Position numbers and translations under genes: made by a program. DNA of 53,853 nucleotides, from positions 1 to 53,853 of the forward strand of contig JASHPA010000117.1 in NCBI GenBank assembly GCA_030038365.1, in the 5' to 3' direction. Shown piece by piece: positions 1 through 53,853 of the stretch. Below the pieces are notes generated by a model. It saw only the letters and a list, made by a program, of their open reading frames with translations, did no database searches and had not been told where the DNA came from. Numbering within the stretch: the stretch's first letter is position 1; every line of letters starts with the position of its first letter. Source of the stretch: Nitrososphaerales archaeon. Lineage in GTDB: Archaea > Thermoproteota > Nitrososphaeria > Nitrososphaerales > Gagatemarchaeaceae.

Positions 1-148
1 AGTGAAGATCAGGCCTGCCCAGAAGATAATTATGGTGACTGCCGATGACAGGGCCAGGGAAGAAGTCGTAGCATCCGGTTTCCCCTTTGTCCAGAAACCA
101 GTCTACATCGCGACAATCTCCAGAGCGATAGAGGACGCCTTCCGCTGA
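1..148 (+). CDS. Response regulator receiver domain, C-terminal end (partial)
   Basis: The second frame is open from base 2 to a TGA at 146-148 and encodes about 48 residues. It reads as the last third of a REC domain: a hydrophobic strand ending MVTADD, where the signalling Thr/Ser normally lies, then a helix, then FVQKP with the conserved Lys-Pro, and a final helix. The start and the phospho-acceptor Asp lie outside the window. No output domain follows before the stop, as in the two other REC-only proteins in this window. Confidence 0.75.
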   Translation, partial: VKIRPAQKIIMVTADDRAREEVVASGFPFVQKPVYIATISRAIEDAFR

Positions 149-239
149 GATCGCTGCAGCCCCCGTGTACCCGGGAGACGCGGCACCTGCGCACAGGGAC
201 CTGGAAGCCAGGCGTCGGTGGTGATCAAAGGAAGGGAAA

Positions 240-259
240 GTGGCCCGAGATGGGGCCAC
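240..259. terminator. Hairpin in the gap after the response regulator
   Basis: GTGGCCC (240-246) and GGGCCAC (253-259) form a 7-bp perfect stem with a 6-base loop. It lies between the convergent ends of the REC gene (148) and TFB (285), so it could terminate either. There is no U tract. Nothing else was seen in the 149-284 gap. Confidence 0.4.
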
Positions 260-284
260 CTCACACTCCGCAAGGGGCTTCGGC

Positions 285-1292
285 TCAGACCGACTGCTCG
301 AGGTCCGTGGTGTGCTGGAAGGGTGCACCGGAATTTCTGTCGAAACGCCCGTCCTCGCCGTGTTCCTCTCTTCTGAGCTCGTCCAGGAAGGATCTGGCGT
401 CCTTGGCAGACTTTAGCACCTCCTGCATCTCGGTACTTCTCTTCCTTATCGTTATGGGGGTTATCCCTGCGGCGTATGCCAGCTTGAGCTGGTTGACGCG
501 CTCTCCCTCCTCCATAGATGCGAGGTACAGGGCTGCTCCTGCGAGCGATACGGGTCGCTTGTCGACCAGGCCGGGCGAATCCCTGACGACCGCTAGTATC
601 TCGAGGGCTCGCCTCTCCACCTTGGTGCTGAGGCCCGCACGCCCTGCTATACCTGGGACGTGTCTGCTAGGGGTCGTACGGTCGAACTCGATGTTCAACC
701 CGCGGATGAGCAGCTTGTAGTACCTGCGGGCGGTGCGGCCGCTTACGGCTTCGATGCAGCGCTCTATCTCGTCCGAGGAGCAGGGAACACCGGAGGAGGA
801 TGCAGATATCATGACCGATGCTGCGGCCATGTTGGATATCGACCTGCCACTGATTATCCCTGCATTAAGCCCCCTTCGGTAGGTCTCTTCTGCCTGGATG
901 CGCACCGAAGCCGGTAGCTTGAGCGCGTCTGTGATCCTGGCAATCTCGAACGAGGCCTTGAGCTGGTTGCTGGTCTTCGAGTTCCTAGATATGGTCATGT
1001 TGTTCAGCCTCCGAAGTTGGTTGAAACCGAGGTCGTCTCCGACCTTGTGGCCGCTGGCGTCGACGTTCTGCCCACCGATCAGCGTGTGCAGCTGGAGGTC
1101 ATACGCAAGGTGCGATTCAGGCTGCGCCCTCGCGGAGATGACGGCCTCCGGCGGCGCGCCGATGTTTTCAATGGTCGAGGTATCCACCACTCCGCACGAC
1201 ATGCAGAAGTTCTCTCCCGTCTCCGGGTCGAATCCTAGCTCTCCTCTGCACTCTTTGCAGAGCGATGGTGAACCACTTCGCATCGCAGACAT
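285..1292 (-). CDS. tfb: Transcription initiation factor B (TFB)
   Basis: The 335-residue protein has TFIIB architecture. An N-terminal zinc ribbon (CKEC near residue 12 and CMSC near 30) is followed by a B-reader/linker, with a conserved NQLRRLN-like stretch near 90-100, then two cyclin-like repeats at about 110-205 and 215-305. The second repeat contains SLAGAALYLAS, a typical cyclin-box core. It recruits RNA polymerase to the TBP-TATA complex. The acidic C-terminal tail is not conserved in the family. ATG at 1292 lies 28 bases from a TATA box (minus strand ATAAAT, 1316-1325), so the mRNA is probably leaderless. Archaea often carry several TFB paralogs; whether this is the main one cannot be told here. 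Confidence 0.93.
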   Translation of the reverse strand: MSAMRSGSPSLCKECRGELGFDPETGENFCMSCGVVDTSTIENIGAPPEAVISARAQPESHLAYDLQLHTLIGGQNVDASGHKVGDDLGFNQLRRLNNMTISRNSKTSNQLKASFEIARITDALKLPASVRIQAEETYRRGLNAGIISGRSISNMAAASVMISASSSGVPCSSDEIERCIEAVSGRTARRYYKLLIRGLNIEFDRTTPSRHVPGIAGRAGLSTKVERRALEILAVVRDSPGLVDKRPVSLAGAALYLASMEEGERVNQLKLAYAAGITPITIRKRSTEMQEVLKSAKDARSFLDELRREEHGEDGRFDRNSGAPFQHTTDLEQSV

Positions 1293-1315
1293 TTGGTTTT
1301 GGTCGCGGAAGCGCA

Positions 1316-1325
1316 GATTTATACC
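1316..1325 (-). promoter_or_regulatory. TATA box of tfb
   Basis: The minus strand reads GGTATAAATC. It is centred about 28 bases before the ATG at 1292, so transcription should begin at or next to the start codon. Confidence 0.6.
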
Positions 1326-1353
1326 GTTTGAAACAATGTTCTATGTGATTTTC

Positions 1354-1375
1354 AAAAAAGGCAGCGCGGGCGCTG
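1354..1375 (-). terminator. Hairpin plus T run after the winged-helix gene
   Basis: On the minus strand CAGCGC-CC-GCGCTG (1362-1375) is followed by CCTTTTTT (1354-1361). A second perfect stem, CCTAGGAG/CTCCTAGG with a GGTT loop (1378-1397), overlaps the stop codon of the upstream gene. Together they form a convincing terminator separating the winged-helix gene from tfb. Confidence 0.6.
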
Positions 1376-1392
1376 TCCCTAGGAGGGTTCTC

Positions 1393-1683
1393 CTAGGAAC
1401 TTTCGCCCACGAAGGAGGCGGCCTCAGCAGGCTTCTGGTCCAGCGAGATTATCTCGTTAATCTGGTCGAATGCCCGCAGATACTGAAGACCCTTCTCGGT
1501 GAGCTTGTAGACGCCGGTGCCCTCCTCGTACTTTATGAGGTCCTTCTTCAGGAGGAAAGCCAGGTATTCCTTCACCTGCGCGTAGGAGATGTATGCTCCG
1601 TACATTATCCTTGTCTTCGTGGCGCCTTTGTTCGCGGCCTGAAGTATCATGGCCACGATTTCCGACCTACTTCGATACTTCAA
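1393..1683 (-). CDS. Winged-helix DNA-binding protein, HTH_45/ArnR1-like
   Basis: A 96-residue protein with one winged-helix domain. MKYRSRSEIV at the N terminus is typical of the archaeal HTH_45 group. A recognition-helix region (about 22-45), a helix containing YLAFLLKKDLI, and a YKLTEKG wing follow, then a short variable tail. It is probably a small transcription regulator; its target is unknown. The start is TTG at 1683, chosen because the family N terminus begins exactly there. A TATA-like TATATA lies at 1718-1726. A second member of the family is encoded at 15901-16224. Confidence 0.8.
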   Translation of the reverse strand: MKYRSRSEIVAMILQAANKGATKTRIMYGAYISYAQVKEYLAFLLKKDLIKYEEGTGVYKLTEKGLQYLRAFDQINEIISLDQKPAEAASFVGESS

Positions 1684-1793
1684 ATCAATTCCTCACTGAG
1701 GAGTCAAAGTTCAATCCAGTTATATATGTTTCATGTAACATTCTTCTATAACCGGCAACCAAGGCCGGCTCCGCGTCGCCGCGTTCAAAGGCT

Positions 1794-3110
1794 TCAGGAG
1801 TTGTAGGTGGCCGTCAGGACGAGGTTGGAGTCGAGCCCGAAAGTCCTGCAGGGGTTCGTGAGGCCGTCGTCCCAGTGCGAGAAGGTGTAGCTGCCGTAGT
1901 TGCCTACGCAGACCGTGTATTGGCCGCCTGAGACCCCTTCATAGGTCGTTGGGGTGAAACCGGATGTGATGGTGCTTCCTCCCTGGTAGAACCCAGCCCA
2001 CATGCCGTCAAGCGATCCTCCCGAGGAGAGGACGGACTGGACCTGTATCGAGTACTCCGGAGCGAAATAGGCGGTCAGGGTGGTCGAAGGTCCAAGGGTG
2101 AGGGTCTGCGAAGGCGAAGAGTTGCCATTCTGCCAGTTAGTGAATACTTCGCTGCCGTAGTTGAAGACATTGACGGTATACTGGTCGCCCACGGTACCAG
2201 TGAAGGTGAAGGGCGTGAACCCCTCGGCGACGGTGCTCCCTCCTGACGTTATCGTCAACCAGAGACCTGTCAAACTGGATCCTCCGAGACCCTGGGACTG
2301 GACCACGATAGAAGGCTGCAGGGCGAACATGCTCAGGTCCGAGGTCAGCTTGCTGAGGTAGGGCGGGACCGAGCCGTACGGATTGGGAAGGGCGCCGTTG
2401 GTGATGTAGATGTATCCAGCGTAGTTGGCCATCGTATCCACGATGGACGTGTTCAACAAGGGGATGTCGTAAGACACGAGCGCGAAGTCAGACTTTGGCT
2501 GACCTACTGTAATCGACGCAAGCGTGGACAGGCTCGGCACGCTTGGGTTCTCGTAGACGAGAATCACATCGACCGTACCAAGGTAGCTGGAGGGGACGCC
2601 TTCGCCGGCGTTCCCCACGACCAGCCCGAGCCCCTGCGAGTGTGCGTAGCTCGTTAATGTGGAGTAGTACGACTGATATCCGTTCACGCTCGACATCTCG
2701 TCTAGGAATATGCCGCTGACGAAGTACATCTGTTTGTAGGCCGCTATGGCGGACTCGACGGAGGACTGGCTGGCCGCGCCATAGAGAGTTGGAACGTAAC
2801 CCAAGACGTTGATACCGGCGTCCCTCAGCGCCACGATCCACTGGTCGTAGACGGGGCTCCACGTCGTACCCGGCCCGTTGTCCGGATTGATTATCACGGT
2901 GATCGGCACTGAGGGAAACGCCAGCCTCTGTTGCATCACCTCGGCCCACGCGACCCCAGGGTAGGAATAAAGCGGTATCAGCAGCCCCGTGGGGGCCGAC
3001 GTCTGTGCTGCAGCCGTCATTGGGTGTACGGCGAGCGGGAGCGCAAGGGCCGCCAGAAGGAGACCGAGCACTGCCCCAGTGCTTCTAACCTGGCTGGGCT
3101 TCAGCAACAA
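1794..3110 (-). CDS. Secreted spherulin-4-type glycoside hydrolase with two InlB-like repeats
   Basis: A 438-residue protein with a Sec signal peptide (hydrophobic 12-28, Ala-rich cleavage region near 35). The spherulation-specific family 4 TIM-barrel domain covers about 41-255: it starts LLIPLYSYPG, has INPDNGPG at 75-81, FLDE with Asp137-Glu138 and VYEN with Glu187. These match positions recalled as catalytic in GH135 Sph3 (Asp-Asn and Glu). Two divergent InlB-type repeats follow (about 268-352 and 353-438), each ending in an FTNWQNG or FSHWDDG turn and a TAYF/TATY strand. It likely acts outside the cell on an amino-sugar polymer, perhaps the product of the neighbouring Pel-like operon. The start is TTG. 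Substrate and activity are inferred. Confidence 0.82.
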   Translation of the reverse strand: MLLKPSQVRSTGAVLGLLLAALALPLAVHPMTAAAQTSAPTGLLIPLYSYPGVAWAEVMQQRLAFPSVPITVIINPDNGPGTTWSPVYDQWIVALRDAGINVLGYVPTLYGAASQSSVESAIAAYKQMYFVSGIFLDEMSSVNGYQSYYSTLTSYAHSQGLGLVVGNAGEGVPSSYLGTVDVILVYENPSVPSLSTLASITVGQPKSDFALVSYDIPLLNTSIVDTMANYAGYIYITNGALPNPYGSVPPYLSKLTSDLSMFALQPSIVVQSQGLGGSSLTGLWLTITSGGSTVAEGFTPFTFTGTVGDQYTVNVFNYGSEVFTNWQNGNSSPSQTLTLGPSTTLTAYFAPEYSIQVQSVLSSGGSLDGMWAGFYQGGSTITSGFTPTTYEGVSGGQYTVCVGNYGSYTFSHWDDGLTNPCRTFGLDSNLVLTATYNS

Positions 3111-3143
3111 TCAACGCACGTGCGCTGTCAGACCACATCACTA

Positions 3144-3173
3144 TAAGATTGCTATGAAATAATCTTACGTAAG
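3144..3173. promoter_or_regulatory. Nested inverted repeats at the promoter of the spherulin-4 gene
   Basis: TAAGATT (3144-3150) and AATCTTA (3161-3167) form a perfect 7-bp inverted repeat, and CTTACGTAAG (3164-3173) is a perfect 10-bp palindrome sharing its right arm. The left arm overlaps a TATA-like CTTATAG (minus strand, 3142-3148) about 35 bases before the start at 3110. The position suits an operator. The regulator is unknown. Confidence 0.4.
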
Positions 3174-3272
3174 CAGGTTACCCGCTTTCGGAACAATCCT
3201 GCGTAAGCTCCTTGCATCGGGGACACTGTAATCCATGTCGAGCGCTTGTGACGCCAAGGGTAGTGCCAAACA

Positions 3273-4337
3273 ATGAGAGCGCGTGAAACGGTGCTCGTGA
3301 CCGCGGGCGGCACCGTCGTCGCCCAGGGCATAATCAAGTCTCTGAGACTGGCCAGCTCGAGTAGCCCGCTCTCGCCCCGTTACAGAGTAGTCGTCTCCGA
3401 CATGAGCCCGCAGGCCGCCGGACTCTACCGGGGAGACCTCGGCGTGGTCGTGCCACCGGCCTCGTCAGCCAACTACATAGACGCCATCCTAGACGTCTCC
3501 AGACGCGAGAACGTCTCGGCAGTGTTCTGCGGGTCCGACGAGGAACTATCTGTTCTAGCCGAAGCCGCAGACCGCATCCGGCGCAAGGTCGGTTCCACCG
3601 TCATCTCTAACTCGCGGGAAGCGATTACCCTCGGCCAGGACAAGTGGAGGACATACGGGTTTCTGAGCAAAAAAGGAATCCCATGTGCAGACTCGTCCCT
3701 TCCCAGGGGCTGGGAGACGTTCACGGAGACCCACAGTTTCCCGGTCGTTGTGAAGCCAAGGAGGGGGCACGGCTCTCTCGGTTTCCAGCTTGTCTCGAGC
3801 AGGTCCGAGGTCGGTCCTGCCATCGAGCGCCTCGAGAGGGCCGGGTATGCCCCCATGCTCCAAGAGTACCTCCCGGATGGGGAGAGCGAGTTTACCACAG
3901 GCGTCTCGTCGGACCCCCGGGGTCGCGTCATCGCCTCGATCTCCATGCGTAGGAAGCTGAAGGCAGGGCAGACGGCGAAGGCGTTCGTCGAGGACTTCCC
4001 GACCGTGAGGAAGGCGGCGGAGAGGGTAGCGAGGGCGATGCGAAGCAAAGGGCCTCTGAACGTCCAGGCGAGGGTGGAAAGAGGGGTGCCGAAGGTCTTC
4101 GAGGTTAATCCGAGGTTCTCTGCGTCAACTCCGATAAGAGCGGTCGCAGGGGTGAACGAACCTGACCTGCTCTTCAGAAGCTGGGTCCTGGGCGAGACCC
4201 TCACGCGGCCGAATACGAAGGAGATCGTCGCTCTGCGATACCTGAACGAGGTCTACGTCAGGCGGGAAGACTACGAAGAGACGTCAAGGACGGGAAGGTC
4301 CAAGGGTGTCCGGTCTTTCATACCGGACTATTTCTAG
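3273..4337 (+). CDS. ATP-grasp ligase, carbamoyl-phosphate-synthase-like
   Basis: A 354-residue ATP-grasp protein. The N-terminal pre-ATP-grasp fold starts with VLVTAGGTVVAQGIIKSL and contains FCGSDEELSVLA. The ATP-grasp core follows: VVVKPRRGHGSLG supplies the nucleotide-binding lysine and Gly loop, LQEYLPDGESEFT the middle segment, and VFEVNPRFSAS the metal-binding Glu/Asn near residues 270-280. Such enzymes join a carboxylate to an amine through an acyl phosphate. It is divergent from the spherulin-4 gene and faces the Pel-like operon, so modification of a surface glycan or peptide is possible. The substrate is unknown. Confidence 0.8.
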   Translation: MRARETVLVTAGGTVVAQGIIKSLRLASSSSPLSPRYRVVVSDMSPQAAGLYRGDLGVVVPPASSANYIDAILDVSRRENVSAVFCGSDEELSVLAEAADRIRRKVGSTVISNSREAITLGQDKWRTYGFLSKKGIPCADSSLPRGWETFTETHSFPVVVKPRRGHGSLGFQLVSSRSEVGPAIERLERAGYAPMLQEYLPDGESEFTTGVSSDPRGRVIASISMRRKLKAGQTAKAFVEDFPTVRKAAERVARAMRSKGPLNVQARVERGVPKVFEVNPRFSASTPIRAVAGVNEPDLLFRSWVLGETLTRPNTKEIVALRYLNEVYVRREDYEETSRTGRSKGVRSFIPDYF

Positions 4338-4395
4338 GTAGGGTAGGACGGAGGCTTAGCTCGCACCATTTGGGTCAGATGGACGGGAGAGGAAA

Positions 4396-4424
4396 ACCGG
4401 AGAAGGTCCGTCGGGGACCTCCGG
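4396..4424. terminator. Hairpin between ATP-grasp gene and PelG-like gene
   Basis: CCGGAG..GTCC pairs with GGACCTCCGG around a GTCG loop, with a short AAG bulge. It sits between two convergent genes (4337 and 4433) and could terminate both. Confidence 0.45.
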
Positions 4425-4432
4425 AGAGGAGG

Positions 4433-6088
4433 TCAGATGTACCTCGAGAAGAACAGGCTCCCTGGCCTGTCGAGGGCCCAGACCACGAACTGGTAGGAGA
4501 TGGCCATGCAGACCGCGGTCGCGAGCAGGTACGCGAAGACGATATCCTGGAAGCCGTACCTAGAGAGGATGAAGCCAGCCTCGGCTAGAATGGCGACCCC
4601 TCCGGCGGTTATTCCGGCGAGGGCCTTGATCTTGTTCATGAAGATGAGGAAGAGGCAGTTGGCCATGAAGATCACCATGAAGACGTCGGCGATCGAGGCT
4701 ATCTGGAGAACGAAGACGCTCTTGGCGGAACCACCTACGATCGCTTCGACATGGTGCGAAAGAATAATCAGCGTGAAGGCAACTGCCGCCGCGATTCCCG
4801 CGGAGACGGAAACGGTGAGACCGTAGCGGTACCGCAGGAAGCCGTCGACGCTCTTCATCTCCCATACCTTCTTCCTGGTGACGAGGTTCGAGAGCTGCTC
4901 CGCGATGGGAGACATTATCACGAACTGGGCGACGGCAGCGGGAAAGATTACCAGGAGCGCTATATCGGCCCCCAGGTGGTAGGTGGCATTGAAGACCAAC
5001 GGCAGCCGTATGCCATTCGCGAGGTGGTTCGGATTGAAGAACCAGGACAGGACGCGGTCGCCGAAGAGGAGGGCGAAGAAGAGCATCCCGAAGAGATAGT
5101 AGGGAAGGCCCTCCCAGAACTGTACGCTGAAGTTCGACATTATCGTGTGCTTGTTCGCCACCATCGCGTTGAGCGGGTTTCCGCTCTTCCTTCCTAGGGA
5201 CTCCGCGGTCCTCACAGTGATTACCCTGTATGCATAGTAAATCGGGAGAATCGAGAGGACGAGGACGGCCGAGGAAAGGGAGACGAGGTATCTGGTGACG
5301 GTGAGCGGAATCAGGTTGTAGGTCCAAGTGTACACGAAGACAAGCGTCGCGAGCGCGATCGCATAGCTGGCCACCACCTCCGCGAACTTCTTGAGCGAGT
5401 AGAGTATGACGTAGCTCATCCTGTGCAGGAGGATGGTGGTGCCCGCTACCATCGAGAGGAAGGCCAGGTCGAACGGGATGTGCGCCACCAGGCTGACCAT
5501 GTAGATCAGTGCATCGACCAGCGCGGCCAGGCCGGCTCCGAGCAGGGCGCTCCGTGCCATGGCCCTCCTGACCTCGGACAGGTTGTACTGTTCGTAGTAG
5601 AAGGAAAAGATCCGCTGGAAGAGCTGGACGGGTCCCTCGCTTACCAGGAGGCCGAAGAAGAGGCCAACGATGAGCGACGTGGTTATCGAGAGGGGGAGGC
5701 CATAGACCAGCCAGAGGGAGACGCCGAAGAAGAAGAGGACGGCGAGCGAACCCACCCACGGGAAGACGAGGCCGACTCCCCTGGCGACTCGGCTGCCGAG
5801 CGATGGGACCGGGATGAACATGGACTGTTGCTGGTGGGCCATCGTCTCCGACCTGTCGACGTAGTGATCAAGGATCGGATAGAGGTGCGTGGCTACGTCG
5901 AAGAGGTCCCTGAAGCCGTTCTCTACCGCTGTGCGGTTGTTGTAACCGAGCACCTCGAGGAAGATGATGACCTCTGGGATGGTGTCCAGGCTCGGCTGCA
6001 CCTCGGAGATCGAACGGGCCGTCCGCTCGAGAAAGAGCGCGGACCGCCTGGGCAGGGCGTCGGAACCCGCCCCGGCTAGAAGGTCCAA
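4433..6088 (-). CDS. PelG-like polysaccharide transporter, 12 TM, with N-terminal cytosolic extension
   Basis: A 551-residue protein with about 12 predicted membrane helices after residue 105 (final one near 520-542). Features in the order seen in PelG are GPVQLFQRIFSFYYEQYN after the second helix, a later FNATYHLGADIALLVIFPAA segment and the end LFFSRYI. In bacteria PelG is the membrane channel partner of the PelF glycosyltransferase. Unlike PelG, it carries about 105 soluble, helix-rich residues first (contains EVIIFLEVLGYNN). The start is TTG 15 bases after the epimerase stop, in an operon with a PelF-like gene, which strengthens the call. A MurJ/Wzx-like flippase is the main alternative. 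Confidence 0.72.
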   Translation of the reverse strand: MDLLAGAGSDALPRRSALFLERTARSISEVQPSLDTIPEVIIFLEVLGYNNRTAVENGFRDLFDVATHLYPILDHYVDRSETMAHQQQSMFIPVPSLGSRVARGVGLVFPWVGSLAVLFFFGVSLWLVYGLPLSITTSLIVGLFFGLLVSEGPVQLFQRIFSFYYEQYNLSEVRRAMARSALLGAGLAALVDALIYMVSLVAHIPFDLAFLSMVAGTTILLHRMSYVILYSLKKFAEVVASYAIALATLVFVYTWTYNLIPLTVTRYLVSLSSAVLVLSILPIYYAYRVITVRTAESLGRKSGNPLNAMVANKHTIMSNFSVQFWEGLPYYLFGMLFFALLFGDRVLSWFFNPNHLANGIRLPLVFNATYHLGADIALLVIFPAAVAQFVIMSPIAEQLSNLVTRKKVWEMKSVDGFLRYRYGLTVSVSAGIAAAVAFTLIILSHHVEAIVGGSAKSVFVLQIASIADVFMVIFMANCLFLIFMNKIKALAGITAGGVAILAEAGFILSRYGFQDIVFAYLLATAVCMAISYQFVVWALDRPGSLFFSRYI

Positions 6089-6103
6089 GAAGTGTCACGC
6101 ACG

Positions 6104-7069
6104 CTACAGAGCCAGTTCCAGAGAGGGGTGTCGTGACGATCGGACAACAGTCTCGAGCCCTTCTTCGAGAGAGACGTGGGGGCTGTAGCCGATTGCGTCG
6201 TGTATCTTCGATATGGACGCGGAGCCCGACCTGACGTCGCCGAGCCGCGCCGCCTCGAACTTTGGTTGGACCTCTTCAGCCCCGGTTATGCGCCTCAGGG
6301 TCTCGAAGAGTTTCAGGATACTCGTGGTCCTCCCTGAAGCGACGTTGAACGCCTGGCCGTCGGCCGGAGCGTTGGTCATCGCCAGCATGTTGGCCTGGAC
6401 AATGTCCCTGACATGCACAAAGTCGCGGTTCTGCAGGCCATCCCCGTAGATCACCGGAGTCACGCCGTTCAGAAGGCTGTTCGCAAAGACGGTTATCACG
6501 CCGCTGTACTCGTTGAGACCCTGCCGCGGACCGTAGACGTTGAAGTATCTCAGCGCCACCGTCTCGAGGCCGAAGCTGCTCCGGAATGACGTCAGGTAGC
6601 CCTCGACGGAGAGCTTGGAGGCTCCGTAGGGGGAGGAAGGCGCGCAGAGCAGATCCTCCGAAGCAGGTCTGCCGTCGAGCAGCCCGTAGACGGCGGCGGA
6701 TGAGGCAAAGACCATCCTCTTCACCGCCTTCTTGATGCAGAACATCATGACTTGGAGCGACGCGTCGACGTTCGCCTCATGGACGAGCACGGGGTCATGT
6801 ATCGACTTTGGAACGCTCGCGATTGCGGCTTCGTGGAAGACGACGTCGACATCCCTCACCGATGCGAGCAGGGCGTTTATGTCGGACGCGTCCCCCTTCA
6901 CCACGTGGAGGCGCTCGTTGTCCTTGTGCTGCGCGAGGTTCTCGATGCGGCCGGTGGAGAAGTTATCGAGCACCGTCGTCTCTATCTCCCTGCGAAGGAG
7001 CTCGTCTACGATGTGGCTTCCGATGAACCCCGCTCCGCCCGTGACCAATGCAGCCCTCACCTCGGTCAA
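6104..7069 (-). CDS. UDP-sugar 4-epimerase (extended SDR; GalE/WbpP/PelX-like)
   Basis: A 321-residue NAD-dependent extended short-chain dehydrogenase. The Rossmann motif GGAGFIGS is at 11-18, the catalytic Ser in SSAAVYG and Tyr-Lys in YGASK near 146-150, and NRDFVHVRDI is the usual substrate-loop segment. The family interconverts the C4 hydroxyl of UDP-Glc/GlcNAc to UDP-Gal/GalNAc. Its place between PelF-like and PelG-like genes parallels bacterial pel clusters in which PelX supplies UDP-GalNAc, so a GlcNAc epimerase role is inferred. The start may be TTG 7069, overlapping the upstream stop, or GTG 7060. Specificity cannot be read here. Confidence 0.85.
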   Translation of the reverse strand: MTEVRAALVTGGAGFIGSHIVDELLRREIETTVLDNFSTGRIENLAQHKDNERLHVVKGDASDINALLASVRDVDVVFHEAAIASVPKSIHDPVLVHEANVDASLQVMMFCIKKAVKRMVFASSAAVYGLLDGRPASEDLLCAPSSPYGASKLSVEGYLTSFRSSFGLETVALRYFNVYGPRQGLNEYSGVITVFANSLLNGVTPVIYGDGLQNRDFVHVRDIVQANMLAMTNAPADGQAFNVASGRTTSILKLFETLRRITGAEEVQPKFEAARLGDVRSGSASISKIHDAIGYSPHVSLEEGLETVVRSSRHPSLELAL

Positions 7070-8571
7070 CTCGTTACCAGGACCTCCCTAGAACCGCCGA
7101 GACGGGGAACCGAACCCCTGAGTCTGCCTTCATTTGCGATCTCATCGTAAGCATCCCTGTACCGCTGGATGCACTTCTCGAGGCTGAACTCTGCCCTGGC
7201 TCTCGCGAGCGAGCGCTCCTCGAAGTCAGCCCTGAGCTCTCTGTCCCTCAAGAGCCGCAATATCCCGTCCGCGAGAGCCGCGGAGTCCCTGCTCCTCACG
7301 AGCAGACCGCAGTCTGTGAGAGCCTCGTTCACGCCGCCCACGTCCGTCGCGACTATCGCCTTGCCGCAGGCCATCGCTTCTATGGTAGCGAAGGGGAATC
7401 CCTCGGTTATGCTGCTGAACGCCACTACGTCGGCAAGAGCGTATGCCTTCTCCGGCTCCTTCGTGCCGCCCATAAAGAAGAAGTTCTTCTCGAGGTCGAG
7501 GCTCTTCACCGCCCGCAGGCACTTACCATAGTACTCCGGCTCCGTGGTGTCGCCATAGAGGAGGCATCGAACGTCGCCGATGCTCGACCTGACCCGCGCG
7601 ATTGCCTGGACGAGCGCAACGATGTCCTTGAAGATGCTGATTCGCGCTAGGGAGACCACCGTAGGACGCGGGTCTTTCTCGACCTCGATAGGGCGGAACC
7701 GCTGCATGCTGACGCCATTGTAGATTACCCTTATCTTCGATGACGGGGCGCCGAGCCTCTCCTCCCATGTCCTGTTGGCGCTGCAGACCGGGACGACCAT
7801 GTCCGCGTTGCTGTATATCGTCTTGACCACGTTTCGCGTGAAGACCGTCCAGAAGACCTTCGAAGTTTCGCTGTACAGGAAGGTGTTGTAGTAGAGGAGG
7901 AGCTCCCTGAAGGCTATCCCGTGCTCGGTGAGCACGAAGCCAGAACCGCTTTCGAGCTTCGCGGAGACGCCGAGAAAGGCCGGCAACCAGGCGAGAGAGC
8001 TGTGCACCACATCGACCTTCGGGACCCTTATCGAAAGGACCTGCATGCTCTTCTGGATTACCTGGTAGTTGACGAGGGCTTCTCGCATCGTCATTTCGCG
8101 GTACAGCGGGTCCTTCCCCACCTTCTCGAGGAACAGTTCCCAAGTCCGGGGATGTTCAAAGGACTTCTTCGGGTCGTGGTCGAGGAGGAACTTCCTGAGA
8201 CCCTGTAAGACCGAGGTGAGCTCGGCAGGGTCGCAGTCGTTGTCCAGGATGGACGAGAGGAACCGGTCGTAGAGCGGAAGGAAGGTCCTCTTCATCGAAC
8301 CCTCGTCGGTTGCCGAGATCCTCCCGAGCATCGAGCCACGTATGTTATTGAACTCCTCCAGCCTCGTCGCGCCGAAGACCGGCACCCCGATGACGCCCTT
8401 AACATTCGCCGGTACCTTCAGGGTCCCGTTCGAGTTGGGGTTGGAGAGCTGGTTGAAGATGAAGAACTCGCAATCGGGCATGTTCTCCACGAGACCTCTC
8501 GCCCACGTGGAGACTCCGCCAGCTGCGACGTGCGGGTAGCTATCCCAGTTGATTAATAAAATTCTTTTCAT
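7066..8571 (-). CDS. PelF-like family 4 glycosyltransferase
   Basis: A 501-residue GT-B enzyme. PelF features are an N-terminal WDSYPHVAAGGVSTWARGL with FNQLSNPN and PANVKGV segments, VLTEHGIAFRE in the donor cleft region, then a GT4 C-terminal half: LARISIFKD, YGDTTEPEYYGKC, FSSITEGFPFATIEAMACG (E-x7-E motif) and ATDVGGVNE. PelF is the cytosolic UDP-dependent polymerase of Pel polysaccharide. A long insert (about 85-165) is present, as in PelF relative to ordinary GT4 enzymes. ATG at 8571 lies inside the end of the TPR gene, and the stop overlaps the epimerase start, so translation is probably coupled. The sugar is inferred only from context. Confidence 0.8.
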   Translation of the reverse strand: MKRILLINWDSYPHVAAGGVSTWARGLVENMPDCEFFIFNQLSNPNSNGTLKVPANVKGVIGVPVFGATRLEEFNNIRGSMLGRISATDEGSMKRTFLPLYDRFLSSILDNDCDPAELTSVLQGLRKFLLDHDPKKSFEHPRTWELFLEKVGKDPLYREMTMREALVNYQVIQKSMQVLSIRVPKVDVVHSSLAWLPAFLGVSAKLESGSGFVLTEHGIAFRELLLYYNTFLYSETSKVFWTVFTRNVVKTIYSNADMVVPVCSANRTWEERLGAPSSKIRVIYNGVSMQRFRPIEVEKDPRPTVVSLARISIFKDIVALVQAIARVRSSIGDVRCLLYGDTTEPEYYGKCLRAVKSLDLEKNFFFMGGTKEPEKAYALADVVAFSSITEGFPFATIEAMACGKAIVATDVGGVNEALTDCGLLVRSRDSAALADGILRLLRDRELRADFEERSLARARAEFSLEKCIQRYRDAYDEIANEGRLRGSVPRLGGSREVLVTS

Positions 8572-9178
8572 AGTCGGCACGACCCGCCGTTTTGGACCTG
8601 GAGACTGCGACGTGGGCAGGCCGCACACGGTCACCAGTGGCCTTCTTCAGGAAGGAATCGACAGCACCGAGCAGCTCTGACCAGTCGCCCGCCGGAGGCT
8701 CGGCACTCCCCGTCATCTGCTTCCTCCGCTCTCCTTCCTCCTCGAAGAGTCTGAGAGTCCTCACGCCGCCGAAGAGCTCGACCCGGCTGGCTACCAGAGA
8801 GTATTTTCGATACATCGCTTCGGCGAGCTCTCCCTCCCCGCAGATCAGATGATACTGACCGCTCTCCCAGAGCGACCACATGAGCTCTCGTATCGAGGTG
8901 CGCGCCACCCTTGCAGCGTTCTGCGTGTAGAGAAGCGCGACCTTGCTGTAGAGTTGCATCGCCTTTTCGCGAAAACCGATCGTCTCGATGCACGCTGCGG
9001 CGCTTGAAGCCGCGAGGGCTGCCCTGGCGACATGGCCCGAGGCGAGATTCTCCGAAGCATCCTGCAGGTAGAGTTCGGCTGCGGAGCCTAAATCCCCGCG
9101 CTCTTCCAGCCTGATGGCATTGAGCCACGGGTTCTTCTCGTCTGTAATCCTGTCTACCCATGTGGTGGCCTTTTGCAT
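8540..9178 (-). CDS. TPR-like helical protein, first gene of the Pel-like operon
   Basis: A 212-residue, all-helical, soluble protein resembling TPR/SNAP-like repeats: runs such as WLNAIRLEERGDLGSAAELY, an Ala-rich pair of helices, and KAMQLYSKVALLYTQ. It has no signal peptide or membrane helix. It is the promoter-proximal gene and its last 32 bases overlap the PelF-like gene. Bacterial PelE, a partner of the PelDEFG complex, also uses TPRs, so a scaffold role is plausible but unproven. ATG 9178 was chosen because a TATA box lies 28 bases upstream; a longer reading would run into glmS. Confidence 0.72.
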   Translation of the reverse strand: MQKATTWVDRITDEKNPWLNAIRLEERGDLGSAAELYLQDASENLASGHVARAALAASSAAACIETIGFREKAMQLYSKVALLYTQNAARVARTSIRELMWSLWESGQYHLICGEGELAEAMYRKYSLVASRVELFGGVRTLRLFEEEGERRKQMTGSAEPPAGDWSELLGAVDSFLKKATGDRVRPAHVAVSRSKTAGRADYEKNFINQLG

Positions 9179-9200
9179 TCGGTAAACACCCCTCGGGCCG

Positions 9201-9210
9201 GCTTTTATGG
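9201..9210 (-). promoter_or_regulatory. TATA box of the Pel-like operon
   Basis: The minus strand reads CCATAAAAGC, centred 28 bases before ATG 9178. The 124-base gap to glmS is divergent, so both operons could share control. A TTCTA half-site with a following AAGTAG lies at 9238-9248. Confidence 0.5.
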
Positions 9211-9302
9211 CGTTGATAACATTCAGCTGAAGGATTGTTCTAAAGTAGGCCTCTGAAAAACATCTACTCGAACTCTTTAGGCAGTTCGCCAACTGTATCC
9301 GC

Positions 9303-11063
9303 GTGTGTTCTATCATAGGATACCAGGGTACCAGGCGCGCCTCGCCGCTTCTGCTAAACGGGCTCAGGCGCATGGAGTACCGCGGTTATGACAGTGCTGG
9401 CATAGCTACTCTCGACGGAGGCAGAATAAGCGTCCGGAAGGGGGTCGGGAAGGTCACCGAAGTGAACGCAGCGGTCCATCTGGGCGAGATGGGAGGTCAG
9501 CTGGGTGTCGGTCACACGAGGTGGGCGACCCACGGCGGCGTCAGCGAGGTCAATGCTCATCCACATGTCTCGAACTCTGGAGAAATCGCCGTCGTGCACA
9601 ACGGGATCATCGAGAACTTCGCCGAGCTGAAGAGAGAACTCGAGGAGCAGGGATACGTCTTCCGGAGCCAGACAGACACGGAAGTGATAGTGAACCTCCT
9701 CCAGTCGAGCTTCGAGCGGAGCAGGGACCCGCGTGCGTCCGTGCTCTACGTCGTCTCGCGGCTGGAGGGGACCTATTCGTTTGCGGCGATCTTCCCGGAC
9801 GGGACCCTTGCTGCCGCCAGGTTTCGCGAGCCGCTGATAGTAGGTGTCGCAAAGGACGGGTTGTTCGTCTCGAGCGACATCCTGGGGTTCCTCGAGCAGA
9901 CGGACAGGGTGGTCTACATCGACAATCGGCAGTTCGTCGTGATGCGGGGAGGCAGGCTGCTGATAGCGGACTTCGACGGCAGGCTGGTTCACCAAGAGCT
10001 CGTGAGGGTGGCGGACGAAATCCGGGACGCGGACAGGGGCGACTACGTCCATTACACGCTGAAGGAAATATTCGAGCAACCTCGGACTACCGTAAGGACG
10101 GCAGAGAAGGTCGCGCCTTTGGCTGCCGAGGCAGCCAGCATCATAAAGTCGGCCGACCACGTCTACCTGACCGGTAGCGGCAGCAGTTTCCACGCCGCGC
10201 TCGTGGGGAAGTATCTGTTCTCGAAGTTCGGCGGAGTCAGCACTGAGACCATCATTGCGAGCGAGGCGAGGTTCGCCCCGCAGCGGTTCAGCCCGTCCTC
10301 GGTGATGGTAGCGATATCCCAGAGCGGGGAGAGCGCCGACGTCCTCGAGGCGGTGGCGATGGCCAAGGAGGATGGGGCGAGGGTCATTTCAATCGTGAAC
10401 GTCCCCACGTCCTCGCTGGCGAGGATGTCTTCTTTCACCATCAACCTGGCGTGTGGGCCCGAGATAGGGGTCGCCGCCACCAAGAGCTTCACCTCCCAGC
10501 TCGTCGCCTTATACAGCATCGCACAGATCCTCGGAGGGAACGGGTCCGCGCAGTCGTTCGAGCTCGTGGGCAGGCAGATGTCAGAGGTCCTTCAGAATCA
10601 CAGCAAGGTGAGCGCGCTCGCAGAGAGGATGGCCTCGCTCTCCGACGTATACGTCCTGGGCACCGGTGTCCACTACTGCGTCGCCGCGGAAGGGTCCCTG
10701 AAGATCAAGGAACTCGCCTACGTGCACGCGGAGGCCCTCCCGGGCGGGGAGCTAAAGCACGGACCTCTTGCCCTACTAGACTCCAACAGCTTCGTCATCG
10801 TGCTCAATCCCTCCGACCTGACTCACCGGAACCTCGTCGCAGGCGCGCACGAGGTAAGGGCGCGTGGCGCAAAAGTCGTCGGGATATCTGACATACCAAG
10901 CGACACCTACGATTACTGGATAAACATCCCCGGGACGTCGGAGGAGCTCTACCCGCTTCTCGAGGTGATACCCCTGCAGCTCCTAGCCTACCACATGGCC
11001 GTGCGACGGAATGCGAATCCCGACTACCCGAGAAACTTGGCAAAGTCCGTAACAGTTAAGTGA
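9303..11063 (+). CDS. glmS: Glutamine--fructose-6-phosphate aminotransferase
   Basis: A 586-residue protein, close to the usual GlmS length. The N-terminal class II glutaminase begins with catalytic Cys2 (CSIIGYQG), with RWATHGGVSEVNAHPH and the NGIIENF loop. Two SIS sugar-isomerase domains follow (about 270-400 and 440-570), with GSGSSFHAAL, SQSGESADV and the ELKHGPLAL segment near the end. It makes glucosamine-6-phosphate, the entry to UDP-GlcNAc. The start is GTG 9303, directly before the nucleophile Cys. It is divergent from the Pel-like operon, so it likely supplies amino-sugar precursor for that polymer as well as general needs. Confidence 0.96.
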   Translation: MCSIIGYQGTRRASPLLLNGLRRMEYRGYDSAGIATLDGGRISVRKGVGKVTEVNAAVHLGEMGGQLGVGHTRWATHGGVSEVNAHPHVSNSGEIAVVHNGIIENFAELKRELEEQGYVFRSQTDTEVIVNLLQSSFERSRDPRASVLYVVSRLEGTYSFAAIFPDGTLAAARFREPLIVGVAKDGLFVSSDILGFLEQTDRVVYIDNRQFVVMRGGRLLIADFDGRLVHQELVRVADEIRDADRGDYVHYTLKEIFEQPRTTVRTAEKVAPLAAEAASIIKSADHVYLTGSGSSFHAALVGKYLFSKFGGVSTETIIASEARFAPQRFSPSSVMVAISQSGESADVLEAVAMAKEDGARVISIVNVPTSSLARMSSFTINLACGPEIGVAATKSFTSQLVALYSIAQILGGNGSAQSFELVGRQMSEVLQNHSKVSALAERMASLSDVYVLGTGVHYCVAAEGSLKIKELAYVHAEALPGGELKHGPLALLDSNSFVIVLNPSDLTHRNLVAGAHEVRARGAKVVGISDIPSDTYDYWINIPGTSEELYPLLEVIPLQLLAYHMAVRRNANPDYPRNLAKSVTVK

Positions 11064-11114
11064 CATGGAACCGACCTTCAGTCATTTCTTACGCCGTTAT
11101 GTTAGCATAGGGTA

Positions 11115-11381
11115 ATGGGGTCGGAGCCGTCAGTGCCTCGTGGATTGAAGGATATTCTTCCGAGGTTGGACAACGCAGTGAAGACAGTGTCGGTTGGACT
11201 CAAGACTGCTGCACCGAATTATATAGTACGGAGGTGCGGATTCTGCGAGGCTGAAGTCGCGCTCGACGCCGGAGACGTGACGTACGGCGGCGAGTGGTAC
11301 CACGCGGCATGCTGGATCCTGGCAGAACCCGAAATCAGTGGGGCTGGGTGTCGCAGTGTCGCCGTGACCCCCGGCTATTGA
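11115..11381 (+). CDS. Small treble-clef-like zinc protein
   Basis: An 88-residue hypothetical protein. CGFC near residue 42 and WYHAAC near 62 give four potential zinc ligands (C-x2-C and H-x2-C), with GDVTYGGEW between, as in LIM/PARP-like or treble-clef fingers. There is no membrane helix. It lies between glmS and the GvpD-like ATPase on the same strand. A matching plus-strand start ATG is present, but the TATA signal is weak. Function is unknown. Confidence 0.55.
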   Translation: MGSEPSVPRGLKDILPRLDNAVKTVSVGLKTAAPNYIVRRCGFCEAEVALDAGDVTYGGEWYHAACWILAEPEISGAGCRSVAVTPGY

Positions 11382-11399
11382 AGAAACGGCCGTTATTCT

Positions 11400-11407
11400 C
11401 TTATATT
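11400..11407 (+). promoter_or_regulatory. TATA box of the GvpD-like gene
   Basis: CTTATATT is centred 27 bases before ATG 11430. This favours that start over the TTG at 11406, which lies inside the box. Confidence 0.55.
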
Positions 11408-11429
11408 GAAGGCCGAACCGCTGAAGCGA

Positions 11430-12737
11430 ATGAGCGGTGGGTCTCAAGAGTCTCTGCCGGCTGGCTTGTCAGCCGCGCTTCCTCAGGAGCTAGCAGATTT
11501 CCTATCCGCGGGGGGGCGCTCGCTGATGATCAAGGGCGGCGCAGGCACAGGGAAGACTACCCTGTCGCTGGGCCTGATCGGCGTGCTGGCCGCGAGCAGG
11601 AACTTTCTCTACCTGTCGACCAGAGAGTCGCCCTCGCTTTTCCTTAGAGACCATCCCTGGCTTGGCAAGACCCAGGAGCGCGCGAGGAAGGGTGCCGCGA
11701 GGAATCCCGAGGAACAGGTTCTGGCAGGCTTCATCGATGCGAGGCTCGACGAGCCTACGCAGCTTTTCGAACGGGTTACCAGTCAGCTGATGGATGCGAC
11801 GTCCCCTTTGATCATAATCGACACGCTCGACGCCATGCACGACTATATGGGGAGCAAGGTCCTAAAGACCAACGTTAAGGTGCTGCAGACTTGGTGCGAA
11901 AGGGCAGGGGCCAGGGTCGTCGTTACGATAGAGGACCCCGAGTCGACCATCCTCGACTCACTCATGGACGGAATCGTAGTCTTAAGGCAGAAGATCCTGG
12001 AGAACAGACGGCTCAGGCAGATAGAGCTCGTCAAGCTGCTCGGAGCTCGGATAGCCAGGCCCTCATACTTCTTCACACTGAACGGTGGTAGTTTCAGGGC
12101 GTTCTCTGAGACGGCCCGCGACGCGTTCACCATCCCGCCCCGCGGGTCGCACATCACAAGACTCGCGCGGGCCAGGAAGGACCCCGGCTTCCTCCCTACC
12201 GGACACAGCCAGCTGGATGCAGCTCTCGGCGGGGGCTTGCCTGCGGGGGCAGTCTCCGTCCTCGAGCTAGGGGAGGGGGTCGACCCGAGGGTCGCCGCGA
12301 TACTCCTGGCCGACATGGTGGCGGCATCTCCCGAGGAGGGAGGAGTAGTGCTCGGCCCTCTGGGAGACCAGGAGGAGCCGTTCCTTGATAGCTACCTGAA
12401 GCTGCTGCCGGAGACCACAAGGGCCCGGCTCCGGAGCCTCGAGACGGAGGCTGGGTCCGGGGGCCCGGTCCTTGCCATCGTCGATGGGACGGCGGAGGAC
12501 GCGGTAGCAAAGTGTGCCACCGCAGCACGGTCGAGCCGCGGCGCAGCAGTCGTACTCACCAGGGAGGCGGAGCGAAGGCCATCCCTTGTCTCCCGGCTCG
12601 CGACGTCGAGGATGAAGCTTTACCACCTCGCGGGGACGATCATGTTGGCCGCGGAATCTCCCTTCTCGCAGTTCCTCGGCGTTGATGTGATCAACTCGGA
12701 CGGCGTACCTGTGCTTGATATGGAACCTATCGTCTGA
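11430..12737 (+). CDS. GvpD/KaiC-like RecA-superfamily ATPase with degenerate second domain
   Basis: A 435-residue protein. The first RecA-type domain has an intact Walker A (GGAGTGKTT near 33-41), then YLSTRESPSLF and a hydrophobic Walker B strand ending IIIDTLD, which recalls the GvpD P-loop family. A second copy begins LPTGHSQLDAALGGGLPAG, as KaiC-like domains do, but its P-loop reads ELGEGVDPR, lacking the GKT/S. The second half therefore probably cannot hydrolyse ATP. GvpD-like proteins are widespread in archaea outside gas-vesicle loci, and no gas-vesicle gene is seen. A regulatory or signalling role is inferred. Confidence 0.75.
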   Translation: MSGGSQESLPAGLSAALPQELADFLSAGGRSLMIKGGAGTGKTTLSLGLIGVLAASRNFLYLSTRESPSLFLRDHPWLGKTQERARKGAARNPEEQVLAGFIDARLDEPTQLFERVTSQLMDATSPLIIIDTLDAMHDYMGSKVLKTNVKVLQTWCERAGARVVVTIEDPESTILDSLMDGIVVLRQKILENRRLRQIELVKLLGARIARPSYFFTLNGGSFRAFSETARDAFTIPPRGSHITRLARARKDPGFLPTGHSQLDAALGGGLPAGAVSVLELGEGVDPRVAAILLADMVAASPEEGGVVLGPLGDQEEPFLDSYLKLLPETTRARLRSLETEAGSGGPVLAIVDGTAEDAVAKCATAARSSRGAAVVLTREAERRPSLVSRLATSRMKLYHLAGTIMLAAESPFSQFLGVDVINSDGVPVLDMEPIV

Positions 12738-12740
12738 CGG

Positions 12741-13112
12741 CTAACCGGTGATCTTCTCAATCTGGGTGGCGAGCTCTGAGATGGTTATGGGCTTCCTTAG
12801 GAAACCCTCGATCTTCATGTTTGGGAACAGCCTCTTGAACTCGTCCGTGTAGACCTCGAACGCGGTCAGGAAGCAGACTTTAACAGACTCGTCCACCTTC
12901 TTGACCTCCCTGAAGAACTCGAACCCGTTCATCTTGGGCATCCGTATGTCGAGAATGATAAGGTCATACGTACCGGGCTTGTAGTTCGCCAGCGCGTCGA
13001 CGGGGTCGTTGTAGACGTCGACCGTGAAGCCCTTGTGGGCGAGTCCCAGCTTCAACGAGCTCGTGATATCCTTCTCGTCATCCACTATCAGGACCCGAGT
13101 GGCTGGAGCCAT
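12741..13112 (-). CDS. REC-only response regulator
   Basis: A 123-residue stand-alone receiver domain. It has VLIVDDEKD (acidic pair), LIILDIRMPKMNG with phospho-acceptor Asp near 54, FLTAFE (Thr switch) and FLRKPI (conserved Lys). There is no output domain, so it likely passes a signal by protein contact, CheY-style. The stop lies four bases from the convergent GvpD-like gene. Possible partners are the orphan kinase at 18069-19916 or kinases elsewhere. Confidence 0.9.
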   Translation of the reverse strand: MAPATRVLIVDDEKDITSSLKLGLAHKGFTVDVYNDPVDALANYKPGTYDLIILDIRMPKMNGFEFFREVKKVDESVKVCFLTAFEVYTDEFKRLFPNMKIEGFLRKPITISELATQIEKITG

Positions 13113-13176
13113 TGCCGAAGCTGCCGGAGACCCGGGGGTTTTTTAATGGTTGTCTTATGACAGCTGAATCTGACTG

Positions 13177-13812
13177 TCAGGTCTCGACCGTGACCTGGCC
13201 GGTCATCCACGGGTAGTTCTCGTCGAAATAGGAGTAGGTCCCAGGGGTTGTGAAGGTATAGGTGAAGTTCGCCCCAGGAGCAATCTGACCAGAGCTGAAG
13301 GGCTCGACGGGAGAAATCGAGGTCACCGTGTGATAGACGTCGTCGTTGTTTATCCAGGTCACCGTGTTGTTCACGCCGACGAGCACGACCACCGTGTCCG
13401 GGTCATATCCCTCGGAGGCACCGTCGGAAGCTGCCGCTCCGGCCGTGATTGTGACGACCGAGGGAACCGAGGAGTTCGCCGTGCCTTGGGTCGAAGTCAC
13501 CGTCGTGGTCACGGTGGTCGTGCTCGTGACCGTGGAGGTGACCGTACCCTCCGAGCCGGAGCCCATAGTCGTCGTGACGGTGACAGTCTTGGTTGAGGCC
13601 GCTGCGGTCGAAGTGACCGTGACGGTGCCGGTGCCGTCGCCTATGTACGTGACGGTCGACGTCGCGGTGTAAGTCCCTTGGGGACCCGACGCGTTCGCTA
13701 TGATGATGCCCTCCACGAGGACCACCACGATGAGCACAGTAACAATGAAAACCAGGGCGTCGCGAGCCGACAGCGCTCCCGCTCGGCGGCGCTGCCCGAA
13801 CGATGTTTTCAT
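13177..13812 (-). CDS. Membrane-anchored cupredoxin-fold protein lacking the Cys and His copper ligands
   Basis: A 211-residue protein with an N-terminal TM anchor (20-40), a long Thr/Val/Ser-rich linker (about 47-125) and a C-terminal cupredoxin domain. His161 in VYHTV and Met203 match type 1 copper ligands. In the ligand loop (usual form Cys-x2-His-Pro-x-Met) this protein has Asp197, Tyr200, Pro201 and Met203, so Cys and the second His are replaced. It would not bind copper as a blue-copper site and may be structural or bind another ligand. The paralog at 22942-23544 keeps all four ligands. Both face outside the cell. Confidence 0.75.
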   Translation of the reverse strand: MKTSFGQRRRAGALSARDALVFIVTVLIVVVLVEGIIIANASGPQGTYTATSTVTYIGDGTGTVTVTSTAAASTKTVTVTTTMGSGSEGTVTSTVTSTTTVTTTVTSTQGTANSSVPSVVTITAGAAASDGASEGYDPDTVVVLVGVNNTVTWINNDDVYHTVTSISPVEPFSSGQIAPGANFTYTFTTPGTYSYFDENYPWMTGQVTVET

Positions 13813-13880
13813 CAGCGATGTGGGCGCGAGCGGCTTAGCTAGCTACTGGAAGATTGTTCGCTTGACGAAAGACCGCGCCG

Positions 13881-14057
13881 TCAGAGCGTGGGGCCTCCGG
13901 CCGGGAGGTCCGAACCGCCCATAGGGGGCGTCGTACCCTGCTCCAGCTCCTTCTTCTCGCCTGTTTCGTGGATCTTCCGGTGTTTTGCGAGGGCATCGGC
14001 GTCGCGGAACTTTGTGCCGCAGATGTCGCATTCGTATGTCGCAAGCTGGTTTTCCAT
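13881..14057 (-). CDS. Single C2H2 zinc-finger small protein
   Basis: A 58-residue protein. It has one classical finger, YECDICGTKF then H-x3-H in LAKHRKIH, followed by an acidic, Gly/Pro-rich tail. Such single-finger proteins occur in Thaumarchaeota and related archaea and are presumed nucleic-acid binding. ATG 14057 is preferred; a TTG four codons earlier is possible. A TATA-like GTTAAT lies at about 14077-14082. Confidence 0.7.
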   Translation of the reverse strand: MENQLATYECDICGTKFRDADALAKHRKIHETGEKKELEQGTTPPMGGSDLPAGGPTL

Positions 14058-14203
14058 ATCCGCACACAATCACGCTGCGATTAACTGCGTTGTCACAAAA
14101 TGAAACAACTGCAAGGCTAGGTGGAAAATTAGGGGGCGAGCCTCCAAACCGGTCCCGCGCAGCGACCATGCTCGCGCGCGAGCCCAGACCGCTCTTGTGG
14201 ACT

Positions 14204-15820
14204 TTAACCTGTATAGTTGTAGACGGCCACCAGCGACATGGTCTGGGTTTCAGGCGTTATCTCGTAGTAGGCGGTGTCCGGTCCGTTCTGCCAGTTACTG
14301 AAGGCGTATCCGTTGTACCCGGCAGCCGCCATGAGGTAGGTCGTGCCCGTGTCGAGATAGAAGCTGGCAGGGGTGTATGACACGCCGTAGAGGACTCCGT
14401 CCTGCCATATGGTCACGGAGAAGCCTGTGAGCGAGGCACCCGACGAATCGGTGGCCTGGACCGAGACGGCAGACTGTCCCTCGGGCGGAGGGGAGTCCAC
14501 GCTCCTGTAGACGGCGACCAGATCGGTGTCCTTCGTGAGGAAGACGCTTATGGTCCTGGAGGTAGATCCGTCGCTCCAATGGTCGAAGACGTATGACCCG
14601 TAATCGTAGGCGGTGATGGTATACGTGGTTGATGCGTCGAGTCCGGTGAAGGTGTAGGGCGTCGAACCGTTTTGTATCGTGTTGTGTCCCTGAGAGACGG
14701 TGATGTAGTATCCGTTGAGATCGTGGCCTGAGGTGTCCTGCGCGCTGACCGAGAGCGAGATGGTCTTGGGGGCGGCGCTTCCGAACGTGTAGACGTCGCC
14801 CCCGTAGACCTGCTCCAGGGGGGTCGCAGCGACCTCCGACGAGGCGGACATGGACGACGAGTCATAGACCTTCACATAGCCTGCGAGCGGGAAGGTGTAC
14901 TCGCCGACGCCGAGTAACGCCGAACCGTGAGAAACCGGCGCGGTAGCATAGACCTGGCCGGTCTGATTGACCAGGGCCACTGTCGTCGCGCTCGAGGGGA
15001 TGTCCGTGACGGCGATTGTGTTGTTCAGTGTGGCGTAGAAGTCCTGGTACCCTCCGTACAGGATCTGGCCCGCATACTCCGATTCTTCCTCGACGAAGAA
15101 GTTGTATGGACCAGGCATGCCGAGGCTGCTGGTGTTCGACGAATAGACCTCTTGGTGGTCCAGGTAGACCGCGATGGAGTTCTGACCGTTGGTCGTGAGG
15201 GTGCAATCCTCGGTGAGCGGCTGGTCGGAGGCGGTGTCCACCCAGAGCGGGTCGATCACCACATCCTGCAGCTGCGTACCATAACCGTGCACCACTCCCC
15301 AGGTCGTCCCGCTAGGTGTCGTGATGGCCAAGCAGGTAAGATAGTTGATCAGCTCGTTGGTGGACTGCATGTACAGTCCAGTATCGTAATATCCGGACAC
15401 CTCGCCTGTCGAGACCGTCAGAACAGCATGAACCAGGTCGGCGTAGGTGGGCGGCGTAACGGCATAGAACCCTGACCACTCGCCGGAGTCCGGCGCTACG
15501 ATGCCGATGTTCAGCTTGTCCGCGCTCTCGTAGAAACTGTAATACGAACTGGAGTTCGCGGTGCCTCCGTAGGACCAGTAGCTCCCGTTCGCCTGCAGCT
15601 GCTGCTGCGTCGCGTAGCCGTTCAGCGGATCCGATGCAACGAGCCCGGACTGCGCCTTGTTGAGCACCAAGGTCTTGCCAGCCGTGCTGGTGTTGGTACC
15701 GGTTGTGCCCGTTTCGGTCGTGGACGCGCCAGGCACGTGGACTGACAAGATCTCCACCGACGCGAGGACCGAGACGGCGAGAACGACAATGACGATGACA
15801 GAAAAAAACAGGTTCTTCAA
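14204..15820 (-). CDS. Secreted protein with two C-terminal InlB-like repeats
   Basis: A 538-residue protein with an N-terminal membrane segment (4-25) and a Thr-rich spacer. A central domain (about 50-330) is rich in Ser, Tyr and Gly, with strands typical of a beta-sandwich, and resembles lectin/glucanase-like folds. Two divergent InlB-type repeats follow, with FDHWSDGSTS and FSNWQNGPDT turns near 415 and 515. The repeats match those of the spherulin-4 and propeller proteins here, so it probably belongs to the same surface layer or matrix. The start is TTG 15820 with no in-frame ATG nearby. The function of the central domain is not recognised. Confidence 0.68.
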   Translation of the reverse strand: MKNLFFSVIVIVVLAVSVLASVEILSVHVPGASTTETGTTGTNTSTAGKTLVLNKAQSGLVASDPLNGYATQQQLQANGSYWSYGGTANSSSYYSFYESADKLNIGIVAPDSGEWSGFYAVTPPTYADLVHAVLTVSTGEVSGYYDTGLYMQSTNELINYLTCLAITTPSGTTWGVVHGYGTQLQDVVIDPLWVDTASDQPLTEDCTLTTNGQNSIAVYLDHQEVYSSNTSSLGMPGPYNFFVEEESEYAGQILYGGYQDFYATLNNTIAVTDIPSSATTVALVNQTGQVYATAPVSHGSALLGVGEYTFPLAGYVKVYDSSSMSASSEVAATPLEQVYGGDVYTFGSAAPKTISLSVSAQDTSGHDLNGYYITVSQGHNTIQNGSTPYTFTGLDASTTYTITAYDYGSYVFDHWSDGSTSRTISVFLTKDTDLVAVYRSVDSPPPEGQSAVSVQATDSSGASLTGFSVTIWQDGVLYGVSYTPASFYLDTGTTYLMAAAGYNGYAFSNWQNGPDTAYYEITPETQTMSLVAVYNYTG

Positions 15821-15900
15821 CGGGCCCAGCTACCCGGCGAAACACAACTGCATTTGCGTGGAATCTCCTGAAAGAATCGTCGCGCGGGGCCTTGGTCGCA

Positions 15901-16224
15901 CTATGCGCGAATGAGCGAGGCTCCGCTCTCGACCTCGAATATCTCGAGCAACTCTGAGTAGATGTGCATGAACCTGTTGCCCTTCTCGGTAGTCTTGTAC
16001 AGCGTGCGACCAGACTCGTTCTCCATCGCCTCCGCGAGACCGAACCTGAGTATCACGTCGAGGTAATCCTGTACCTGCTTAGAGTTCAAGTTGCACTTGT
16101 ACATTATGTGCGTCTTCATAGTCCAACTGATGCAGACGTGCAGCACCATGTTTATGATGTCGAGCGATTCCCTGTTACCCGAACCCATCATCTTCCTGTC
16201 CCGCGTGGGCATCGCTCGCATCAT
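15901..16224 (-). CDS. Winged-helix regulator, HTH_45-like
   Basis: A 107-residue protein with the pattern of the gene at 1393-1683: MKTHIMYKCNLNSKQVQDYL (recognition helix), LDVILRFGLA and YKTTEKGNRFM (wing), then a short tail. Start ATG 16224 or 16221 lies just past the PIG-L stop, so the two genes are probably co-transcribed. It is a small DNA-binding regulator by family; the target is unknown. Confidence 0.75.
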   Translation of the reverse strand: MMRAMPTRDRKMMGSGNRESLDIINMVLHVCISWTMKTHIMYKCNLNSKQVQDYLDVILRFGLAEAMENESGRTLYKTTEKGNRFMHIYSELLEIFEVESGASLIRA

Positions 16225-16229
16225 GTCTT

Positions 16230-16970
16230 TCAGCCCAACCTCGTACCGTCCAGCTTTTTCTGCTGTATGAGAGCTTCCAATTCTTCCGGTGTCTGAACCT
16301 TCGAGCTGTCTGGGAGAGCGCGTACCCTGTCGCGCGGCACCTTCAGGAGCTTGAATTCGTTGTCCAGGCACATCTTCAGTGTGTCGAAAGCCTCGACATA
16401 GTTTATCGACGTGTTTAGCCTGCTCTGCAGGGCGCGGAACTCCGCCAGTGATTTTATCGCGTTCGCCTTGACATAGAGCTTGCTCCGCTGTGACCAGTAG
16501 ATCCTGATGAGCTCTATCTTGTCATCAATCACGTCGGAGATGTCGAAGTAGACCTTGGGGTCGAAGTTCCTCGTCAGGGGAATCTCGTAGGCGAGTATGT
16601 TCGAACCGAAACGCGCAGCCTCCTGCGTCGCAATCGACACCGCCCGGTGGTCGTGATGGATGTCCCCGTGGAAGTGGGTCATGATTATCTCGGGGTCTAC
16701 TTTGTTGATGTAAGACTCGAGGAAGTTGATTAGCTCGTTATCCACCTTCAGCTTCGTATCCTGAAAGTCTCCTATCATAACGTCCTTCGCCCCGACGAAC
16801 TTGGCGGACCGGAACAGCTCCTGCGTCCTCTCGTTTGGATCCCCGGAGGCAGCTCCCCTGGTTACAGTGCACATATGCACCTGGTGGCCTGCTCGGGCAA
16901 CTCTGATGAGCATGCCGCCACAACCAAGTTCAATGTCATCCGGATGCGCCCCTATGGCAAGCACTTTCAC
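16230..16970 (-). CDS. PIG-L/LmbE-family N-acetylglucosaminyl deacetylase-like protein
   Basis: A 246-residue protein. AHPDDIELGCGG (His9, Asp11, Asp12) and HFHGDIHHDH (about 99-108) are the zinc and catalytic motifs of the LmbE/PIG-L fold, which removes acetyl groups from GlcNAc-containing substrates. GTG 16970 is preferred: it gives the family start MKVLAIGAHPDD and lies 25 bases after a GATATATC box (16992-16999). It is followed by a winged-helix gene and preceded by a WbqC-like gene. A role in deacetylating an amino-sugar polymer or its precursor is plausible given the nearby Pel-like cluster. Small-molecule deacetylases share the fold. Confidence 0.87.
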   Translation of the reverse strand: MKVLAIGAHPDDIELGCGGMLIRVARAGHQVHMCTVTRGAASGDPNERTQELFRSAKFVGAKDVMIGDFQDTKLKVDNELINFLESYINKVDPEIIMTHFHGDIHHDHRAVSIATQEAARFGSNILAYEIPLTRNFDPKVYFDISDVIDDKIELIRIYWSQRSKLYVKANAIKSLAEFRALQSRLNTSINYVEAFDTLKMCLDNEFKLLKVPRDRVRALPDSSKVQTPEELEALIQQKKLDGTRLG

Positions 16971-17054
16971 GTTTGGCACAAATGGTTCGGGCGATATATC
17001 GCTGCACGAGGATTTTTCACTATCAAAACGAGAAAGGCAGCCTACACGGGCGCA

Positions 17055-17759
17055 TCAGGTGTTCCGCGCTGTGATGGCACCGCTCCGTTCGATAAAAGCC
17101 GAGCTCGCAGGGCCGAGGTTGAACAACATGTCAAGGACCGAGAGGTCTGGCACAAACTCCCGGCCGAATCTTTGCGGATATGGGACAGAAGAATAGTTCT
17201 GATACTCGACGGAGACGCCGCGGGCGCGGAAGACATCCTCGTCGAGGTACCTTGTGCCTCCCCGTCCAGAGAGGTACGCGTCAGCACCCACCGCCTGGCA
17301 TAACTCGACAAGGCGCTGGCTGCCTACCGATGCGACCCCCAAAGTTGACTCCAGCACGATCGGCGTGCGCACCGCTAACCATTCCATGGCCATTTTGGTG
17401 GTCTCCAGGTCGAGCTCGAAGAGCGAAGCCCATTCTCTCTCGTAGAGGCGCTTCAGGTCTGCCGAGTAGAGGCGGAAGTGCGGCGCGTTGGCATACGAAA
17501 CGAGAATCTTCTGCCAGTGGTCGCTCCTCCACGGGATCGAGTTATTGATCGTGATGTCGCGGTTCGGCATGAACCTGCGGGCCTTGTCTATCGGCACGCT
17601 CAGCCACACAGGTCCGTGTGGGTCGAGGATTCGGTTGCGGTTCGTGAACCTGCGGTCGTACTGAGTGGCATCCATCAACACGAAGACGTCCGCCTGCTTG
17701 AGCTTGTGGAAGAAACCAGGATAGGGGAAATAGTGGGGCTGATGGATGGCCGCTTTCAA
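17055..17759 (-). CDS. WbqC-like family protein
   Basis: A 234-residue protein. The start AIHQPHYFPYPGFFHKL and YDRRFTNRNRI are hallmarks of the WbqC-like family, found in O-antigen and other surface-glycan clusters. YLSGRGGTRYLDE and a C-terminal VLDMLFNLG motif, also typical, are present. Biochemistry is poorly defined; acyl transfer or modification of an amino sugar is usually suggested. The start is TTG 17759. It is upstream of the PIG-L gene on the same strand, making a likely two- to three-gene glycan-modification unit. Confidence 0.82.
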   Translation of the reverse strand: MKAAIHQPHYFPYPGFFHKLKQADVFVLMDATQYDRRFTNRNRILDPHGPVWLSVPIDKARRFMPNRDITINNSIPWRSDHWQKILVSYANAPHFRLYSADLKRLYEREWASLFELDLETTKMAMEWLAVRTPIVLESTLGVASVGSQRLVELCQAVGADAYLSGRGGTRYLDEDVFRARGVSVEYQNYSSVPYPQRFGREFVPDLSVLDMLFNLGPASSAFIERSGAITARNT

Positions 17760-17780
17760 CGATCTTACCGGCCGTCGCGC

Positions 17781-18017
17781 TCACATAGTCCAGCCGCATG
17801 TTTTTACGAGAAGAATGTAGCGCGAGAGACTCTCTCCAGTCGCGATGACCAGCCACGGCGGACGGATCTCTATCAGCGCTGCGAGAGCTATAACAACGAT
17901 TATCACAATCACGAGGAGGCCGACGAGCATGGTCCTGTTCGCGAAGGGTCCCCTAGGCAGCAGCCACTTGGAAACCGGCGACCGATGTAGCCTGTCTTTC
18001 CAGGTCTTCTGGACCAA
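17781..18017 (-). CDS. Small single-pass membrane protein
   Basis: A 78-residue protein with a basic N terminus and one strong TM helix (about 30-52), followed by a short Trp/Pro-containing tail. A minus-strand TTAAAAT box lies at 18044-18051, about 30 bases before TTG 18017. Codon third positions are GC-rich, as in neighbours. No family was recognised. It precedes the WbqC-like gene by 21 bases and may be co-transcribed. Confidence 0.5.
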   Translation of the reverse strand: MVQKTWKDRLHRSPVSKWLLPRGPFANRTMLVGLLVIVIIVVIALAALIEIRPPWLVIATGESLSRYILLVKTCGWTM

Positions 18018-18068
18018 CCCGACCTCGTCCGTGTGCAGGCCATGATTTTAACGACGCAAGGAAGATTG

Positions 18069-19916
18069 TTACTTGGGATTCTTCGAGGGGCTCGGCCCGC
18101 CTCCGTTGCCCATCGGGAGCGTGAAGCTGAAGGTCGACCCGGGTTCGTCTGGGCCGTTGTTCTGGGCCCACATCCTACCACCGTGGGCCACGATCAGCTT
18201 GCTAGCGATGAAAAGGCCGAGCCCTGTGCCCGAGGGCGACGTTGTGACGAACTTGTTGAACAGCCGCGGGAGGACCTCGGGGTCTATACCCTTTCCCTGG
18301 TCCTTGATGCTTACCATGACCTGATTGTCCGAGGTCTTGCCAGCCCTGACAGTTATCGTCCCCTTGCCACCGGAGAACCTGGCGGCGTTGTTGAGCAGGT
18401 TCGAGAGTACCTCGTGAATCTTGGTGTTATCGGCGTTGATTGGGATGCTGGACTCGGTCTGATCGTATTTTATCGCGACCCCCATACCTGGACCCGAAGC
18501 CGTCTCGGTCTCCGTGATGACGTCCTTGATCGTGTTGTTGAGATCGAATGTCTCCTTCGTGAGGACCATCCTGTTATCGTCTATGCGCGACACAGTGAGG
18601 ATGTCGTCGGTCAGCTTCTTCAGCCTCCTCGCGTTGCTGCTGATCGAGTCCACAGCTTGCTTCATCTCTGTGTCGTCGAGGCTGGTGGCGCTCGCCGGGT
18701 TCTTGGTCTGTTTGGCTCCTGAGACGTCCTGCAGGATCTCCGTGAACCCGAGTATGCTCTGCGTCGGGGTCCGGAGCTCGTGTGCTGCTATGTTCACGAA
18801 GTCCGTCTGACTCCGAGCGTAGGCCCTCAGCTGCTCATTTGCCGCCACGAGGTCGGATGTCCTCTTGGTCACCGTGTCGTCGAGCCTCTTGTTCCATCCG
18901 AGGAAGACTACTGCCGAACCCACTGCGACCCCGGCGATACCCAAGATGACGAAGGAGCTGAGTACTCGGAGCTGCGAGAGCAGGGCTGCGCTCTCGCCTT
19001 CGAGGGTGTCCGGCTGCACCATGTAGAGAATGCCGAAGATGTGGAGGCTCCCCGCCATGTTCACACCGTCGAGGTAGACGGGGACGTAAGCTACCGTCGT
19101 GTTGGTCCCTCCGACGTCGATGTTGGAGACGCCACTCGCACCGTTGAGGGAGTTGCGAATCAGGGTGTCCAACGAAGCGGCGAATGTCGATGGCATGCCG
19201 CTCTGGACTGACTGCGAGAAGATGTTCTGACCTACCAGCTTGGCGTCCTGCGTGTACAGTATAGTGGCGTTGGCGTCCAGCAGGTTGATGTCACCATTCG
19301 AGCTCAACGATATCTGGCTCTGGATATAGCTGCCGAGGGTGGTCAGTTCGATCGCCGCGCCCACGACGCCCTGAGAGACCCGGGTACCGTTCGGTCCTAT
19401 CTCCTGGACCATCTCTGACACGAAGATGTAGGAGACGCTTGCGTTGGTCAGCGAAGGAAGAGCACCCGTTATGTGTACGCCTGATGATGCCTCGGCTTCT
19501 GAGAAGTACGGTCGTCCGGTCAGGTTGGTGCCGGCGTACGAAGCGACGCTCTGGACGGTGCCGTTGTCCAGGGCTAGCAGTGTCCCGTTGTCCGCGATCC
19601 AGAAGAAGTTGTCGACGAATCCTGCCGCAGAAGCCTCTGCGCCCCCTAGCAGAGCCAGGATAGACGTGGTCGTGCCGCCAGAGGCTGTATTGGCCACTAG
19701 TTGAACGCTGGACGCGACGCCCTGTAGCTTTGCGACGAGGACGCTCGCCGTGTCCGTCACCTGAACCTGCGTACTCGACTCGATGTTGTTCACGTCCGCT
19801 CTGTCAATCTGAGCCAGGGTGTACTCGGAATACTGGTACGTGATGAAGAGGAAGAGGGCGGCGGCTACGCCTATCGCAATGAGAGGGACCGGCCTCGTCT
19901 GTCGTGCAAATCGCAA
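18069..19916 (-). CDS. Membrane sensor histidine kinase with Cache-type sensor
   Basis: A 615-residue protein. It has TM1 (about 12-28), an extracellular sensor of about 270 residues with Cache features (GRPYFSEA near 135-140), TM2 (320-341), a coiled coil, then HisKA with His379 in HELRTPTQS and an HATPase domain with the N box NLLNNAARFS, DQGKGID and GTGLGLFIASKL. It autophosphorylates and would donate to a REC protein; REC-only regulators at 12741 and 24292 are candidates. The start is TTG. A perfect TAGAATTCTA palindrome lies 50 bases upstream. Confidence 0.92.
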   Translation of the reverse strand: MRFARQTRPVPLIAIGVAAALFLFITYQYSEYTLAQIDRADVNNIESSTQVQVTDTASVLVAKLQGVASSVQLVANTASGGTTTSILALLGGAEASAAGFVDNFFWIADNGTLLALDNGTVQSVASYAGTNLTGRPYFSEAEASSGVHITGALPSLTNASVSYIFVSEMVQEIGPNGTRVSQGVVGAAIELTTLGSYIQSQISLSSNGDINLLDANATILYTQDAKLVGQNIFSQSVQSGMPSTFAASLDTLIRNSLNGASGVSNIDVGGTNTTVAYVPVYLDGVNMAGSLHIFGILYMVQPDTLEGESAALLSQLRVLSSFVILGIAGVAVGSAVVFLGWNKRLDDTVTKRTSDLVAANEQLRAYARSQTDFVNIAAHELRTPTQSILGFTEILQDVSGAKQTKNPASATSLDDTEMKQAVDSISSNARRLKKLTDDILTVSRIDDNRMVLTKETFDLNNTIKDVITETETASGPGMGVAIKYDQTESSIPINADNTKIHEVLSNLLNNAARFSGGKGTITVRAGKTSDNQVMVSIKDQGKGIDPEVLPRLFNKFVTTSPSGTGLGLFIASKLIVAHGGRMWAQNNGPDEPGSTFSFTLPMGNGGGPSPSKNPK

Positions 19917-19965
19917 GGATGCCGCAACCGACTCAAGGGAACACGAGTTCTAATTTAATTTTACG

Positions 19966-19975
19966 TAGAATTCTA
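19966..19975. promoter_or_regulatory. TAGAATTCTA palindrome upstream of the sensor kinase
   Basis: A perfect 10-base palindrome. An AT-rich TATA-like stretch (TAATTTAATTTTA, 19951-19963) lies between it and the start at 19916. It shares half-sites TAGAA/TTCTA with elements at 24732-24816 and 36410-36435. Operator function is inferred. Confidence 0.4.
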
Positions 19976-20088
19976 GTGATGAATCCTCGCCTTGCCTCGA
20001 CGGGTCAGCTGCCGTGCGTCAACTCTTGGCGGGGCTCAATCGCACGCGTGTGCCTTTGTAGTCCCCAGCCGAGGGGACGAGCGGTGAT

Positions 20089-20406
20089 CTACTCCTCGTT
20101 TCCTCGGCTGACGGCAAGCGCCCCGATCAGGACCCCGATTGCGAGCGCCCCACCGACGACTAGCAGTGGGTGGTCCGAGACCATGTCGTCCCCTTTCTTG
20201 ACAGCGTTGACGACCTTTCCTCTGACAGCTCCAAAGTTCTCTTTGAGCGCGCTTACCCTCATGCCCTCCTCGTCGATTTCCTCCTGCTCGGTCGACAGAG
20301 ATTTTCTCAGCTGCCTGTCCATGTCACGCAGTCTCCTCTCGAACTCCTGACGGAGTTCCTTGGTCTTCTCCTCCCACTCTTCCCGGCTCATTTCTTGCTT
20401 GCTCAT
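20089..20406 (-). CDS. DUF883/ElaB-like tail-anchored protein
   Basis: A 105-residue protein. A charged coiled coil (about 5-75) is followed by one C-terminal TM helix, HPLLVVGGALAIGVLIGALAV, and a short RGNEE end. This layout matches the DUF883 group, where ElaB-type members are inner-membrane proteins linked to ribosome association and stress. The archaeal role is unknown. ATG 20406. Confidence 0.6.
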   Translation of the reverse strand: MSKQEMSREEWEEKTKELRQEFERRLRDMDRQLRKSLSTEQEEIDEEGMRVSALKENFGAVRGKVVNAVKKGDDMVSDHPLLVVGGALAIGVLIGALAVSRGNEE

Positions 20407-20470
20407 AATCTCTGCTTGAAGGAGAGCATTATGCCCCTAATGCATGCACTATCTTTCTCAGGTATCCAGC

Positions 20471-21715
20471 CTACTGCGCCAGCCGCGAGACCTCTCCGTT
20501 CAGCACGAGCTCGATCGAAGGGAACGACCCTCCGGCCCAGCCATGCAGGAATGACCCACCGCTCACACAGATTGTTCCGCCAGCATCCTCGATGTGGCCT
20601 AGAAGGCCTCCCTCGTTGAGCTCCTGTGAGGTGTCGCCACCTAGGAAGACCAAGCCATCCCCACTTATCCTCTTTGTCAGCTCCAGGCCGTTGCAGTAGT
20701 TCTCCTCATAGACGCCGAGCGGACCAGCCCTGACCCTGACCGGCCTCTCCTGGAGGGATTCGGCGTAGCTTTCCATGGTCTCCTCGCCGATATCCTTGAT
20801 TATCCCGCGTCTCCTCTCGAGCTCCGATATCTTCACGTTCTCTCTGTCGCCGTGGTCCTCCAAGACAAAGTCCACAGGGTGTTGCACGACGGGGTTGCCG
20901 ACGGCATCCGTCAGGTTCGCGAGGACCTTGGCATCCTCATACTCCGTCGCTGTGAACCGCTCGAGCAGGAACTTGTCGTTCGCATCCCCCAGCTTCCAGC
21001 CACGCGCCTTGGCTAACAGCTGGCCTGCGAGCCCCCCACAGTAGACGTCCACGCCCCTTTTGGCGATCTGTGCGAGGTCCGAGACCTTCTGCAGTTTCGC
21101 TCCGCCCATCACGAGGGCCTTGGGCTCGGGATTGTTGATTATATCATGCAGGATCCTGAGCTCGTATGCTGACCTGAGGCCGATGTACGTCTTGGCGATG
21201 TAAGGCAGGCACATGAGGCTCGAGTCTTCTCTGTGCCAGGTAGGCATCGAATCGTTCACGCACGTGTCGATGACACCCTTGAAGAACGGGACATACGAAC
21301 ACGTTCCAACGTCCCAGCGTCTCTCTTCCTCGAAGTAGCGCATGTTGTCGAGGACGAGAACCTGGCCCCTGCCAAGCCTGCTGATCTTCTCCCTTGTCTG
21401 TGCGGTGAATACGTTCTCGTGCGGGACGAAGTCCACCTCCACATCTCGCGGCAGGAACTTCCTGAGAGAGCGCATGTGAGGGGAGAGCGAGGTAAAGTCA
21501 TCGTCCCCCTTCCTGCCCTGGTGGCTCATGACGACGAGCCCGCCATACTCCGAGTACATCTCGATGACGTGGGCGTAGACCCGCATCCTCAGAGAGTCCT
21601 CCTCGATCATGCCGTGCGAGGCAGGCAGGTTCATGTCGACCCGCACTAGCACCGGACCTCTCAACTGCCTTCCTAAATTAACAAGTTTGTGGGGCTGAAG
21701 ATCTCGGCAGTACAT
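20471..21715 (-). CDS. pgk: Phosphoglycerate kinase
   Basis: A 414-residue enzyme of glycolysis/gluconeogenesis (1,3-bisphosphoglycerate + ADP to 3-phosphoglycerate + ATP). It has VLVRVDMNLP at the N terminus, SHQGRKGDDD, LDNMRYFEEER, MGGAKLQKVSDL in the hinge-side nucleotide domain, and FLGGDTSQELNEGG then GTICVSGGSFLHGW at the end. Length is as expected for archaeal PGK. It is monocistronic here, between a DUF883-like gene and a divergent universal stress gene. Confidence 0.95.
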   Translation of the reverse strand: MYCRDLQPHKLVNLGRQLRGPVLVRVDMNLPASHGMIEEDSLRMRVYAHVIEMYSEYGGLVVMSHQGRKGDDDFTSLSPHMRSLRKFLPRDVEVDFVPHENVFTAQTREKISRLGRGQVLVLDNMRYFEEERRWDVGTCSYVPFFKGVIDTCVNDSMPTWHREDSSLMCLPYIAKTYIGLRSAYELRILHDIINNPEPKALVMGGAKLQKVSDLAQIAKRGVDVYCGGLAGQLLAKARGWKLGDANDKFLLERFTATEYEDAKVLANLTDAVGNPVVQHPVDFVLEDHGDRENVKISELERRRGIIKDIGEETMESYAESLQERPVRVRAGPLGVYEENYCNGLELTKRISGDGLVFLGGDTSQELNEGGLLGHIEDAGGTICVSGGSFLHGWAGGSFPSIELVLNGEVSRLAQ

Positions 21716-21875
21716 CAGCTGGGAATGGGTCGATTGCCTTTAGAGATTGTGAAGGATTGCTAGGTAGTAAGTAGCGGAAAGGCTCTGCACCATGGCCGGA
21801 GCGGCGCGATAGGAGGATTCTACACTGACTTTGTACCGCTCGCCGTTTTAGGAGGAGGGCAGGGGTGTCTCTCTC

Positions 21876-22424
21876 ATGAGACGCAAATCGTCTTCGCAGG
21901 TATGGACCCAGACGCAAGAGAACCACCTGACGAAAGTCATGGTTGCTGTCGACTCGCCCGAGGGGGCGGAGAGACCGGCGGAGTTCGCCCTCGATTTGGC
22001 AACGATGAGTCATGCCGAACTGGTCCTCGTTCACGTGAAGACGCCTTCGCTGGCGTTTGTGCCGCCCTTCGGCGCTGGCATGCCGGTGGTCCTGCCGGCC
22101 CGTGCATGGACCACTGACGACGGGGACGAAGAGAAGACTTCCCGATGGATGACCAGGTTCACGTGGGCTGCGGAAGAAAGGGGTCTGAAAGCGAAGTCCA
22201 AGGTCGTTCCGGCCGACGTGCCGGTCGCTGAGCGGGTAATCGACGAGGCGGAGAAGGAGGACGTGGACCTGCTGGTAACGGGAGCTAGGGACTGGAGTAC
22301 CATGGAGAGGCTGCTGTTCGGAAGCGTCTCTTCCGACATAGTCAAGAAGGCGAAGATCCCTGTCCTCGTGGTCCGTTCGACGGCCGCAGGGAACGATGAA
22401 GCTAAGGGCACTGCGTCTCCCTAA
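21876..22424 (+). CDS. Universal stress protein (UspA family)
   Basis: A 182-residue USP fold: first strand KVMVAVDSPEGAERPAEFAL, central AELVLVHV, and the C-terminal VDLLVTGARDW...LLFGSVSSDIVKKAKIPVLVV. The last segment resembles the ATP-binding G-x2-G-x9-G-S/T motif in a modified form. An insert of about 40 residues separates strands 2 and 3. The role is stress-related nucleotide binding. It is convergent with the membrane gene at 22421, overlapping by four bases. Confidence 0.85.
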   Translation: MRRKSSSQVWTQTQENHLTKVMVAVDSPEGAERPAEFALDLATMSHAELVLVHVKTPSLAFVPPFGAGMPVVLPARAWTTDDGDEEKTSRWMTRFTWAAEERGLKAKSKVVPADVPVAERVIDEAEKEDVDLLVTGARDWSTMERLLFGSVSSDIVKKAKIPVLVVRSTAAGNDEAKGTASP

Positions 22425-22819
22425 CGGGCAATTCTGTATGATGCTGGCAGCCGCGAGAGTATCCTCTTCTTCACGAATAGCTTGAACAGATAGGCTGTCA
22501 TCAGGTTCCCCACGAGCATAGTAACGACCGCTCCCGCCTGATCGCCGATTGGCGAAAGGCCCGGCAGGATTCGTGCGACAATGTTCTGCAGGCCCGAGAG
22601 TATCGGCAGGGAGTCAGCGTGTAAGAAGGTGCCGCTAAGCAGGAAGACGGCCGCCGGCAACGGGCCAGCAAAAGACCACACGACGGCTGTTATCACCGAT
22701 GTGAACTGCACGGGAAGGACGGGCAGTAGCAGGAACCCACCCATCAGGGAGAAAAAGGCACGGGACCTGAGCTCGAGCCCGGGCGTCGGGCGGGGCCGGA
22801 CCCCCGAGGATTCCGCCAT
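22421..22819 (-). CDS. Small polytopic membrane protein, unknown
   Basis: A 132-residue protein with about three TM helices (near 23-50, 55-75 and 95-115), a Gly/Pro-rich cytosolic N terminus and a basic C terminus. Not recognised. Gene-like codon use and ATG 22819 support it. No functional context is evident. Confidence 0.55.
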   Translation of the reverse strand: MAESSGVRPRPTPGLELRSRAFFSLMGGFLLLPVLPVQFTSVITAVVWSFAGPLPAAVFLLSGTFLHADSLPILSGLQNIVARILPGLSPIGDQAGAVVTMLVGNLMTAYLFKLFVKKRILSRLPASYRIAR

Positions 22820-22941
22820 AGGATTCTTATGGGATGGCCCGTCTTTTAAGCAAAGTGAAAGGAAGATACACCTCCGAAGAAACCTCCGCTAAATTCAGTC
22901 ATACGTGATTTACGTTGAAGACGGCCTTTCTTCCGACGAAA

Positions 22942-23544
22942 ATGAAATTCGAAAATCGCAATGCAGCCGCAATCTCGACCACCGTAGGAGCAATCATCAT
23001 CATTGTCATCATCATCATAGTGGGCGTAGGAGTCTACGCCGCCACAAGGCCGAGCTCGACAACGACTACGACCTCGCTCACGAACACGACCTCGACGACC
23101 ACTTCTCCTATAATCATTTCATCATCAACGACGACCACATCGACGACAATCACCTCGATCTCCACAACATCGACCAAGAACTCATCCACGACCGCCACGT
23201 CCAGCTCTACGACCGTCACTGGCACAGGCACCGGCACCGGCGAGCAGGTGATCATCCCACAGGGCGCAGCATCAGGAAAGAACTTTGACCCCTCTTCAAT
23301 AACGATCACGGCCGGGACTACGATAACCTTCGTCGACCAAGACTCGCTAGCGCCCCACAACGTCTGGTTCACGAGTGTTCCGTCGGGCGCGACCAACCCC
23401 AACACAGCGGCCGGACAATCGTCTCAGTACGAGATACTACAGGGGCAGAGCGTCTCCTACACTCTCACGACTCCTGGAACGTACACCTATGAGTGCCAAT
23501 TCCACAGCAGCTGGATGCAAGGAACCATCATAGTGACCTCGTAG
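22942..23544 (+). CDS. Membrane-anchored cupredoxin (type 1 copper protein)
   Basis: A 200-residue protein. The N terminus MKFENRNAAAIS with the very hydrophobic helix 16-33 anchors it. A Thr/Ser linker (about 38-100) leads to a plastocyanin-like domain with copper ligands His139, Cys185, His188 and Met192 (CQFHSSWM). It should carry electrons outside the membrane; such proteins are abundant in Thaumarchaeota. ATG 22942 was chosen over an upstream TTG. The linker DNA (23040-23240) is low complexity. Compare the ligand-poor paralog at 13177-13812. Confidence 0.88.
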   Translation: MKFENRNAAAISTTVGAIIIIVIIIIVGVGVYAATRPSSTTTTTSLTNTTSTTTSPIIISSSTTTTSTTITSISTTSTKNSSTTATSSSTTVTGTGTGTGEQVIIPQGAASGKNFDPSSITITAGTTITFVDQDSLAPHNVWFTSVPSGATNPNTAAGQSSQYEILQGQSVSYTLTTPGTYTYECQFHSSWMQGTIIVTS

Positions 23545-23598
23545 TGGAGAGACCGCTGAGCTGGTGAAGCTACCGGCGTAACAGGTGCCTCCAAGACG

Positions 23599-24273
23599 AT
23601 GGCCACCCTCCTTTTTCCGCTTTACATCTATCCTTCGAATCAGGGCGCGTCATGGGCCCGCATAGTGTCTGCCGTGAAGACAAACCCCCTGGCGAAGACG
23701 ATCATGGTCGTCAACCCGGGGAACGGCCCGGGGAAGTCGGTCGACCCAAACTACTCGGCGGCTATCGAGACGCTGAGTTCGGCGGGCATTCCGATGGCGG
23801 GGTATGTGTTCACAAAGTACGGCGCGCGGCCGCTTGATTCGGTTGTGGACGACCTGTCGGTCTGGTCCAAGTTGTATCCAAAGGTCTCTGCGATATTCGT
23901 GGATAACATGGCGAACAAGCCGGGCCTCGAAAACTACTATACCCGGCTTACCGGCAGCGCAAAGTCGCTGGGATACAGGATGGTCATGGGGAACCCCGGC
24001 TCACCGATACCGACGTCGTACTTCGGGACCGTCGACTCGGCCGTGATCTACGAGAATTTCGGGTATCCCAAGTCTGCGCAGGCCCTTGACCCGGAGGGCT
24101 GGTACTCGTCCCATCGCGGTTCGTTCGGGATGATCGCGCACGGCGTTGACGTGCTGGACCAGGAATTCATCGCTTCGGCCGCAAGAGTCGTGGAGTTCAT
24201 GTGTGTTACCCAGACCTACCACGCAATACCACCCTACTTCGAGCAGCTCCTGTCGACGCTGAGCGGGCTATAG
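23599..24273 (+). CDS. Stand-alone spherulin-4-type hydrolase domain, no signal peptide
   Basis: A 224-residue protein made of just the spherulin-4 TIM-barrel domain: LLFPLYIYPSNQGASW at the start, VVNPGNGPG at 38-45, FVDN with Asp102-Asn103 and IYENFG with Glu152. The Asp-Asn/Glu set matches that recalled for GH135 Sph3 more exactly than the two secreted paralogs (Asp-Glu and Asp-Gln). It lacks a signal peptide or TM, so it may act in the cytosol or use another export route. It sits 54 bases after the cupredoxin gene on the same strand. Confidence 0.8.
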   Translation: MATLLFPLYIYPSNQGASWARIVSAVKTNPLAKTIMVVNPGNGPGKSVDPNYSAAIETLSSAGIPMAGYVFTKYGARPLDSVVDDLSVWSKLYPKVSAIFVDNMANKPGLENYYTRLTGSAKSLGYRMVMGNPGSPIPTSYFGTVDSAVIYENFGYPKSAQALDPEGWYSSHRGSFGMIAHGVDVLDQEFIASAARVVEFMCVTQTYHAIPPYFEQLLSTLSGL

Positions 24274-24291
24274 TGGTACGTCGAGCCGCCG

Positions 24292-24705
24292 CTAGCCGTG
24301 ATGTCTCTCTTTCCCGTTGAGGACGACGAGCCTGTCGGCCAGCTCGGATATCCCGACGGGCTTCTGGATTACATCGAGGACGTCCATCCGCTGGAAGAGC
24401 TTCTTCAGCTCGGAGAAGAGGTCCATGTAGGCCGTGAGGAATACGATGCGCTGCATCGGGTCCCTCTTCTTCAGCTCGTACGCCAGCTCGAGGCCGTTCA
24501 TCTTGGGCATCCTCACGTCAGATATCACGAGGTCATAGCGGCCAGGCACGAACGCGGCGAGAGCGGCAGAAGGGTCATTGAACGCGTCCACCTCGAAGCC
24601 CTTCTTCTGCAATCCTGACTTCAGGACCGCTGTTATGTCCGCCTCATCGTCAACCAGCATTATTGTCCTGAGAGCGCTCTTCTTGGATTCATCTTGGGCA
24701 GGCAT
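24292..24705 (-). CDS. REC-only response regulator
   Basis: A 137-residue receiver: IMLVDDEAD, LVISDVRMPKMNG with the phospho-acceptor Asp, FLTAYM and VIQKPVG. It has the same layout as the protein at 12741, with MPKMNG and REC spacing shared, so the two are paralogs. ATG 24705 is preferred over an upstream in-frame start because a TATA-like box (minus CTTTCTAAAG, about 24731-24740) then lies at the right distance. It is divergent from the secreted gene at 24861, across a gap with three TTCTA/TAGAA repeats. Confidence 0.88.
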   Translation of the reverse strand: MPAQDESKKSALRTIMLVDDEADITAVLKSGLQKKGFEVDAFNDPSAALAAFVPGRYDLVISDVRMPKMNGLELAYELKKRDPMQRIVFLTAYMDLFSELKKLFQRMDVLDVIQKPVGISELADRLVVLNGKERHHG

Positions 24706-24731
24706 GCTGAGCACGGCCGACCGTATCACTC

Positions 24732-24816
24732 TTCTTTAGAAAGTTTCGCAGCGGTCCTTCTAAAGGTTGTAGAACTTTGTTGACGTACCCAAGGCCCTAA
24801 AATTCTACGCATAGAA
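24732..24816. promoter_or_regulatory. Cluster of TTCTA/TAGAA inverted repeats in a divergent promoter
   Basis: Three copies were seen: TTCTTTAGAA (24732-24741), TTCTA-N7-TAGAA (24758-24774) and TTCTA-N4-TAGAA (24803-24816). They sit between the REC gene (24705, minus) and the secreted protein gene (24861, plus). Probable TATA boxes are at 24731-24740 and at 24828-24836 (TATTTACC). Joint regulation of both genes is inferred. Confidence 0.45.
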
Positions 24817-24860
24817 AGTCAGGGTCAGTATTTACCCGATTAGCGCGGTTTTGTGGCAAC

Positions 24861-26024
24861 ATGCGTGTGTGCGGAAGGTCAGCGATAGGGACGGCCGCCT
24901 GGGTGACTGCGGTCGTCGTGATAGTGGTGATAGTAGCGGTAGGTTTCGTCCTGGTGGTTGGACTCCCCACTCACGGGGCCAGCACAACCACCGGTGCGAA
25001 GACGACGTCATTGACGACGACCAGCTCCTTAGGGTCTAGCACCTCCTCGACCCACGCGACCAAGTCGTCAACCAGCACCGCTGCGTCGTCGAGCACCACG
25101 GGCTCCTCGACGCCGTCGGGACCATCGGTCTATGTCGCAGCCCAATTCTCCAACGGCACGGCGAGCCCCGGAGTCTTCACGGAGCTTGCGAACAGCGCAG
25201 GAGAAGTTGCGACGGGATACACCCCAGTCTTCTTCTCGGTCCAGAGCGGCGAGAACTATACGGTGATAGTGTCGGACTCCTCCAACCACTACTTCAACCA
25301 GTGGCAGGGGGGCTTCTCGTCCAGAGCGGTACCGGTCAAGGCGAACGGCACCACCGTGAAGCTCACGGCCATCTTCACCCCCACGCCCCAGTCGCCTCCT
25401 GCCACAGCATACAGCATCTCCGTGAGCAGCAGCTTGCTCAACGGGACGTCCGACCCGGGCCAGCTGATGCAAGTGATGGTCGATGGATACACCATACAGA
25501 CAGGCTATACCCCTACCACGTTCGCCGACCTCGAGCCTGGGCTGCCCTATCAGGTCGTGGCCTACTCGTCCGGTAGCCTCTACTTCAGGAACTTCGGAGG
25601 CACCGATCTCAACCGCTACGATACGGTGACGTTCAATGACACAGGTGCGAAGACCTTGTCGCTGGCGGGGAACTACCAGTACGTCCCGTCCTCGGAGGCC
25701 GCTGAACTGAATGTCATAGCCGAGCTCCCTAACGGAACGGTCATCGGGACGACAATCAACAGCACCGACACGGTCCAACAAACGGCAGGTCTGTGGCTGA
25801 CGATAACCCCGCCGGGGACCTCAACCCCGTTCACGGGAAGCTACACTGGCGGAGACAGCCTGCCCTTCGTGCTGGTGAGCGGAGACACATACACAGTGAC
25901 GATGACGCTCGGTTACGGCAACCTGAAGTTTGCCTACTGGCTGGACAACCACAGCACCGACAACGCAAGGTCGGTCCTCCTGAGTTCAAACACGACTCTG
26001 ACGGCGGTGTACGAAGAGACCTGA
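24861..26024 (+). CDS. Secreted Thr/Ser-linker protein with InlB-like repeats
   Basis: A 387-residue protein with one N-terminal TM or signal anchor (12-34) and a Ser/Thr-rich linker (about 38-90). Three beta-rich repeat units follow (about 92-172, 180-275 and 280-387), each with the order strand, GYTP or TPFTG, YTV strand, and a turn near FNQWQGG, FRNFGGT or FAYWLDN. This is a divergent InlB-type repeat as in the other secreted proteins here. No catalytic domain was seen; it is likely a structural or adhesive surface protein. TATA at 24828-24836 suits ATG 24861. Confidence 0.7.
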   Translation: MRVCGRSAIGTAAWVTAVVVIVVIVAVGFVLVVGLPTHGASTTTGAKTTSLTTTSSLGSSTSSTHATKSSTSTAASSSTTGSSTPSGPSVYVAAQFSNGTASPGVFTELANSAGEVATGYTPVFFSVQSGENYTVIVSDSSNHYFNQWQGGFSSRAVPVKANGTTVKLTAIFTPTPQSPPATAYSISVSSSLLNGTSDPGQLMQVMVDGYTIQTGYTPTTFADLEPGLPYQVVAYSSGSLYFRNFGGTDLNRYDTVTFNDTGAKTLSLAGNYQYVPSSEAAELNVIAELPNGTVIGTTINSTDTVQQTAGLWLTITPPGTSTPFTGSYTGGDSLPFVLVSGDTYTVTMTLGYGNLKFAYWLDNHSTDNARSVLLSSNTTLTAVYEET

Positions 26025-26041
26025 TCTAGTCCGCGCTGCTG

Positions 26042-27769
26042 CTACTCGAGGCCAGAGAAAAGGTCTGTCGCAGTCATCCTGTCCACAAGCTTGAGGAGCC
26101 GCAGGAATTCCCCGGGGACGAAGATGCGACCGGTCAGCGTCTCGACGAAGTAGCCCTTGCGTCTGAGCCGCCAGAAGATTAAACCGGTCGCGCCGAGCGC
26201 GACCACCGCAGGGATAGCAGCAGAGATGCCGTCGAGCGGCGTGAAGCGGAACAGGTCGCCCAGGACCCGAAGCCACGGAGGGAAGACGGTCGATGCAAGG
26301 AATCCTGCGGTGATGACCGCGCCGCCAGCAAGCACGTACCACGGATAGAGCGTCGTGCGCACGACCCTCCTGATGCTCTTGAAGCTCACCGAGATCGGGT
26401 CGCCGCTGGCGCGATCGTCCTTCACCATCAGCCGCCTGTTCGTGACCATCACCCTCATGTCGCCGGATACCATCGCTTCGATAATCTCCTCCCTTTCGGG
26501 CAGGCCCCTCCTCAGCCGGTCTTCCTCGGAGCGCTGTTCCCACATCTCGTTCAGCCTCTTCGCCAGATCGCTGATCAGCCTGCTCATAGAGTAGGCTGAG
26601 GCCCTCCGGCGGGCGTTGTTCCCGAGCCTCTTCCTGAGTGACTCGTTCTCGGCGATGCGCGAGATCGCGCTAGCGGCACCCTCGATATCGTCAGGTCCCG
26701 CAACGACGAAGCCGTCTTCTCCGTCCTTCACAAGCCAGGCCTGGCCACCGATCCCTGAGGTGACCACGGGGATGCTGTTCGACATGAATTCGAGCTGGGC
26801 TATCCCGAGAGCCTCAGACCTGCTCATGATGATGTTGATCGACGTCGACCTGATCAGGTCGGACTTTTCGTCGTCCGAGATAGGTCCGATCATCGAGACG
26901 TTGGCCAGAGCCCTCGCGCTCTCCCTCACCTTCTGGGCGTATTCTCCTTCTTCTCTCCCTGCGATGACGAAGTGTATCACGGGTCTGCCTACGAGCCTCT
27001 TCGCGACCTCGACCACGGCCATCGTGTTCTTCCTCTCCTCGACCGTGCCGAGCGACGTGACGATAACTGCACCAGCAGGGATGTTGTGCTTCTGCTGGAA
27101 TGCGGGAACACTCTGAGTCGAATCCGCCAGGTCGTCGATTCCCCCCGGGAAGAGCAAGATTTTGCTTTCGTCTGCCCCTAGGTCCTTCATCACCTGCTTC
27201 TCGTAGGGAGAGACCACGAGCACGAGGTCTGCGGCCTTCACCACCTGGGCGAGGCTCGTTGAGTTCCAGGCTTCCCTGAAACTGCGCTCGACCACGTCAT
27301 ATCGCTCAGGGCTGGCCTCCTGGAAGTGGCTCATGTGGCAGAAGATGGGGGTGAGCTCGGGGAAACCATCCTTCGTGAGGTTCCTCCTCCACTCGACGAA
27401 CTTCAGCACGTCCTCCGGGCCGTTCCACAGGGTCGAGTGCACGATGAGGACGTTGAGCTTCTGCGCGTCGACTATCTGGCCGAGCGTCGTTATGAAGTCG
27501 GACAAGGAGATCCTTCGCGGAGGCCAGGACGTGCCGACGGCTCCCACCCTGATCAGCGGAATCCCGAGCCGCTCATCGAACGAGTAGACGTAGCCTCCGT
27601 GCTTTGCTATCTCCTCCTCCGACACGACCACCTGCCCGTCGTGGTAGGCGCTTGTGATGAGGAAGGCGTCGTAACCCTGCGCCCGGAACTCTCTGACCAT
27701 CCTCTGCGCGACGAGCTCCTGGCCCTTGCTCTGGCTCGTCTGGTACATTATCACCCCGACGCGGAGCAC
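26042..27769 (-). CDS. Family 4 glycosyltransferase fused to PH-like and membrane segments
   Basis: A 575-residue protein. The GT-B glycosyltransferase covers about 1-410: GQELVAQRMV near the N terminus, TSLGTVEERKN, FVIAGREEGEY, and the E-x7-E region SRSEALGIAQLEFMSNSIPVV then GGQAWLVKDGEDGFVV. After it, VMVTNRRLMVKDD...ISVSFKSIRRV looks like a bacterial PH-type domain, interrupted by two TM helices (YVLAGGAVITAGFLAS and an Ala/Val-rich second one) before a final YFVETLTGRIFV segment. The fusion would hold the enzyme at the membrane. Start GTG 27769 lies four bases from the HAD stop. The sugar is unknown; the trehalose/mannosylglycerate type is suggested by the HAD partner. Confidence 0.78.
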   Translation of the reverse strand: MLRVGVIMYQTSQSKGQELVAQRMVREFRAQGYDAFLITSAYHDGQVVVSEEEIAKHGGYVYSFDERLGIPLIRVGAVGTSWPPRRISLSDFITTLGQIVDAQKLNVLIVHSTLWNGPEDVLKFVEWRRNLTKDGFPELTPIFCHMSHFQEASPERYDVVERSFREAWNSTSLAQVVKAADLVLVVSPYEKQVMKDLGADESKILLFPGGIDDLADSTQSVPAFQQKHNIPAGAVIVTSLGTVEERKNTMAVVEVAKRLVGRPVIHFVIAGREEGEYAQKVRESARALANVSMIGPISDDEKSDLIRSTSINIIMSRSEALGIAQLEFMSNSIPVVTSGIGGQAWLVKDGEDGFVVAGPDDIEGAASAISRIAENESLRKRLGNNARRRASAYSMSRLISDLAKRLNEMWEQRSEEDRLRRGLPEREEIIEAMVSGDMRVMVTNRRLMVKDDRASGDPISVSFKSIRRVVRTTLYPWYVLAGGAVITAGFLASTVFPPWLRVLGDLFRFTPLDGISAAIPAVVALGATGLIFWRLRRKGYFVETLTGRIFVPGEFLRLLKLVDRMTATDLFSGLE

Positions 27770-27773
27770 TGTC

Positions 27774-28520
27774 TCACTTCCTCCTGAGCCCGGGAAGCCC
27801 GGGCTCAAAGCGCATATCGTTCCCCGACAACGCGTTGAGGAAGGGCGGCAGCTCGGCCCGCGTCGTGACGAAATCGCACGCAAGGGCGTCGAGCCTTTGG
27901 CCGTGCGCCACCGCGACTGCGAGGTCCGCGACGCGGAAGGCAGGGTTGTCAGCTACGGAGTCGCCGAGGAACATCGTGATGCCGGCGCTCTCCGCAGCGT
28001 CCCTGATGCAGACCAGCGCGAAGTCTTTCCTGGGAGGGACGCAGAGAAAGTCGACGAACGGGTTCTCGGGATCGTAGACGACGTGCATGCCCGCCTGTTC
28101 CATCGCCGATGCGAGGCTCATGACATCTGGTGTCATGTGCGCTCGCCTCCAGTCGACAGAGAAGCCCAAGAGACCCGCAGGCCCCCGTTTCTCCTCGAGC
28201 GTAACCCCGTCGTTGACGACATCCTTTGCCGCGTCGAACGCCCTGGTCACGTCGACCGGAGAGGAGACGGTGACCATGGTGCCGTCGCTCATCCTTATGT
28301 CGAGGCCGTAGACGCAAGCCCACGCCCACGCGTAAGGCATCCGGTGGTGGATATGGTCGTAGCTCTTCGCGGTTATGACCGCAACCCTTGATTTGTGGGC
28401 AATCCCTCTCAGCGCCGAGTCAAGGGCGGGTGGGATGGCTGACTTCGACGGCTCGACGTCCACAGGTGCGAGCGTTCCGTCGTAGTCGGTAAAAAGAACT
28501 GTGACCCTGTCGTCGCTCAT
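27774..28520 (-). CDS. HAD-family sugar phosphatase, trehalose-6-phosphatase-like
   Basis: A 248-residue HAD enzyme. Motif I is FTDYDGTLAP (Asp11, Asp13), motif II AVITAKS, a conserved Lys is in EEKRGPAG, and motif IV is LGDSVADNPAF. The short cap and length fit the trehalose-phosphatase/mannosyl-phosphoglycerate phosphatase group. It overlaps the upstream frameshifted gene by four bases (ATGA) and sits directly before the glycosyltransferase, the usual synthase/phosphatase pairing for compatible solutes or glycolipid heads. The exact substrate is not readable. Confidence 0.82.
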   Translation of the reverse strand: MSDDRVTVLFTDYDGTLAPVDVEPSKSAIPPALDSALRGIAHKSRVAVITAKSYDHIHHRMPYAWAWACVYGLDIRMSDGTMVTVSSPVDVTRAFDAAKDVVNDGVTLEEKRGPAGLLGFSVDWRRAHMTPDVMSLASAMEQAGMHVVYDPENPFVDFLCVPPRKDFALVCIRDAAESAGITMFLGDSVADNPAFRVADLAVAVAHGQRLDALACDFVTTRAELPPFLNALSGNDMRFEPGLPGLRRK

Positions 28521-28980
28521 TTGTCGCGTCCCTCCAGGCGAGACCGGATCCCAAACAGCCCGGATGGTGCGTCGGACTTGGCGCGGTCCTTCTCCCTCGC
28601 GTTGACGGTGGGTCTAGCAGAACAGAACTGCCTTTGGTCCCGTTCGTCGACCCGCATGCTCGGGAAATCGTCGAGTTCGGTCTTCAGGAGCTTGAACACC
28701 GCTCCTGGTCGAACTTCAGACTGAACCTGCACTGGAGCGTCCGTGGCGAGGATTGCGTTTGGCAGTTTTATCATCCGCTCCTTCTCTGCGTATGTCTCCG
28801 TAAAGAAGAGGTCTGCCTGCAGGATCCCGCTATCATATCCCTCGTAGATCCGCGGGGTAAGATCGCGTAGCGCAATACTTCGCCCCGGAGCTGGAGCAGC
28901 GCACTCAAGGCTATCTTGATGGGCGTGACTCCAGCCGCTATGACGAGGGCAAGAAGCAGATTCTTCTCGTGCCTCTTCAT
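28517..28980 (-). pseudogene. Frameshifted gene with N-terminal signal anchor
   Basis: Two frames join. From ATG 28980 the first encodes MKRHEKN, a hydrophobic helix and SALLQLRGEVLRYAI. The second then reads RIYEGYDSGILQADLFFTET to a stop at 28517 that overlaps the HAD start. The switch lies at about 28855-28865, where the minus strand reads CCCCGCGGATC; losing one CG would restore the frame. The protein would be about 150 residues with one membrane helix. It is not recognised. It could be a real mutation, a programmed shift or a read error. Confidence 0.45.
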
Positions 28981-29171
28981 TCCGCACCGCCAAAAACCCA
29001 CTTTCTCCCTTAAGTTGAGATAGGAAGATGGATGCAGAGGAAAACTTCAGAAGATTATGCCGGACAGCGGGGAGAGGCCCGTTGAAACGGCACGAGCTTG
29101 CGCATTCTAGTGAAATTCGTCTACCACGAGCGAGAGCGAACATCATGGAGTATCGCCGTTCTTGCCCCCAG

Positions 29172-30578
29172 TCAGGAGTCGGAAGCCACGTAGGGATGGA
29201 TCATCTTCCTGGGGTCGACAATCCGGTCGAAGTCTGCCTCACTGACGACTCCGAGCTTCAGGGCCGCTCCCTTGAGCGTAAGGTCGTTGTCCATCGCGTA
29301 TCTAGCAACATTCGCGGCCTTCTCATGCCCGATAAGAGGCGAGAGGGCGGTCACCAGCATGAGGGAGTCGCTCACGTACTTCTGTATCTTCTTCACGTTG
29401 GGTCTGGTGCCCACCACCAAGAACCTGCGGAAGTTGGCGCAGCCGTCTGCCATGATCGTTATCGACTGGAGGATGTTCTGTATCATAAGAGGCTTGTAGA
29501 CGTTCATCTCGAGGTATCCACCGGCACCTCCGAACCCGACCGCGACGTCGTTCGCCATGACCTGTACGGCAACCATCGTCAGAGCTTCGCACTGCGTGGG
29601 GTTCACCTTGCCCGGCATGATCGATGAGCCGGGCTCGTTCTCGGGTATCAGAAGCTCGTGAATGCCGGCGCGCGGGCCGCACGAGAGCAGACGTACGTCG
29701 TTCGCTATCTTGTAGAGCGAGACTGCCAGAGTACGGAGGCTGCCCGAAAGCTGGACCAGGGAGTCATGGGCTCCCTGCACGGCAAATTTGTTGGGGGCGC
29801 TGAAGAATGGCAGCCCGGTCATCTTTGCAATCTCGGTCGAGGAGGCTTCGCCGAAGCCCGGCGGCGAGTTTATGCCGGTCCCCACCGCCGTCCCACCGAG
29901 CGCGAGACCATAGACTCCGCTGACGGCGGCATCGATGCGAGAGACGTCCTCCTTCAGCATGGTCGCGTAGCCGGACCACTCTTGCCCCAGCGTGAGGGGG
30001 GTCGCATCCTGGAGGTGGGTCCGACCGATTTTCACGATTTCCATCCATTCCACTGCTTTCTTGTCGATGGCTTCGTGCAGCGCCCTGAGGGAAGGAATGA
30101 GCTGCTGGTTCACGGCCACGGCCGCAGCGATGTTCATAGCCGCCGGGAAGTTATCGTTCGACGACTGGGACATGTTGACGTGGTCGTTAGGGTGTACAGG
30201 TGACTTGCTCCCGAGAGGCCTCCCCGCAAGCTGCGAGCACCTGTTGGCTATTACCTCGTTGACGTTCATATTGAACTGGGTCCCGCTCCCGGTCATCCAG
30301 ACGTGGAGCGGGAACATGTCCTGATGCTTCCCCACCAGTAGTTCGTCGCAAGTCTGGACGATGAGCTTGTACTGCTCGTCCGTCAGAGCCTTGTTGGCAT
30401 GGTTTACGATGGCACAGGCCTTCTTCAAGATGGCGTAGGCCGGTATCATCTCCCTCGGCATGAGCTCCCTGCCGATGCTGAAGTGCTCGAGCGAACGCTG
30501 CGTCTCCGCGCCCCAGAGCTTGTCAGTGGGCACCCGGACGACGCCGAGACTGTCCCGCTCTTCTCGCATGCCTGACAT
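29172..30578 (-). CDS. fumC: Fumarate hydratase, class II
   Basis: A 468-residue enzyme converting fumarate to malate in the citric acid cycle. [12 protein letters not shown] at the N terminus is typical for class II fumarase and differs from aspartase. [32 protein letters not shown] and the signature [15 protein letters not shown] (with the catalytic loop Ser) are all present. Length matches the family. ATG 30578 lies 28 bases after a TATA box (30601-30610). It is monocistronic. Confidence 0.96.
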
Positions 30579-30600
30579 GACGATGTTGGCGCTACCGGGC

Positions 30601-30610
30601 CGTTTTAAGA
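30601..30610 (-). promoter_or_regulatory. TATA box of fumC
   Basis: The minus strand reads TCTTAAAACG, centred 28 bases before ATG 30578. This rejects a start at 30641, which would be upstream of the box. Confidence 0.55.
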
Positions 30611-30759
30611 GATTCGCCGGCCGCGCCCCGTCACATGACAAACGAGCGGAAACCCCGAAGGTCCTGCGGATCCGGAATGGGCATGCGGCGGTTCGGGTTG
30701 CACTGAACTCGGCAGAGGGTTAATCTAGTGGAGCGCGTCCGGACCGGAAAGAGCAAGAG

Positions 30760-31044
30760 ATGCTCAATGGTCGACTGTCGCAGCTCAAATACCAGGCGCT
30801 TGTCACAGCCACTCTATTCTTCGGGCTCTTCTTTATCGAATATCCACCACTCTTCGAGCTAGGATACTGGGCCTGGCCGTACACGGTCGGATACACGGCG
30901 CACAAGATCATCTCGGGAGTCTTCATACTGCTCAACCTCGGAATCACGCAGTACGCAGTCAGAAGATGGGGATTCTTCCAGCGAAGACAGAGGACAGAGA
31001 GAAACGACGCTCAGTCAGCGATGCCGGTCGAACTGGGCCGATGA
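30760..31044 (+). CDS. Small membrane protein, unknown
   Basis: A 94-residue protein with two TM helices (about 15-35 and 45-68, rich in aromatic residues) and a basic tail. Third codon positions are GC-rich. It ends three bases before the GTG of the Dph6-like gene, so the two are likely co-transcribed. Not recognised. Confidence 0.6.
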   Translation: MLNGRLSQLKYQALVTATLFFGLFFIEYPPLFELGYWAWPYTVGYTAHKIISGVFILLNLGITQYAVRRWGFFQRRQRTERNDAQSAMPVELGR

Positions 31045-31047
31045 GCC

Positions 31048-31698
31048 GTGGGCGTCATCCTCTCCTGGAGCGGAGGTAAAGACAGCGCGCTCGCGTTGCG
31101 CTCGTTAATGTCCCGCGGGGTCACGGTGGAGACCCTCCTGACGACGGTCACCGAGGGGTATGACCGTGTCAGCATGCATGGAGTGCGCAGGAAACTCCTG
31201 CACGACCAGGCATCCTCCCTGGGTCTACGGCTAGAGGAGGTATGGATACCGAAGGGCTCCTCCAACACCATCTACGAGCGGAGGATGAAGGCAGCGCTGG
31301 AGAGATATCTCGCGTCCGGGGTCACGAGGGTGGCATTCGGCGACCTCTTCCTCGAGGACATCCGGTCCTACAGGGAGAAGCGGCTCGCCGAAGTTGGGAT
31401 GGAGGCTATCTTCCCACTTTGGCACAGGGACACGCAGAGGCTCGCCAGACAATTCATCAAGCTCGGGTTCAGAGCGGTGACCTGCTGTATCGACCCCAGA
31501 CAGATCCCAAAAGAATTTTGCGGCGTGCCCTACGACGACGCGTTCTTGGCCCACCTCCCAGATGGGGCCGACCCATGCGGGGAGAAGGGAGAGTTCCACA
31601 CGTTCGTCTTCGACGGGCCCCTCTTCAGCAGGCCGGTGAAGTTCGACGTGGGAAAAGTGGTCTTGCGGCAGGGGTTCTATTTCGCCGACCTGGTATGA
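31048..31698 (+). CDS. Dph6-type ATP pyrophosphatase (diphthine--ammonia ligase family)
   Basis: A 216-residue adenine nucleotide alpha-hydrolase fold protein. The PP-loop SGGKDS is at 7-12, VSMHGVRRKL follows, and the family-specific DPCGEKGEFHTFVFDGPL near 175-192 marks the DUF71/Dph6 group. Dph6 amidates diphthine on elongation factor 2, the last step of diphthamide synthesis. Some family members act elsewhere. The start is GTG 31048. Confidence 0.85.
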   Translation: MGVILSWSGGKDSALALRSLMSRGVTVETLLTTVTEGYDRVSMHGVRRKLLHDQASSLGLRLEEVWIPKGSSNTIYERRMKAALERYLASGVTRVAFGDLFLEDIRSYREKRLAEVGMEAIFPLWHRDTQRLARQFIKLGFRAVTCCIDPRQIPKEFCGVPYDDAFLAHLPDGADPCGEKGEFHTFVFDGPLFSRPVKFDVGKVVLRQGFYFADLV

Positions 31699-31713
31699 AG
31701 GAGGGCGGGACGC

Positions 31714-32484
31714 TCACTCTACTATCGTCTGGCCGCCGTCGATAATGATGGTGTGCCCGGTGACGTACTTCGCGTCGTCGGAGGCAAGGAAGAGGACAGG
31801 CCCGGCGATATCCTCGGGTGTGCCAAGCCTGCCCATCGGTATGCGCCCGAGGCCCTCGCTGAAACCCTCGCCGAACTGCGCCTTCACGCCATCGGTGTAG
31901 ACCGTGCCCGGTTCGACACCGTTGATCGCGATCCCATTCTTCGCCTGCTCTATGGCTATGCCCTTGATCAGCCCGTTCAGACCTCCCTTGCTGGCGGCAT
32001 AGTGCGAGAGACCGGGTATCGCGGTCCGCGGGCCGGTGACCGAAGTGGTCAGGACTATCCTGCCATACTTCTGCTTCTGCATTACGGGGATGATCGCCTT
32101 CAGCACGAAGAACGCGCTCTTCAGGTTCACATTCATGACCCGGTCCCAGTCCGCCTCCGTCATGTCGTCGAAGAAGACACGCGGGTAGATGCCGACGTTC
32201 TGGCAGAGGATGTCTATCCGGCCGTACTTCTTGACGGCCTTTGCAATCGCGCCGTGCGCATCCGTCTTCTTGCTCACGTCAGCGTGGATGAACGTGGCTG
32301 CGCCCCCATTCCTGCTTATCCTCCGGACGGTCGCCGTGCCCGCCTTGTCGTCGATGTCGAGGACGACGACCTTCGCGCCTTCAGCGGCTAGGGCACGACT
32401 TATGCCACCGCCAATACCCTTCGCGCCGCCGGTCACGACGGCGACCTTGCTGGTGAATCTGGTGCCCAAGGTGGTTGTGTCCAT
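31714..32484 (-). CDS. Short-chain dehydrogenase/reductase
   Basis: A 256-residue classical SDR. It has VVTGGAKGIG (cofactor loop), DIDD after strand 2 (favours NAD), a catalytic Ser in TTSVTG and YAASK. The C terminus GHTIIIDGGQT is typical of FabG-like oxidoreductases. ATG 32484 is one base from the stop of the upstream aminotransferase, so the pair probably forms a short pathway in which an aldehyde or keto product is reduced. The substrate is unknown. Confidence 0.88.
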   Translation of the reverse strand: MDTTTLGTRFTSKVAVVTGGAKGIGGGISRALAAEGAKVVVLDIDDKAGTATVRRISRNGGAATFIHADVSKKTDAHGAIAKAVKKYGRIDILCQNVGIYPRVFFDDMTEADWDRVMNVNLKSAFFVLKAIIPVMQKQKYGRIVLTTSVTGPRTAIPGLSHYAASKGGLNGLIKGIAIEQAKNGIAINGVEPGTVYTDGVKAQFGEGFSEGLGRIPMGRLGTPEDIAGPVLFLASDDAKYVTGHTIIIDGGQTIVE

Positions 32485-32485
32485 T

Positions 32486-33859
32486 TCAGCAGTCAGGGTC
32501 GGCTTCCTGATCGGCCACCTTCAGCCCTTCGTCCATCACATCGATAGCAGTGTCAATCTGCTCCTTGCTGATGATCAGCGGCGGAGATATTATCAATGTC
32601 GAGATTACGCCACTGTAGACGAAGACGCCCATGCTCATGACCTTGCTGGCCACCTTCTGGACCATCAGCGTCTTGCCGCTGAGATAGTCGTCTGGGACGT
32701 TGAAGGGCGCTTTGGTCTTCCTGTTCTTGACCAGTTCTACCGCCCAGAGAAGCCCGAGACCTCTCACGTCACCGACGGATTTGTGGCTCTCCTTCAACTC
32801 GCCCAGCCTCCTGCCGAGGTAGGCCCCGAGTTCCTTCGCCTTCGGAACCAAGTTCCGGTGCTGGTACTCCTCGATGGCCGCTATGCCGGCCGCCATACCC
32901 AAGGGATGAGCACTGAAGGTACCGGAGACCGGCAGCCAGTTCTCCTCGAAGTAGTCTGCCAGGACCTTGTTGGTCGCGGTGAGGGAAAGTGGGAACTGGC
33001 CTCCCGTTATGCCCTTCGCCGTGGTTAGGATGTCGGGCTTGACGCCCCAGTTGTCTGAGGCGAACCACTCGCCGGTGCGACCCCATCCGCAGAGGATCTC
33101 GTCGGTGATCAGGAAGACATCATTGTCCTCGGTGATTTCTCTGACTCTTGGGAGATACTCCTTCGGCGGGACGACGACTCCGCTCGCGCCCGTGACAGGC
33201 TCCAGGATGACCGCGCCGATGTTACCCTCGTTCTTTATGGTGTAGTCGAAGAACTCCGCGCATGCGACCCCGCATCCAGGATACTCGAGACCGAAGGGAC
33301 ACCTGTAACAGTACGGATCGGGTACGTGAACGATGCCCGGGTAGGCTCCTGTCGTCTCCGTCGGGAACCTTCGCGGGTTCCCGGTGAGCTGCGTGGCTGC
33401 CCCGGTCCAGCCATGGAAGGAGTTGTACCTCGAGATTATCTTGGTTTTCCCATCCCTCGCGTGATACGCCTTCACCATCTTCACGGCTGCCTCGTTCGCT
33501 TCGCTCCCCGAGTTGGAGAAGTTGTACTTGACGAGGCTGTCAGGCAGAACCTCTTTCAGCTTGCGTGTGAACTCGACGCGCACGTCGGTGCCGAACCCGA
33601 CACCAACATAGGCAAGCTTGTCAGCCTGCTCTTTGATCGCGTTGATGACGTGCCTGTTGTTGTGACCTAGGTTGACCGCGGCGGGCTGGGCGGAGAAGTC
33701 GAGATATTTCCTTCCCTGTTCGTCCTCGAGGAAGACTCCGTCCCCCTTTACCATCACTACTGGCTTCCAGGTAGACTCGAGCCTGAAGCCTGCGTAGTTC
33801 GTGGACTGGAGATAATCGGAATCTGTCTTCTTTGAGGCATCGGGAGGTTCAGTGGTCAC
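32486..33859 (-). CDS. Class III PLP-dependent aminotransferase
   Basis: A 457-residue fold-type I enzyme: GSEANEAAVKMVKAY, ILEPVTGASG, the FLITDEILCGWGRTG segment, and KGITGGQFPLS with the Schiff-base Lys. A Cys-rich insert (PYCYRCPFGLEYPGCGVACA) occurs in omega-amino acid/taurine-type members. GTG 33859 is chosen because a TATA box (TATTTATC, minus, 33882-33893) lies 28 bases before it. A downstream SDR overlaps functionally. The amine donor (GABA, beta-alanine or taurine) is open. Confidence 0.88.
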   Translation of the reverse strand: MTTEPPDASKKTDSDYLQSTNYAGFRLESTWKPVVMVKGDGVFLEDEQGRKYLDFSAQPAAVNLGHNNRHVINAIKEQADKLAYVGVGFGTDVRVEFTRKLKEVLPDSLVKYNFSNSGSEANEAAVKMVKAYHARDGKTKIISRYNSFHGWTGAATQLTGNPRRFPTETTGAYPGIVHVPDPYCYRCPFGLEYPGCGVACAEFFDYTIKNEGNIGAVILEPVTGASGVVVPPKEYLPRVREITEDNDVFLITDEILCGWGRTGEWFASDNWGVKPDILTTAKGITGGQFPLSLTATNKVLADYFEENWLPVSGTFSAHPLGMAAGIAAIEEYQHRNLVPKAKELGAYLGRRLGELKESHKSVGDVRGLGLLWAVELVKNRKTKAPFNVPDDYLSGKTLMVQKVASKVMSMGVFVYSGVISTLIISPPLIISKEQIDTAIDVMDEGLKVADQEADPDC

Positions 33860-33881
33860 GGGGAAATATGCCCGGCCGATT

Positions 33882-33893
33882 CGATAAATACTT
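33882..33893 (-). promoter_or_regulatory. TATA box of the aminotransferase gene
   Basis: The minus strand reads GTATTTATCGA, centred 28 bases before the GTG at 33859. It implies a leaderless mRNA. Confidence 0.5.
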
Positions 33894-34045
33894 TCACGTC
33901 GTCCGAGCTCCTCGACGGTATCCCTCGGCCCGTAGACGCGGTAAGGGCGCACGTCATGGCCTGCGCCCATCAGAGTCGTAACGGACGTGTGGACGTGTCT
34001 GGCGGCACCGTCCCACCGGCGATCGTCTTGTCGCCTTACGGGCGT

Positions 34046-34645
34046 TCAGTGCCCGAAGCTAGCTGGCGCGAGCCTGGACTGCCCGTCTATCTGCTCGATA
34101 GTCCTCTTGCTCTCCACCGAGAGGGGATAGTCCTTGGCGTCCCAGCCCTCCATGCTGTATCTGTCTCGGTGCTTGATCATCAGCCAGGCCATCTTTCCGC
34201 CAAAGCCCTTTGTCCTAACCAGCGCGAAGGAGCCATGGAGCTTCTTCCCGTAAAGGGTGAACTTTAGGTTCCCCTCCTTCAGTTCCTCGGAGGCAATTCT
34301 TTCGGCCTCTACCCTGTCCGTTATCCTCCTTCTGACCCCCTTCGCTATCTCTGTCTCGGGCTCGTAAGTGCCCTGGTCCCAGATCATCACCGGTCCGGCC
34401 CCGTACGAACCAGAGGGTATCACGCCTTCGAAGTGGCGGTAGTCCATCTGGTGGTCAGGGGTCTGCATAGCCAGCCGCCTGACGCTGCTGTCGAGGGTGG
34501 GCCCCTTGGGGACGGACCAGGACGGCATCACGCCTCCTATCTCGAGGCGGAAGTCATAGTGGAGCGAAGTGGCTTTGTGTTTTTGCACGACGAAGACGAG
34601 CCTTCTGTTCCGGGAGGTCTCCTTCAAGGGTGTCCCGGTTAGCAC
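34046..34645 (-). CDS. LigD-type 3'-phosphoesterase domain protein
   Basis: A 199-residue stand-alone copy of the phosphoesterase (PE) domain that in bacteria is fused to DNA ligase D. It has FVVQKHKATSLHYDFRLE (His, His, Asp ligands), WSVPKGPT, and the FEGVIPSGSYGAG and MIWDQGTYEP segments. It removes 3'-phosphate or ribonucleotide ends at DNA breaks. No ligase or polymerase domain adjoins, so partners may lie elsewhere. Start ATG 34645. Confidence 0.93.
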   Translation of the reverse strand: MLTGTPLKETSRNRRLVFVVQKHKATSLHYDFRLEIGGVMPSWSVPKGPTLDSSVRRLAMQTPDHQMDYRHFEGVIPSGSYGAGPVMIWDQGTYEPETEIAKGVRRRITDRVEAERIASEELKEGNLKFTLYGKKLHGSFALVRTKGFGGKMAWLMIKHRDRYSMEGWDAKDYPLSVESKRTIEQIDGQSRLAPASFGH

Positions 34646-34685
34646 GCCGGGATAAGGGTCTATCGCGTCGCGAGGTGGGGGATTC

Positions 34686-36290
34686 TTACGAGCCCTTGCG
34701 GCGCATCCGCTTCTCCGCAGGGATCAGGGGGACGCTGGTCGCGGTGACGAACAAGGAGACGAGGGACGCTCCATGCGGCACGGGGGCGGCGGATGAACTT
34801 GTCGAACCGCTGCCGGAGGTCTGGTTGGTGACGTAGGCGTCCAGCAGTATGTCGGTCGTAGGCGTTATGTTGACGGTGTCGCTGCTGGATAACGACGTGT
34901 TGGCCCACCCGTAAAACGAGTAAGTGCTGTAGTTCTGGACATCGACTGCGTAGTCGCTACCTATCGTCGCGACGAATGTAAAGGGAGTGTAGCCAGATGC
35001 CACGACAGTCCCTCCCTCGGAGGCGGTGATGTAGATGCCCACGACAGGAACCCCGTTCGGTTCGAAGGTATGGACGGTGACGAGAGAGGCGTTTGTCGTG
35101 GAGGTGCTGGAGTCGGCCACCAGCGTCGTCGCCTGGGTTGCTTTCAGCGTGATGGTCTTGCTCGTGTCTCCATCTGACCAGTGGTCGAAGACATACCCTC
35201 CGTTGTCCTGGACCGTAATCGTGACCGAAGACCCTTTGATCACATCAAAAGTCGACGTAGTGAAACCTGAATTGGCCAATCCATCGGGCTGAGTCACGGT
35301 GACGTTGAAGCCCCTGTCGACTATCGTACCGTTAGGGATGGCGGTCTCTACCGTGATAGGCACCAAGGACCCCAGGTCCGATACTAGCTGACCGAAGTAA
35401 GAGGGAAGAGAATTGTATGGGTGCGGGTGCTCGTTGCTGGTGAGGAAGAGGTAAGCCACGTCATCGGAGGCTGCGGCGATGTAGTAGGGGTTGAGCGACG
35501 CCACATTGTAGGCGAAGAAGGCGAAGTTCGACTTGGCGTACGTGCCGTTCCAGTGATCGATTATGGAGAGAGGAGGCTCGTAGGAGTTCTCGAAGAATCC
35601 TATCGTGCTCACAGTCCCTATGAGATAATACGGGACATCCGTGCCTGAGTTGCCGAAGATCTCCGTCATACCCAAGGACTTGATGTACGCCGTCAGCGTG
35701 GAATAGAAGGTCGGTATGAACGTGCCGTCGGTGCTGTACTCGAGGTTGTACATCTGGTCCAGGTATATCCCGTCCGGATGATACCAGTTGTAAAAGTCCG
35801 AGATGCCTGATTCAACAGTCTGGACGGAAGCGTTCCCCCAGTCTGTGGGGACATACCCAATGACGGTTATTCCCGCCGACTCCAACTGCGTCAAACCAGC
35901 CCCGTAGCTTGCGTTCTCTGAAGTTCCAGGGCCGTCGTCAGGATTTGCGACCACGAGGAAGGGGACCGAAGGGTTGGCCTCCTTCGTCTGTATCAGCTCG
36001 CTGACCTCCGTTAGCGTGTAGTTCGTGAACATCGGGACTATCACCCCCGTGCTGAGCTGCGCTACCGGAGAAACGGAGGTCGAGGTCGTCCTTTCCGATG
36101 AGGTGATCCCGGTCGATAGGCCGGAGGTAGTCGACGTACTCGAGGTGCCAGTGCCGGTGGCGGAGGAGGCGAGACCCGAGTAGCTCGAGGAGCCTAACGG
36201 CCGAGTCGTGCCTGCGATCAGCGCCCCAGCGACGACAATCACCACGATAACCGACACGGAGACCAGAACCGCTATTCTCCGCCGCGACAT
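34686..36290 (-). CDS. Membrane-anchored spherulin-4-type hydrolase with C-terminal InlB-like repeats
   Basis: A 534-residue protein. It has a TM anchor (8-27), a Ser/Thr linker to about 75, and a spherulin-4 domain (about 80-305) with VANPDDGPG, YLDQ (Asp178-Gln179) and FFEN (Glu234). Two beta repeat units follow, with a FDHWSDGDTS turn and one near FYGWANT, and a hydrophobic stretch before the basic end EKRMRRKGS, possibly a second anchor. It likely hydrolyses a surface polymer while tethered. ATG 36290 suits a GTTATC box at about 36308-36316. The TTCTA cluster lies 120 bases upstream. Confidence 0.8.
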   Translation of the reverse strand: MSRRRIAVLVSVSVIVVIVVAGALIAGTTRPLGSSSYSGLASSATGTGTSSTSTTSGLSTGITSSERTTSTSVSPVAQLSTGVIVPMFTNYTLTEVSELIQTKEANPSVPFLVVANPDDGPGTSENASYGAGLTQLESAGITVIGYVPTDWGNASVQTVESGISDFYNWYHPDGIYLDQMYNLEYSTDGTFIPTFYSTLTAYIKSLGMTEIFGNSGTDVPYYLIGTVSTIGFFENSYEPPLSIIDHWNGTYAKSNFAFFAYNVASLNPYYIAAASDDVAYLFLTSNEHPHPYNSLPSYFGQLVSDLGSLVPITVETAIPNGTIVDRGFNVTVTQPDGLANSGFTTSTFDVIKGSSVTITVQDNGGYVFDHWSDGDTSKTITLKATQATTLVADSSTSTTNASLVTVHTFEPNGVPVVGIYITASEGGTVVASGYTPFTFVATIGSDYAVDVQNYSTYSFYGWANTSLSSSDTVNITPTTDILLDAYVTNQTSGSGSTSSSAAPVPHGASLVSLFVTATSVPLIPAEKRMRRKGS

Positions 36291-36409
36291 CCTGGGTCCA
36301 GTCTGCACGATAACCTACCTCCTCGAGCGCCCGCGCCCTACTAGGCGCACGAAAAAGGTTCGATAGTGCATCGCGTAAGGTTCTCCCCGGAACTTTATCC
36401 GGAACGGTC

Positions 36410-36435
36410 TTCTTTACTAGAAGATTCTACTAGAA
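36410..36435. promoter_or_regulatory. Tandem TTCT..TAGAA sites upstream of the third spherulin-4 gene
   Basis: TTCT-N4-TAGAA (36410-36422) and TTCTA-C-TAGAA (36425-36435) stand side by side, both containing ACTAGAAG. They lie about 95-125 bases above the TATA region of the minus-strand gene starting at 36290. Nothing else was seen in the 36291-36509 gap. Confidence 0.4.
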
Positions 36436-36509
36436 GTGACGGTTGTGACGCCTGTCGTTCGCTTGCGACGGCACCGGAGGTCTGCCAACATGAATCCAAT
36501 GAGGAGCGA

Positions 36510-38372
36510 CTAGACATTGGCTACACCCGCTGTCGCGTTTCCGGAGACGGTAGGCCGGGGAGCGTCTGTGCTCGAGCTGGACGTCCCACACGTAAACACA
36601 GCTGTTAGCGAAAGCCCCGAGGATGAAGCAGTGAAGGTCCTAGGATTGCTTGTCACGCCATCTGACCAGTTGCTGAAGGTGCAGCTGCCGTAGCTGTCGA
36701 CGCGTATCTGGTAGGTGTCACCTATGGTCGTCGCGTAAGTGGTAGGCGTGAAACCTGTGTTGATCACGCTGCCGTTCGAGCTGTAAAGCACGGTGTACTC
36801 ACCAATGATCGCGGATCCTTGCTGATTTACGGAGTTGACGGTCAAGCTGGACCCTGCGTCATTGGGGCTTATTGCGAGGACCGAGGTGTTGTCGCCGAAG
36901 ACGAGGAGATTCCCAGCTACAGACGGTGTCTCGAAGTGTGGCATGGTGTACTCGGGTACCTCGGAGATGTTGGCCATGATGGCGCCGGTGGTGGGGTTGA
37001 GCGCGTAGAGCGAGCTTGTTATCTCGTTCAACGTCCAGACCGCGTTGCCCGCCACGATGGGGGGTCCCATAAAGCCGAGCGTCGCGTTCCAGAGAGGGAC
37101 GAGGCTGGGACTAGCCCCGCCCTTCACCTGCACGGCGAACAGCCCGTTCGCGCATGGAATGTAGACGACGCCATTCGCGTAGCTCGTTGACCCCCAGGCG
37201 CCACCCGTACAGACGGGCAGGCTGGCCAGTTGTCCCCCGATTCCACCGAGGTCCGTCTCATTGAGAAGATACGCGATGCCCGCCTTTCCGATGGAGAAGA
37301 CTAGATTGCCGGGGAGGAGGGTGGCGCCCGTAGTGTCCTCGTCCAGATCCTGAGGGCCGAGGTATGCCCAGTTACTCGGGGCGAAGTAGCTCACCTCGGT
37401 GAGCCTCGGCGTAAGCTCGATGACAGAATCAGCGTTGTTGTAGGTCGCGTTGTAGTAGCTGTTCCCCGTGACTATGAAGAGGTCCCCTGAGGATCCCACG
37501 GACGCTCCTTCAGGGGTCCATATGTCGGCCTCGCTAGTCGTTGTGGCCCGGAACGAGTACGAGGTCGAGTTCCCGGTCGAAGAGAGCCCTATGAACCATC
37601 CGAACGGGCCACCATCCTCTCCGCAGGACCATGAATAGCTCCCGAAGGGGATGTAGACGAAACCGTCCGCGAGTGTCAGCGCCCCTCTCTGTTCCTCGGG
37701 AGTCCACTGGAATCCGCTCGCTGTAACAGGCAGAGACCACCGTACCTGCCCGGTGTTCGTGTTCACCGCCAGCAGGTTGAAGCCCTGGCTGTAATTCAGC
37801 GCCACCACGTAGATCGTGGAGGTCGACGGGTCGATCACGGGGGTCCCCGTTATTCCTATGCGCGGGTAGATGCTGGGATAACCGCCGTTGCAGGCGTAGG
37901 GCGCAGCAAGACTGTCGGCGGGGTTTCCTAGCTGCGCCGACCATTGTATGGTTCCCGTGGTCGCAGACAGCGAATAGAGCGTATCATCCTCCGTGGCTAC
38001 GAAGACGGAGCCGTTGAATGAGATGGGCTCAGCGTAGACCGGGCCATCGACGTTCGTCTGCCAGGCCACAGATGGCGTAGTGATGTCGGGGAGATACGTG
38101 TCGTCACCGTCTCTGCTGACGTTCCCATGGTAGGTGACCCAGTCCCCTTCGGTGGAGATTCCCGTGCCGGTCTGCTGCGTGGAGGTAGTGCTTGTCGTCG
38201 ATGTCGTTGACGTGGAGGTGCTGGAAGTCGGAAGCGTCGAGGTTCCAGTCGTCTTCCCGCCTGTCGGCGTGCTAAGAGAGGACGCGGCATAGGCGAAGGC
38301 CACCACCAGGATCACGGCCACGACGACCGCGGCTATGTACACCGAAGCCCTAGAGGCACCTTTACGCTGCAT
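36510..38372 (-). CDS. Secreted PQQ-type beta-propeller protein with InlB-like tail
   Basis: A 620-residue protein. TM or signal anchor 10-30, Thr-rich linker to about 75, then a PQQ-like beta-propeller of repeated blades (segments such as VYAEPISFNGSVFVATEDDTLYSL, ATTGTIQWS, NTNTGQVRWS) to about 520. An InlB-type repeat with FSNWSDGVTS follows, and a short Ser/Thr end. No PQQ-dehydrogenase catalytic residues were recognised, so binding or scaffold function at the surface is likely. ATG 38372 lies 25 bases after a TATA-like CATTAAC (38391-38400). Confidence 0.8.
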   Translation of the reverse strand: MQRKGASRASVYIAAVVVAVILVVAFAYAASSLSTPTGGKTTGTSTLPTSSTSTSTTSTTSTTSTQQTGTGISTEGDWVTYHGNVSRDGDDTYLPDITTPSVAWQTNVDGPVYAEPISFNGSVFVATEDDTLYSLSATTGTIQWSAQLGNPADSLAAPYACNGGYPSIYPRIGITGTPVIDPSTSTIYVVALNYSQGFNLLAVNTNTGQVRWSLPVTASGFQWTPEEQRGALTLADGFVYIPFGSYSWSCGEDGGPFGWFIGLSSTGNSTSYSFRATTTSEADIWTPEGASVGSSGDLFIVTGNSYYNATYNNADSVIELTPRLTEVSYFAPSNWAYLGPQDLDEDTTGATLLPGNLVFSIGKAGIAYLLNETDLGGIGGQLASLPVCTGGAWGSTSYANGVVYIPCANGLFAVQVKGGASPSLVPLWNATLGFMGPPIVAGNAVWTLNEITSSLYALNPTTGAIMANISEVPEYTMPHFETPSVAGNLLVFGDNTSVLAISPNDAGSSLTVNSVNQQGSAIIGEYTVLYSSNGSVINTGFTPTTYATTIGDTYQIRVDSYGSCTFSNWSDGVTSNPRTFTASSSGLSLTAVFTCGTSSSSTDAPRPTVSGNATAGVANV

Positions 38373-38533
38373 GGGCTGGCGATTTGAGGGTGCGTTAATG
38401 TAGAGTTCGGGACTTTGTATCAGGAAAATCTTGCAGCAGGTATCTACAGTCCGCGACTCCGGTAATGACGCGCCGCAAACCGCCCGAGCCGTCCCGGGAA
38501 GGCCGGCTGGGCTTATGAGACCCAGTGGAGACA

Positions 38534-38611
38534 ATGAACTTCGAAACCATGATGCCCGCGCCTGCAGTGGTCGAAATCTTCCTGGGTATCAGCCCTCTGG
38601 GCTTCGGCTGA
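38534..38611 (+). CDS. Possible 25-residue peptide
   Basis: A 26-codon frame with ATG 38534, 24 bases after a TATA-like GCTTATGAG (38510-38518). It encodes MNFETMMPAPAVVEIFLG and ISPLGFG before a TGA. It could be a leaderless micro-ORF or chance; there is no homology clue. It lies in the large gap between 38372 and 39021. Confidence 0.2.
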   Translation: MNFETMMPAPAVVEIFLGISPLGFG

Positions 38612-38640
38612 GGAGGCCGCGGGGCAATTAGCCTTTCGTA

Positions 38641-39007
38641 ACCGTCTTCGAGGCCGACACGAATGAAACCCCGTCCGGAAGCGTTTGCCGAGCCGGGCCA
38701 AGTCCCCTGGGCTTCGATACCTACGACCTGTTCCTGCAGGGGCCGCCGGCGATGAGGGAAATTGCGAGCCGCGCTGCGCAGGTCAGAACTTCCCGTCCCC
38801 AAGTTCGTTGCCTTCGGTCACTCCCTGACTGACTGCGACGGGACGTCAGGAAGCACCCACGGACTTCAATGGTCGCCGGAGCCGGGAAAGATCCTCGAGT
38901 GGGTGGGCGAGGCCCTCGACGTCACCGCAAAGACGATGGGGAAGTTCGGCGTCAGGCAGGGCAGGGAATCCAGACGCCCATCTCGCCAAGGCTATATCTC
39001 CGGATAG
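38641..39007 (+). pseudogene. Possible degraded coding remnant in a 648-base gap
   Basis: Two plus-strand frames look coding but do not connect. From 38641 one reads TVFEADTNETPSGS..GFDTYDLFLQGPP with GC-rich third positions up to a stop near 38828-38833. A second, to a stop at 39005-39007, reads PKFVAFGHSLTDCDGTSG and KILEWVGEALDV. No intact start fits both. This may be a decayed gene; the rest of the 38373-39020 gap shows only the short peptide frame and the TATA box of the SDR. Confidence 0.25.
38991..39000 (+). promoter_or_regulatory. TATA box of the SDR at 39021
   Basis: GCTATATCTC is centred 26 bases before GTG 39021. It indicates a leaderless mRNA. Confidence 0.55.
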
Positions 39008-39020
39008 TGAGCCGTCCCAC

Positions 39021-39827
39021 GTGACCGAACTCTCCGAGATGAAGGACCTCTTCAACGTATCCGAAAAGGTCGCGGTAGTCACGGGTGCGGGTTCCGGGAT
39101 AGGCAAGGCGATAGCTTTCGCGTTCGCGGCTAACGGGGGGAAAGTCGTTGCGAGCGATAAGGACCCCCAGGCGCTCGACAAGACCGTCAGGGAGATCAGG
39201 ACGAACCATTACAGCGTGATCGGAGTGGAGGCGGACTGCACCGTTGTCGCCGACGTGAAGCGGCTGAAGGATGAGGCCCTGGGCGCCTTCGGGAGGATCG
39301 ACGTGCTCTACGCTGTGCCCGGGATGAACATCAGAAAGAAGATAGAGGATTACACCTATGAAGAGTTCGACCGTGTCGTCCAGCTCAATCTGAAGGGGAC
39401 GTTCATACTCATGAAGGAGATAGGCAGCGAGATAGCGAAGAACGCCGCAGGAGGTTCAATAGTCGTGATGTCCTCGATACGGAGCGCGGTCATAGAGCCT
39501 GGACAGGCGGTCTACGGCGCAACCAAAGCAGGGGTCGCGTTGCTAGCCAAGACGCAGGCCGCCGAGCTCGGCGCCAAGAACGTAAGGGTGAATGCTCTGG
39601 CACCGGGTTATGTCGACACCCCGCTGGTGGCGAGGATAAAGAAGGACCCCGAGTGGTACAGGCAGAGCACGGAAAGGAATGCCCTCAAGAGGTGGGCGAC
39701 CCCGAAGGAGATTGCCGGACCCGCGGTCTTCCTGGCCAGCCCCGCGGCCGCCTTCATCACGGGCGCGGTCATCTTCGTCGACGGAGGATGGACCGCGGTG
39801 GACGGAAGGTACGACCCGAAGCTCTAA
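39021..39827 (+). CDS. Short-chain dehydrogenase/reductase
   Basis: A 268-residue SDR. It has VVTGAGSGIG, SDKD after strand 2, a Ser in VMSSIRS and YGATK for catalysis, RVNALAPGYVDTPL, and VIFVDGGWTAVDG at the end. It differs from the other SDR by a PGMNIRKK loop where NNAG usually occurs; the Asn contact may be altered. GTG 39021 fits the TATA box. The stop overlaps the convergent thioredoxin-like gene by four bases. The substrate is unknown. Confidence 0.88.
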   Translation: MTELSEMKDLFNVSEKVAVVTGAGSGIGKAIAFAFAANGGKVVASDKDPQALDKTVREIRTNHYSVIGVEADCTVVADVKRLKDEALGAFGRIDVLYAVPGMNIRKKIEDYTYEEFDRVVQLNLKGTFILMKEIGSEIAKNAAGGSIVVMSSIRSAVIEPGQAVYGATKAGVALLAKTQAAELGAKNVRVNALAPGYVDTPLVARIKKDPEWYRQSTERNALKRWATPKEIAGPAVFLASPAAAFITGAVIFVDGGWTAVDGRYDPKL

Positions 39828-40291
39828 ACTCTCGGGCTGGCCCTGGCATGCAGCTCGCCCAGCAACCCTTTGACCTGGTCTTCTATCTCCTCATAGCCAC
39901 CCTCGCCTATGTGCTCGTATCGCACCATACCGTTTGCGTCCACGAGCGTCTGTCTGGGCCAGTACCCGTCTCCGTAGAGCTTCCAGGTGTTGTTGGTGCT
40001 GTCGAGGGCCACCGGGTAACGGATCTCTAGTCTCTTGACGGCCGAGACAACATTGCCAGGGTCCTTCTCGAACTCAAACTCGGGCGTGTGGACTCCTATG
40101 ACGACGAGTCCCCGCGAGGAGTATTTGTCGTGGAGCTTCATGACCGAGGGGATTGAGCGGATGCAGTTGGCACAGGAATAGGTCCAGAAATCTAGGAAAA
40201 CGACCTTCCCTCTCAGGTCCGAAAGCCTGAGAGGAGGAGAGTTCAGCCAGCCTTTGATATCCGCGAACTCGGGCGCAACGCTGTCTTCCAT
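39824..40291 (-). CDS. Thioredoxin-fold thiol-disulfide protein, TlpA/DipZ-like
   Basis: A 155-residue thioredoxin-like domain. It has VVFLDFWTYSCANCIRSIP (CxxC active site), GLVVIGVHTPEFEFE, IRYPVALDS and YWPRQTLVD (cis-Pro region). The WTYSCANC motif is typical for the C-terminal domain of DipZ and for NHL-linked redoxins. There is no signal peptide, so it probably works in the cytosol as a thiol reductase or peroxide-linked protein. ATG 40291. Confidence 0.88.
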   Translation of the reverse strand: MEDSVAPEFADIKGWLNSPPLRLSDLRGKVVFLDFWTYSCANCIRSIPSVMKLHDKYSSRGLVVIGVHTPEFEFEKDPGNVVSAVKRLEIRYPVALDSTNNTWKLYGDGYWPRQTLVDANGMVRYEHIGEGGYEEIEDQVKGLLGELHARASPRV

Positions 40292-40357
40292 GTCCGCAGA
40301 GGGATTGGGGACGTGGAACCGTTAATACGTTTCTCGAAGTTCGACACTCGGCGAAGC

Positions 40358-40906
40358 TCAGTCGGACGACCGCACGACGTTGTACGGCGAAGTATCCAGG
40401 ACCTCGTAGAGCTTGCGCGGAATCAGGATGAACGTCGGGAGGCCAGACACGAGTATCAGCCCCGACGCGACGTCCGCGAGGACAGCCTGCAGACCTGCGA
40501 ACGCAGCGGGGTTAGAGCCAAAATAGACGACCAAACCGAGGGCATAACCCAGCGTGGGGATCCAGCCGTAAAGCGTCGTCCATGTGTCTATGACCGCGTA
40601 GCCGTCTACGCCCTGGCTGTAGAAGACCCCGATCTCGTACCTCAGGGACGCCTCGCTTGCGCTAATCAGCGAGTACATCCCCAGGGCGACGAAGAGCGCT
40701 GGAAGGAGGGCCATTATCACAAGGATGACCGAGGGGACGAGCCCTGGCAGGGCCTCGGCGGAGATGTCGGCGGCAGTGTAGGAAGCGTACTCCAGGAAGC
40801 TCGACACGTAGCCCCCGAATGCCATGGCTACAAAGCAGATGATCACCACGGGGGCGTGACCTTTCAGCTCGGTGAGGAAGAGACCCTGGACCTTCTGGCT
40901 ATCCAA
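40358..40906 (-). CDS. Half-size FtsX-like permease, second
   Basis: A 182-residue membrane protein with about four TM helices. SEASLRYEIGVFYSQGVDGY resembles the cytosolic coupling loop of MacB/FtsX permeases, and the end RKLYEVLDTSPYNVVR resembles their common C terminus. Overlap by eight bases with the upstream half-permease, and an ABC ATPase before it, imply one exporter built of two short subunits rather than one long FtsX. The substrate is unknown. Confidence 0.68.
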   Translation of the reverse strand: MDSQKVQGLFLTELKGHAPVVIICFVAMAFGGYVSSFLEYASYTAADISAEALPGLVPSVILVIMALLPALFVALGMYSLISASEASLRYEIGVFYSQGVDGYAVIDTWTTLYGWIPTLGYALGLVVYFGSNPAAFAGLQAVLADVASGLILVSGLPTFILIPRKLYEVLDTSPYNVVRSSD

Positions 40907-41408
40907 TCTTCGCCTTCCCCTCCCTGAATCCGCGGTGCCCGAACATGTAGACTGTTAGCAGGACCACCCAACCCACCAGAAGGACCGCGAAGCATGCGGC
41001 GAGGTCCAGGGGGATCGTGGCATTGAGACCAAAAAACCAGTCACCTCCGACACCGACAACGGTCGCTCCGGCAAGCCACACGAGGGGCCTGACCGGATGA
41101 TACCCGATCATCAGGCCGAGCGCCGAACCGAGCGGCAGGCCGTTTGCTCGATAGACGTCTATCTCGGCGACGAGCTTCTTCTGCGTTATCAGCAAGACAC
41201 CCGCGCCGAAGGCCAGCCCCAGACCTGCGGCGCTAACTGCCAGTATGACAGAGAGACCCCTCGTCTTTGCCAGTATGGCCGACCCGGTTCCCTCGTAGAC
41301 GATCACAGCTTGAGCTAACACGTGTGCCGAGAGTTGCGAGAGGAGGACCAGGAAGATGAACCCCGCGAAGACGATCGAGACGGAGTCGAGGGGTCTCGGC
41401 CTACGCAC
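40899..41408 (-). CDS. Half-size FtsX-like permease, first
   Basis: A 169-residue protein with about four TM helices. KKLVAEIDVYRANGLPLGSA is the FtsX-type coupling-loop pattern, flanked by an N-terminal TM, extracellular loop and two C-terminal TMs. GTG 41408 overlaps the ATPase stop (41401-41403). It likely pairs with the next gene product. Confidence 0.7.
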   Translation of the reverse strand: MRRPRPLDSVSIVFAGFIFLVLLSQLSAHVLAQAVIVYEGTGSAILAKTRGLSVILAVSAAGLGLAFGAGVLLITQKKLVAEIDVYRANGLPLGSALGLMIGYHPVRPLVWLAGATVVGVGGDWFFGLNATIPLDLAACFAVLLVGWVVLLTVYMFGHRGFREGKAKIG

Positions 41409-42141
41409 TGATGCCAGTCCCCTCTATCTTCGAGAGCCTGCCGTCCTCGAGGCGGATCACCCCATCCACGTGGTCGAGCACTCTGAGGTCGTGGGTCGCT
41501 ATGAGCACCGTCTTCTTGTGCTCCCGGCTCTCCGCCACTAGGAGGTCGACTATCTCGGAGCCCTTCTTCGAGTCGAGGTTCCCGGTCGGCTCGTCCGCCA
41601 GGATGACGGAGGCATCCCCCACGAGCCCGCGGGCGATCGCGACCCTCTGCAGCTCTCCGCCTGACAGCTCCGACGGCAGCCTGTCGGCCTTGTTGGCGAG
41701 GCCGACCTTTGCGATTGCATCGAGTATCCTCTTTGATTTCTCCCGGGATGACACCTCCCGTGGGATGAGTGGTACGGATACGTTCTGAAAGACCGAGAGA
41801 TGGTCTATGAGAAAGAACTGCTGGAAGACAACACCCACGGTCTCGTTCCTGAACTTCTGGAGGGGTTCACGCTGGAGTTCCGACGTGAGGATACCTGCGA
41901 CCTTCACAGAACCGCTGGTGGGAAAGTCGAGGCCTGCGGCCATATTGAGCAGGGTAGTCTTGCCGCTTCCGGATGGCCCGACTACCGCTACCGTGGTTCC
42001 TTTGTCGATCCTGAAGGACACGCCGTCAAGCGCGCTGACGGCCTCGGACCTCGTAGGGTAGGTCTTGCTGACAGATTCGAAAGATATCGCGGTAGGATCC
42101 GCAGGGGTGGGAGAGCGCACTCCGGGATTCGTCGCGGCCAC
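41401..42141 (-). CDS. ABC transporter ATPase, LolD/MacB type
   Basis: A 246-residue ATPase. It has Walker A GPSGSGKTT, Q-loop VFQQFFL, signature LSGGELQR, Walker B VILADEPTGNLDS and switch His in ATHD. The type is that of LolD/MacB/FtsE proteins, which drive mechanotransmission through FtsX-like permeases. It is the first gene of a three-gene overlapping operon. GTG 42141; a TATA-like GTATTTAC lies at 42172-42179. Confidence 0.93.
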   Translation of the reverse strand: MAATNPGVRSPTPADPTAISFESVSKTYPTRSEAVSALDGVSFRIDKGTTVAVVGPSGSGKTTLLNMAAGLDFPTSGSVKVAGILTSELQREPLQKFRNETVGVVFQQFFLIDHLSVFQNVSVPLIPREVSSREKSKRILDAIAKVGLANKADRLPSELSGGELQRVAIARGLVGDASVILADEPTGNLDSKKGSEIVDLLVAESREHKKTVLIATHDLRVLDHVDGVIRLEDGRLSKIEGTGISA

Positions 42142-42394
42142 GTGGGGTTCGGAGCCACACTCCCGCCGTCGTATTTACACGTAGTCCTATAGCTGCGGGA
42201 CGGCCCACGAAAGACTCAGGGAGAAGTACTACGTGGAGCAGGGGCCGACCCGGGCTGCATCACTTGGGTTTTGCGTGGCCTATCGGCCCGAAACGGACCG
42301 GGACTGCGAGGATTTAGAGGAATCATCAGCTGTTATTTAACTCGGTTCGTGCAAAACGCAAAATTTATCTAGAACTTGGCTATATACCTTCCTT

Positions 42395-42520
42395 ATGTCT
42401 ACTGACGACAAAATCCGTTATGGAATGCTCGCACTGACAGGCGCTTCGGTAGTCCTCGCCACGATGGGTGTCCATGTAGGTCCGCTCTCGAACGTCGGCG
42501 GCGGCTTCGGTACCCAGTAA
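42395..42520 (+). CDS. 41-residue small protein with hydrophobic segment
   Basis: ATG 42395 to TAA 42518-42520. It encodes MSTDDKIRYG, a hydrophobic run MLALTGASVVLATMGVHVGP, and an end LSNVGGGFGTQ. A TATA-like AAATTTATC lies at 42361-42369, 31 bases upstream, and a strong hairpin follows the stop, so it looks like a real monocistronic gene. A possible second TATA sits closer. The Gly-rich end recalls small secreted or membrane peptides, but no family was recognised. Confidence 0.62.
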   Translation: MSTDDKIRYGMLALTGASVVLATMGVHVGPLSNVGGGFGTQ

Positions 42521-42556
42521 GCTAGAGAAAGAACCTCCTTCTTTTTCTAGCTTTCC
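42521..42556 (+). terminator. Terminator hairpin after the 41-residue gene
   Basis: GCTAGAGAAAGAA pairs with TTCTTTTTCTAGC around CCTCC, with one mismatch. It directly follows the stop and contains T-rich runs, so it is a probable terminator. Confidence 0.6.
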
Positions 42557-42623
42557 AGCCTTTATCCCGACTCATCCCACGGGAAAGAAGGCCATCCCGT
42601 CCCTGCGACGAACAGCCTCCTTT

Positions 42624-43862
42624 CTACCTTATCTGAGCTTCAAGAGCCTTGAACTTGGCGAGGACCTCTTCCCTGTTGAAAGTCCACGCCTTGGCTCTTT
42701 CGTCGTAGAGCTTGTAAGGGATGAGGAAGGACAAAGCGTTCCGCTGGTCAGCCATCAGGAATGTTGTCCTGTCGGCGACCTTGTTCAGGCTCGTCTGCAG
42801 ATACTGGAGACCCTCGATCATCGATTCGACCGGAATCATCACCTGCGCGTAGAGGTCGCTGCCGGCCCCCTCGACCCAGACGACGGGCAGACACCCAAGC
42901 CTCCTCAGGATCTGCGCCTTCTCATCAGGCCTTACGCTCTTCACCAGGATGTCGACGCCGAGGTAGCTGTGCTGTCTTTGCTTCACGCGGTCTGTCTCGG
43001 GATCGTACCTCGTCCCCATCCAGTTGATCTTGTAGCCTTTCAGCAAACGGGACTCGACGTGTTCACTGAGGTGCCAGCAAAGGGTCTTGTAGTTTATGTC
43101 TAGTCCGTCTTCTGCGAGGATAGCGGCCTGAACCTCCCGTAAGTCCCTCGTCGAGTCCCTCTGCAACTCCTTCGCGATGAGCAAGTCTATCCTATCGAAT
43201 CTCGCCCTGGACGATATCGGAGGGTCGGCATACGCCGGGCCGCCATCTGGCTCTGGAGAGAGGGACTGGAAGTCGAAATCCCAGAACCCACGTTCGAAGT
43301 TGTACTGCTCACCGTGCATGGGCCTGTTGGTGACCCAGTCAAGCACATAGTAATCCACGGACCTGAAGACGCCGCGTTCTTTCAGCGCCTCTATGAAGTC
43401 AACATACTCCGCTGTATACTCTTGCGGAACGCTGGCGTTGATGACATATACGTCTTCAGGAAGCGCCTTGCTGTATGAGACCAGGTAGCACAGGTCGTTC
43501 ATTGCAATTGCCAGAGGCTTGACGTAATCGGCGTACCCGTCGCCGAACCTGACCTTCATGACGATTCTCCTGAGCCCAAGAGCTTCATGATTGACGATGG
43601 CGGAGATAGCAAAATCGTGCTCCTGCAGCTTCCTGTACCAATACCGGACGGTCTCCTTATGCCTGCCCATCCTGCGGGCGATTTCCGGGATGCGCGGACC
43701 TATCTCACCCATCAGCTTAACCATCGCTGCGATGTCTTGGTTGAGCTCGTGGGGTCCGCCTGCGACTTCGGGTTCTCCGAACGTAGGCTCTCTTTCCTTG
43801 CCGGCGACGGATTTCTTCCCATCGTCCCTTGTCCGGGGGTCTGGAAGTTCCACTGGATTCAC
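42624..43862 (-). CDS. Regulator with two tandem Lrp-like HTH modules
   Basis: A 412-residue protein. The first module has an HTH-like segment PEIARRMGRHKETVRYWYRKL (about 58-80) and a ligand-domain-like region. The second begins near 225 with DLLIAKELQRDSTRDLREVQAAIL and YKTLCWHLSEHV, then another effector-like region to the end. The duplication resembles doubled Lrp/AsnC-like regulators seen in archaea. A TATA box (minus CTATTTTATG, 43891-43900) lies upstream of GTG 43862. The target is unknown. Confidence 0.65.
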   Translation of the reverse strand: MNPVELPDPRTRDDGKKSVAGKEREPTFGEPEVAGGPHELNQDIAAMVKLMGEIGPRIPEIARRMGRHKETVRYWYRKLQEHDFAISAIVNHEALGLRRIVMKVRFGDGYADYVKPLAIAMNDLCYLVSYSKALPEDVYVINASVPQEYTAEYVDFIEALKERGVFRSVDYYVLDWVTNRPMHGEQYNFERGFWDFDFQSLSPEPDGGPAYADPPISSRARFDRIDLLIAKELQRDSTRDLREVQAAILAEDGLDINYKTLCWHLSEHVESRLLKGYKINWMGTRYDPETDRVKQRQHSYLGVDILVKSVRPDEKAQILRRLGCLPVVWVEGAGSDLYAQVMIPVESMIEGLQYLQTSLNKVADRTTFLMADQRNALSFLIPYKLYDERAKAWTFNREEVLAKFKALEAQIR

Positions 43863-44035
43863 CCGCTCTCCAAACCCTTCTCAGACTTTACATAAAATAG
43901 TTACGGGTAGTTTCTTGCATATTATGGCTGACGACAGCGCATTCGTTGAGTATCGATTAAGGAGGAAAAGCGCGGTAGGAGGCATTTTAGGCAACCTTTT
44001 GACCTCGGGAAGGGGAAAACAGGTAGAAGCAGAGC

Positions 44036-44776
44036 GTGGACCAACCGCCAGAGGAAAACAAAGAGACATTCATGCAGACGGCCGTGAAGCTGTTCGCCAA
44101 GAGGGGCCTCATGCTGTGTGTAATCTTGTTCCTGATCGAGGTAGCCCTGTTCCTTATCATCTCGAGCCTTCCTTTCTTCCCCGGTGAAAAAGCGTTCTAC
44201 GCAGGACAGGAAGGCTCGCTAAACAACGAGTTCAAGAACGCCACCGTGACGACGGAGTTCTGGGGGATCTTCACGAACAACTACCAGATAGCCCTGAGGG
44301 AGTTCATCCCTGTCCTGGGGCCGATATTGTTCGCGGCTTCCATGTACGCCACGGCCAGGGTACTCGAGATAATCGCCCTCAACCAGGGCGTGCCTGCCCT
44401 TCTTGTCGCTTTCATACTGCTGCTCCTTTTCCCTCACAGCTGGATAGAGCTGCCGGCGTACGCTGTCGCGACGGCAGAGAGCATCTGGCTCACCTACGCT
44501 GCGGTCAAGTGGCTGTTCGACACCAAAGGCCGCGCGATAAGCTGGACCGCCGAGCTGGGGCAACTCCTGATTTATTTTGCGATAGTGACGGTTATGCTGC
44601 TGGTAGCGGCGCTCTTCGAGTCGGTGGAGATCGCCCTGGAGATCCCCTCCGACCCGTTCCTGTTTTTGGTGATGTGGATTCCGTTCGCCGCGATAATCGC
44701 CGTGGTCTCAGCGCTCTACCTTAGGCTAGCGAGACTGAGGAGACAGCTCAAGGCGCCGGCTATCACACAGTTCTGA
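44036..44776 (+). CDS. SpoIIM/DUF95-like membrane protein
   Basis: A 246-residue protein with about five TM helices. IFTNNYQIALREFIPVLGPILF and the following NQG-P turn with LLLFPHSWIELPAYAVATAES match the stage II sporulation M-like family, with conserved NN, G and E-P residues. Archaeal members are thought to act in membrane or vesicle processes; the function is not established. GTG 44036. It ends just before a bidirectional hairpin. Confidence 0.8.
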   Translation: MDQPPEENKETFMQTAVKLFAKRGLMLCVILFLIEVALFLIISSLPFFPGEKAFYAGQEGSLNNEFKNATVTTEFWGIFTNNYQIALREFIPVLGPILFAASMYATARVLEIIALNQGVPALLVAFILLLLFPHSWIELPAYAVATAESIWLTYAAVKWLFDTKGRAISWTAELGQLLIYFAIVTVMLLVAALFESVEIALEIPSDPFLFLVMWIPFAAIIAVVSALYLRLARLRRQLKAPAITQF

Positions 44777-44787
44777 GAAAAAGGAGT

Positions 44788-44815
44788 AGCGTCCGTCCCC
44801 CGAGAGGACGGCGCT
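44788..44815. terminator. Bidirectional terminator hairpin
   Basis: AGCG-CCGTCC pairs with GGACGG-CGCT (one bulged T) around a CCCGAGA loop. It sits between convergent genes (44776 and 44814) and covers the stop of the latter. An A-run precedes it on the plus strand, giving a T-run on the minus strand. Confidence 0.6.
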
Positions 44816-45023
44816 AGTTGGAATTCGAGAGGTAGCTCCAGAGGATTACCCCGACCAGCATCACTACTGAGCCAGCTAACCCCGTTATCAGAGCGCCTGC
44901 GACGTCCGAGCTGACACCGAGGTTAGTGATCCAATTGATGATGGGTGCTCTCACGAGCCAGGCTCCGAAGCCCAGGGCATATCCGAGCAACCAGAATCCG
45001 AACAGGACGATTTTTCGACCCAT
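44814..45023 (-). CDS. Small two-TM membrane protein
   Basis: A 69-residue protein with two TM helices (about 5-25 and 43-64) separated by NWITNLGVSSDVAGA. It ends in a terminator. No family was recognised. ATG 45023. Confidence 0.6.
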   Translation of the reverse strand: MGRKIVLFGFWLLGYALGFGAWLVRAPIINWITNLGVSSDVAGALITGLAGSVVMLVGVILWSYLSNSN

Positions 45024-45115
45024 TGTTGGATGACCAGACTACGATACGACCCGAGGGCAGTAAATGCCACAAGAGTAGAATCTGTTAACAGACGTGTCGA
45101 TTTTTGTTAACGTTC

Positions 45116-45292
45116 TCATATCATCAGGTGCGCTACGGTCAACAGGTAAACCGTCAGGACGCTCGCCCCCATCCCAAGGGCAAAAGAGACGGCCGTCGCC
45201 GTGAGCATCGACTCCTTCTTCCAGTCGTCCCTGATGCACACGCGCAGGAGCATCCCAAAGAAGCGCACGGGGTCGCTTTCCATTGGACACAT
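45116..45292 (-). CDS. 58-residue membrane peptide
   Basis: It encodes MCPMESDPVRFFGML, a charged DDWKKE turn, then one TM helix with ATAVSFALGMGASVLTVYLL. A TAATTAAC box at 45307-45314 lies 28 bases before the second ATG (45283), favouring a 55-residue leaderless product. It is close behind the minus-strand gene at 44814 and could be its operon head. Unknown function. Confidence 0.5.
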   Translation of the reverse strand: MCPMESDPVRFFGMLLRVCIRDDWKKESMLTATAVSFALGMGASVLTVYLLTVAHLMI

Positions 45293-45369
45293 GACCGTCC
45301 CGCCCCTAATTAACAGTTATGAAAATCAGGTTTTCGCGGTCTTTTCGCCGAAGCAGATAAAACGGCGGG

Positions 45370-46095
45370 ATGGGCGTGCAAGCGGGAGAACCGGTGCCTG
45401 CAGCAGTCAAGACCGTCGAACTCGGCGAATACCGGGTGAATTACGCCTCGATAGGGACCGGACCGACGATGGTCCTCCTCCATGGCTCTGACAAGAGGGA
45501 AGAGTGGTCCATCTGGAAGCCGCTCATCGACCTCTCCGCCAAGTGGTCGCTGCTCATGCCCGACCTGGTCGGGTTCGGCGGATCAACCAGGCCGGTTGAA
45601 ACTCCCGATTACACAGCGCAAGCCAAGGTCGTGCACGAGCTGATGGACAAGCTCACGATCCCAAAGGCGACATTCGCCGGGACATCGTGGGGCGGACAGA
45701 TAGCCCTGGAATTCGCCATCAACTGGCCCGAGAGGGTTGAGAATCTAATCCTCATCTCGAGCACGTACGACAAACCGCAGCTGCAGCGGCTCAGGAAGCT
45801 CCGGAAGCCAACGCTCATCGTCTGGGCCGAGGACGACCTCGTGACGCAGGTCAAGGCGGGATACAACCTGAGGGACGCAATCAGGACATCCAGAATCGAG
45901 GTCCTTGAGCCCGTGGCGAGGAACCCCAACTACGACTTCACGGCAGCTCACAAGCTGGAGAGATACAGGAAAGACGTAATCCTCTCCATGATCAGGAAGT
46001 TCATGTCGGACCCGAGCGGGATGGTCACGGAGCCCCCCGAGATGGAGCCGGAACTGCGGGGCCTTGCGATGAAGGAAGAGAAGGAAGAAGAGTAG
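45370..46095 (+). CDS. Alpha/beta-hydrolase family protein
   Basis: A 241-residue alpha/beta hydrolase. It has VLLHGSD, PDLVGFGGS, the nucleophile elbow GTSWGGQ (Ser) and IVWAEDD (acid). The cap region is short. The usual catalytic His is not obvious: AAHKLERY near 200 is the only candidate, so activity is uncertain. A charged tail ends it. It lies next to the uS7 gene, convergently. Confidence 0.82.
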   Translation: MGVQAGEPVPAAVKTVELGEYRVNYASIGTGPTMVLLHGSDKREEWSIWKPLIDLSAKWSLLMPDLVGFGGSTRPVETPDYTAQAKVVHELMDKLTIPKATFAGTSWGGQIALEFAINWPERVENLILISSTYDKPQLQRLRKLRKPTLIVWAEDDLVTQVKAGYNLRDAIRTSRIEVLEPVARNPNYDFTAAHKLERYRKDVILSMIRKFMSDPSGMVTEPPEMEPELRGLAMKEEKEEE

Positions 46096-46099
46096 GCCT

Positions 46100-46708
46100 C
46101 TACCTCGAGGCCATCGCAATCCTTTCCTGTTCGTTCTTCTTCTTTACCGCGTAGCTGTTCGAATCGCCACTCGCCGCCAGTATCAGCTCGTCGGCAAGCA
46201 CCTCCTCTATGCCCTTCATCGACCCGAAGGCTGCCTCACGGACCCCCTCCGAAATGAACCTGAACGCGATGTCTATCCTGCGGGTCGGAGAGATGTCCAC
46301 CGAGATGTGGTAGACCACGCCTCCATAGCTCATCCTCGTGGTGTCCTCGTTGGGGGCAGAGTGCTCCAGGGCCTTCACGAGGACCTGGATCGGGTTCTGC
46401 CCGGTCTTGAGGTTGATTATCTCGAAAGCGGTGCGGACTATGTTGAGCGACTTTTGCTTCTTCCCGCCCATCCTTCCTGTGTTCTTCGCGTGTTTCTTGC
46501 CGAAGTGCATCATCTGGTTGGCAAGACGTTCTACGACATTGACCTTGGACTTCGAGAACTTCTGATGCTCGTGCCTCCCGCCGGAGTGCGGTACGAGAGT
46601 CGGTCTCAGGTCGACCACGCTCGCGAGCCCGATGTCCTCGACCTTGACTTGGGTGAAATCCCACTTGTTCCAGAGATGCAGATTCGGATACTCGAGCTTC
46701 TGGCTCAT
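46100..46708 (-). CDS. rps7: Ribosomal protein uS7
   Basis: A 202-residue uS7, archaeal length. VVERLANQMMHFGKKHAKNTGRMGGKKQKS, GQNPIQVLVKALEHSAPNEDTTRMSYGG and VREAAFGSMKGIEEVLADELI are conserved. It binds the head of 16S rRNA near the decoding region. It is seven bases downstream of uS12, the usual operon order. Confidence 0.97.
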   Translation of the reverse strand: MSQKLEYPNLHLWNKWDFTQVKVEDIGLASVVDLRPTLVPHSGGRHEHQKFSKSKVNVVERLANQMMHFGKKHAKNTGRMGGKKQKSLNIVRTAFEIINLKTGQNPIQVLVKALEHSAPNEDTTRMSYGGVVYHISVDISPTRRIDIAFRFISEGVREAAFGSMKGIEEVLADELILAASGDSNSYAVKKKNEQERIAMASR

Positions 46709-46714
46709 TCGCGA

Positions 46715-48679
46715 TTATCTCCTCGGTTTCTCCTTCTTTCCATAGACCAGCTCGTTAAGCGAGACACCGTTAACCTTCGAGACCTGCCATCTGACGCCAG
46801 GGATGTCGCCCATAGCCCTCTTCATCGACCCGCCGATCCCTTCGAGGGTGACCTCGTCGTGTTCGTCGACGAAGTTGAGGGCACCGTCGCCCGGGAGGAA
46901 CGCGGTAACCTGCTTCCCGTTCTTGACAACCTGGACTCTAACACAGTTTCCCGTAAGTATGCCGTTCGCGAAGAAGTTGTGACTTCTGTTCCTGACAGTA
47001 ATGTCCTGCAATCGCGGCTCCTCCACTGGCGATATCGATGTAATCTCTTCCCAGACCAGGCCTACTTTGGGAAGGTTCCTCGATGCTTTCTTCACCCATT
47101 CACTGAAGCCCATCTTCCTAGCTGTGGTCCCCAGAAGGCCCGGAGCAACTACTCCGCGAGACAGCCACCTGTTCACGTTGAATGGCCGAATCCAGGTAAA
47201 TCCCTCTGCGTTGAGCGTCTCGGCGATCATCCTGTACGACAGCTTCTTCTCGCTCCTGAGGGCAAGCGCTCTTCGCCAAGCTTCCTTCGTCCTCTCGATT
47301 CTTAGCAGCTGGATAGTGAGATACTCTGCCGCGTAGAGCGCCGCAGCCTCCCTCTCGGACTCGTAGGAGTAGCCCACTCCGGCGAACAGGTTGACAAGGT
47401 TTCGCATGTTAGACGGGAAGTATAACGTGATCTTGAAGCTCTCTTGCCCGTCTCTTCTCGTGCACGAGGGCCGCACCTTCACGCTTGATATCTCGACCGC
47501 GAATTCTGAAAGCATACTCCTCAGCTCCTCTACGAAGGCGAGCCCGCTGTTGAGATTAGTCTCGGTCTTGTTCAGACTAAGGGACGGCGGATAGAATGTC
47601 GAGCCCTTGGCGCGAGGCTCATCAAGCTCGCTGCCAAAAAACGACGACAGGAATGTTCTCTTGACCCACAGCGGACCCTTCAAAATCCAGTCAGGCACGC
47701 CATACCCGTGACTAGCTTTCTCGCCAACCGGGACGCCCAGAGCGCTGAAGAGGGAAAAGAGCACTATTGAACTGCATGAGACCATATCATACGAGCCGGC
47801 AATTTCCCGGTCCCCGGAGCTCGTCTGGATTACACTCACGCTCGATCCGTGATAGACTGGAGATGTACTGAACCCCAGTTTGGAAATATCAGCAGAAATC
47901 CGGATAAGGTCCGTCGGGTCTCCGGACGCGATAACCTTGCCTCCCATCCCGCTTCCACCCCGAGCGTAGCTCAGTGTGCCGTCTCCGTACAGGTGTCCGA
48001 CTAGTCTCACTATTTCGGGGAGCTTGGGATTATCATACCTGAGTGGCAGGAGCCCTCTGCTTTCAAGCTCGTCGACTATCCGCGCTTTGTTGGAGGCAAG
48101 GGGGATTCCTCTGAGGATTGAGCTCTGGTCCAGTATCACGGAGCCATTGGCTTCGCGAGGTGTTGGTCGCACTGGAAGAGCCAAGACGTTTTCCCCCACC
48201 GTGAGCTGACGGACATCTCTTACTCCCCGCTCCGTGTAGACGGGATGGTCCCCACTGGCGATGAGCCTCCGGCCGGTTTCCGTCGTAATCTCGAACACGC
48301 CCAAATCCTTCTTCTCGTCGTCCCGCAACTCGAAGTGATCGATAACAGTAGTCGGTTTTAGCTTATAATCGCCCACTACGTCCAGACACGTTACCTCGGC
48401 TGTGCCGACCGAGTCACGGAGTTCGCTCATGCTTAGGGACGTATGGTCATCAAGGAGAACTGCCGTGTCGGGCGAGACACACTTACGGATCGCGGAGTTG
48501 GGCTGCTTCGACTCGATCCCCACCTTCTCGAGGACGATGCCTCTTGCCTGAGGCGCGCCCTCGAGCGGGTCGGCCTTGACGTCCAACCTGAGAATCTTCC
48601 TCTTGTAGTATTTGTCGCTCCAGCGAAGACGCTGCCTGTGTTGCTCCATCTGACGCGCCGAGAACTCTCCGCCGGGCAT
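46715..48679 (-). CDS. rps12: Ribosomal protein uS12 precursor containing an intein
   Basis: A 654-residue precursor. The exteins are 1-66 (ending QPNSAIRK) and 579-654 (starting CVRVQVV); joined they make a normal archaeal uS12 of 142 residues that shapes the decoding centre. The intervening 512 residues are an intein. Insertion is in the universally conserved PNSAIRK loop, so the host cannot use the protein without splicing. ATG 48679 lies 32 bases after a TATA box (minus TTTTATA, 48706-48714). Confidence 0.95.
46946..48481 (-). mobile_element. LAGLIDADG-type intein in uS12
   Basis: Precursor residues 67-578. Block A begins [10 protein letters not shown]. Block B is [11 protein letters not shown] with the conserved His. 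Block F/G is [12 protein letters not shown], followed by Cys+1 of the C-extein. The penultimate residue is Gly, where inteins usually carry His. A homing endonuclease domain lies between: [11 protein letters not shown] (226-236) is the first LAGLIDADG-like motif, and [12 protein letters not shown] (344-354) is a degenerate second one. Ends are supported by matching extein sequence on both sides. Splicing and endonuclease activity cannot be judged from sequence. Confidence 0.93.
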
Positions 48680-48705
48680 GTAGATTTCACCCGTGCTCGC
48701 TGTTG

Positions 48706-48714
48706 TCTATAAAA
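48706..48714 (-). promoter_or_regulatory. TATA box of rps12
   Basis: The minus strand reads CTTTTATAG, centred 31 bases before ATG 48679. It implies a short leader of about six bases. Confidence 0.55.
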
Positions 48715-48766
48715 GCGTTCAGACGGTCTGAGCGATTACGGTCGACAATCTCGCTGATCTGCAACT

Positions 48767-48879
48767 CACATGCCCGGAAGACCACCACAGGGATCCACCG
48801 GAGGCTAGGATGAAACCTCCGGCGGGGAGTCGTGGTCACCGCGACGGTCGTCACAAAACTTGTGACGACCTCCCATGTG
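48767..48879. other. Candidate structured RNA (three-way junction)
   Basis: Stems are CACATG (48767-48772)/CATGTG (48874-48879), GACCAC (48780-48785)/GTGGTC (48832-48837), CCGGAGG (48798-48804)/CCTCCGG (48816-48822), and a perfect 10-bp GTCGTCACAA (48847-48856)/TTGTGACGAC (48860-48869). They nest without conflict into a three-way junction. No coding frame explains it; it lies between rps12 and the zinc-ribbon gene. Strand is open; a minus-strand TATA-like box is at about 48923-48935. RNase P, SRP and 5S consensus motifs were not seen. The rest of the 48680-48999 gap shows only the rps12 TATA box. Confidence 0.4.
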
Positions 48880-48999
48880 GCTTTCGAGGGGTTGGTGCCT
48901 CTTGAGAGTAGACGATTTCCGCGATTTAGAACCTAATTCATGATTGTTCAGATATGCCTCTCCATAGACCGGGTCGAGGTTCTTACACTGGAGATGCGT

Positions 49000-49526
49000 C
49001 TAGTGGGCTAAGCTACGCTTCGCTTCCAGGTATTGCTCCATGAAAGTCGCCTGGTAGTCCGAGGGGGTCCTCAGTTTCCTGAGGTTCTCGCCGAATCCGC
49101 CGAGCTCAGAGAGCGGACTGTACAGCAGCCCGAGGAAGACAAGCGCGACGAAGAAGCCGAGCAGGTAGCCGGCGGCACCCGACCCGACCCAGGGTAGACC
49201 AGCCAGAAGGTGTTCAAGTTGTAGATGAGCGAGACGATCATTATCAGCGCCGTGACCGAGACGAAAGGCAGCCAGTAGAGCGTATCCAGCAGCCTGAGCC
49301 TGCTCTCCAGGAACGCTGCCAGGTCCTCCTCTGTGGTGACGTCAGAGTACCTCTCCGCAAGCATGCCGAGGTCGTTCCCTTCCGCCCGCCCCGGCGTGGA
49401 GGGGATGGCCTGAGGCCGTCCGACAGATACCGCTTCCTCCACTCCATGTGACTTCTGCGCCGCTCCGCACAGCGGACAAAACGAGCTGTTCTCGGGTATC
49501 GCCTTGCCGCAACTCTGGCAGAACAA
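49000..49526 (-). pseudogene. Zinc-ribbon membrane protein broken by a 5-base duplication
   Basis: From TTG 49526 the protein has an N-terminal zinc ribbon (CQSC and CPLC), a linker, a TM helix and NTFWLVYPGSG. The frame is then lost and ends early at 49071. In another frame it continues GAAGYLLGFFVALVFLGLL and SELGGFGENLRKLRTPSDY to a stop at 49000-49002, clearly coding. The break lies at a tandem GACCC-GACCC (49181-49190, plus strand); removing one copy joins the halves, giving a two-TM protein of about 173 residues. It lies between nusA and rps12 and is not recognised as a family. Confidence 0.75.
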
Positions 49527-49572
49527 CGGCGTGGACTGCCCTTAAATCTGTAATAGCGCTTTGCGATCGGCC

Positions 49573-50016
49573 TCAGACGGCCGTGATTATCTGCAGGTTC
49601 CCGATGTCAAAGTACTTCTTGGCTATAAGACGGGCCTTCTCCGCGTTCCTCCCTCCCCTGCCGAGGACCGCGCCCTTCTTCCGGGGGTCTACGACGACGG
49701 AGGCGCCCTTGGTGCCGTCGAGTCTGTCGGATATCCTGACCTCGATGACGAACCTCGGGTCGAGGGCGTTCCTGATCATCTCTGCAGGGTCGTCCGACCA
49801 TTCTACGACCTCGACAGGCTTCTTGATGACGCGTTCGATGTTCTGAATCGTCGCGCCCTTCTTGCCGATCGCGAGCCCCATCTGTCCTTTGCTCACTATG
49901 AAGATCATCCTGGCGCCCTTCTCGTCGACTATGCAGTCGCGCACCGTGGCTCCACTCATGTTCTGGAAGATAGAGATAAGCCCGAGCTGATCCGAGGAGA
50001 GCTTTATCTCTGGCAA
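49573..50016 (-). CDS. nusA: NusA-like KH-domain transcription factor
   Basis: A 147-residue protein made of two KH domains: GLAIGKKGATIQNIER and AVLGRGGRNAEKAR are the GxxG loops. Archaeal NusA lacks the S1 and N-terminal domains of the bacterial form and is encoded between eL30 and uS12, as here. It binds RNA during elongation or termination. TTG 50016. Confidence 0.93.
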   Translation of the reverse strand: MPEIKLSSDQLGLISIFQNMSGATVRDCIVDEKGARMIFIVSKGQMGLAIGKKGATIQNIERVIKKPVEVVEWSDDPAEMIRNALDPRFVIEVRISDRLDGTKGASVVVDPRKKGAVLGRGGRNAEKARLIAKKYFDIGNLQIITAV

Positions 50017-50023
50017 TCCCTTC

Positions 50024-50326
50024 TCACGCCTGGAGCTGCCTTAGGTCCGAGTCGCTTATCGAGCGGATGGCGACGGCCGAGACCCTGTAGGGCCGGCCAA
50101 GGAGCCTGCCCAGCTGCGCCGAGTTCCTGTCCAAGATGACCAGGGGGACCTTGTTCTTCTCCGCCTCTTCCCTGACCTGTCGCCCCGCCTTTCCGGGGAG
50201 GGAGCCCGCGGCGATTACGACCTTGGAGCTCTTCACCTCGGAGATGACTTCCCTGGTGCCCAGGGTGTACTTGCCCGTCTTCATGGCTTCCTTGAGCACG
50301 CGTCCGAGAACCTGCTGGTCTACCAT
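50024..50326 (-). CDS. rpl30e: Ribosomal protein eL30
   Basis: A 100-residue eL30/L7Ae fold. It has GKYTLGTREVISEVKSSKVVIAAGS and VPLVILDRNSAQLGRLLGRPYRVS, and RNA contacts are expected in these loops. It starts four bases after the RNA polymerase A stop, the typical archaeal order. Confidence 0.93.
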   Translation of the reverse strand: MVDQQVLGRVLKEAMKTGKYTLGTREVISEVKSSKVVIAAGSLPGKAGRQVREEAEKNKVPLVILDRNSAQLGRLLGRPYRVSAVAIRSISDSDLRQLQA

Positions 50327-50330
50327 AGGA

Positions 50331-53300
50331 TCAACCCATGTACAGCTCCACTATACCGGTCCCGACCGGTATCGGGAGCCCTACAATAACGTTCTCTGTG
50401 ACGCCCTTGAGCTCTTCGGACTCTCCCCTGATGGCCGCTTCAGCCAAGGTGGGTACGGTGATTTCGAAGGCCGCGCGGGCGAGCACCGAGCTCTTGGTCC
50501 CGGCGATCCCGTGCCTGCCTATCTGCTGGAGGTAGCCCTTGGTCGTCATGAGGTCGGCTACGAGGAAGATGTGTCTGATATCCACCTCCAGACCCTGCTC
50601 GTCGAGCGTGCTCATTATCTCGCGGATGAGGGTCGCCCTCGCCGCCTCGATGCCGAGCACCTGCGCGACCTCGTGGATGTTGTTGGTGTAGATCCTGTTG
50701 GTGTCTACGCCAGGGACCTGGATGACCTTTGCGAGGTTAGAGCCGGCGGTCTGGATGACCCATTCTTCGTTCTCCTGCACGACTGTAACGCGTGTGATTC
50801 CGGGTATGCCCTTGAGCTTCATGTTGAGGAGCTTGTTGCGCAGGGTGAAGAGCGTCGAAAGGTCGGCGTTCTCGAGGTTGACCCTGATGACCTTCCCGTT
50901 CTTCTCGGGCTGGACGTTTCTCTTGCCCGTCTCCATGACCTCGGCTACATCCTCGATCTTGACGTTGCGCTCGGCCATCATCTGCTCGTTGACATGGAGC
51001 TTGATGCCCTCGGTCGGGTCGACCTCGCTGTACTCCACGACGCTTCCGACCTTGGTGAAGAGAAGCTCGTTCGCGACCTTCAGCGTCTTCTCCCTGGACT
51101 TGCCGTATTCCTCGGTGAGATAGACGTCCATCGAAGGCTTGGCCGGAATCTTGCGCGCGTCCACCAGCTCCATCAGTCTCGGAAGACCCAGGGTGACGTC
51201 GCGTTCCTTGACGCCTGCGAAGTGGAACGTCCTGAGCGTCATCTGGGTTCCTGGTTCGCCTATAGACTGGGCCGCGACGATTCCGGACGCCTCTCCTGGC
51301 TCCACGGTCGCGTAGTCTATCGACTCCATGACCTTCTCGAGCACGTTCTTGGCGCCTTCCTCGGTGAGGTGCGCCTCGGAGAGCCTCTGCTGGAGCTCCT
51401 CGAAGAGCCGCTTGTTCAGCTTGTTCTGATACTTCTTGAGCAGCCCCTCGGCCTCCTTCTCGCCTAGCTTGCCGCGTGAGGGGTTCACCAGCCCCTCTGC
51501 GCTGATGACCCTGTCGAGGTTGACAGGGCGGCCGTGATCCGACTTGGCCGGGTCGATGCCATCCTCGCCGTAGAGGAACTGGATTATGTTGCCGTTGGGG
51601 TCCCTGACAGTGAGGTCGTACTCGACACGCAGGTGCTCCATCGCGTTGACGAGGCGCCTCTGCATGTAGCCGCTCTGCTGTGTTCTGACGGCCGTGTCTA
51701 CTAGCCCCTCCCTTCCTCCCATGGCGTGGAAGAAGAACTCGGTCGGTGTGAGTCCGTCCCTGTAGTTGCGCTTTACAAAGCCCTTCGCCTCTGGCGAGAG
51801 GTCGTTGGGGAGGAAGTGGCTGAGCGACCTGCCGCGCAGGCCCTTCTCGATCCTCTTGCCCCTGACCGACTGTTGTCCGAGGGCTGCGGTCATCTGCCCG
51901 AGGTTGAGGCTCGAGCCCCTTGCCCCTGTGCGCGCCATGATGACGCCGGAGTTCTCGGTGGAGAACGACCTGTCCGCGACCCTGCCCGCCCTGTCCCTGG
52001 CCTTGGAGAGCTCGTTGACGATGTAGAACTCGAGCGAGCCTTCAGGTGAGAGCCCCCTTGTTGTCGGGAGAGTCCCGGCCTTGTACTTCTTGATGAGCTC
52101 GGTGACCGCGTCGTACGCCTCCTGGAGCGTGTCGGATATCCGCTGGACGGCTTCTGGCGAGAGGCCAAGCTCGTTGTACCCATAGCTGAACCCCCGCCTC
52201 GTGATGTAGGCCTTCAGCACTCCGAGGATGGAGTTGAGGAAGCGCCTAGCCTCGTCGTTGCCGTAGTCTTTGGCGATGCGGTGTAGCAGACTGTCCGGCT
52301 CCTCTGCGCCGATCGCAGCCTTGTCGATGACGCCGGAGACGAGCTCACCGTCCTTGATGACGACGTCGTTCGCCTCACCGGTCTTTGCCTTGCCCCACTT
52401 GGAGGTGAGGACGAAGTTAAGGTCCTTCGGCAGGAAGAGCGAGAAGAGCTGCTTGCCCGTGTACATCGGGTTAGCTCCCTTGACCTTAGGCTCGGGGAGT
52501 TCGCCTTCGTAGCTACCGGCGAGCGCTAGGTTCGTGAACTGTTCCGGTGTGAGGAAGGTCTCCTCCCTCGTAAGAAGGTAGGCACCTGTGAGGAAGTCCC
52601 TGATTGCGCCGATGATTGGCCCTCCGTACCGGGGCGAGAGTATCTGGTCCTGGACGCGCATGAGCATGAGCGCCTCGGAACGCGACTCTTCGCTCTGTGG
52701 CACGTGGAGGTTCATCTCGTCTCCGTCGAAGTCAGCGTTGTATGGCGGACAGACGGAAGGATGGAGCCTGAATGTGCGGAACGGAAGCACCTTGACCGTG
52801 TGGGCCATCACGGACATCCTGTGGAGCGAGGGCTGCCTGTTGAACAGCACGACGTCTCCGTCCATCAGGTGCCTCTCGACTACGAAGCCTGGCGCTATCG
52901 AGTCTGCTAGGGCCTTCCTGTCGCTGGCGAAGTCAAGCCTGATCTTGACGCCATCGGGGCGGATGACATAGTTGGCGCCGGGGTGCTCGAACGGCCCCTT
53001 GATGACGAGTGCCTTGAGGTTCTCGATGTTCCACTGCGATACCTTCTCCGGGATGGTGAGCTTCTTCGCTACCTCGAACGGGATGCCGACTTCGCTGATG
53101 TCCAGCGACGGGTCGGGGCTGATGACGGTGCGGCTCGAGAAGTCGACACGCTTCCCAGAGAGCGAGCCTCTGAAGCGGCCCTCCTTGCCCTTGAGCCTCT
53201 GGCTGAGCGTCTTTAGCGGCCTGCCCGAGCGGTGGTGCGCCTGCGGGATTCCAGAGACTTCGTTGTCGAAGTAGGTGGTCACGTGGTAGTGGAGCAGGTC

Positions 53301-53853
53301 GACGAGATCCTGCACGATGAGGTGCGGGGTACCCGACTCCTTCGCCTCCCTGACCCTCTGGTTGACCCTGAGGATGTCGACTATCTTGTGGGTGAGGTCG
53401 TCCTCCGAGCGGATGCCCGACTCGAGCGTGATCGACGGCCTGACCGTGAGCGGCGGGACCGGAAGGACCTGAAGGACGAACCACTCCGGTCGTGCCACGT
53501 TCGGGTTGTAATCGAGGAGCTCGAGGTCTTCGTTGGTTATCCTCTCGAGCCTCTCCCTGATCGCTCCGGGGAGCAGCCTGGTGGCGCCTCCTTCCTCCGT
53601 GATCTCGTGGAAGATCGTGGGTTTTGTGAGCTCGATCTGGTACTGCTGCTTGCCGCAGTGAGGGCAGAGCTTGACCTTCTTCGCCTTGGTGAGTATCTCC
53701 TTCGCTAACTCCTCCTTCAGGGTCGGGGTGAACTCCGTGGCGTTGTTCAGCCTCTGCCTGTAGGCGTCGAGCTCTGGCTGGGTGAGCAGTATGCGTCCGC
53801 AGGTCCTGCAGGTCGCCTGGACGAGCTTGTTGATGTCGCTGACGAAGGCCATG
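50331..53853 (-). CDS. rpoA: RNA polymerase subunit A, A' and A'' fused (N terminus cut off)
   Basis: About 1173 residues are visible; the gene runs off the window, and AFVSDINKLVQATCRTCGRI aligns to a region about 85 residues into the family. NADFDGDEMNLHVPQS (catalytic Mg site), RFRGSLSGKRVDFSSRTVISPDP, and GYMQRRLVNAMEHLRV (bridge-helix side) are intact. The A'' part (clamp C-terminal, from about residue 840) continues in the same frame to GIVELYMG. The unsplit form is typical of Thaumarchaeota and separates them from most other archaea. CxxC pairs (CRTC, CPHC) bind zinc. Confidence 0.97.
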   Translation of the reverse strand, partial: MAFVSDINKLVQATCRTCGRILLTQPELDAYRQRLNNATEFTPTLKEELAKEILTKAKKVKLCPHCGKQQYQIELTKPTIFHEITEEGGATRLLPGAIRERLERITNEDLELLDYNPNVARPEWFVLQVLPVPPLTVRPSITLESGIRSEDDLTHKIVDILRVNQRVREAKESGTPHLIVQDLVDLLHYHVTTYFDNEVSGIPQAHHRSGRPLKTLSQRLKGKEGRFRGSLSGKRVDFSSRTVISPDPSLDISEVGIPFEVAKKLTIPEKVSQWNIENLKALVIKGPFEHPGANYVIRPDGVKIRLDFASDRKALADSIAPGFVVERHLMDGDVVLFNRQPSLHRMSVMAHTVKVLPFRTFRLHPSVCPPYNADFDGDEMNLHVPQSEESRSEALMLMRVQDQILSPRYGGPIIGAIRDFLTGAYLLTREETFLTPEQFTNLALAGSYEGELPEPKVKGANPMYTGKQLFSLFLPKDLNFVLTSKWGKAKTGEANDVVIKDGELVSGVIDKAAIGAEEPDSLLHRIAKDYGNDEARRFLNSILGVLKAYITRRGFSYGYNELGLSPEAVQRISDTLQEAYDAVTELIKKYKAGTLPTTRGLSPEGSLEFYIVNELSKARDRAGRVADRSFSTENSGVIMARTGARGSSLNLGQMTAALGQQSVRGKRIEKGLRGRSLSHFLPNDLSPEAKGFVKRNYRDGLTPTEFFFHAMGGREGLVDTAVRTQQSGYMQRRLVNAMEHLRVEYDLTVRDPNGNIIQFLYGEDGIDPAKSDHGRPVNLDRVISAEGLVNPSRGKLGEKEAEGLLKKYQNKLNKRLFEELQQRLSEAHLTEEGAKNVLEKVMESIDYATVEPGEASGIVAAQSIGEPGTQMTLRTFHFAGVKERDVTLGLPRLMELVDARKIPAKPSMDVYLTEEYGKSREKTLKVANELLFTKVGSVVEYSEVDPTEGIKLHVNEQMMAERNVKIEDVAEVMETGKRNVQPEKNGKVIRVNLENADLSTLFTLRNKLLNMKLKGIPGITRVTVVQENEEWVIQTAGSNLAKVIQVPGVDTNRIYTNNIHEVAQVLGIEAARATLIREIMSTLDEQGLEVDIRHIFLVADLMTTKGYLQQIGRHGIAGTKSSVLARAAFEITVPTLAEAAIRGESEELKGVTENVIVGLPIPVGTGIVELYMG

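Follow-up and report, generated by a model that had tools for sequence, protein, structure and literature searches.

A predicted Pel-like exopolysaccharide locus in Gagatemarchaeaceae and related Nitrososphaeria

Do archaea of the class Nitrososphaeria carry a machine for making a Pel-type exopolysaccharide? The question is raised by the window, i.e. the whole stretch of 53,853 nt analysed here (contig JASHPA010000117.1 of assembly GCA_030038365.1, a Nitrososphaerales archaeon of the Gagatemarchaeaceae), in which an earlier note, made from the sequence alone, had described four minus-strand genes for a TPR protein, a PelF-like enzyme, an epimerase and a 12-TM PelG-like protein, with glmS diverging from them. 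All of these genes were found, and the gene starts were corrected. The four minus-strand genes are tightly packed at 4433-9178 and are ordered, in the direction of transcription, TPR-like protein, PelF, sugar-nucleotide epimerase and 12-TM PelG-like protein. The first gene (8540-9178), for a putative TPR-like helical scaffold protein, is conserved upstream of PelF, and its start was moved from 9373 to 9178, the ATG at which the orthologues begin in the alignment. The gene for the predicted GT4 polymerase PelF (7066-8571) starts at an ATG, codon 22 of the long ORF, and overlaps by 4 bases the gene for the NAD-dependent sugar-nucleotide 4-epimerase (6104-7069), an overlap also present in most orthologous loci. 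The last gene (4433-6088, TTG start) encodes the PelG-like putative exporter of 551 amino acids. On the plus strand, glmS (9303-11063), predicted to supply amino-sugar precursors, diverges from the set, while a gene for an ATP-grasp protein (3273-4337; NF009402 above cut-off) converges on the PelG-like gene.

The assignment of the GT4 gene to PelF was supported by several comparisons. Its product scored 122.2 bits against the curated 100-bit cut-off of the NCBI equivalog NF038011 and contained the PelF-specific N-terminal domain DUF3492 (7e-31), and the GT4 catalytic residues R331, K336 and E411-x7-E419 (long-ORF numbering) lined up with those of bacterial PelF. In a phylogenetic tree, which was midpoint-rooted and carries a long-branch warning, the window PelF grouped with other archaeal PelF next to PelF of Actinobacteria and Deinococcota (support 100/99), and the proteobacterial Pel enzymes formed a clade apart from it. 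In total, these profile and residue comparisons show that the GT4 gene belongs to the PelF family.

The 12-TM protein of the window, searched alone, had no match in Pfam or NCBIfam. Among 19 aligned family members, 16 matched the PelG family PF16933 (best 5.3e-13; the count includes matches up to E = 1), and none matched another flippase family; one orthologue reached 32.3 bits against the PF16933 cut-off of 29, with neighbours included in frame. Moreover, the PelG Pfam cut-off was exceeded by three proteins of deeper Thermoproteota, which are encoded adjacent to PelF and are related to the window protein by BLAST (E 1e-16 to 6e-20). A first hhalign comparison of the 19 orthologues with PelG was not significant (E 0.15); with the three deeper Thermoproteota sequences added, canonical PelG was matched over its full length (E 5.8e-6, 414 columns), while the E. 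coli MurJ, Wzx and MATE controls gave 0.05-0.5. Single bacterial PelGs matched the family profile weakly. The AF2 model (pLDDT 79.8) contains 12 long helices, and a Foldseek search against the PDB identified the MOP fold, which is also common to MATE, Wzx and MurJ; PelG was absent among the PDB hits of the model, so that structure does not separate PelG from Wzx. A PDB sequence search returned a weak receptor match only, which we took as chance. In total, the profile tests favour PelG over MurJ, Wzx and MATE, in line with the PelG-like reading of the earlier note, and they show that the 12-TM protein belongs to the PelG family.

The archaeal PelG-like proteins have about 95 N-terminal residues beyond known PelG, preceding the 12-TM MOP-fold domain. 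The same N-terminal domain was found in "hypothetical" membrane proteins encoded beside PelF in Streptomyces, Kocuria, Deinococcus and Thermus, and these extended bacterial proteins matched the archaeal PelG-like proteins with hhalign values of 1.7e-5 and 1.2e-6. The bacterial proteins look like unrecognized PelG relatives. They are present at loci L047, L048, L049 and L090-L094, including Kocuria plasmids.

The epimerase (PF01370, 4.6e-60) is a generic extended-SDR 4-epimerase; its SDR motifs are invariant across 18 orthologues, and its nearest PDB structures include UDP-sugar 4-epimerases of the GalE and WbpP types. Thus, the part of the original annotation that called it a UDP-sugar 4-epimerase stands, while the designation PelX-like does not, the sequence being only that of a generic extended SDR; the enzyme could make UDP-Gal instead. 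The AF2 model of the TPR-like protein is all-helical (pLDDT 83), and a Foldseek search with it gave no significant match. PelE was considered as an identity for this protein and rejected (hhalign of the TPR family against PelE, E 0.74). A glmS homologue adjoins the cluster in 21 of 47 loci, which are partly redundant, and an ATP-grasp gene neighbours it in 35 of the 47 at a median distance of 15 bp.

A survey of archaeal synteny showed that the gene set is conserved much more than chance would allow. In 18/18 loci of the class, all four genes have homologues lying together, with PelF split in one of these loci (L026) and the gene order different in another (L037); the same holds for nearly all of 29 named loci, some of which come from the genomes of those 18. 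Carriers include Gagatemarchaeum stordalenia, which is the nearest named one (58% in PelG), as well as Nitrosotalea devanaterra, Nitrosotenuis and Nitrososphaera-type MAGs. Contamination was rejected as an explanation, since single-contig genomes, among them the N. devanaterra chromosome, carry the cluster. At L037, L081, L086 and L087, the clusters are rearranged, with swapped order and a second TPR and epimerase gene on the opposite strand. Homologues of the window genes for a KaiC/RecA-like ATPase (11406-12737), a response regulator (12741-13112) and a histidine kinase (18069-19916) recur near the cluster at many loci, and these KaiC-like, kinase and response regulator genes could be candidate regulators.

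The window also contains, as the earlier note had observed, genes for spherulin-4 hydrolases (GH135) and a PIG-L type deacetylase. Three genes matched PF12138: copy 1 (1794-3110, minus strand; 4.2e-37), copy 2 (23599-24273, plus strand; 9.4e-39; no leader) and copy 3 (34686-36308, minus strand; 2e-30), which has a hydrophobic N-terminal stretch. The N terminus of copy 1 is hydrophobic and signal-like, and the protein appears to be secreted; it aligns with Aspergillus Sph3, with D137, E138 and E187 at the conserved acidic positions. The second acidic residue is replaced by N in copy 2 and by Q in copy 3. A single gene (16230-16979, minus strand; no leader) matched PF02585 (1.4e-25) and encodes the PIG-L enzyme. 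Beside it lie genes for an HTH_45 winged-helix protein (15901-16371) and a WbqC-like protein (17055-17759, minus strand), a grouping that is conserved at many pel loci.

Both enzymes co-occur with the PelG-like gene, which is present in 19 of 300 genomes of the class. PelF above the cut-off was detected in 18/19 of these genomes, the nineteenth carrying a split PelF, and in 0/281 others. GH135 was present in 19/19 genomes with the PelG-like gene and in 2/281 without it (Fisher p 4e-28, a nominal value as the test treats related genomes as independent). The association was also seen within one genus (10/10 carriers compared with 1/16 listed members lacking the PelG-like gene) and within the window's own family (7/7 compared with 3/39), and a GH135 gene typically follows PelG on its strand, about 1.2 kb downstream. 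Moreover, a PIG-L orthologue (at least 60% identity) was found in 17/19 genomes with the PelG-like gene and in 0/281 others. Through this co-occurrence, the PIG-L enzyme is linked to the Pel-like system.

In line with the earlier claim of a cell without c-di-GMP, no GGDEF protein was found in the assembly. Similarly, GH114 had no match in the genome, and no CE4 deacetylase is linked to the cluster, the two CE4 matches both being on other contigs. The genome is about 88% complete and, therefore, these absences are not absolute. Near a CE4 match, an ORF at L095 (G000:C29) appears by eye to join an intein-like end to a DNA polymerase B-like C terminus; separately, the window gene for ribosomal protein S12 (46715-48679, minus strand) is interrupted by an intein (PF14890, 2.8e-9).

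Altogether, we consider it likely, judging from sequence, that the locus encodes a Pel-like, synthase-dependent and c-di-GMP-independent exopolysaccharide system making a GalNAc-rich polymer. The substrate, the polymer chemistry, the export and a role in biofilms are what we infer. In the proposed mechanism, GlmS and downstream enzymes would provide UDP-GlcNAc, which the 4-epimerase would convert to UDP-GalNAc; PelF would polymerize UDP-GalNAc at the cytoplasmic face, and the PelG-like exporter would move the chain across the single membrane. The TPR protein together with the extra N-terminal domain of PelG may fill the scaffold role of bacterial PelD/PelE, a secreted GH135 would trim or release the chain outside the cell, and regulation would be independent of c-di-GMP.

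The same machine might instead make a different polymer, with galactose, GlcNAc or a mixture as its sugars and a GH135 of altered specificity. The sequence does not fix the specificity of the epimerase and an acidic residue is changed in two of the GH135 copies; however, one window GH135 retains all three acidic residues and the adjacency of glmS indicates an amino sugar, and we regard this possibility as rather unlikely. The genes could also belong to a lipid-linked glycan pathway, for an S-layer glycan or another surface oligosaccharide, in which the GT4 would load sugars onto a carrier of dolichol type and the 12-TM protein would act as an ordinary Wzx-like flippase. Many archaea glycosylate their S-layer and the MOP fold is common to Wzx and MurJ. 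Against this, the profiles choose PelG over Wzx, MurJ and MATE, the N-terminal domain of the glycosyltransferase is specific to PelF, this is the single glycosyltransferase among the recurring neighbourhood genes (the survey covered homologues of window genes), and the linkage to a polymer endo-hydrolase is strict, making such a pathway distinctly unlikely.

GH135 Sph3 cleaves alpha-1,4-GalNAc polymers and is specific for acetylated poly-GalNAc (PMC9135694). A paper on the Gagatemarchaeaceae ascribed to their GH135 a potential role in breaking down the cell walls of fungi (PMC10640624). If it served to attack fungal walls for food, the association with PelF/PelG would reflect a shared soil habitat only. 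The soil origin, the GH135 copies outside the cluster and the three family genomes with GH135 but no PelG-like gene agree with such a role; however, the co-occurrence persists inside a single genus and a GH135 typically follows PelG closely on its strand, and we consider the fungal-wall explanation very unlikely. Because GH135 is linked to PelF/PelG, the data suggest that it processes the cell's own polymer, which is a better fit than attack on fungal walls.

Thus, the sequences indicate that soil archaea related to ammonia oxidizers probably produce a galactosamine-type slime of their own. For soil ammonia-oxidizing archaea and their relatives, the matrix polymers are so far undefined, and the cluster offers a specific machine and a predicted chemistry, for which Sph3, the PelA hydrolase and GalNAc lectins are ready test tools, including in N. 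devanaterra; for GH135 of the Gagatemarchaeaceae, it offers an alternative to the potential degradation of fungal cell walls. In the open-licence literature, we found no paper that mentions PelF/PelG or this cluster for Thaumarchaeota. Pel-type synthesis would reach a second domain of life, in a form that appears to lie outside c-di-GMP control. More tentatively, and with slightly less than even confidence, we propose that a second, c-di-GMP-free Pel-type branch, recognizable by GH135 and N-extended PelG, extends across Archaea, Actinobacteria and Deinococcota and that its product in soil Nitrososphaeria is a matrix of acetylated alpha-1,4-GalNAc, with GH135 as a biosynthetic partner, not as a fungus-degrading enzyme.

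Set against known systems, the locus is better described as a variety of Pel-type synthesis that is independent of c-di-GMP than as a stripped-down bacterial operon. Bacillus cereus pelDEADAFG (PMC7112168) shares PelF and PelG, has a GalE-type epimerase and a galactosaminidase beside the operon and likewise functions in a single membrane without PelB/PelC; by contrast, the archaeal set is without GGDEF-dependent control, detectable PelE and a linked CE4 PelA-DA, its PelG has the N-terminal domain and its hydrolase is a GH135. Pseudomonas pelABCDEFG shares the PelF/PelG core; by contrast, the archaeal assembly has no GGDEF or GH114 match, the TPR protein is not PelE-like and PelF lies outside the proteobacterial clade. 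The earlier description as a reduced counterpart is misleading, as there is no sign that genes were lost from a complete bacterial Pel operon and the closest relatives are the PelF/TM-protein/SDR/spherulin-4 clusters of Actinobacteria and Deinococcota. The Streptomyces, Kocuria and Deinococcus clusters share the PelF clade, a TM protein carrying the N-terminal domain of the archaeal PelG-like protein and, in most, an SDR; they differ in that most have an extra nucleotidyltransferase and a second SDR and no TPR of the archaeal family was seen in them. The Aspergillus galactosaminogalactan pathway, which uses a synthase different from PelF, resembles the archaeal system in that GH135 (Sph3) is tied to a producer of a GalNAc polymer. 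Finally, spherulin-4 is part of the actinobacterial PelF clusters as of the archaeal set, and those of Streptomyces and Kocuria encode it together with annotated polygalactosaminidases.
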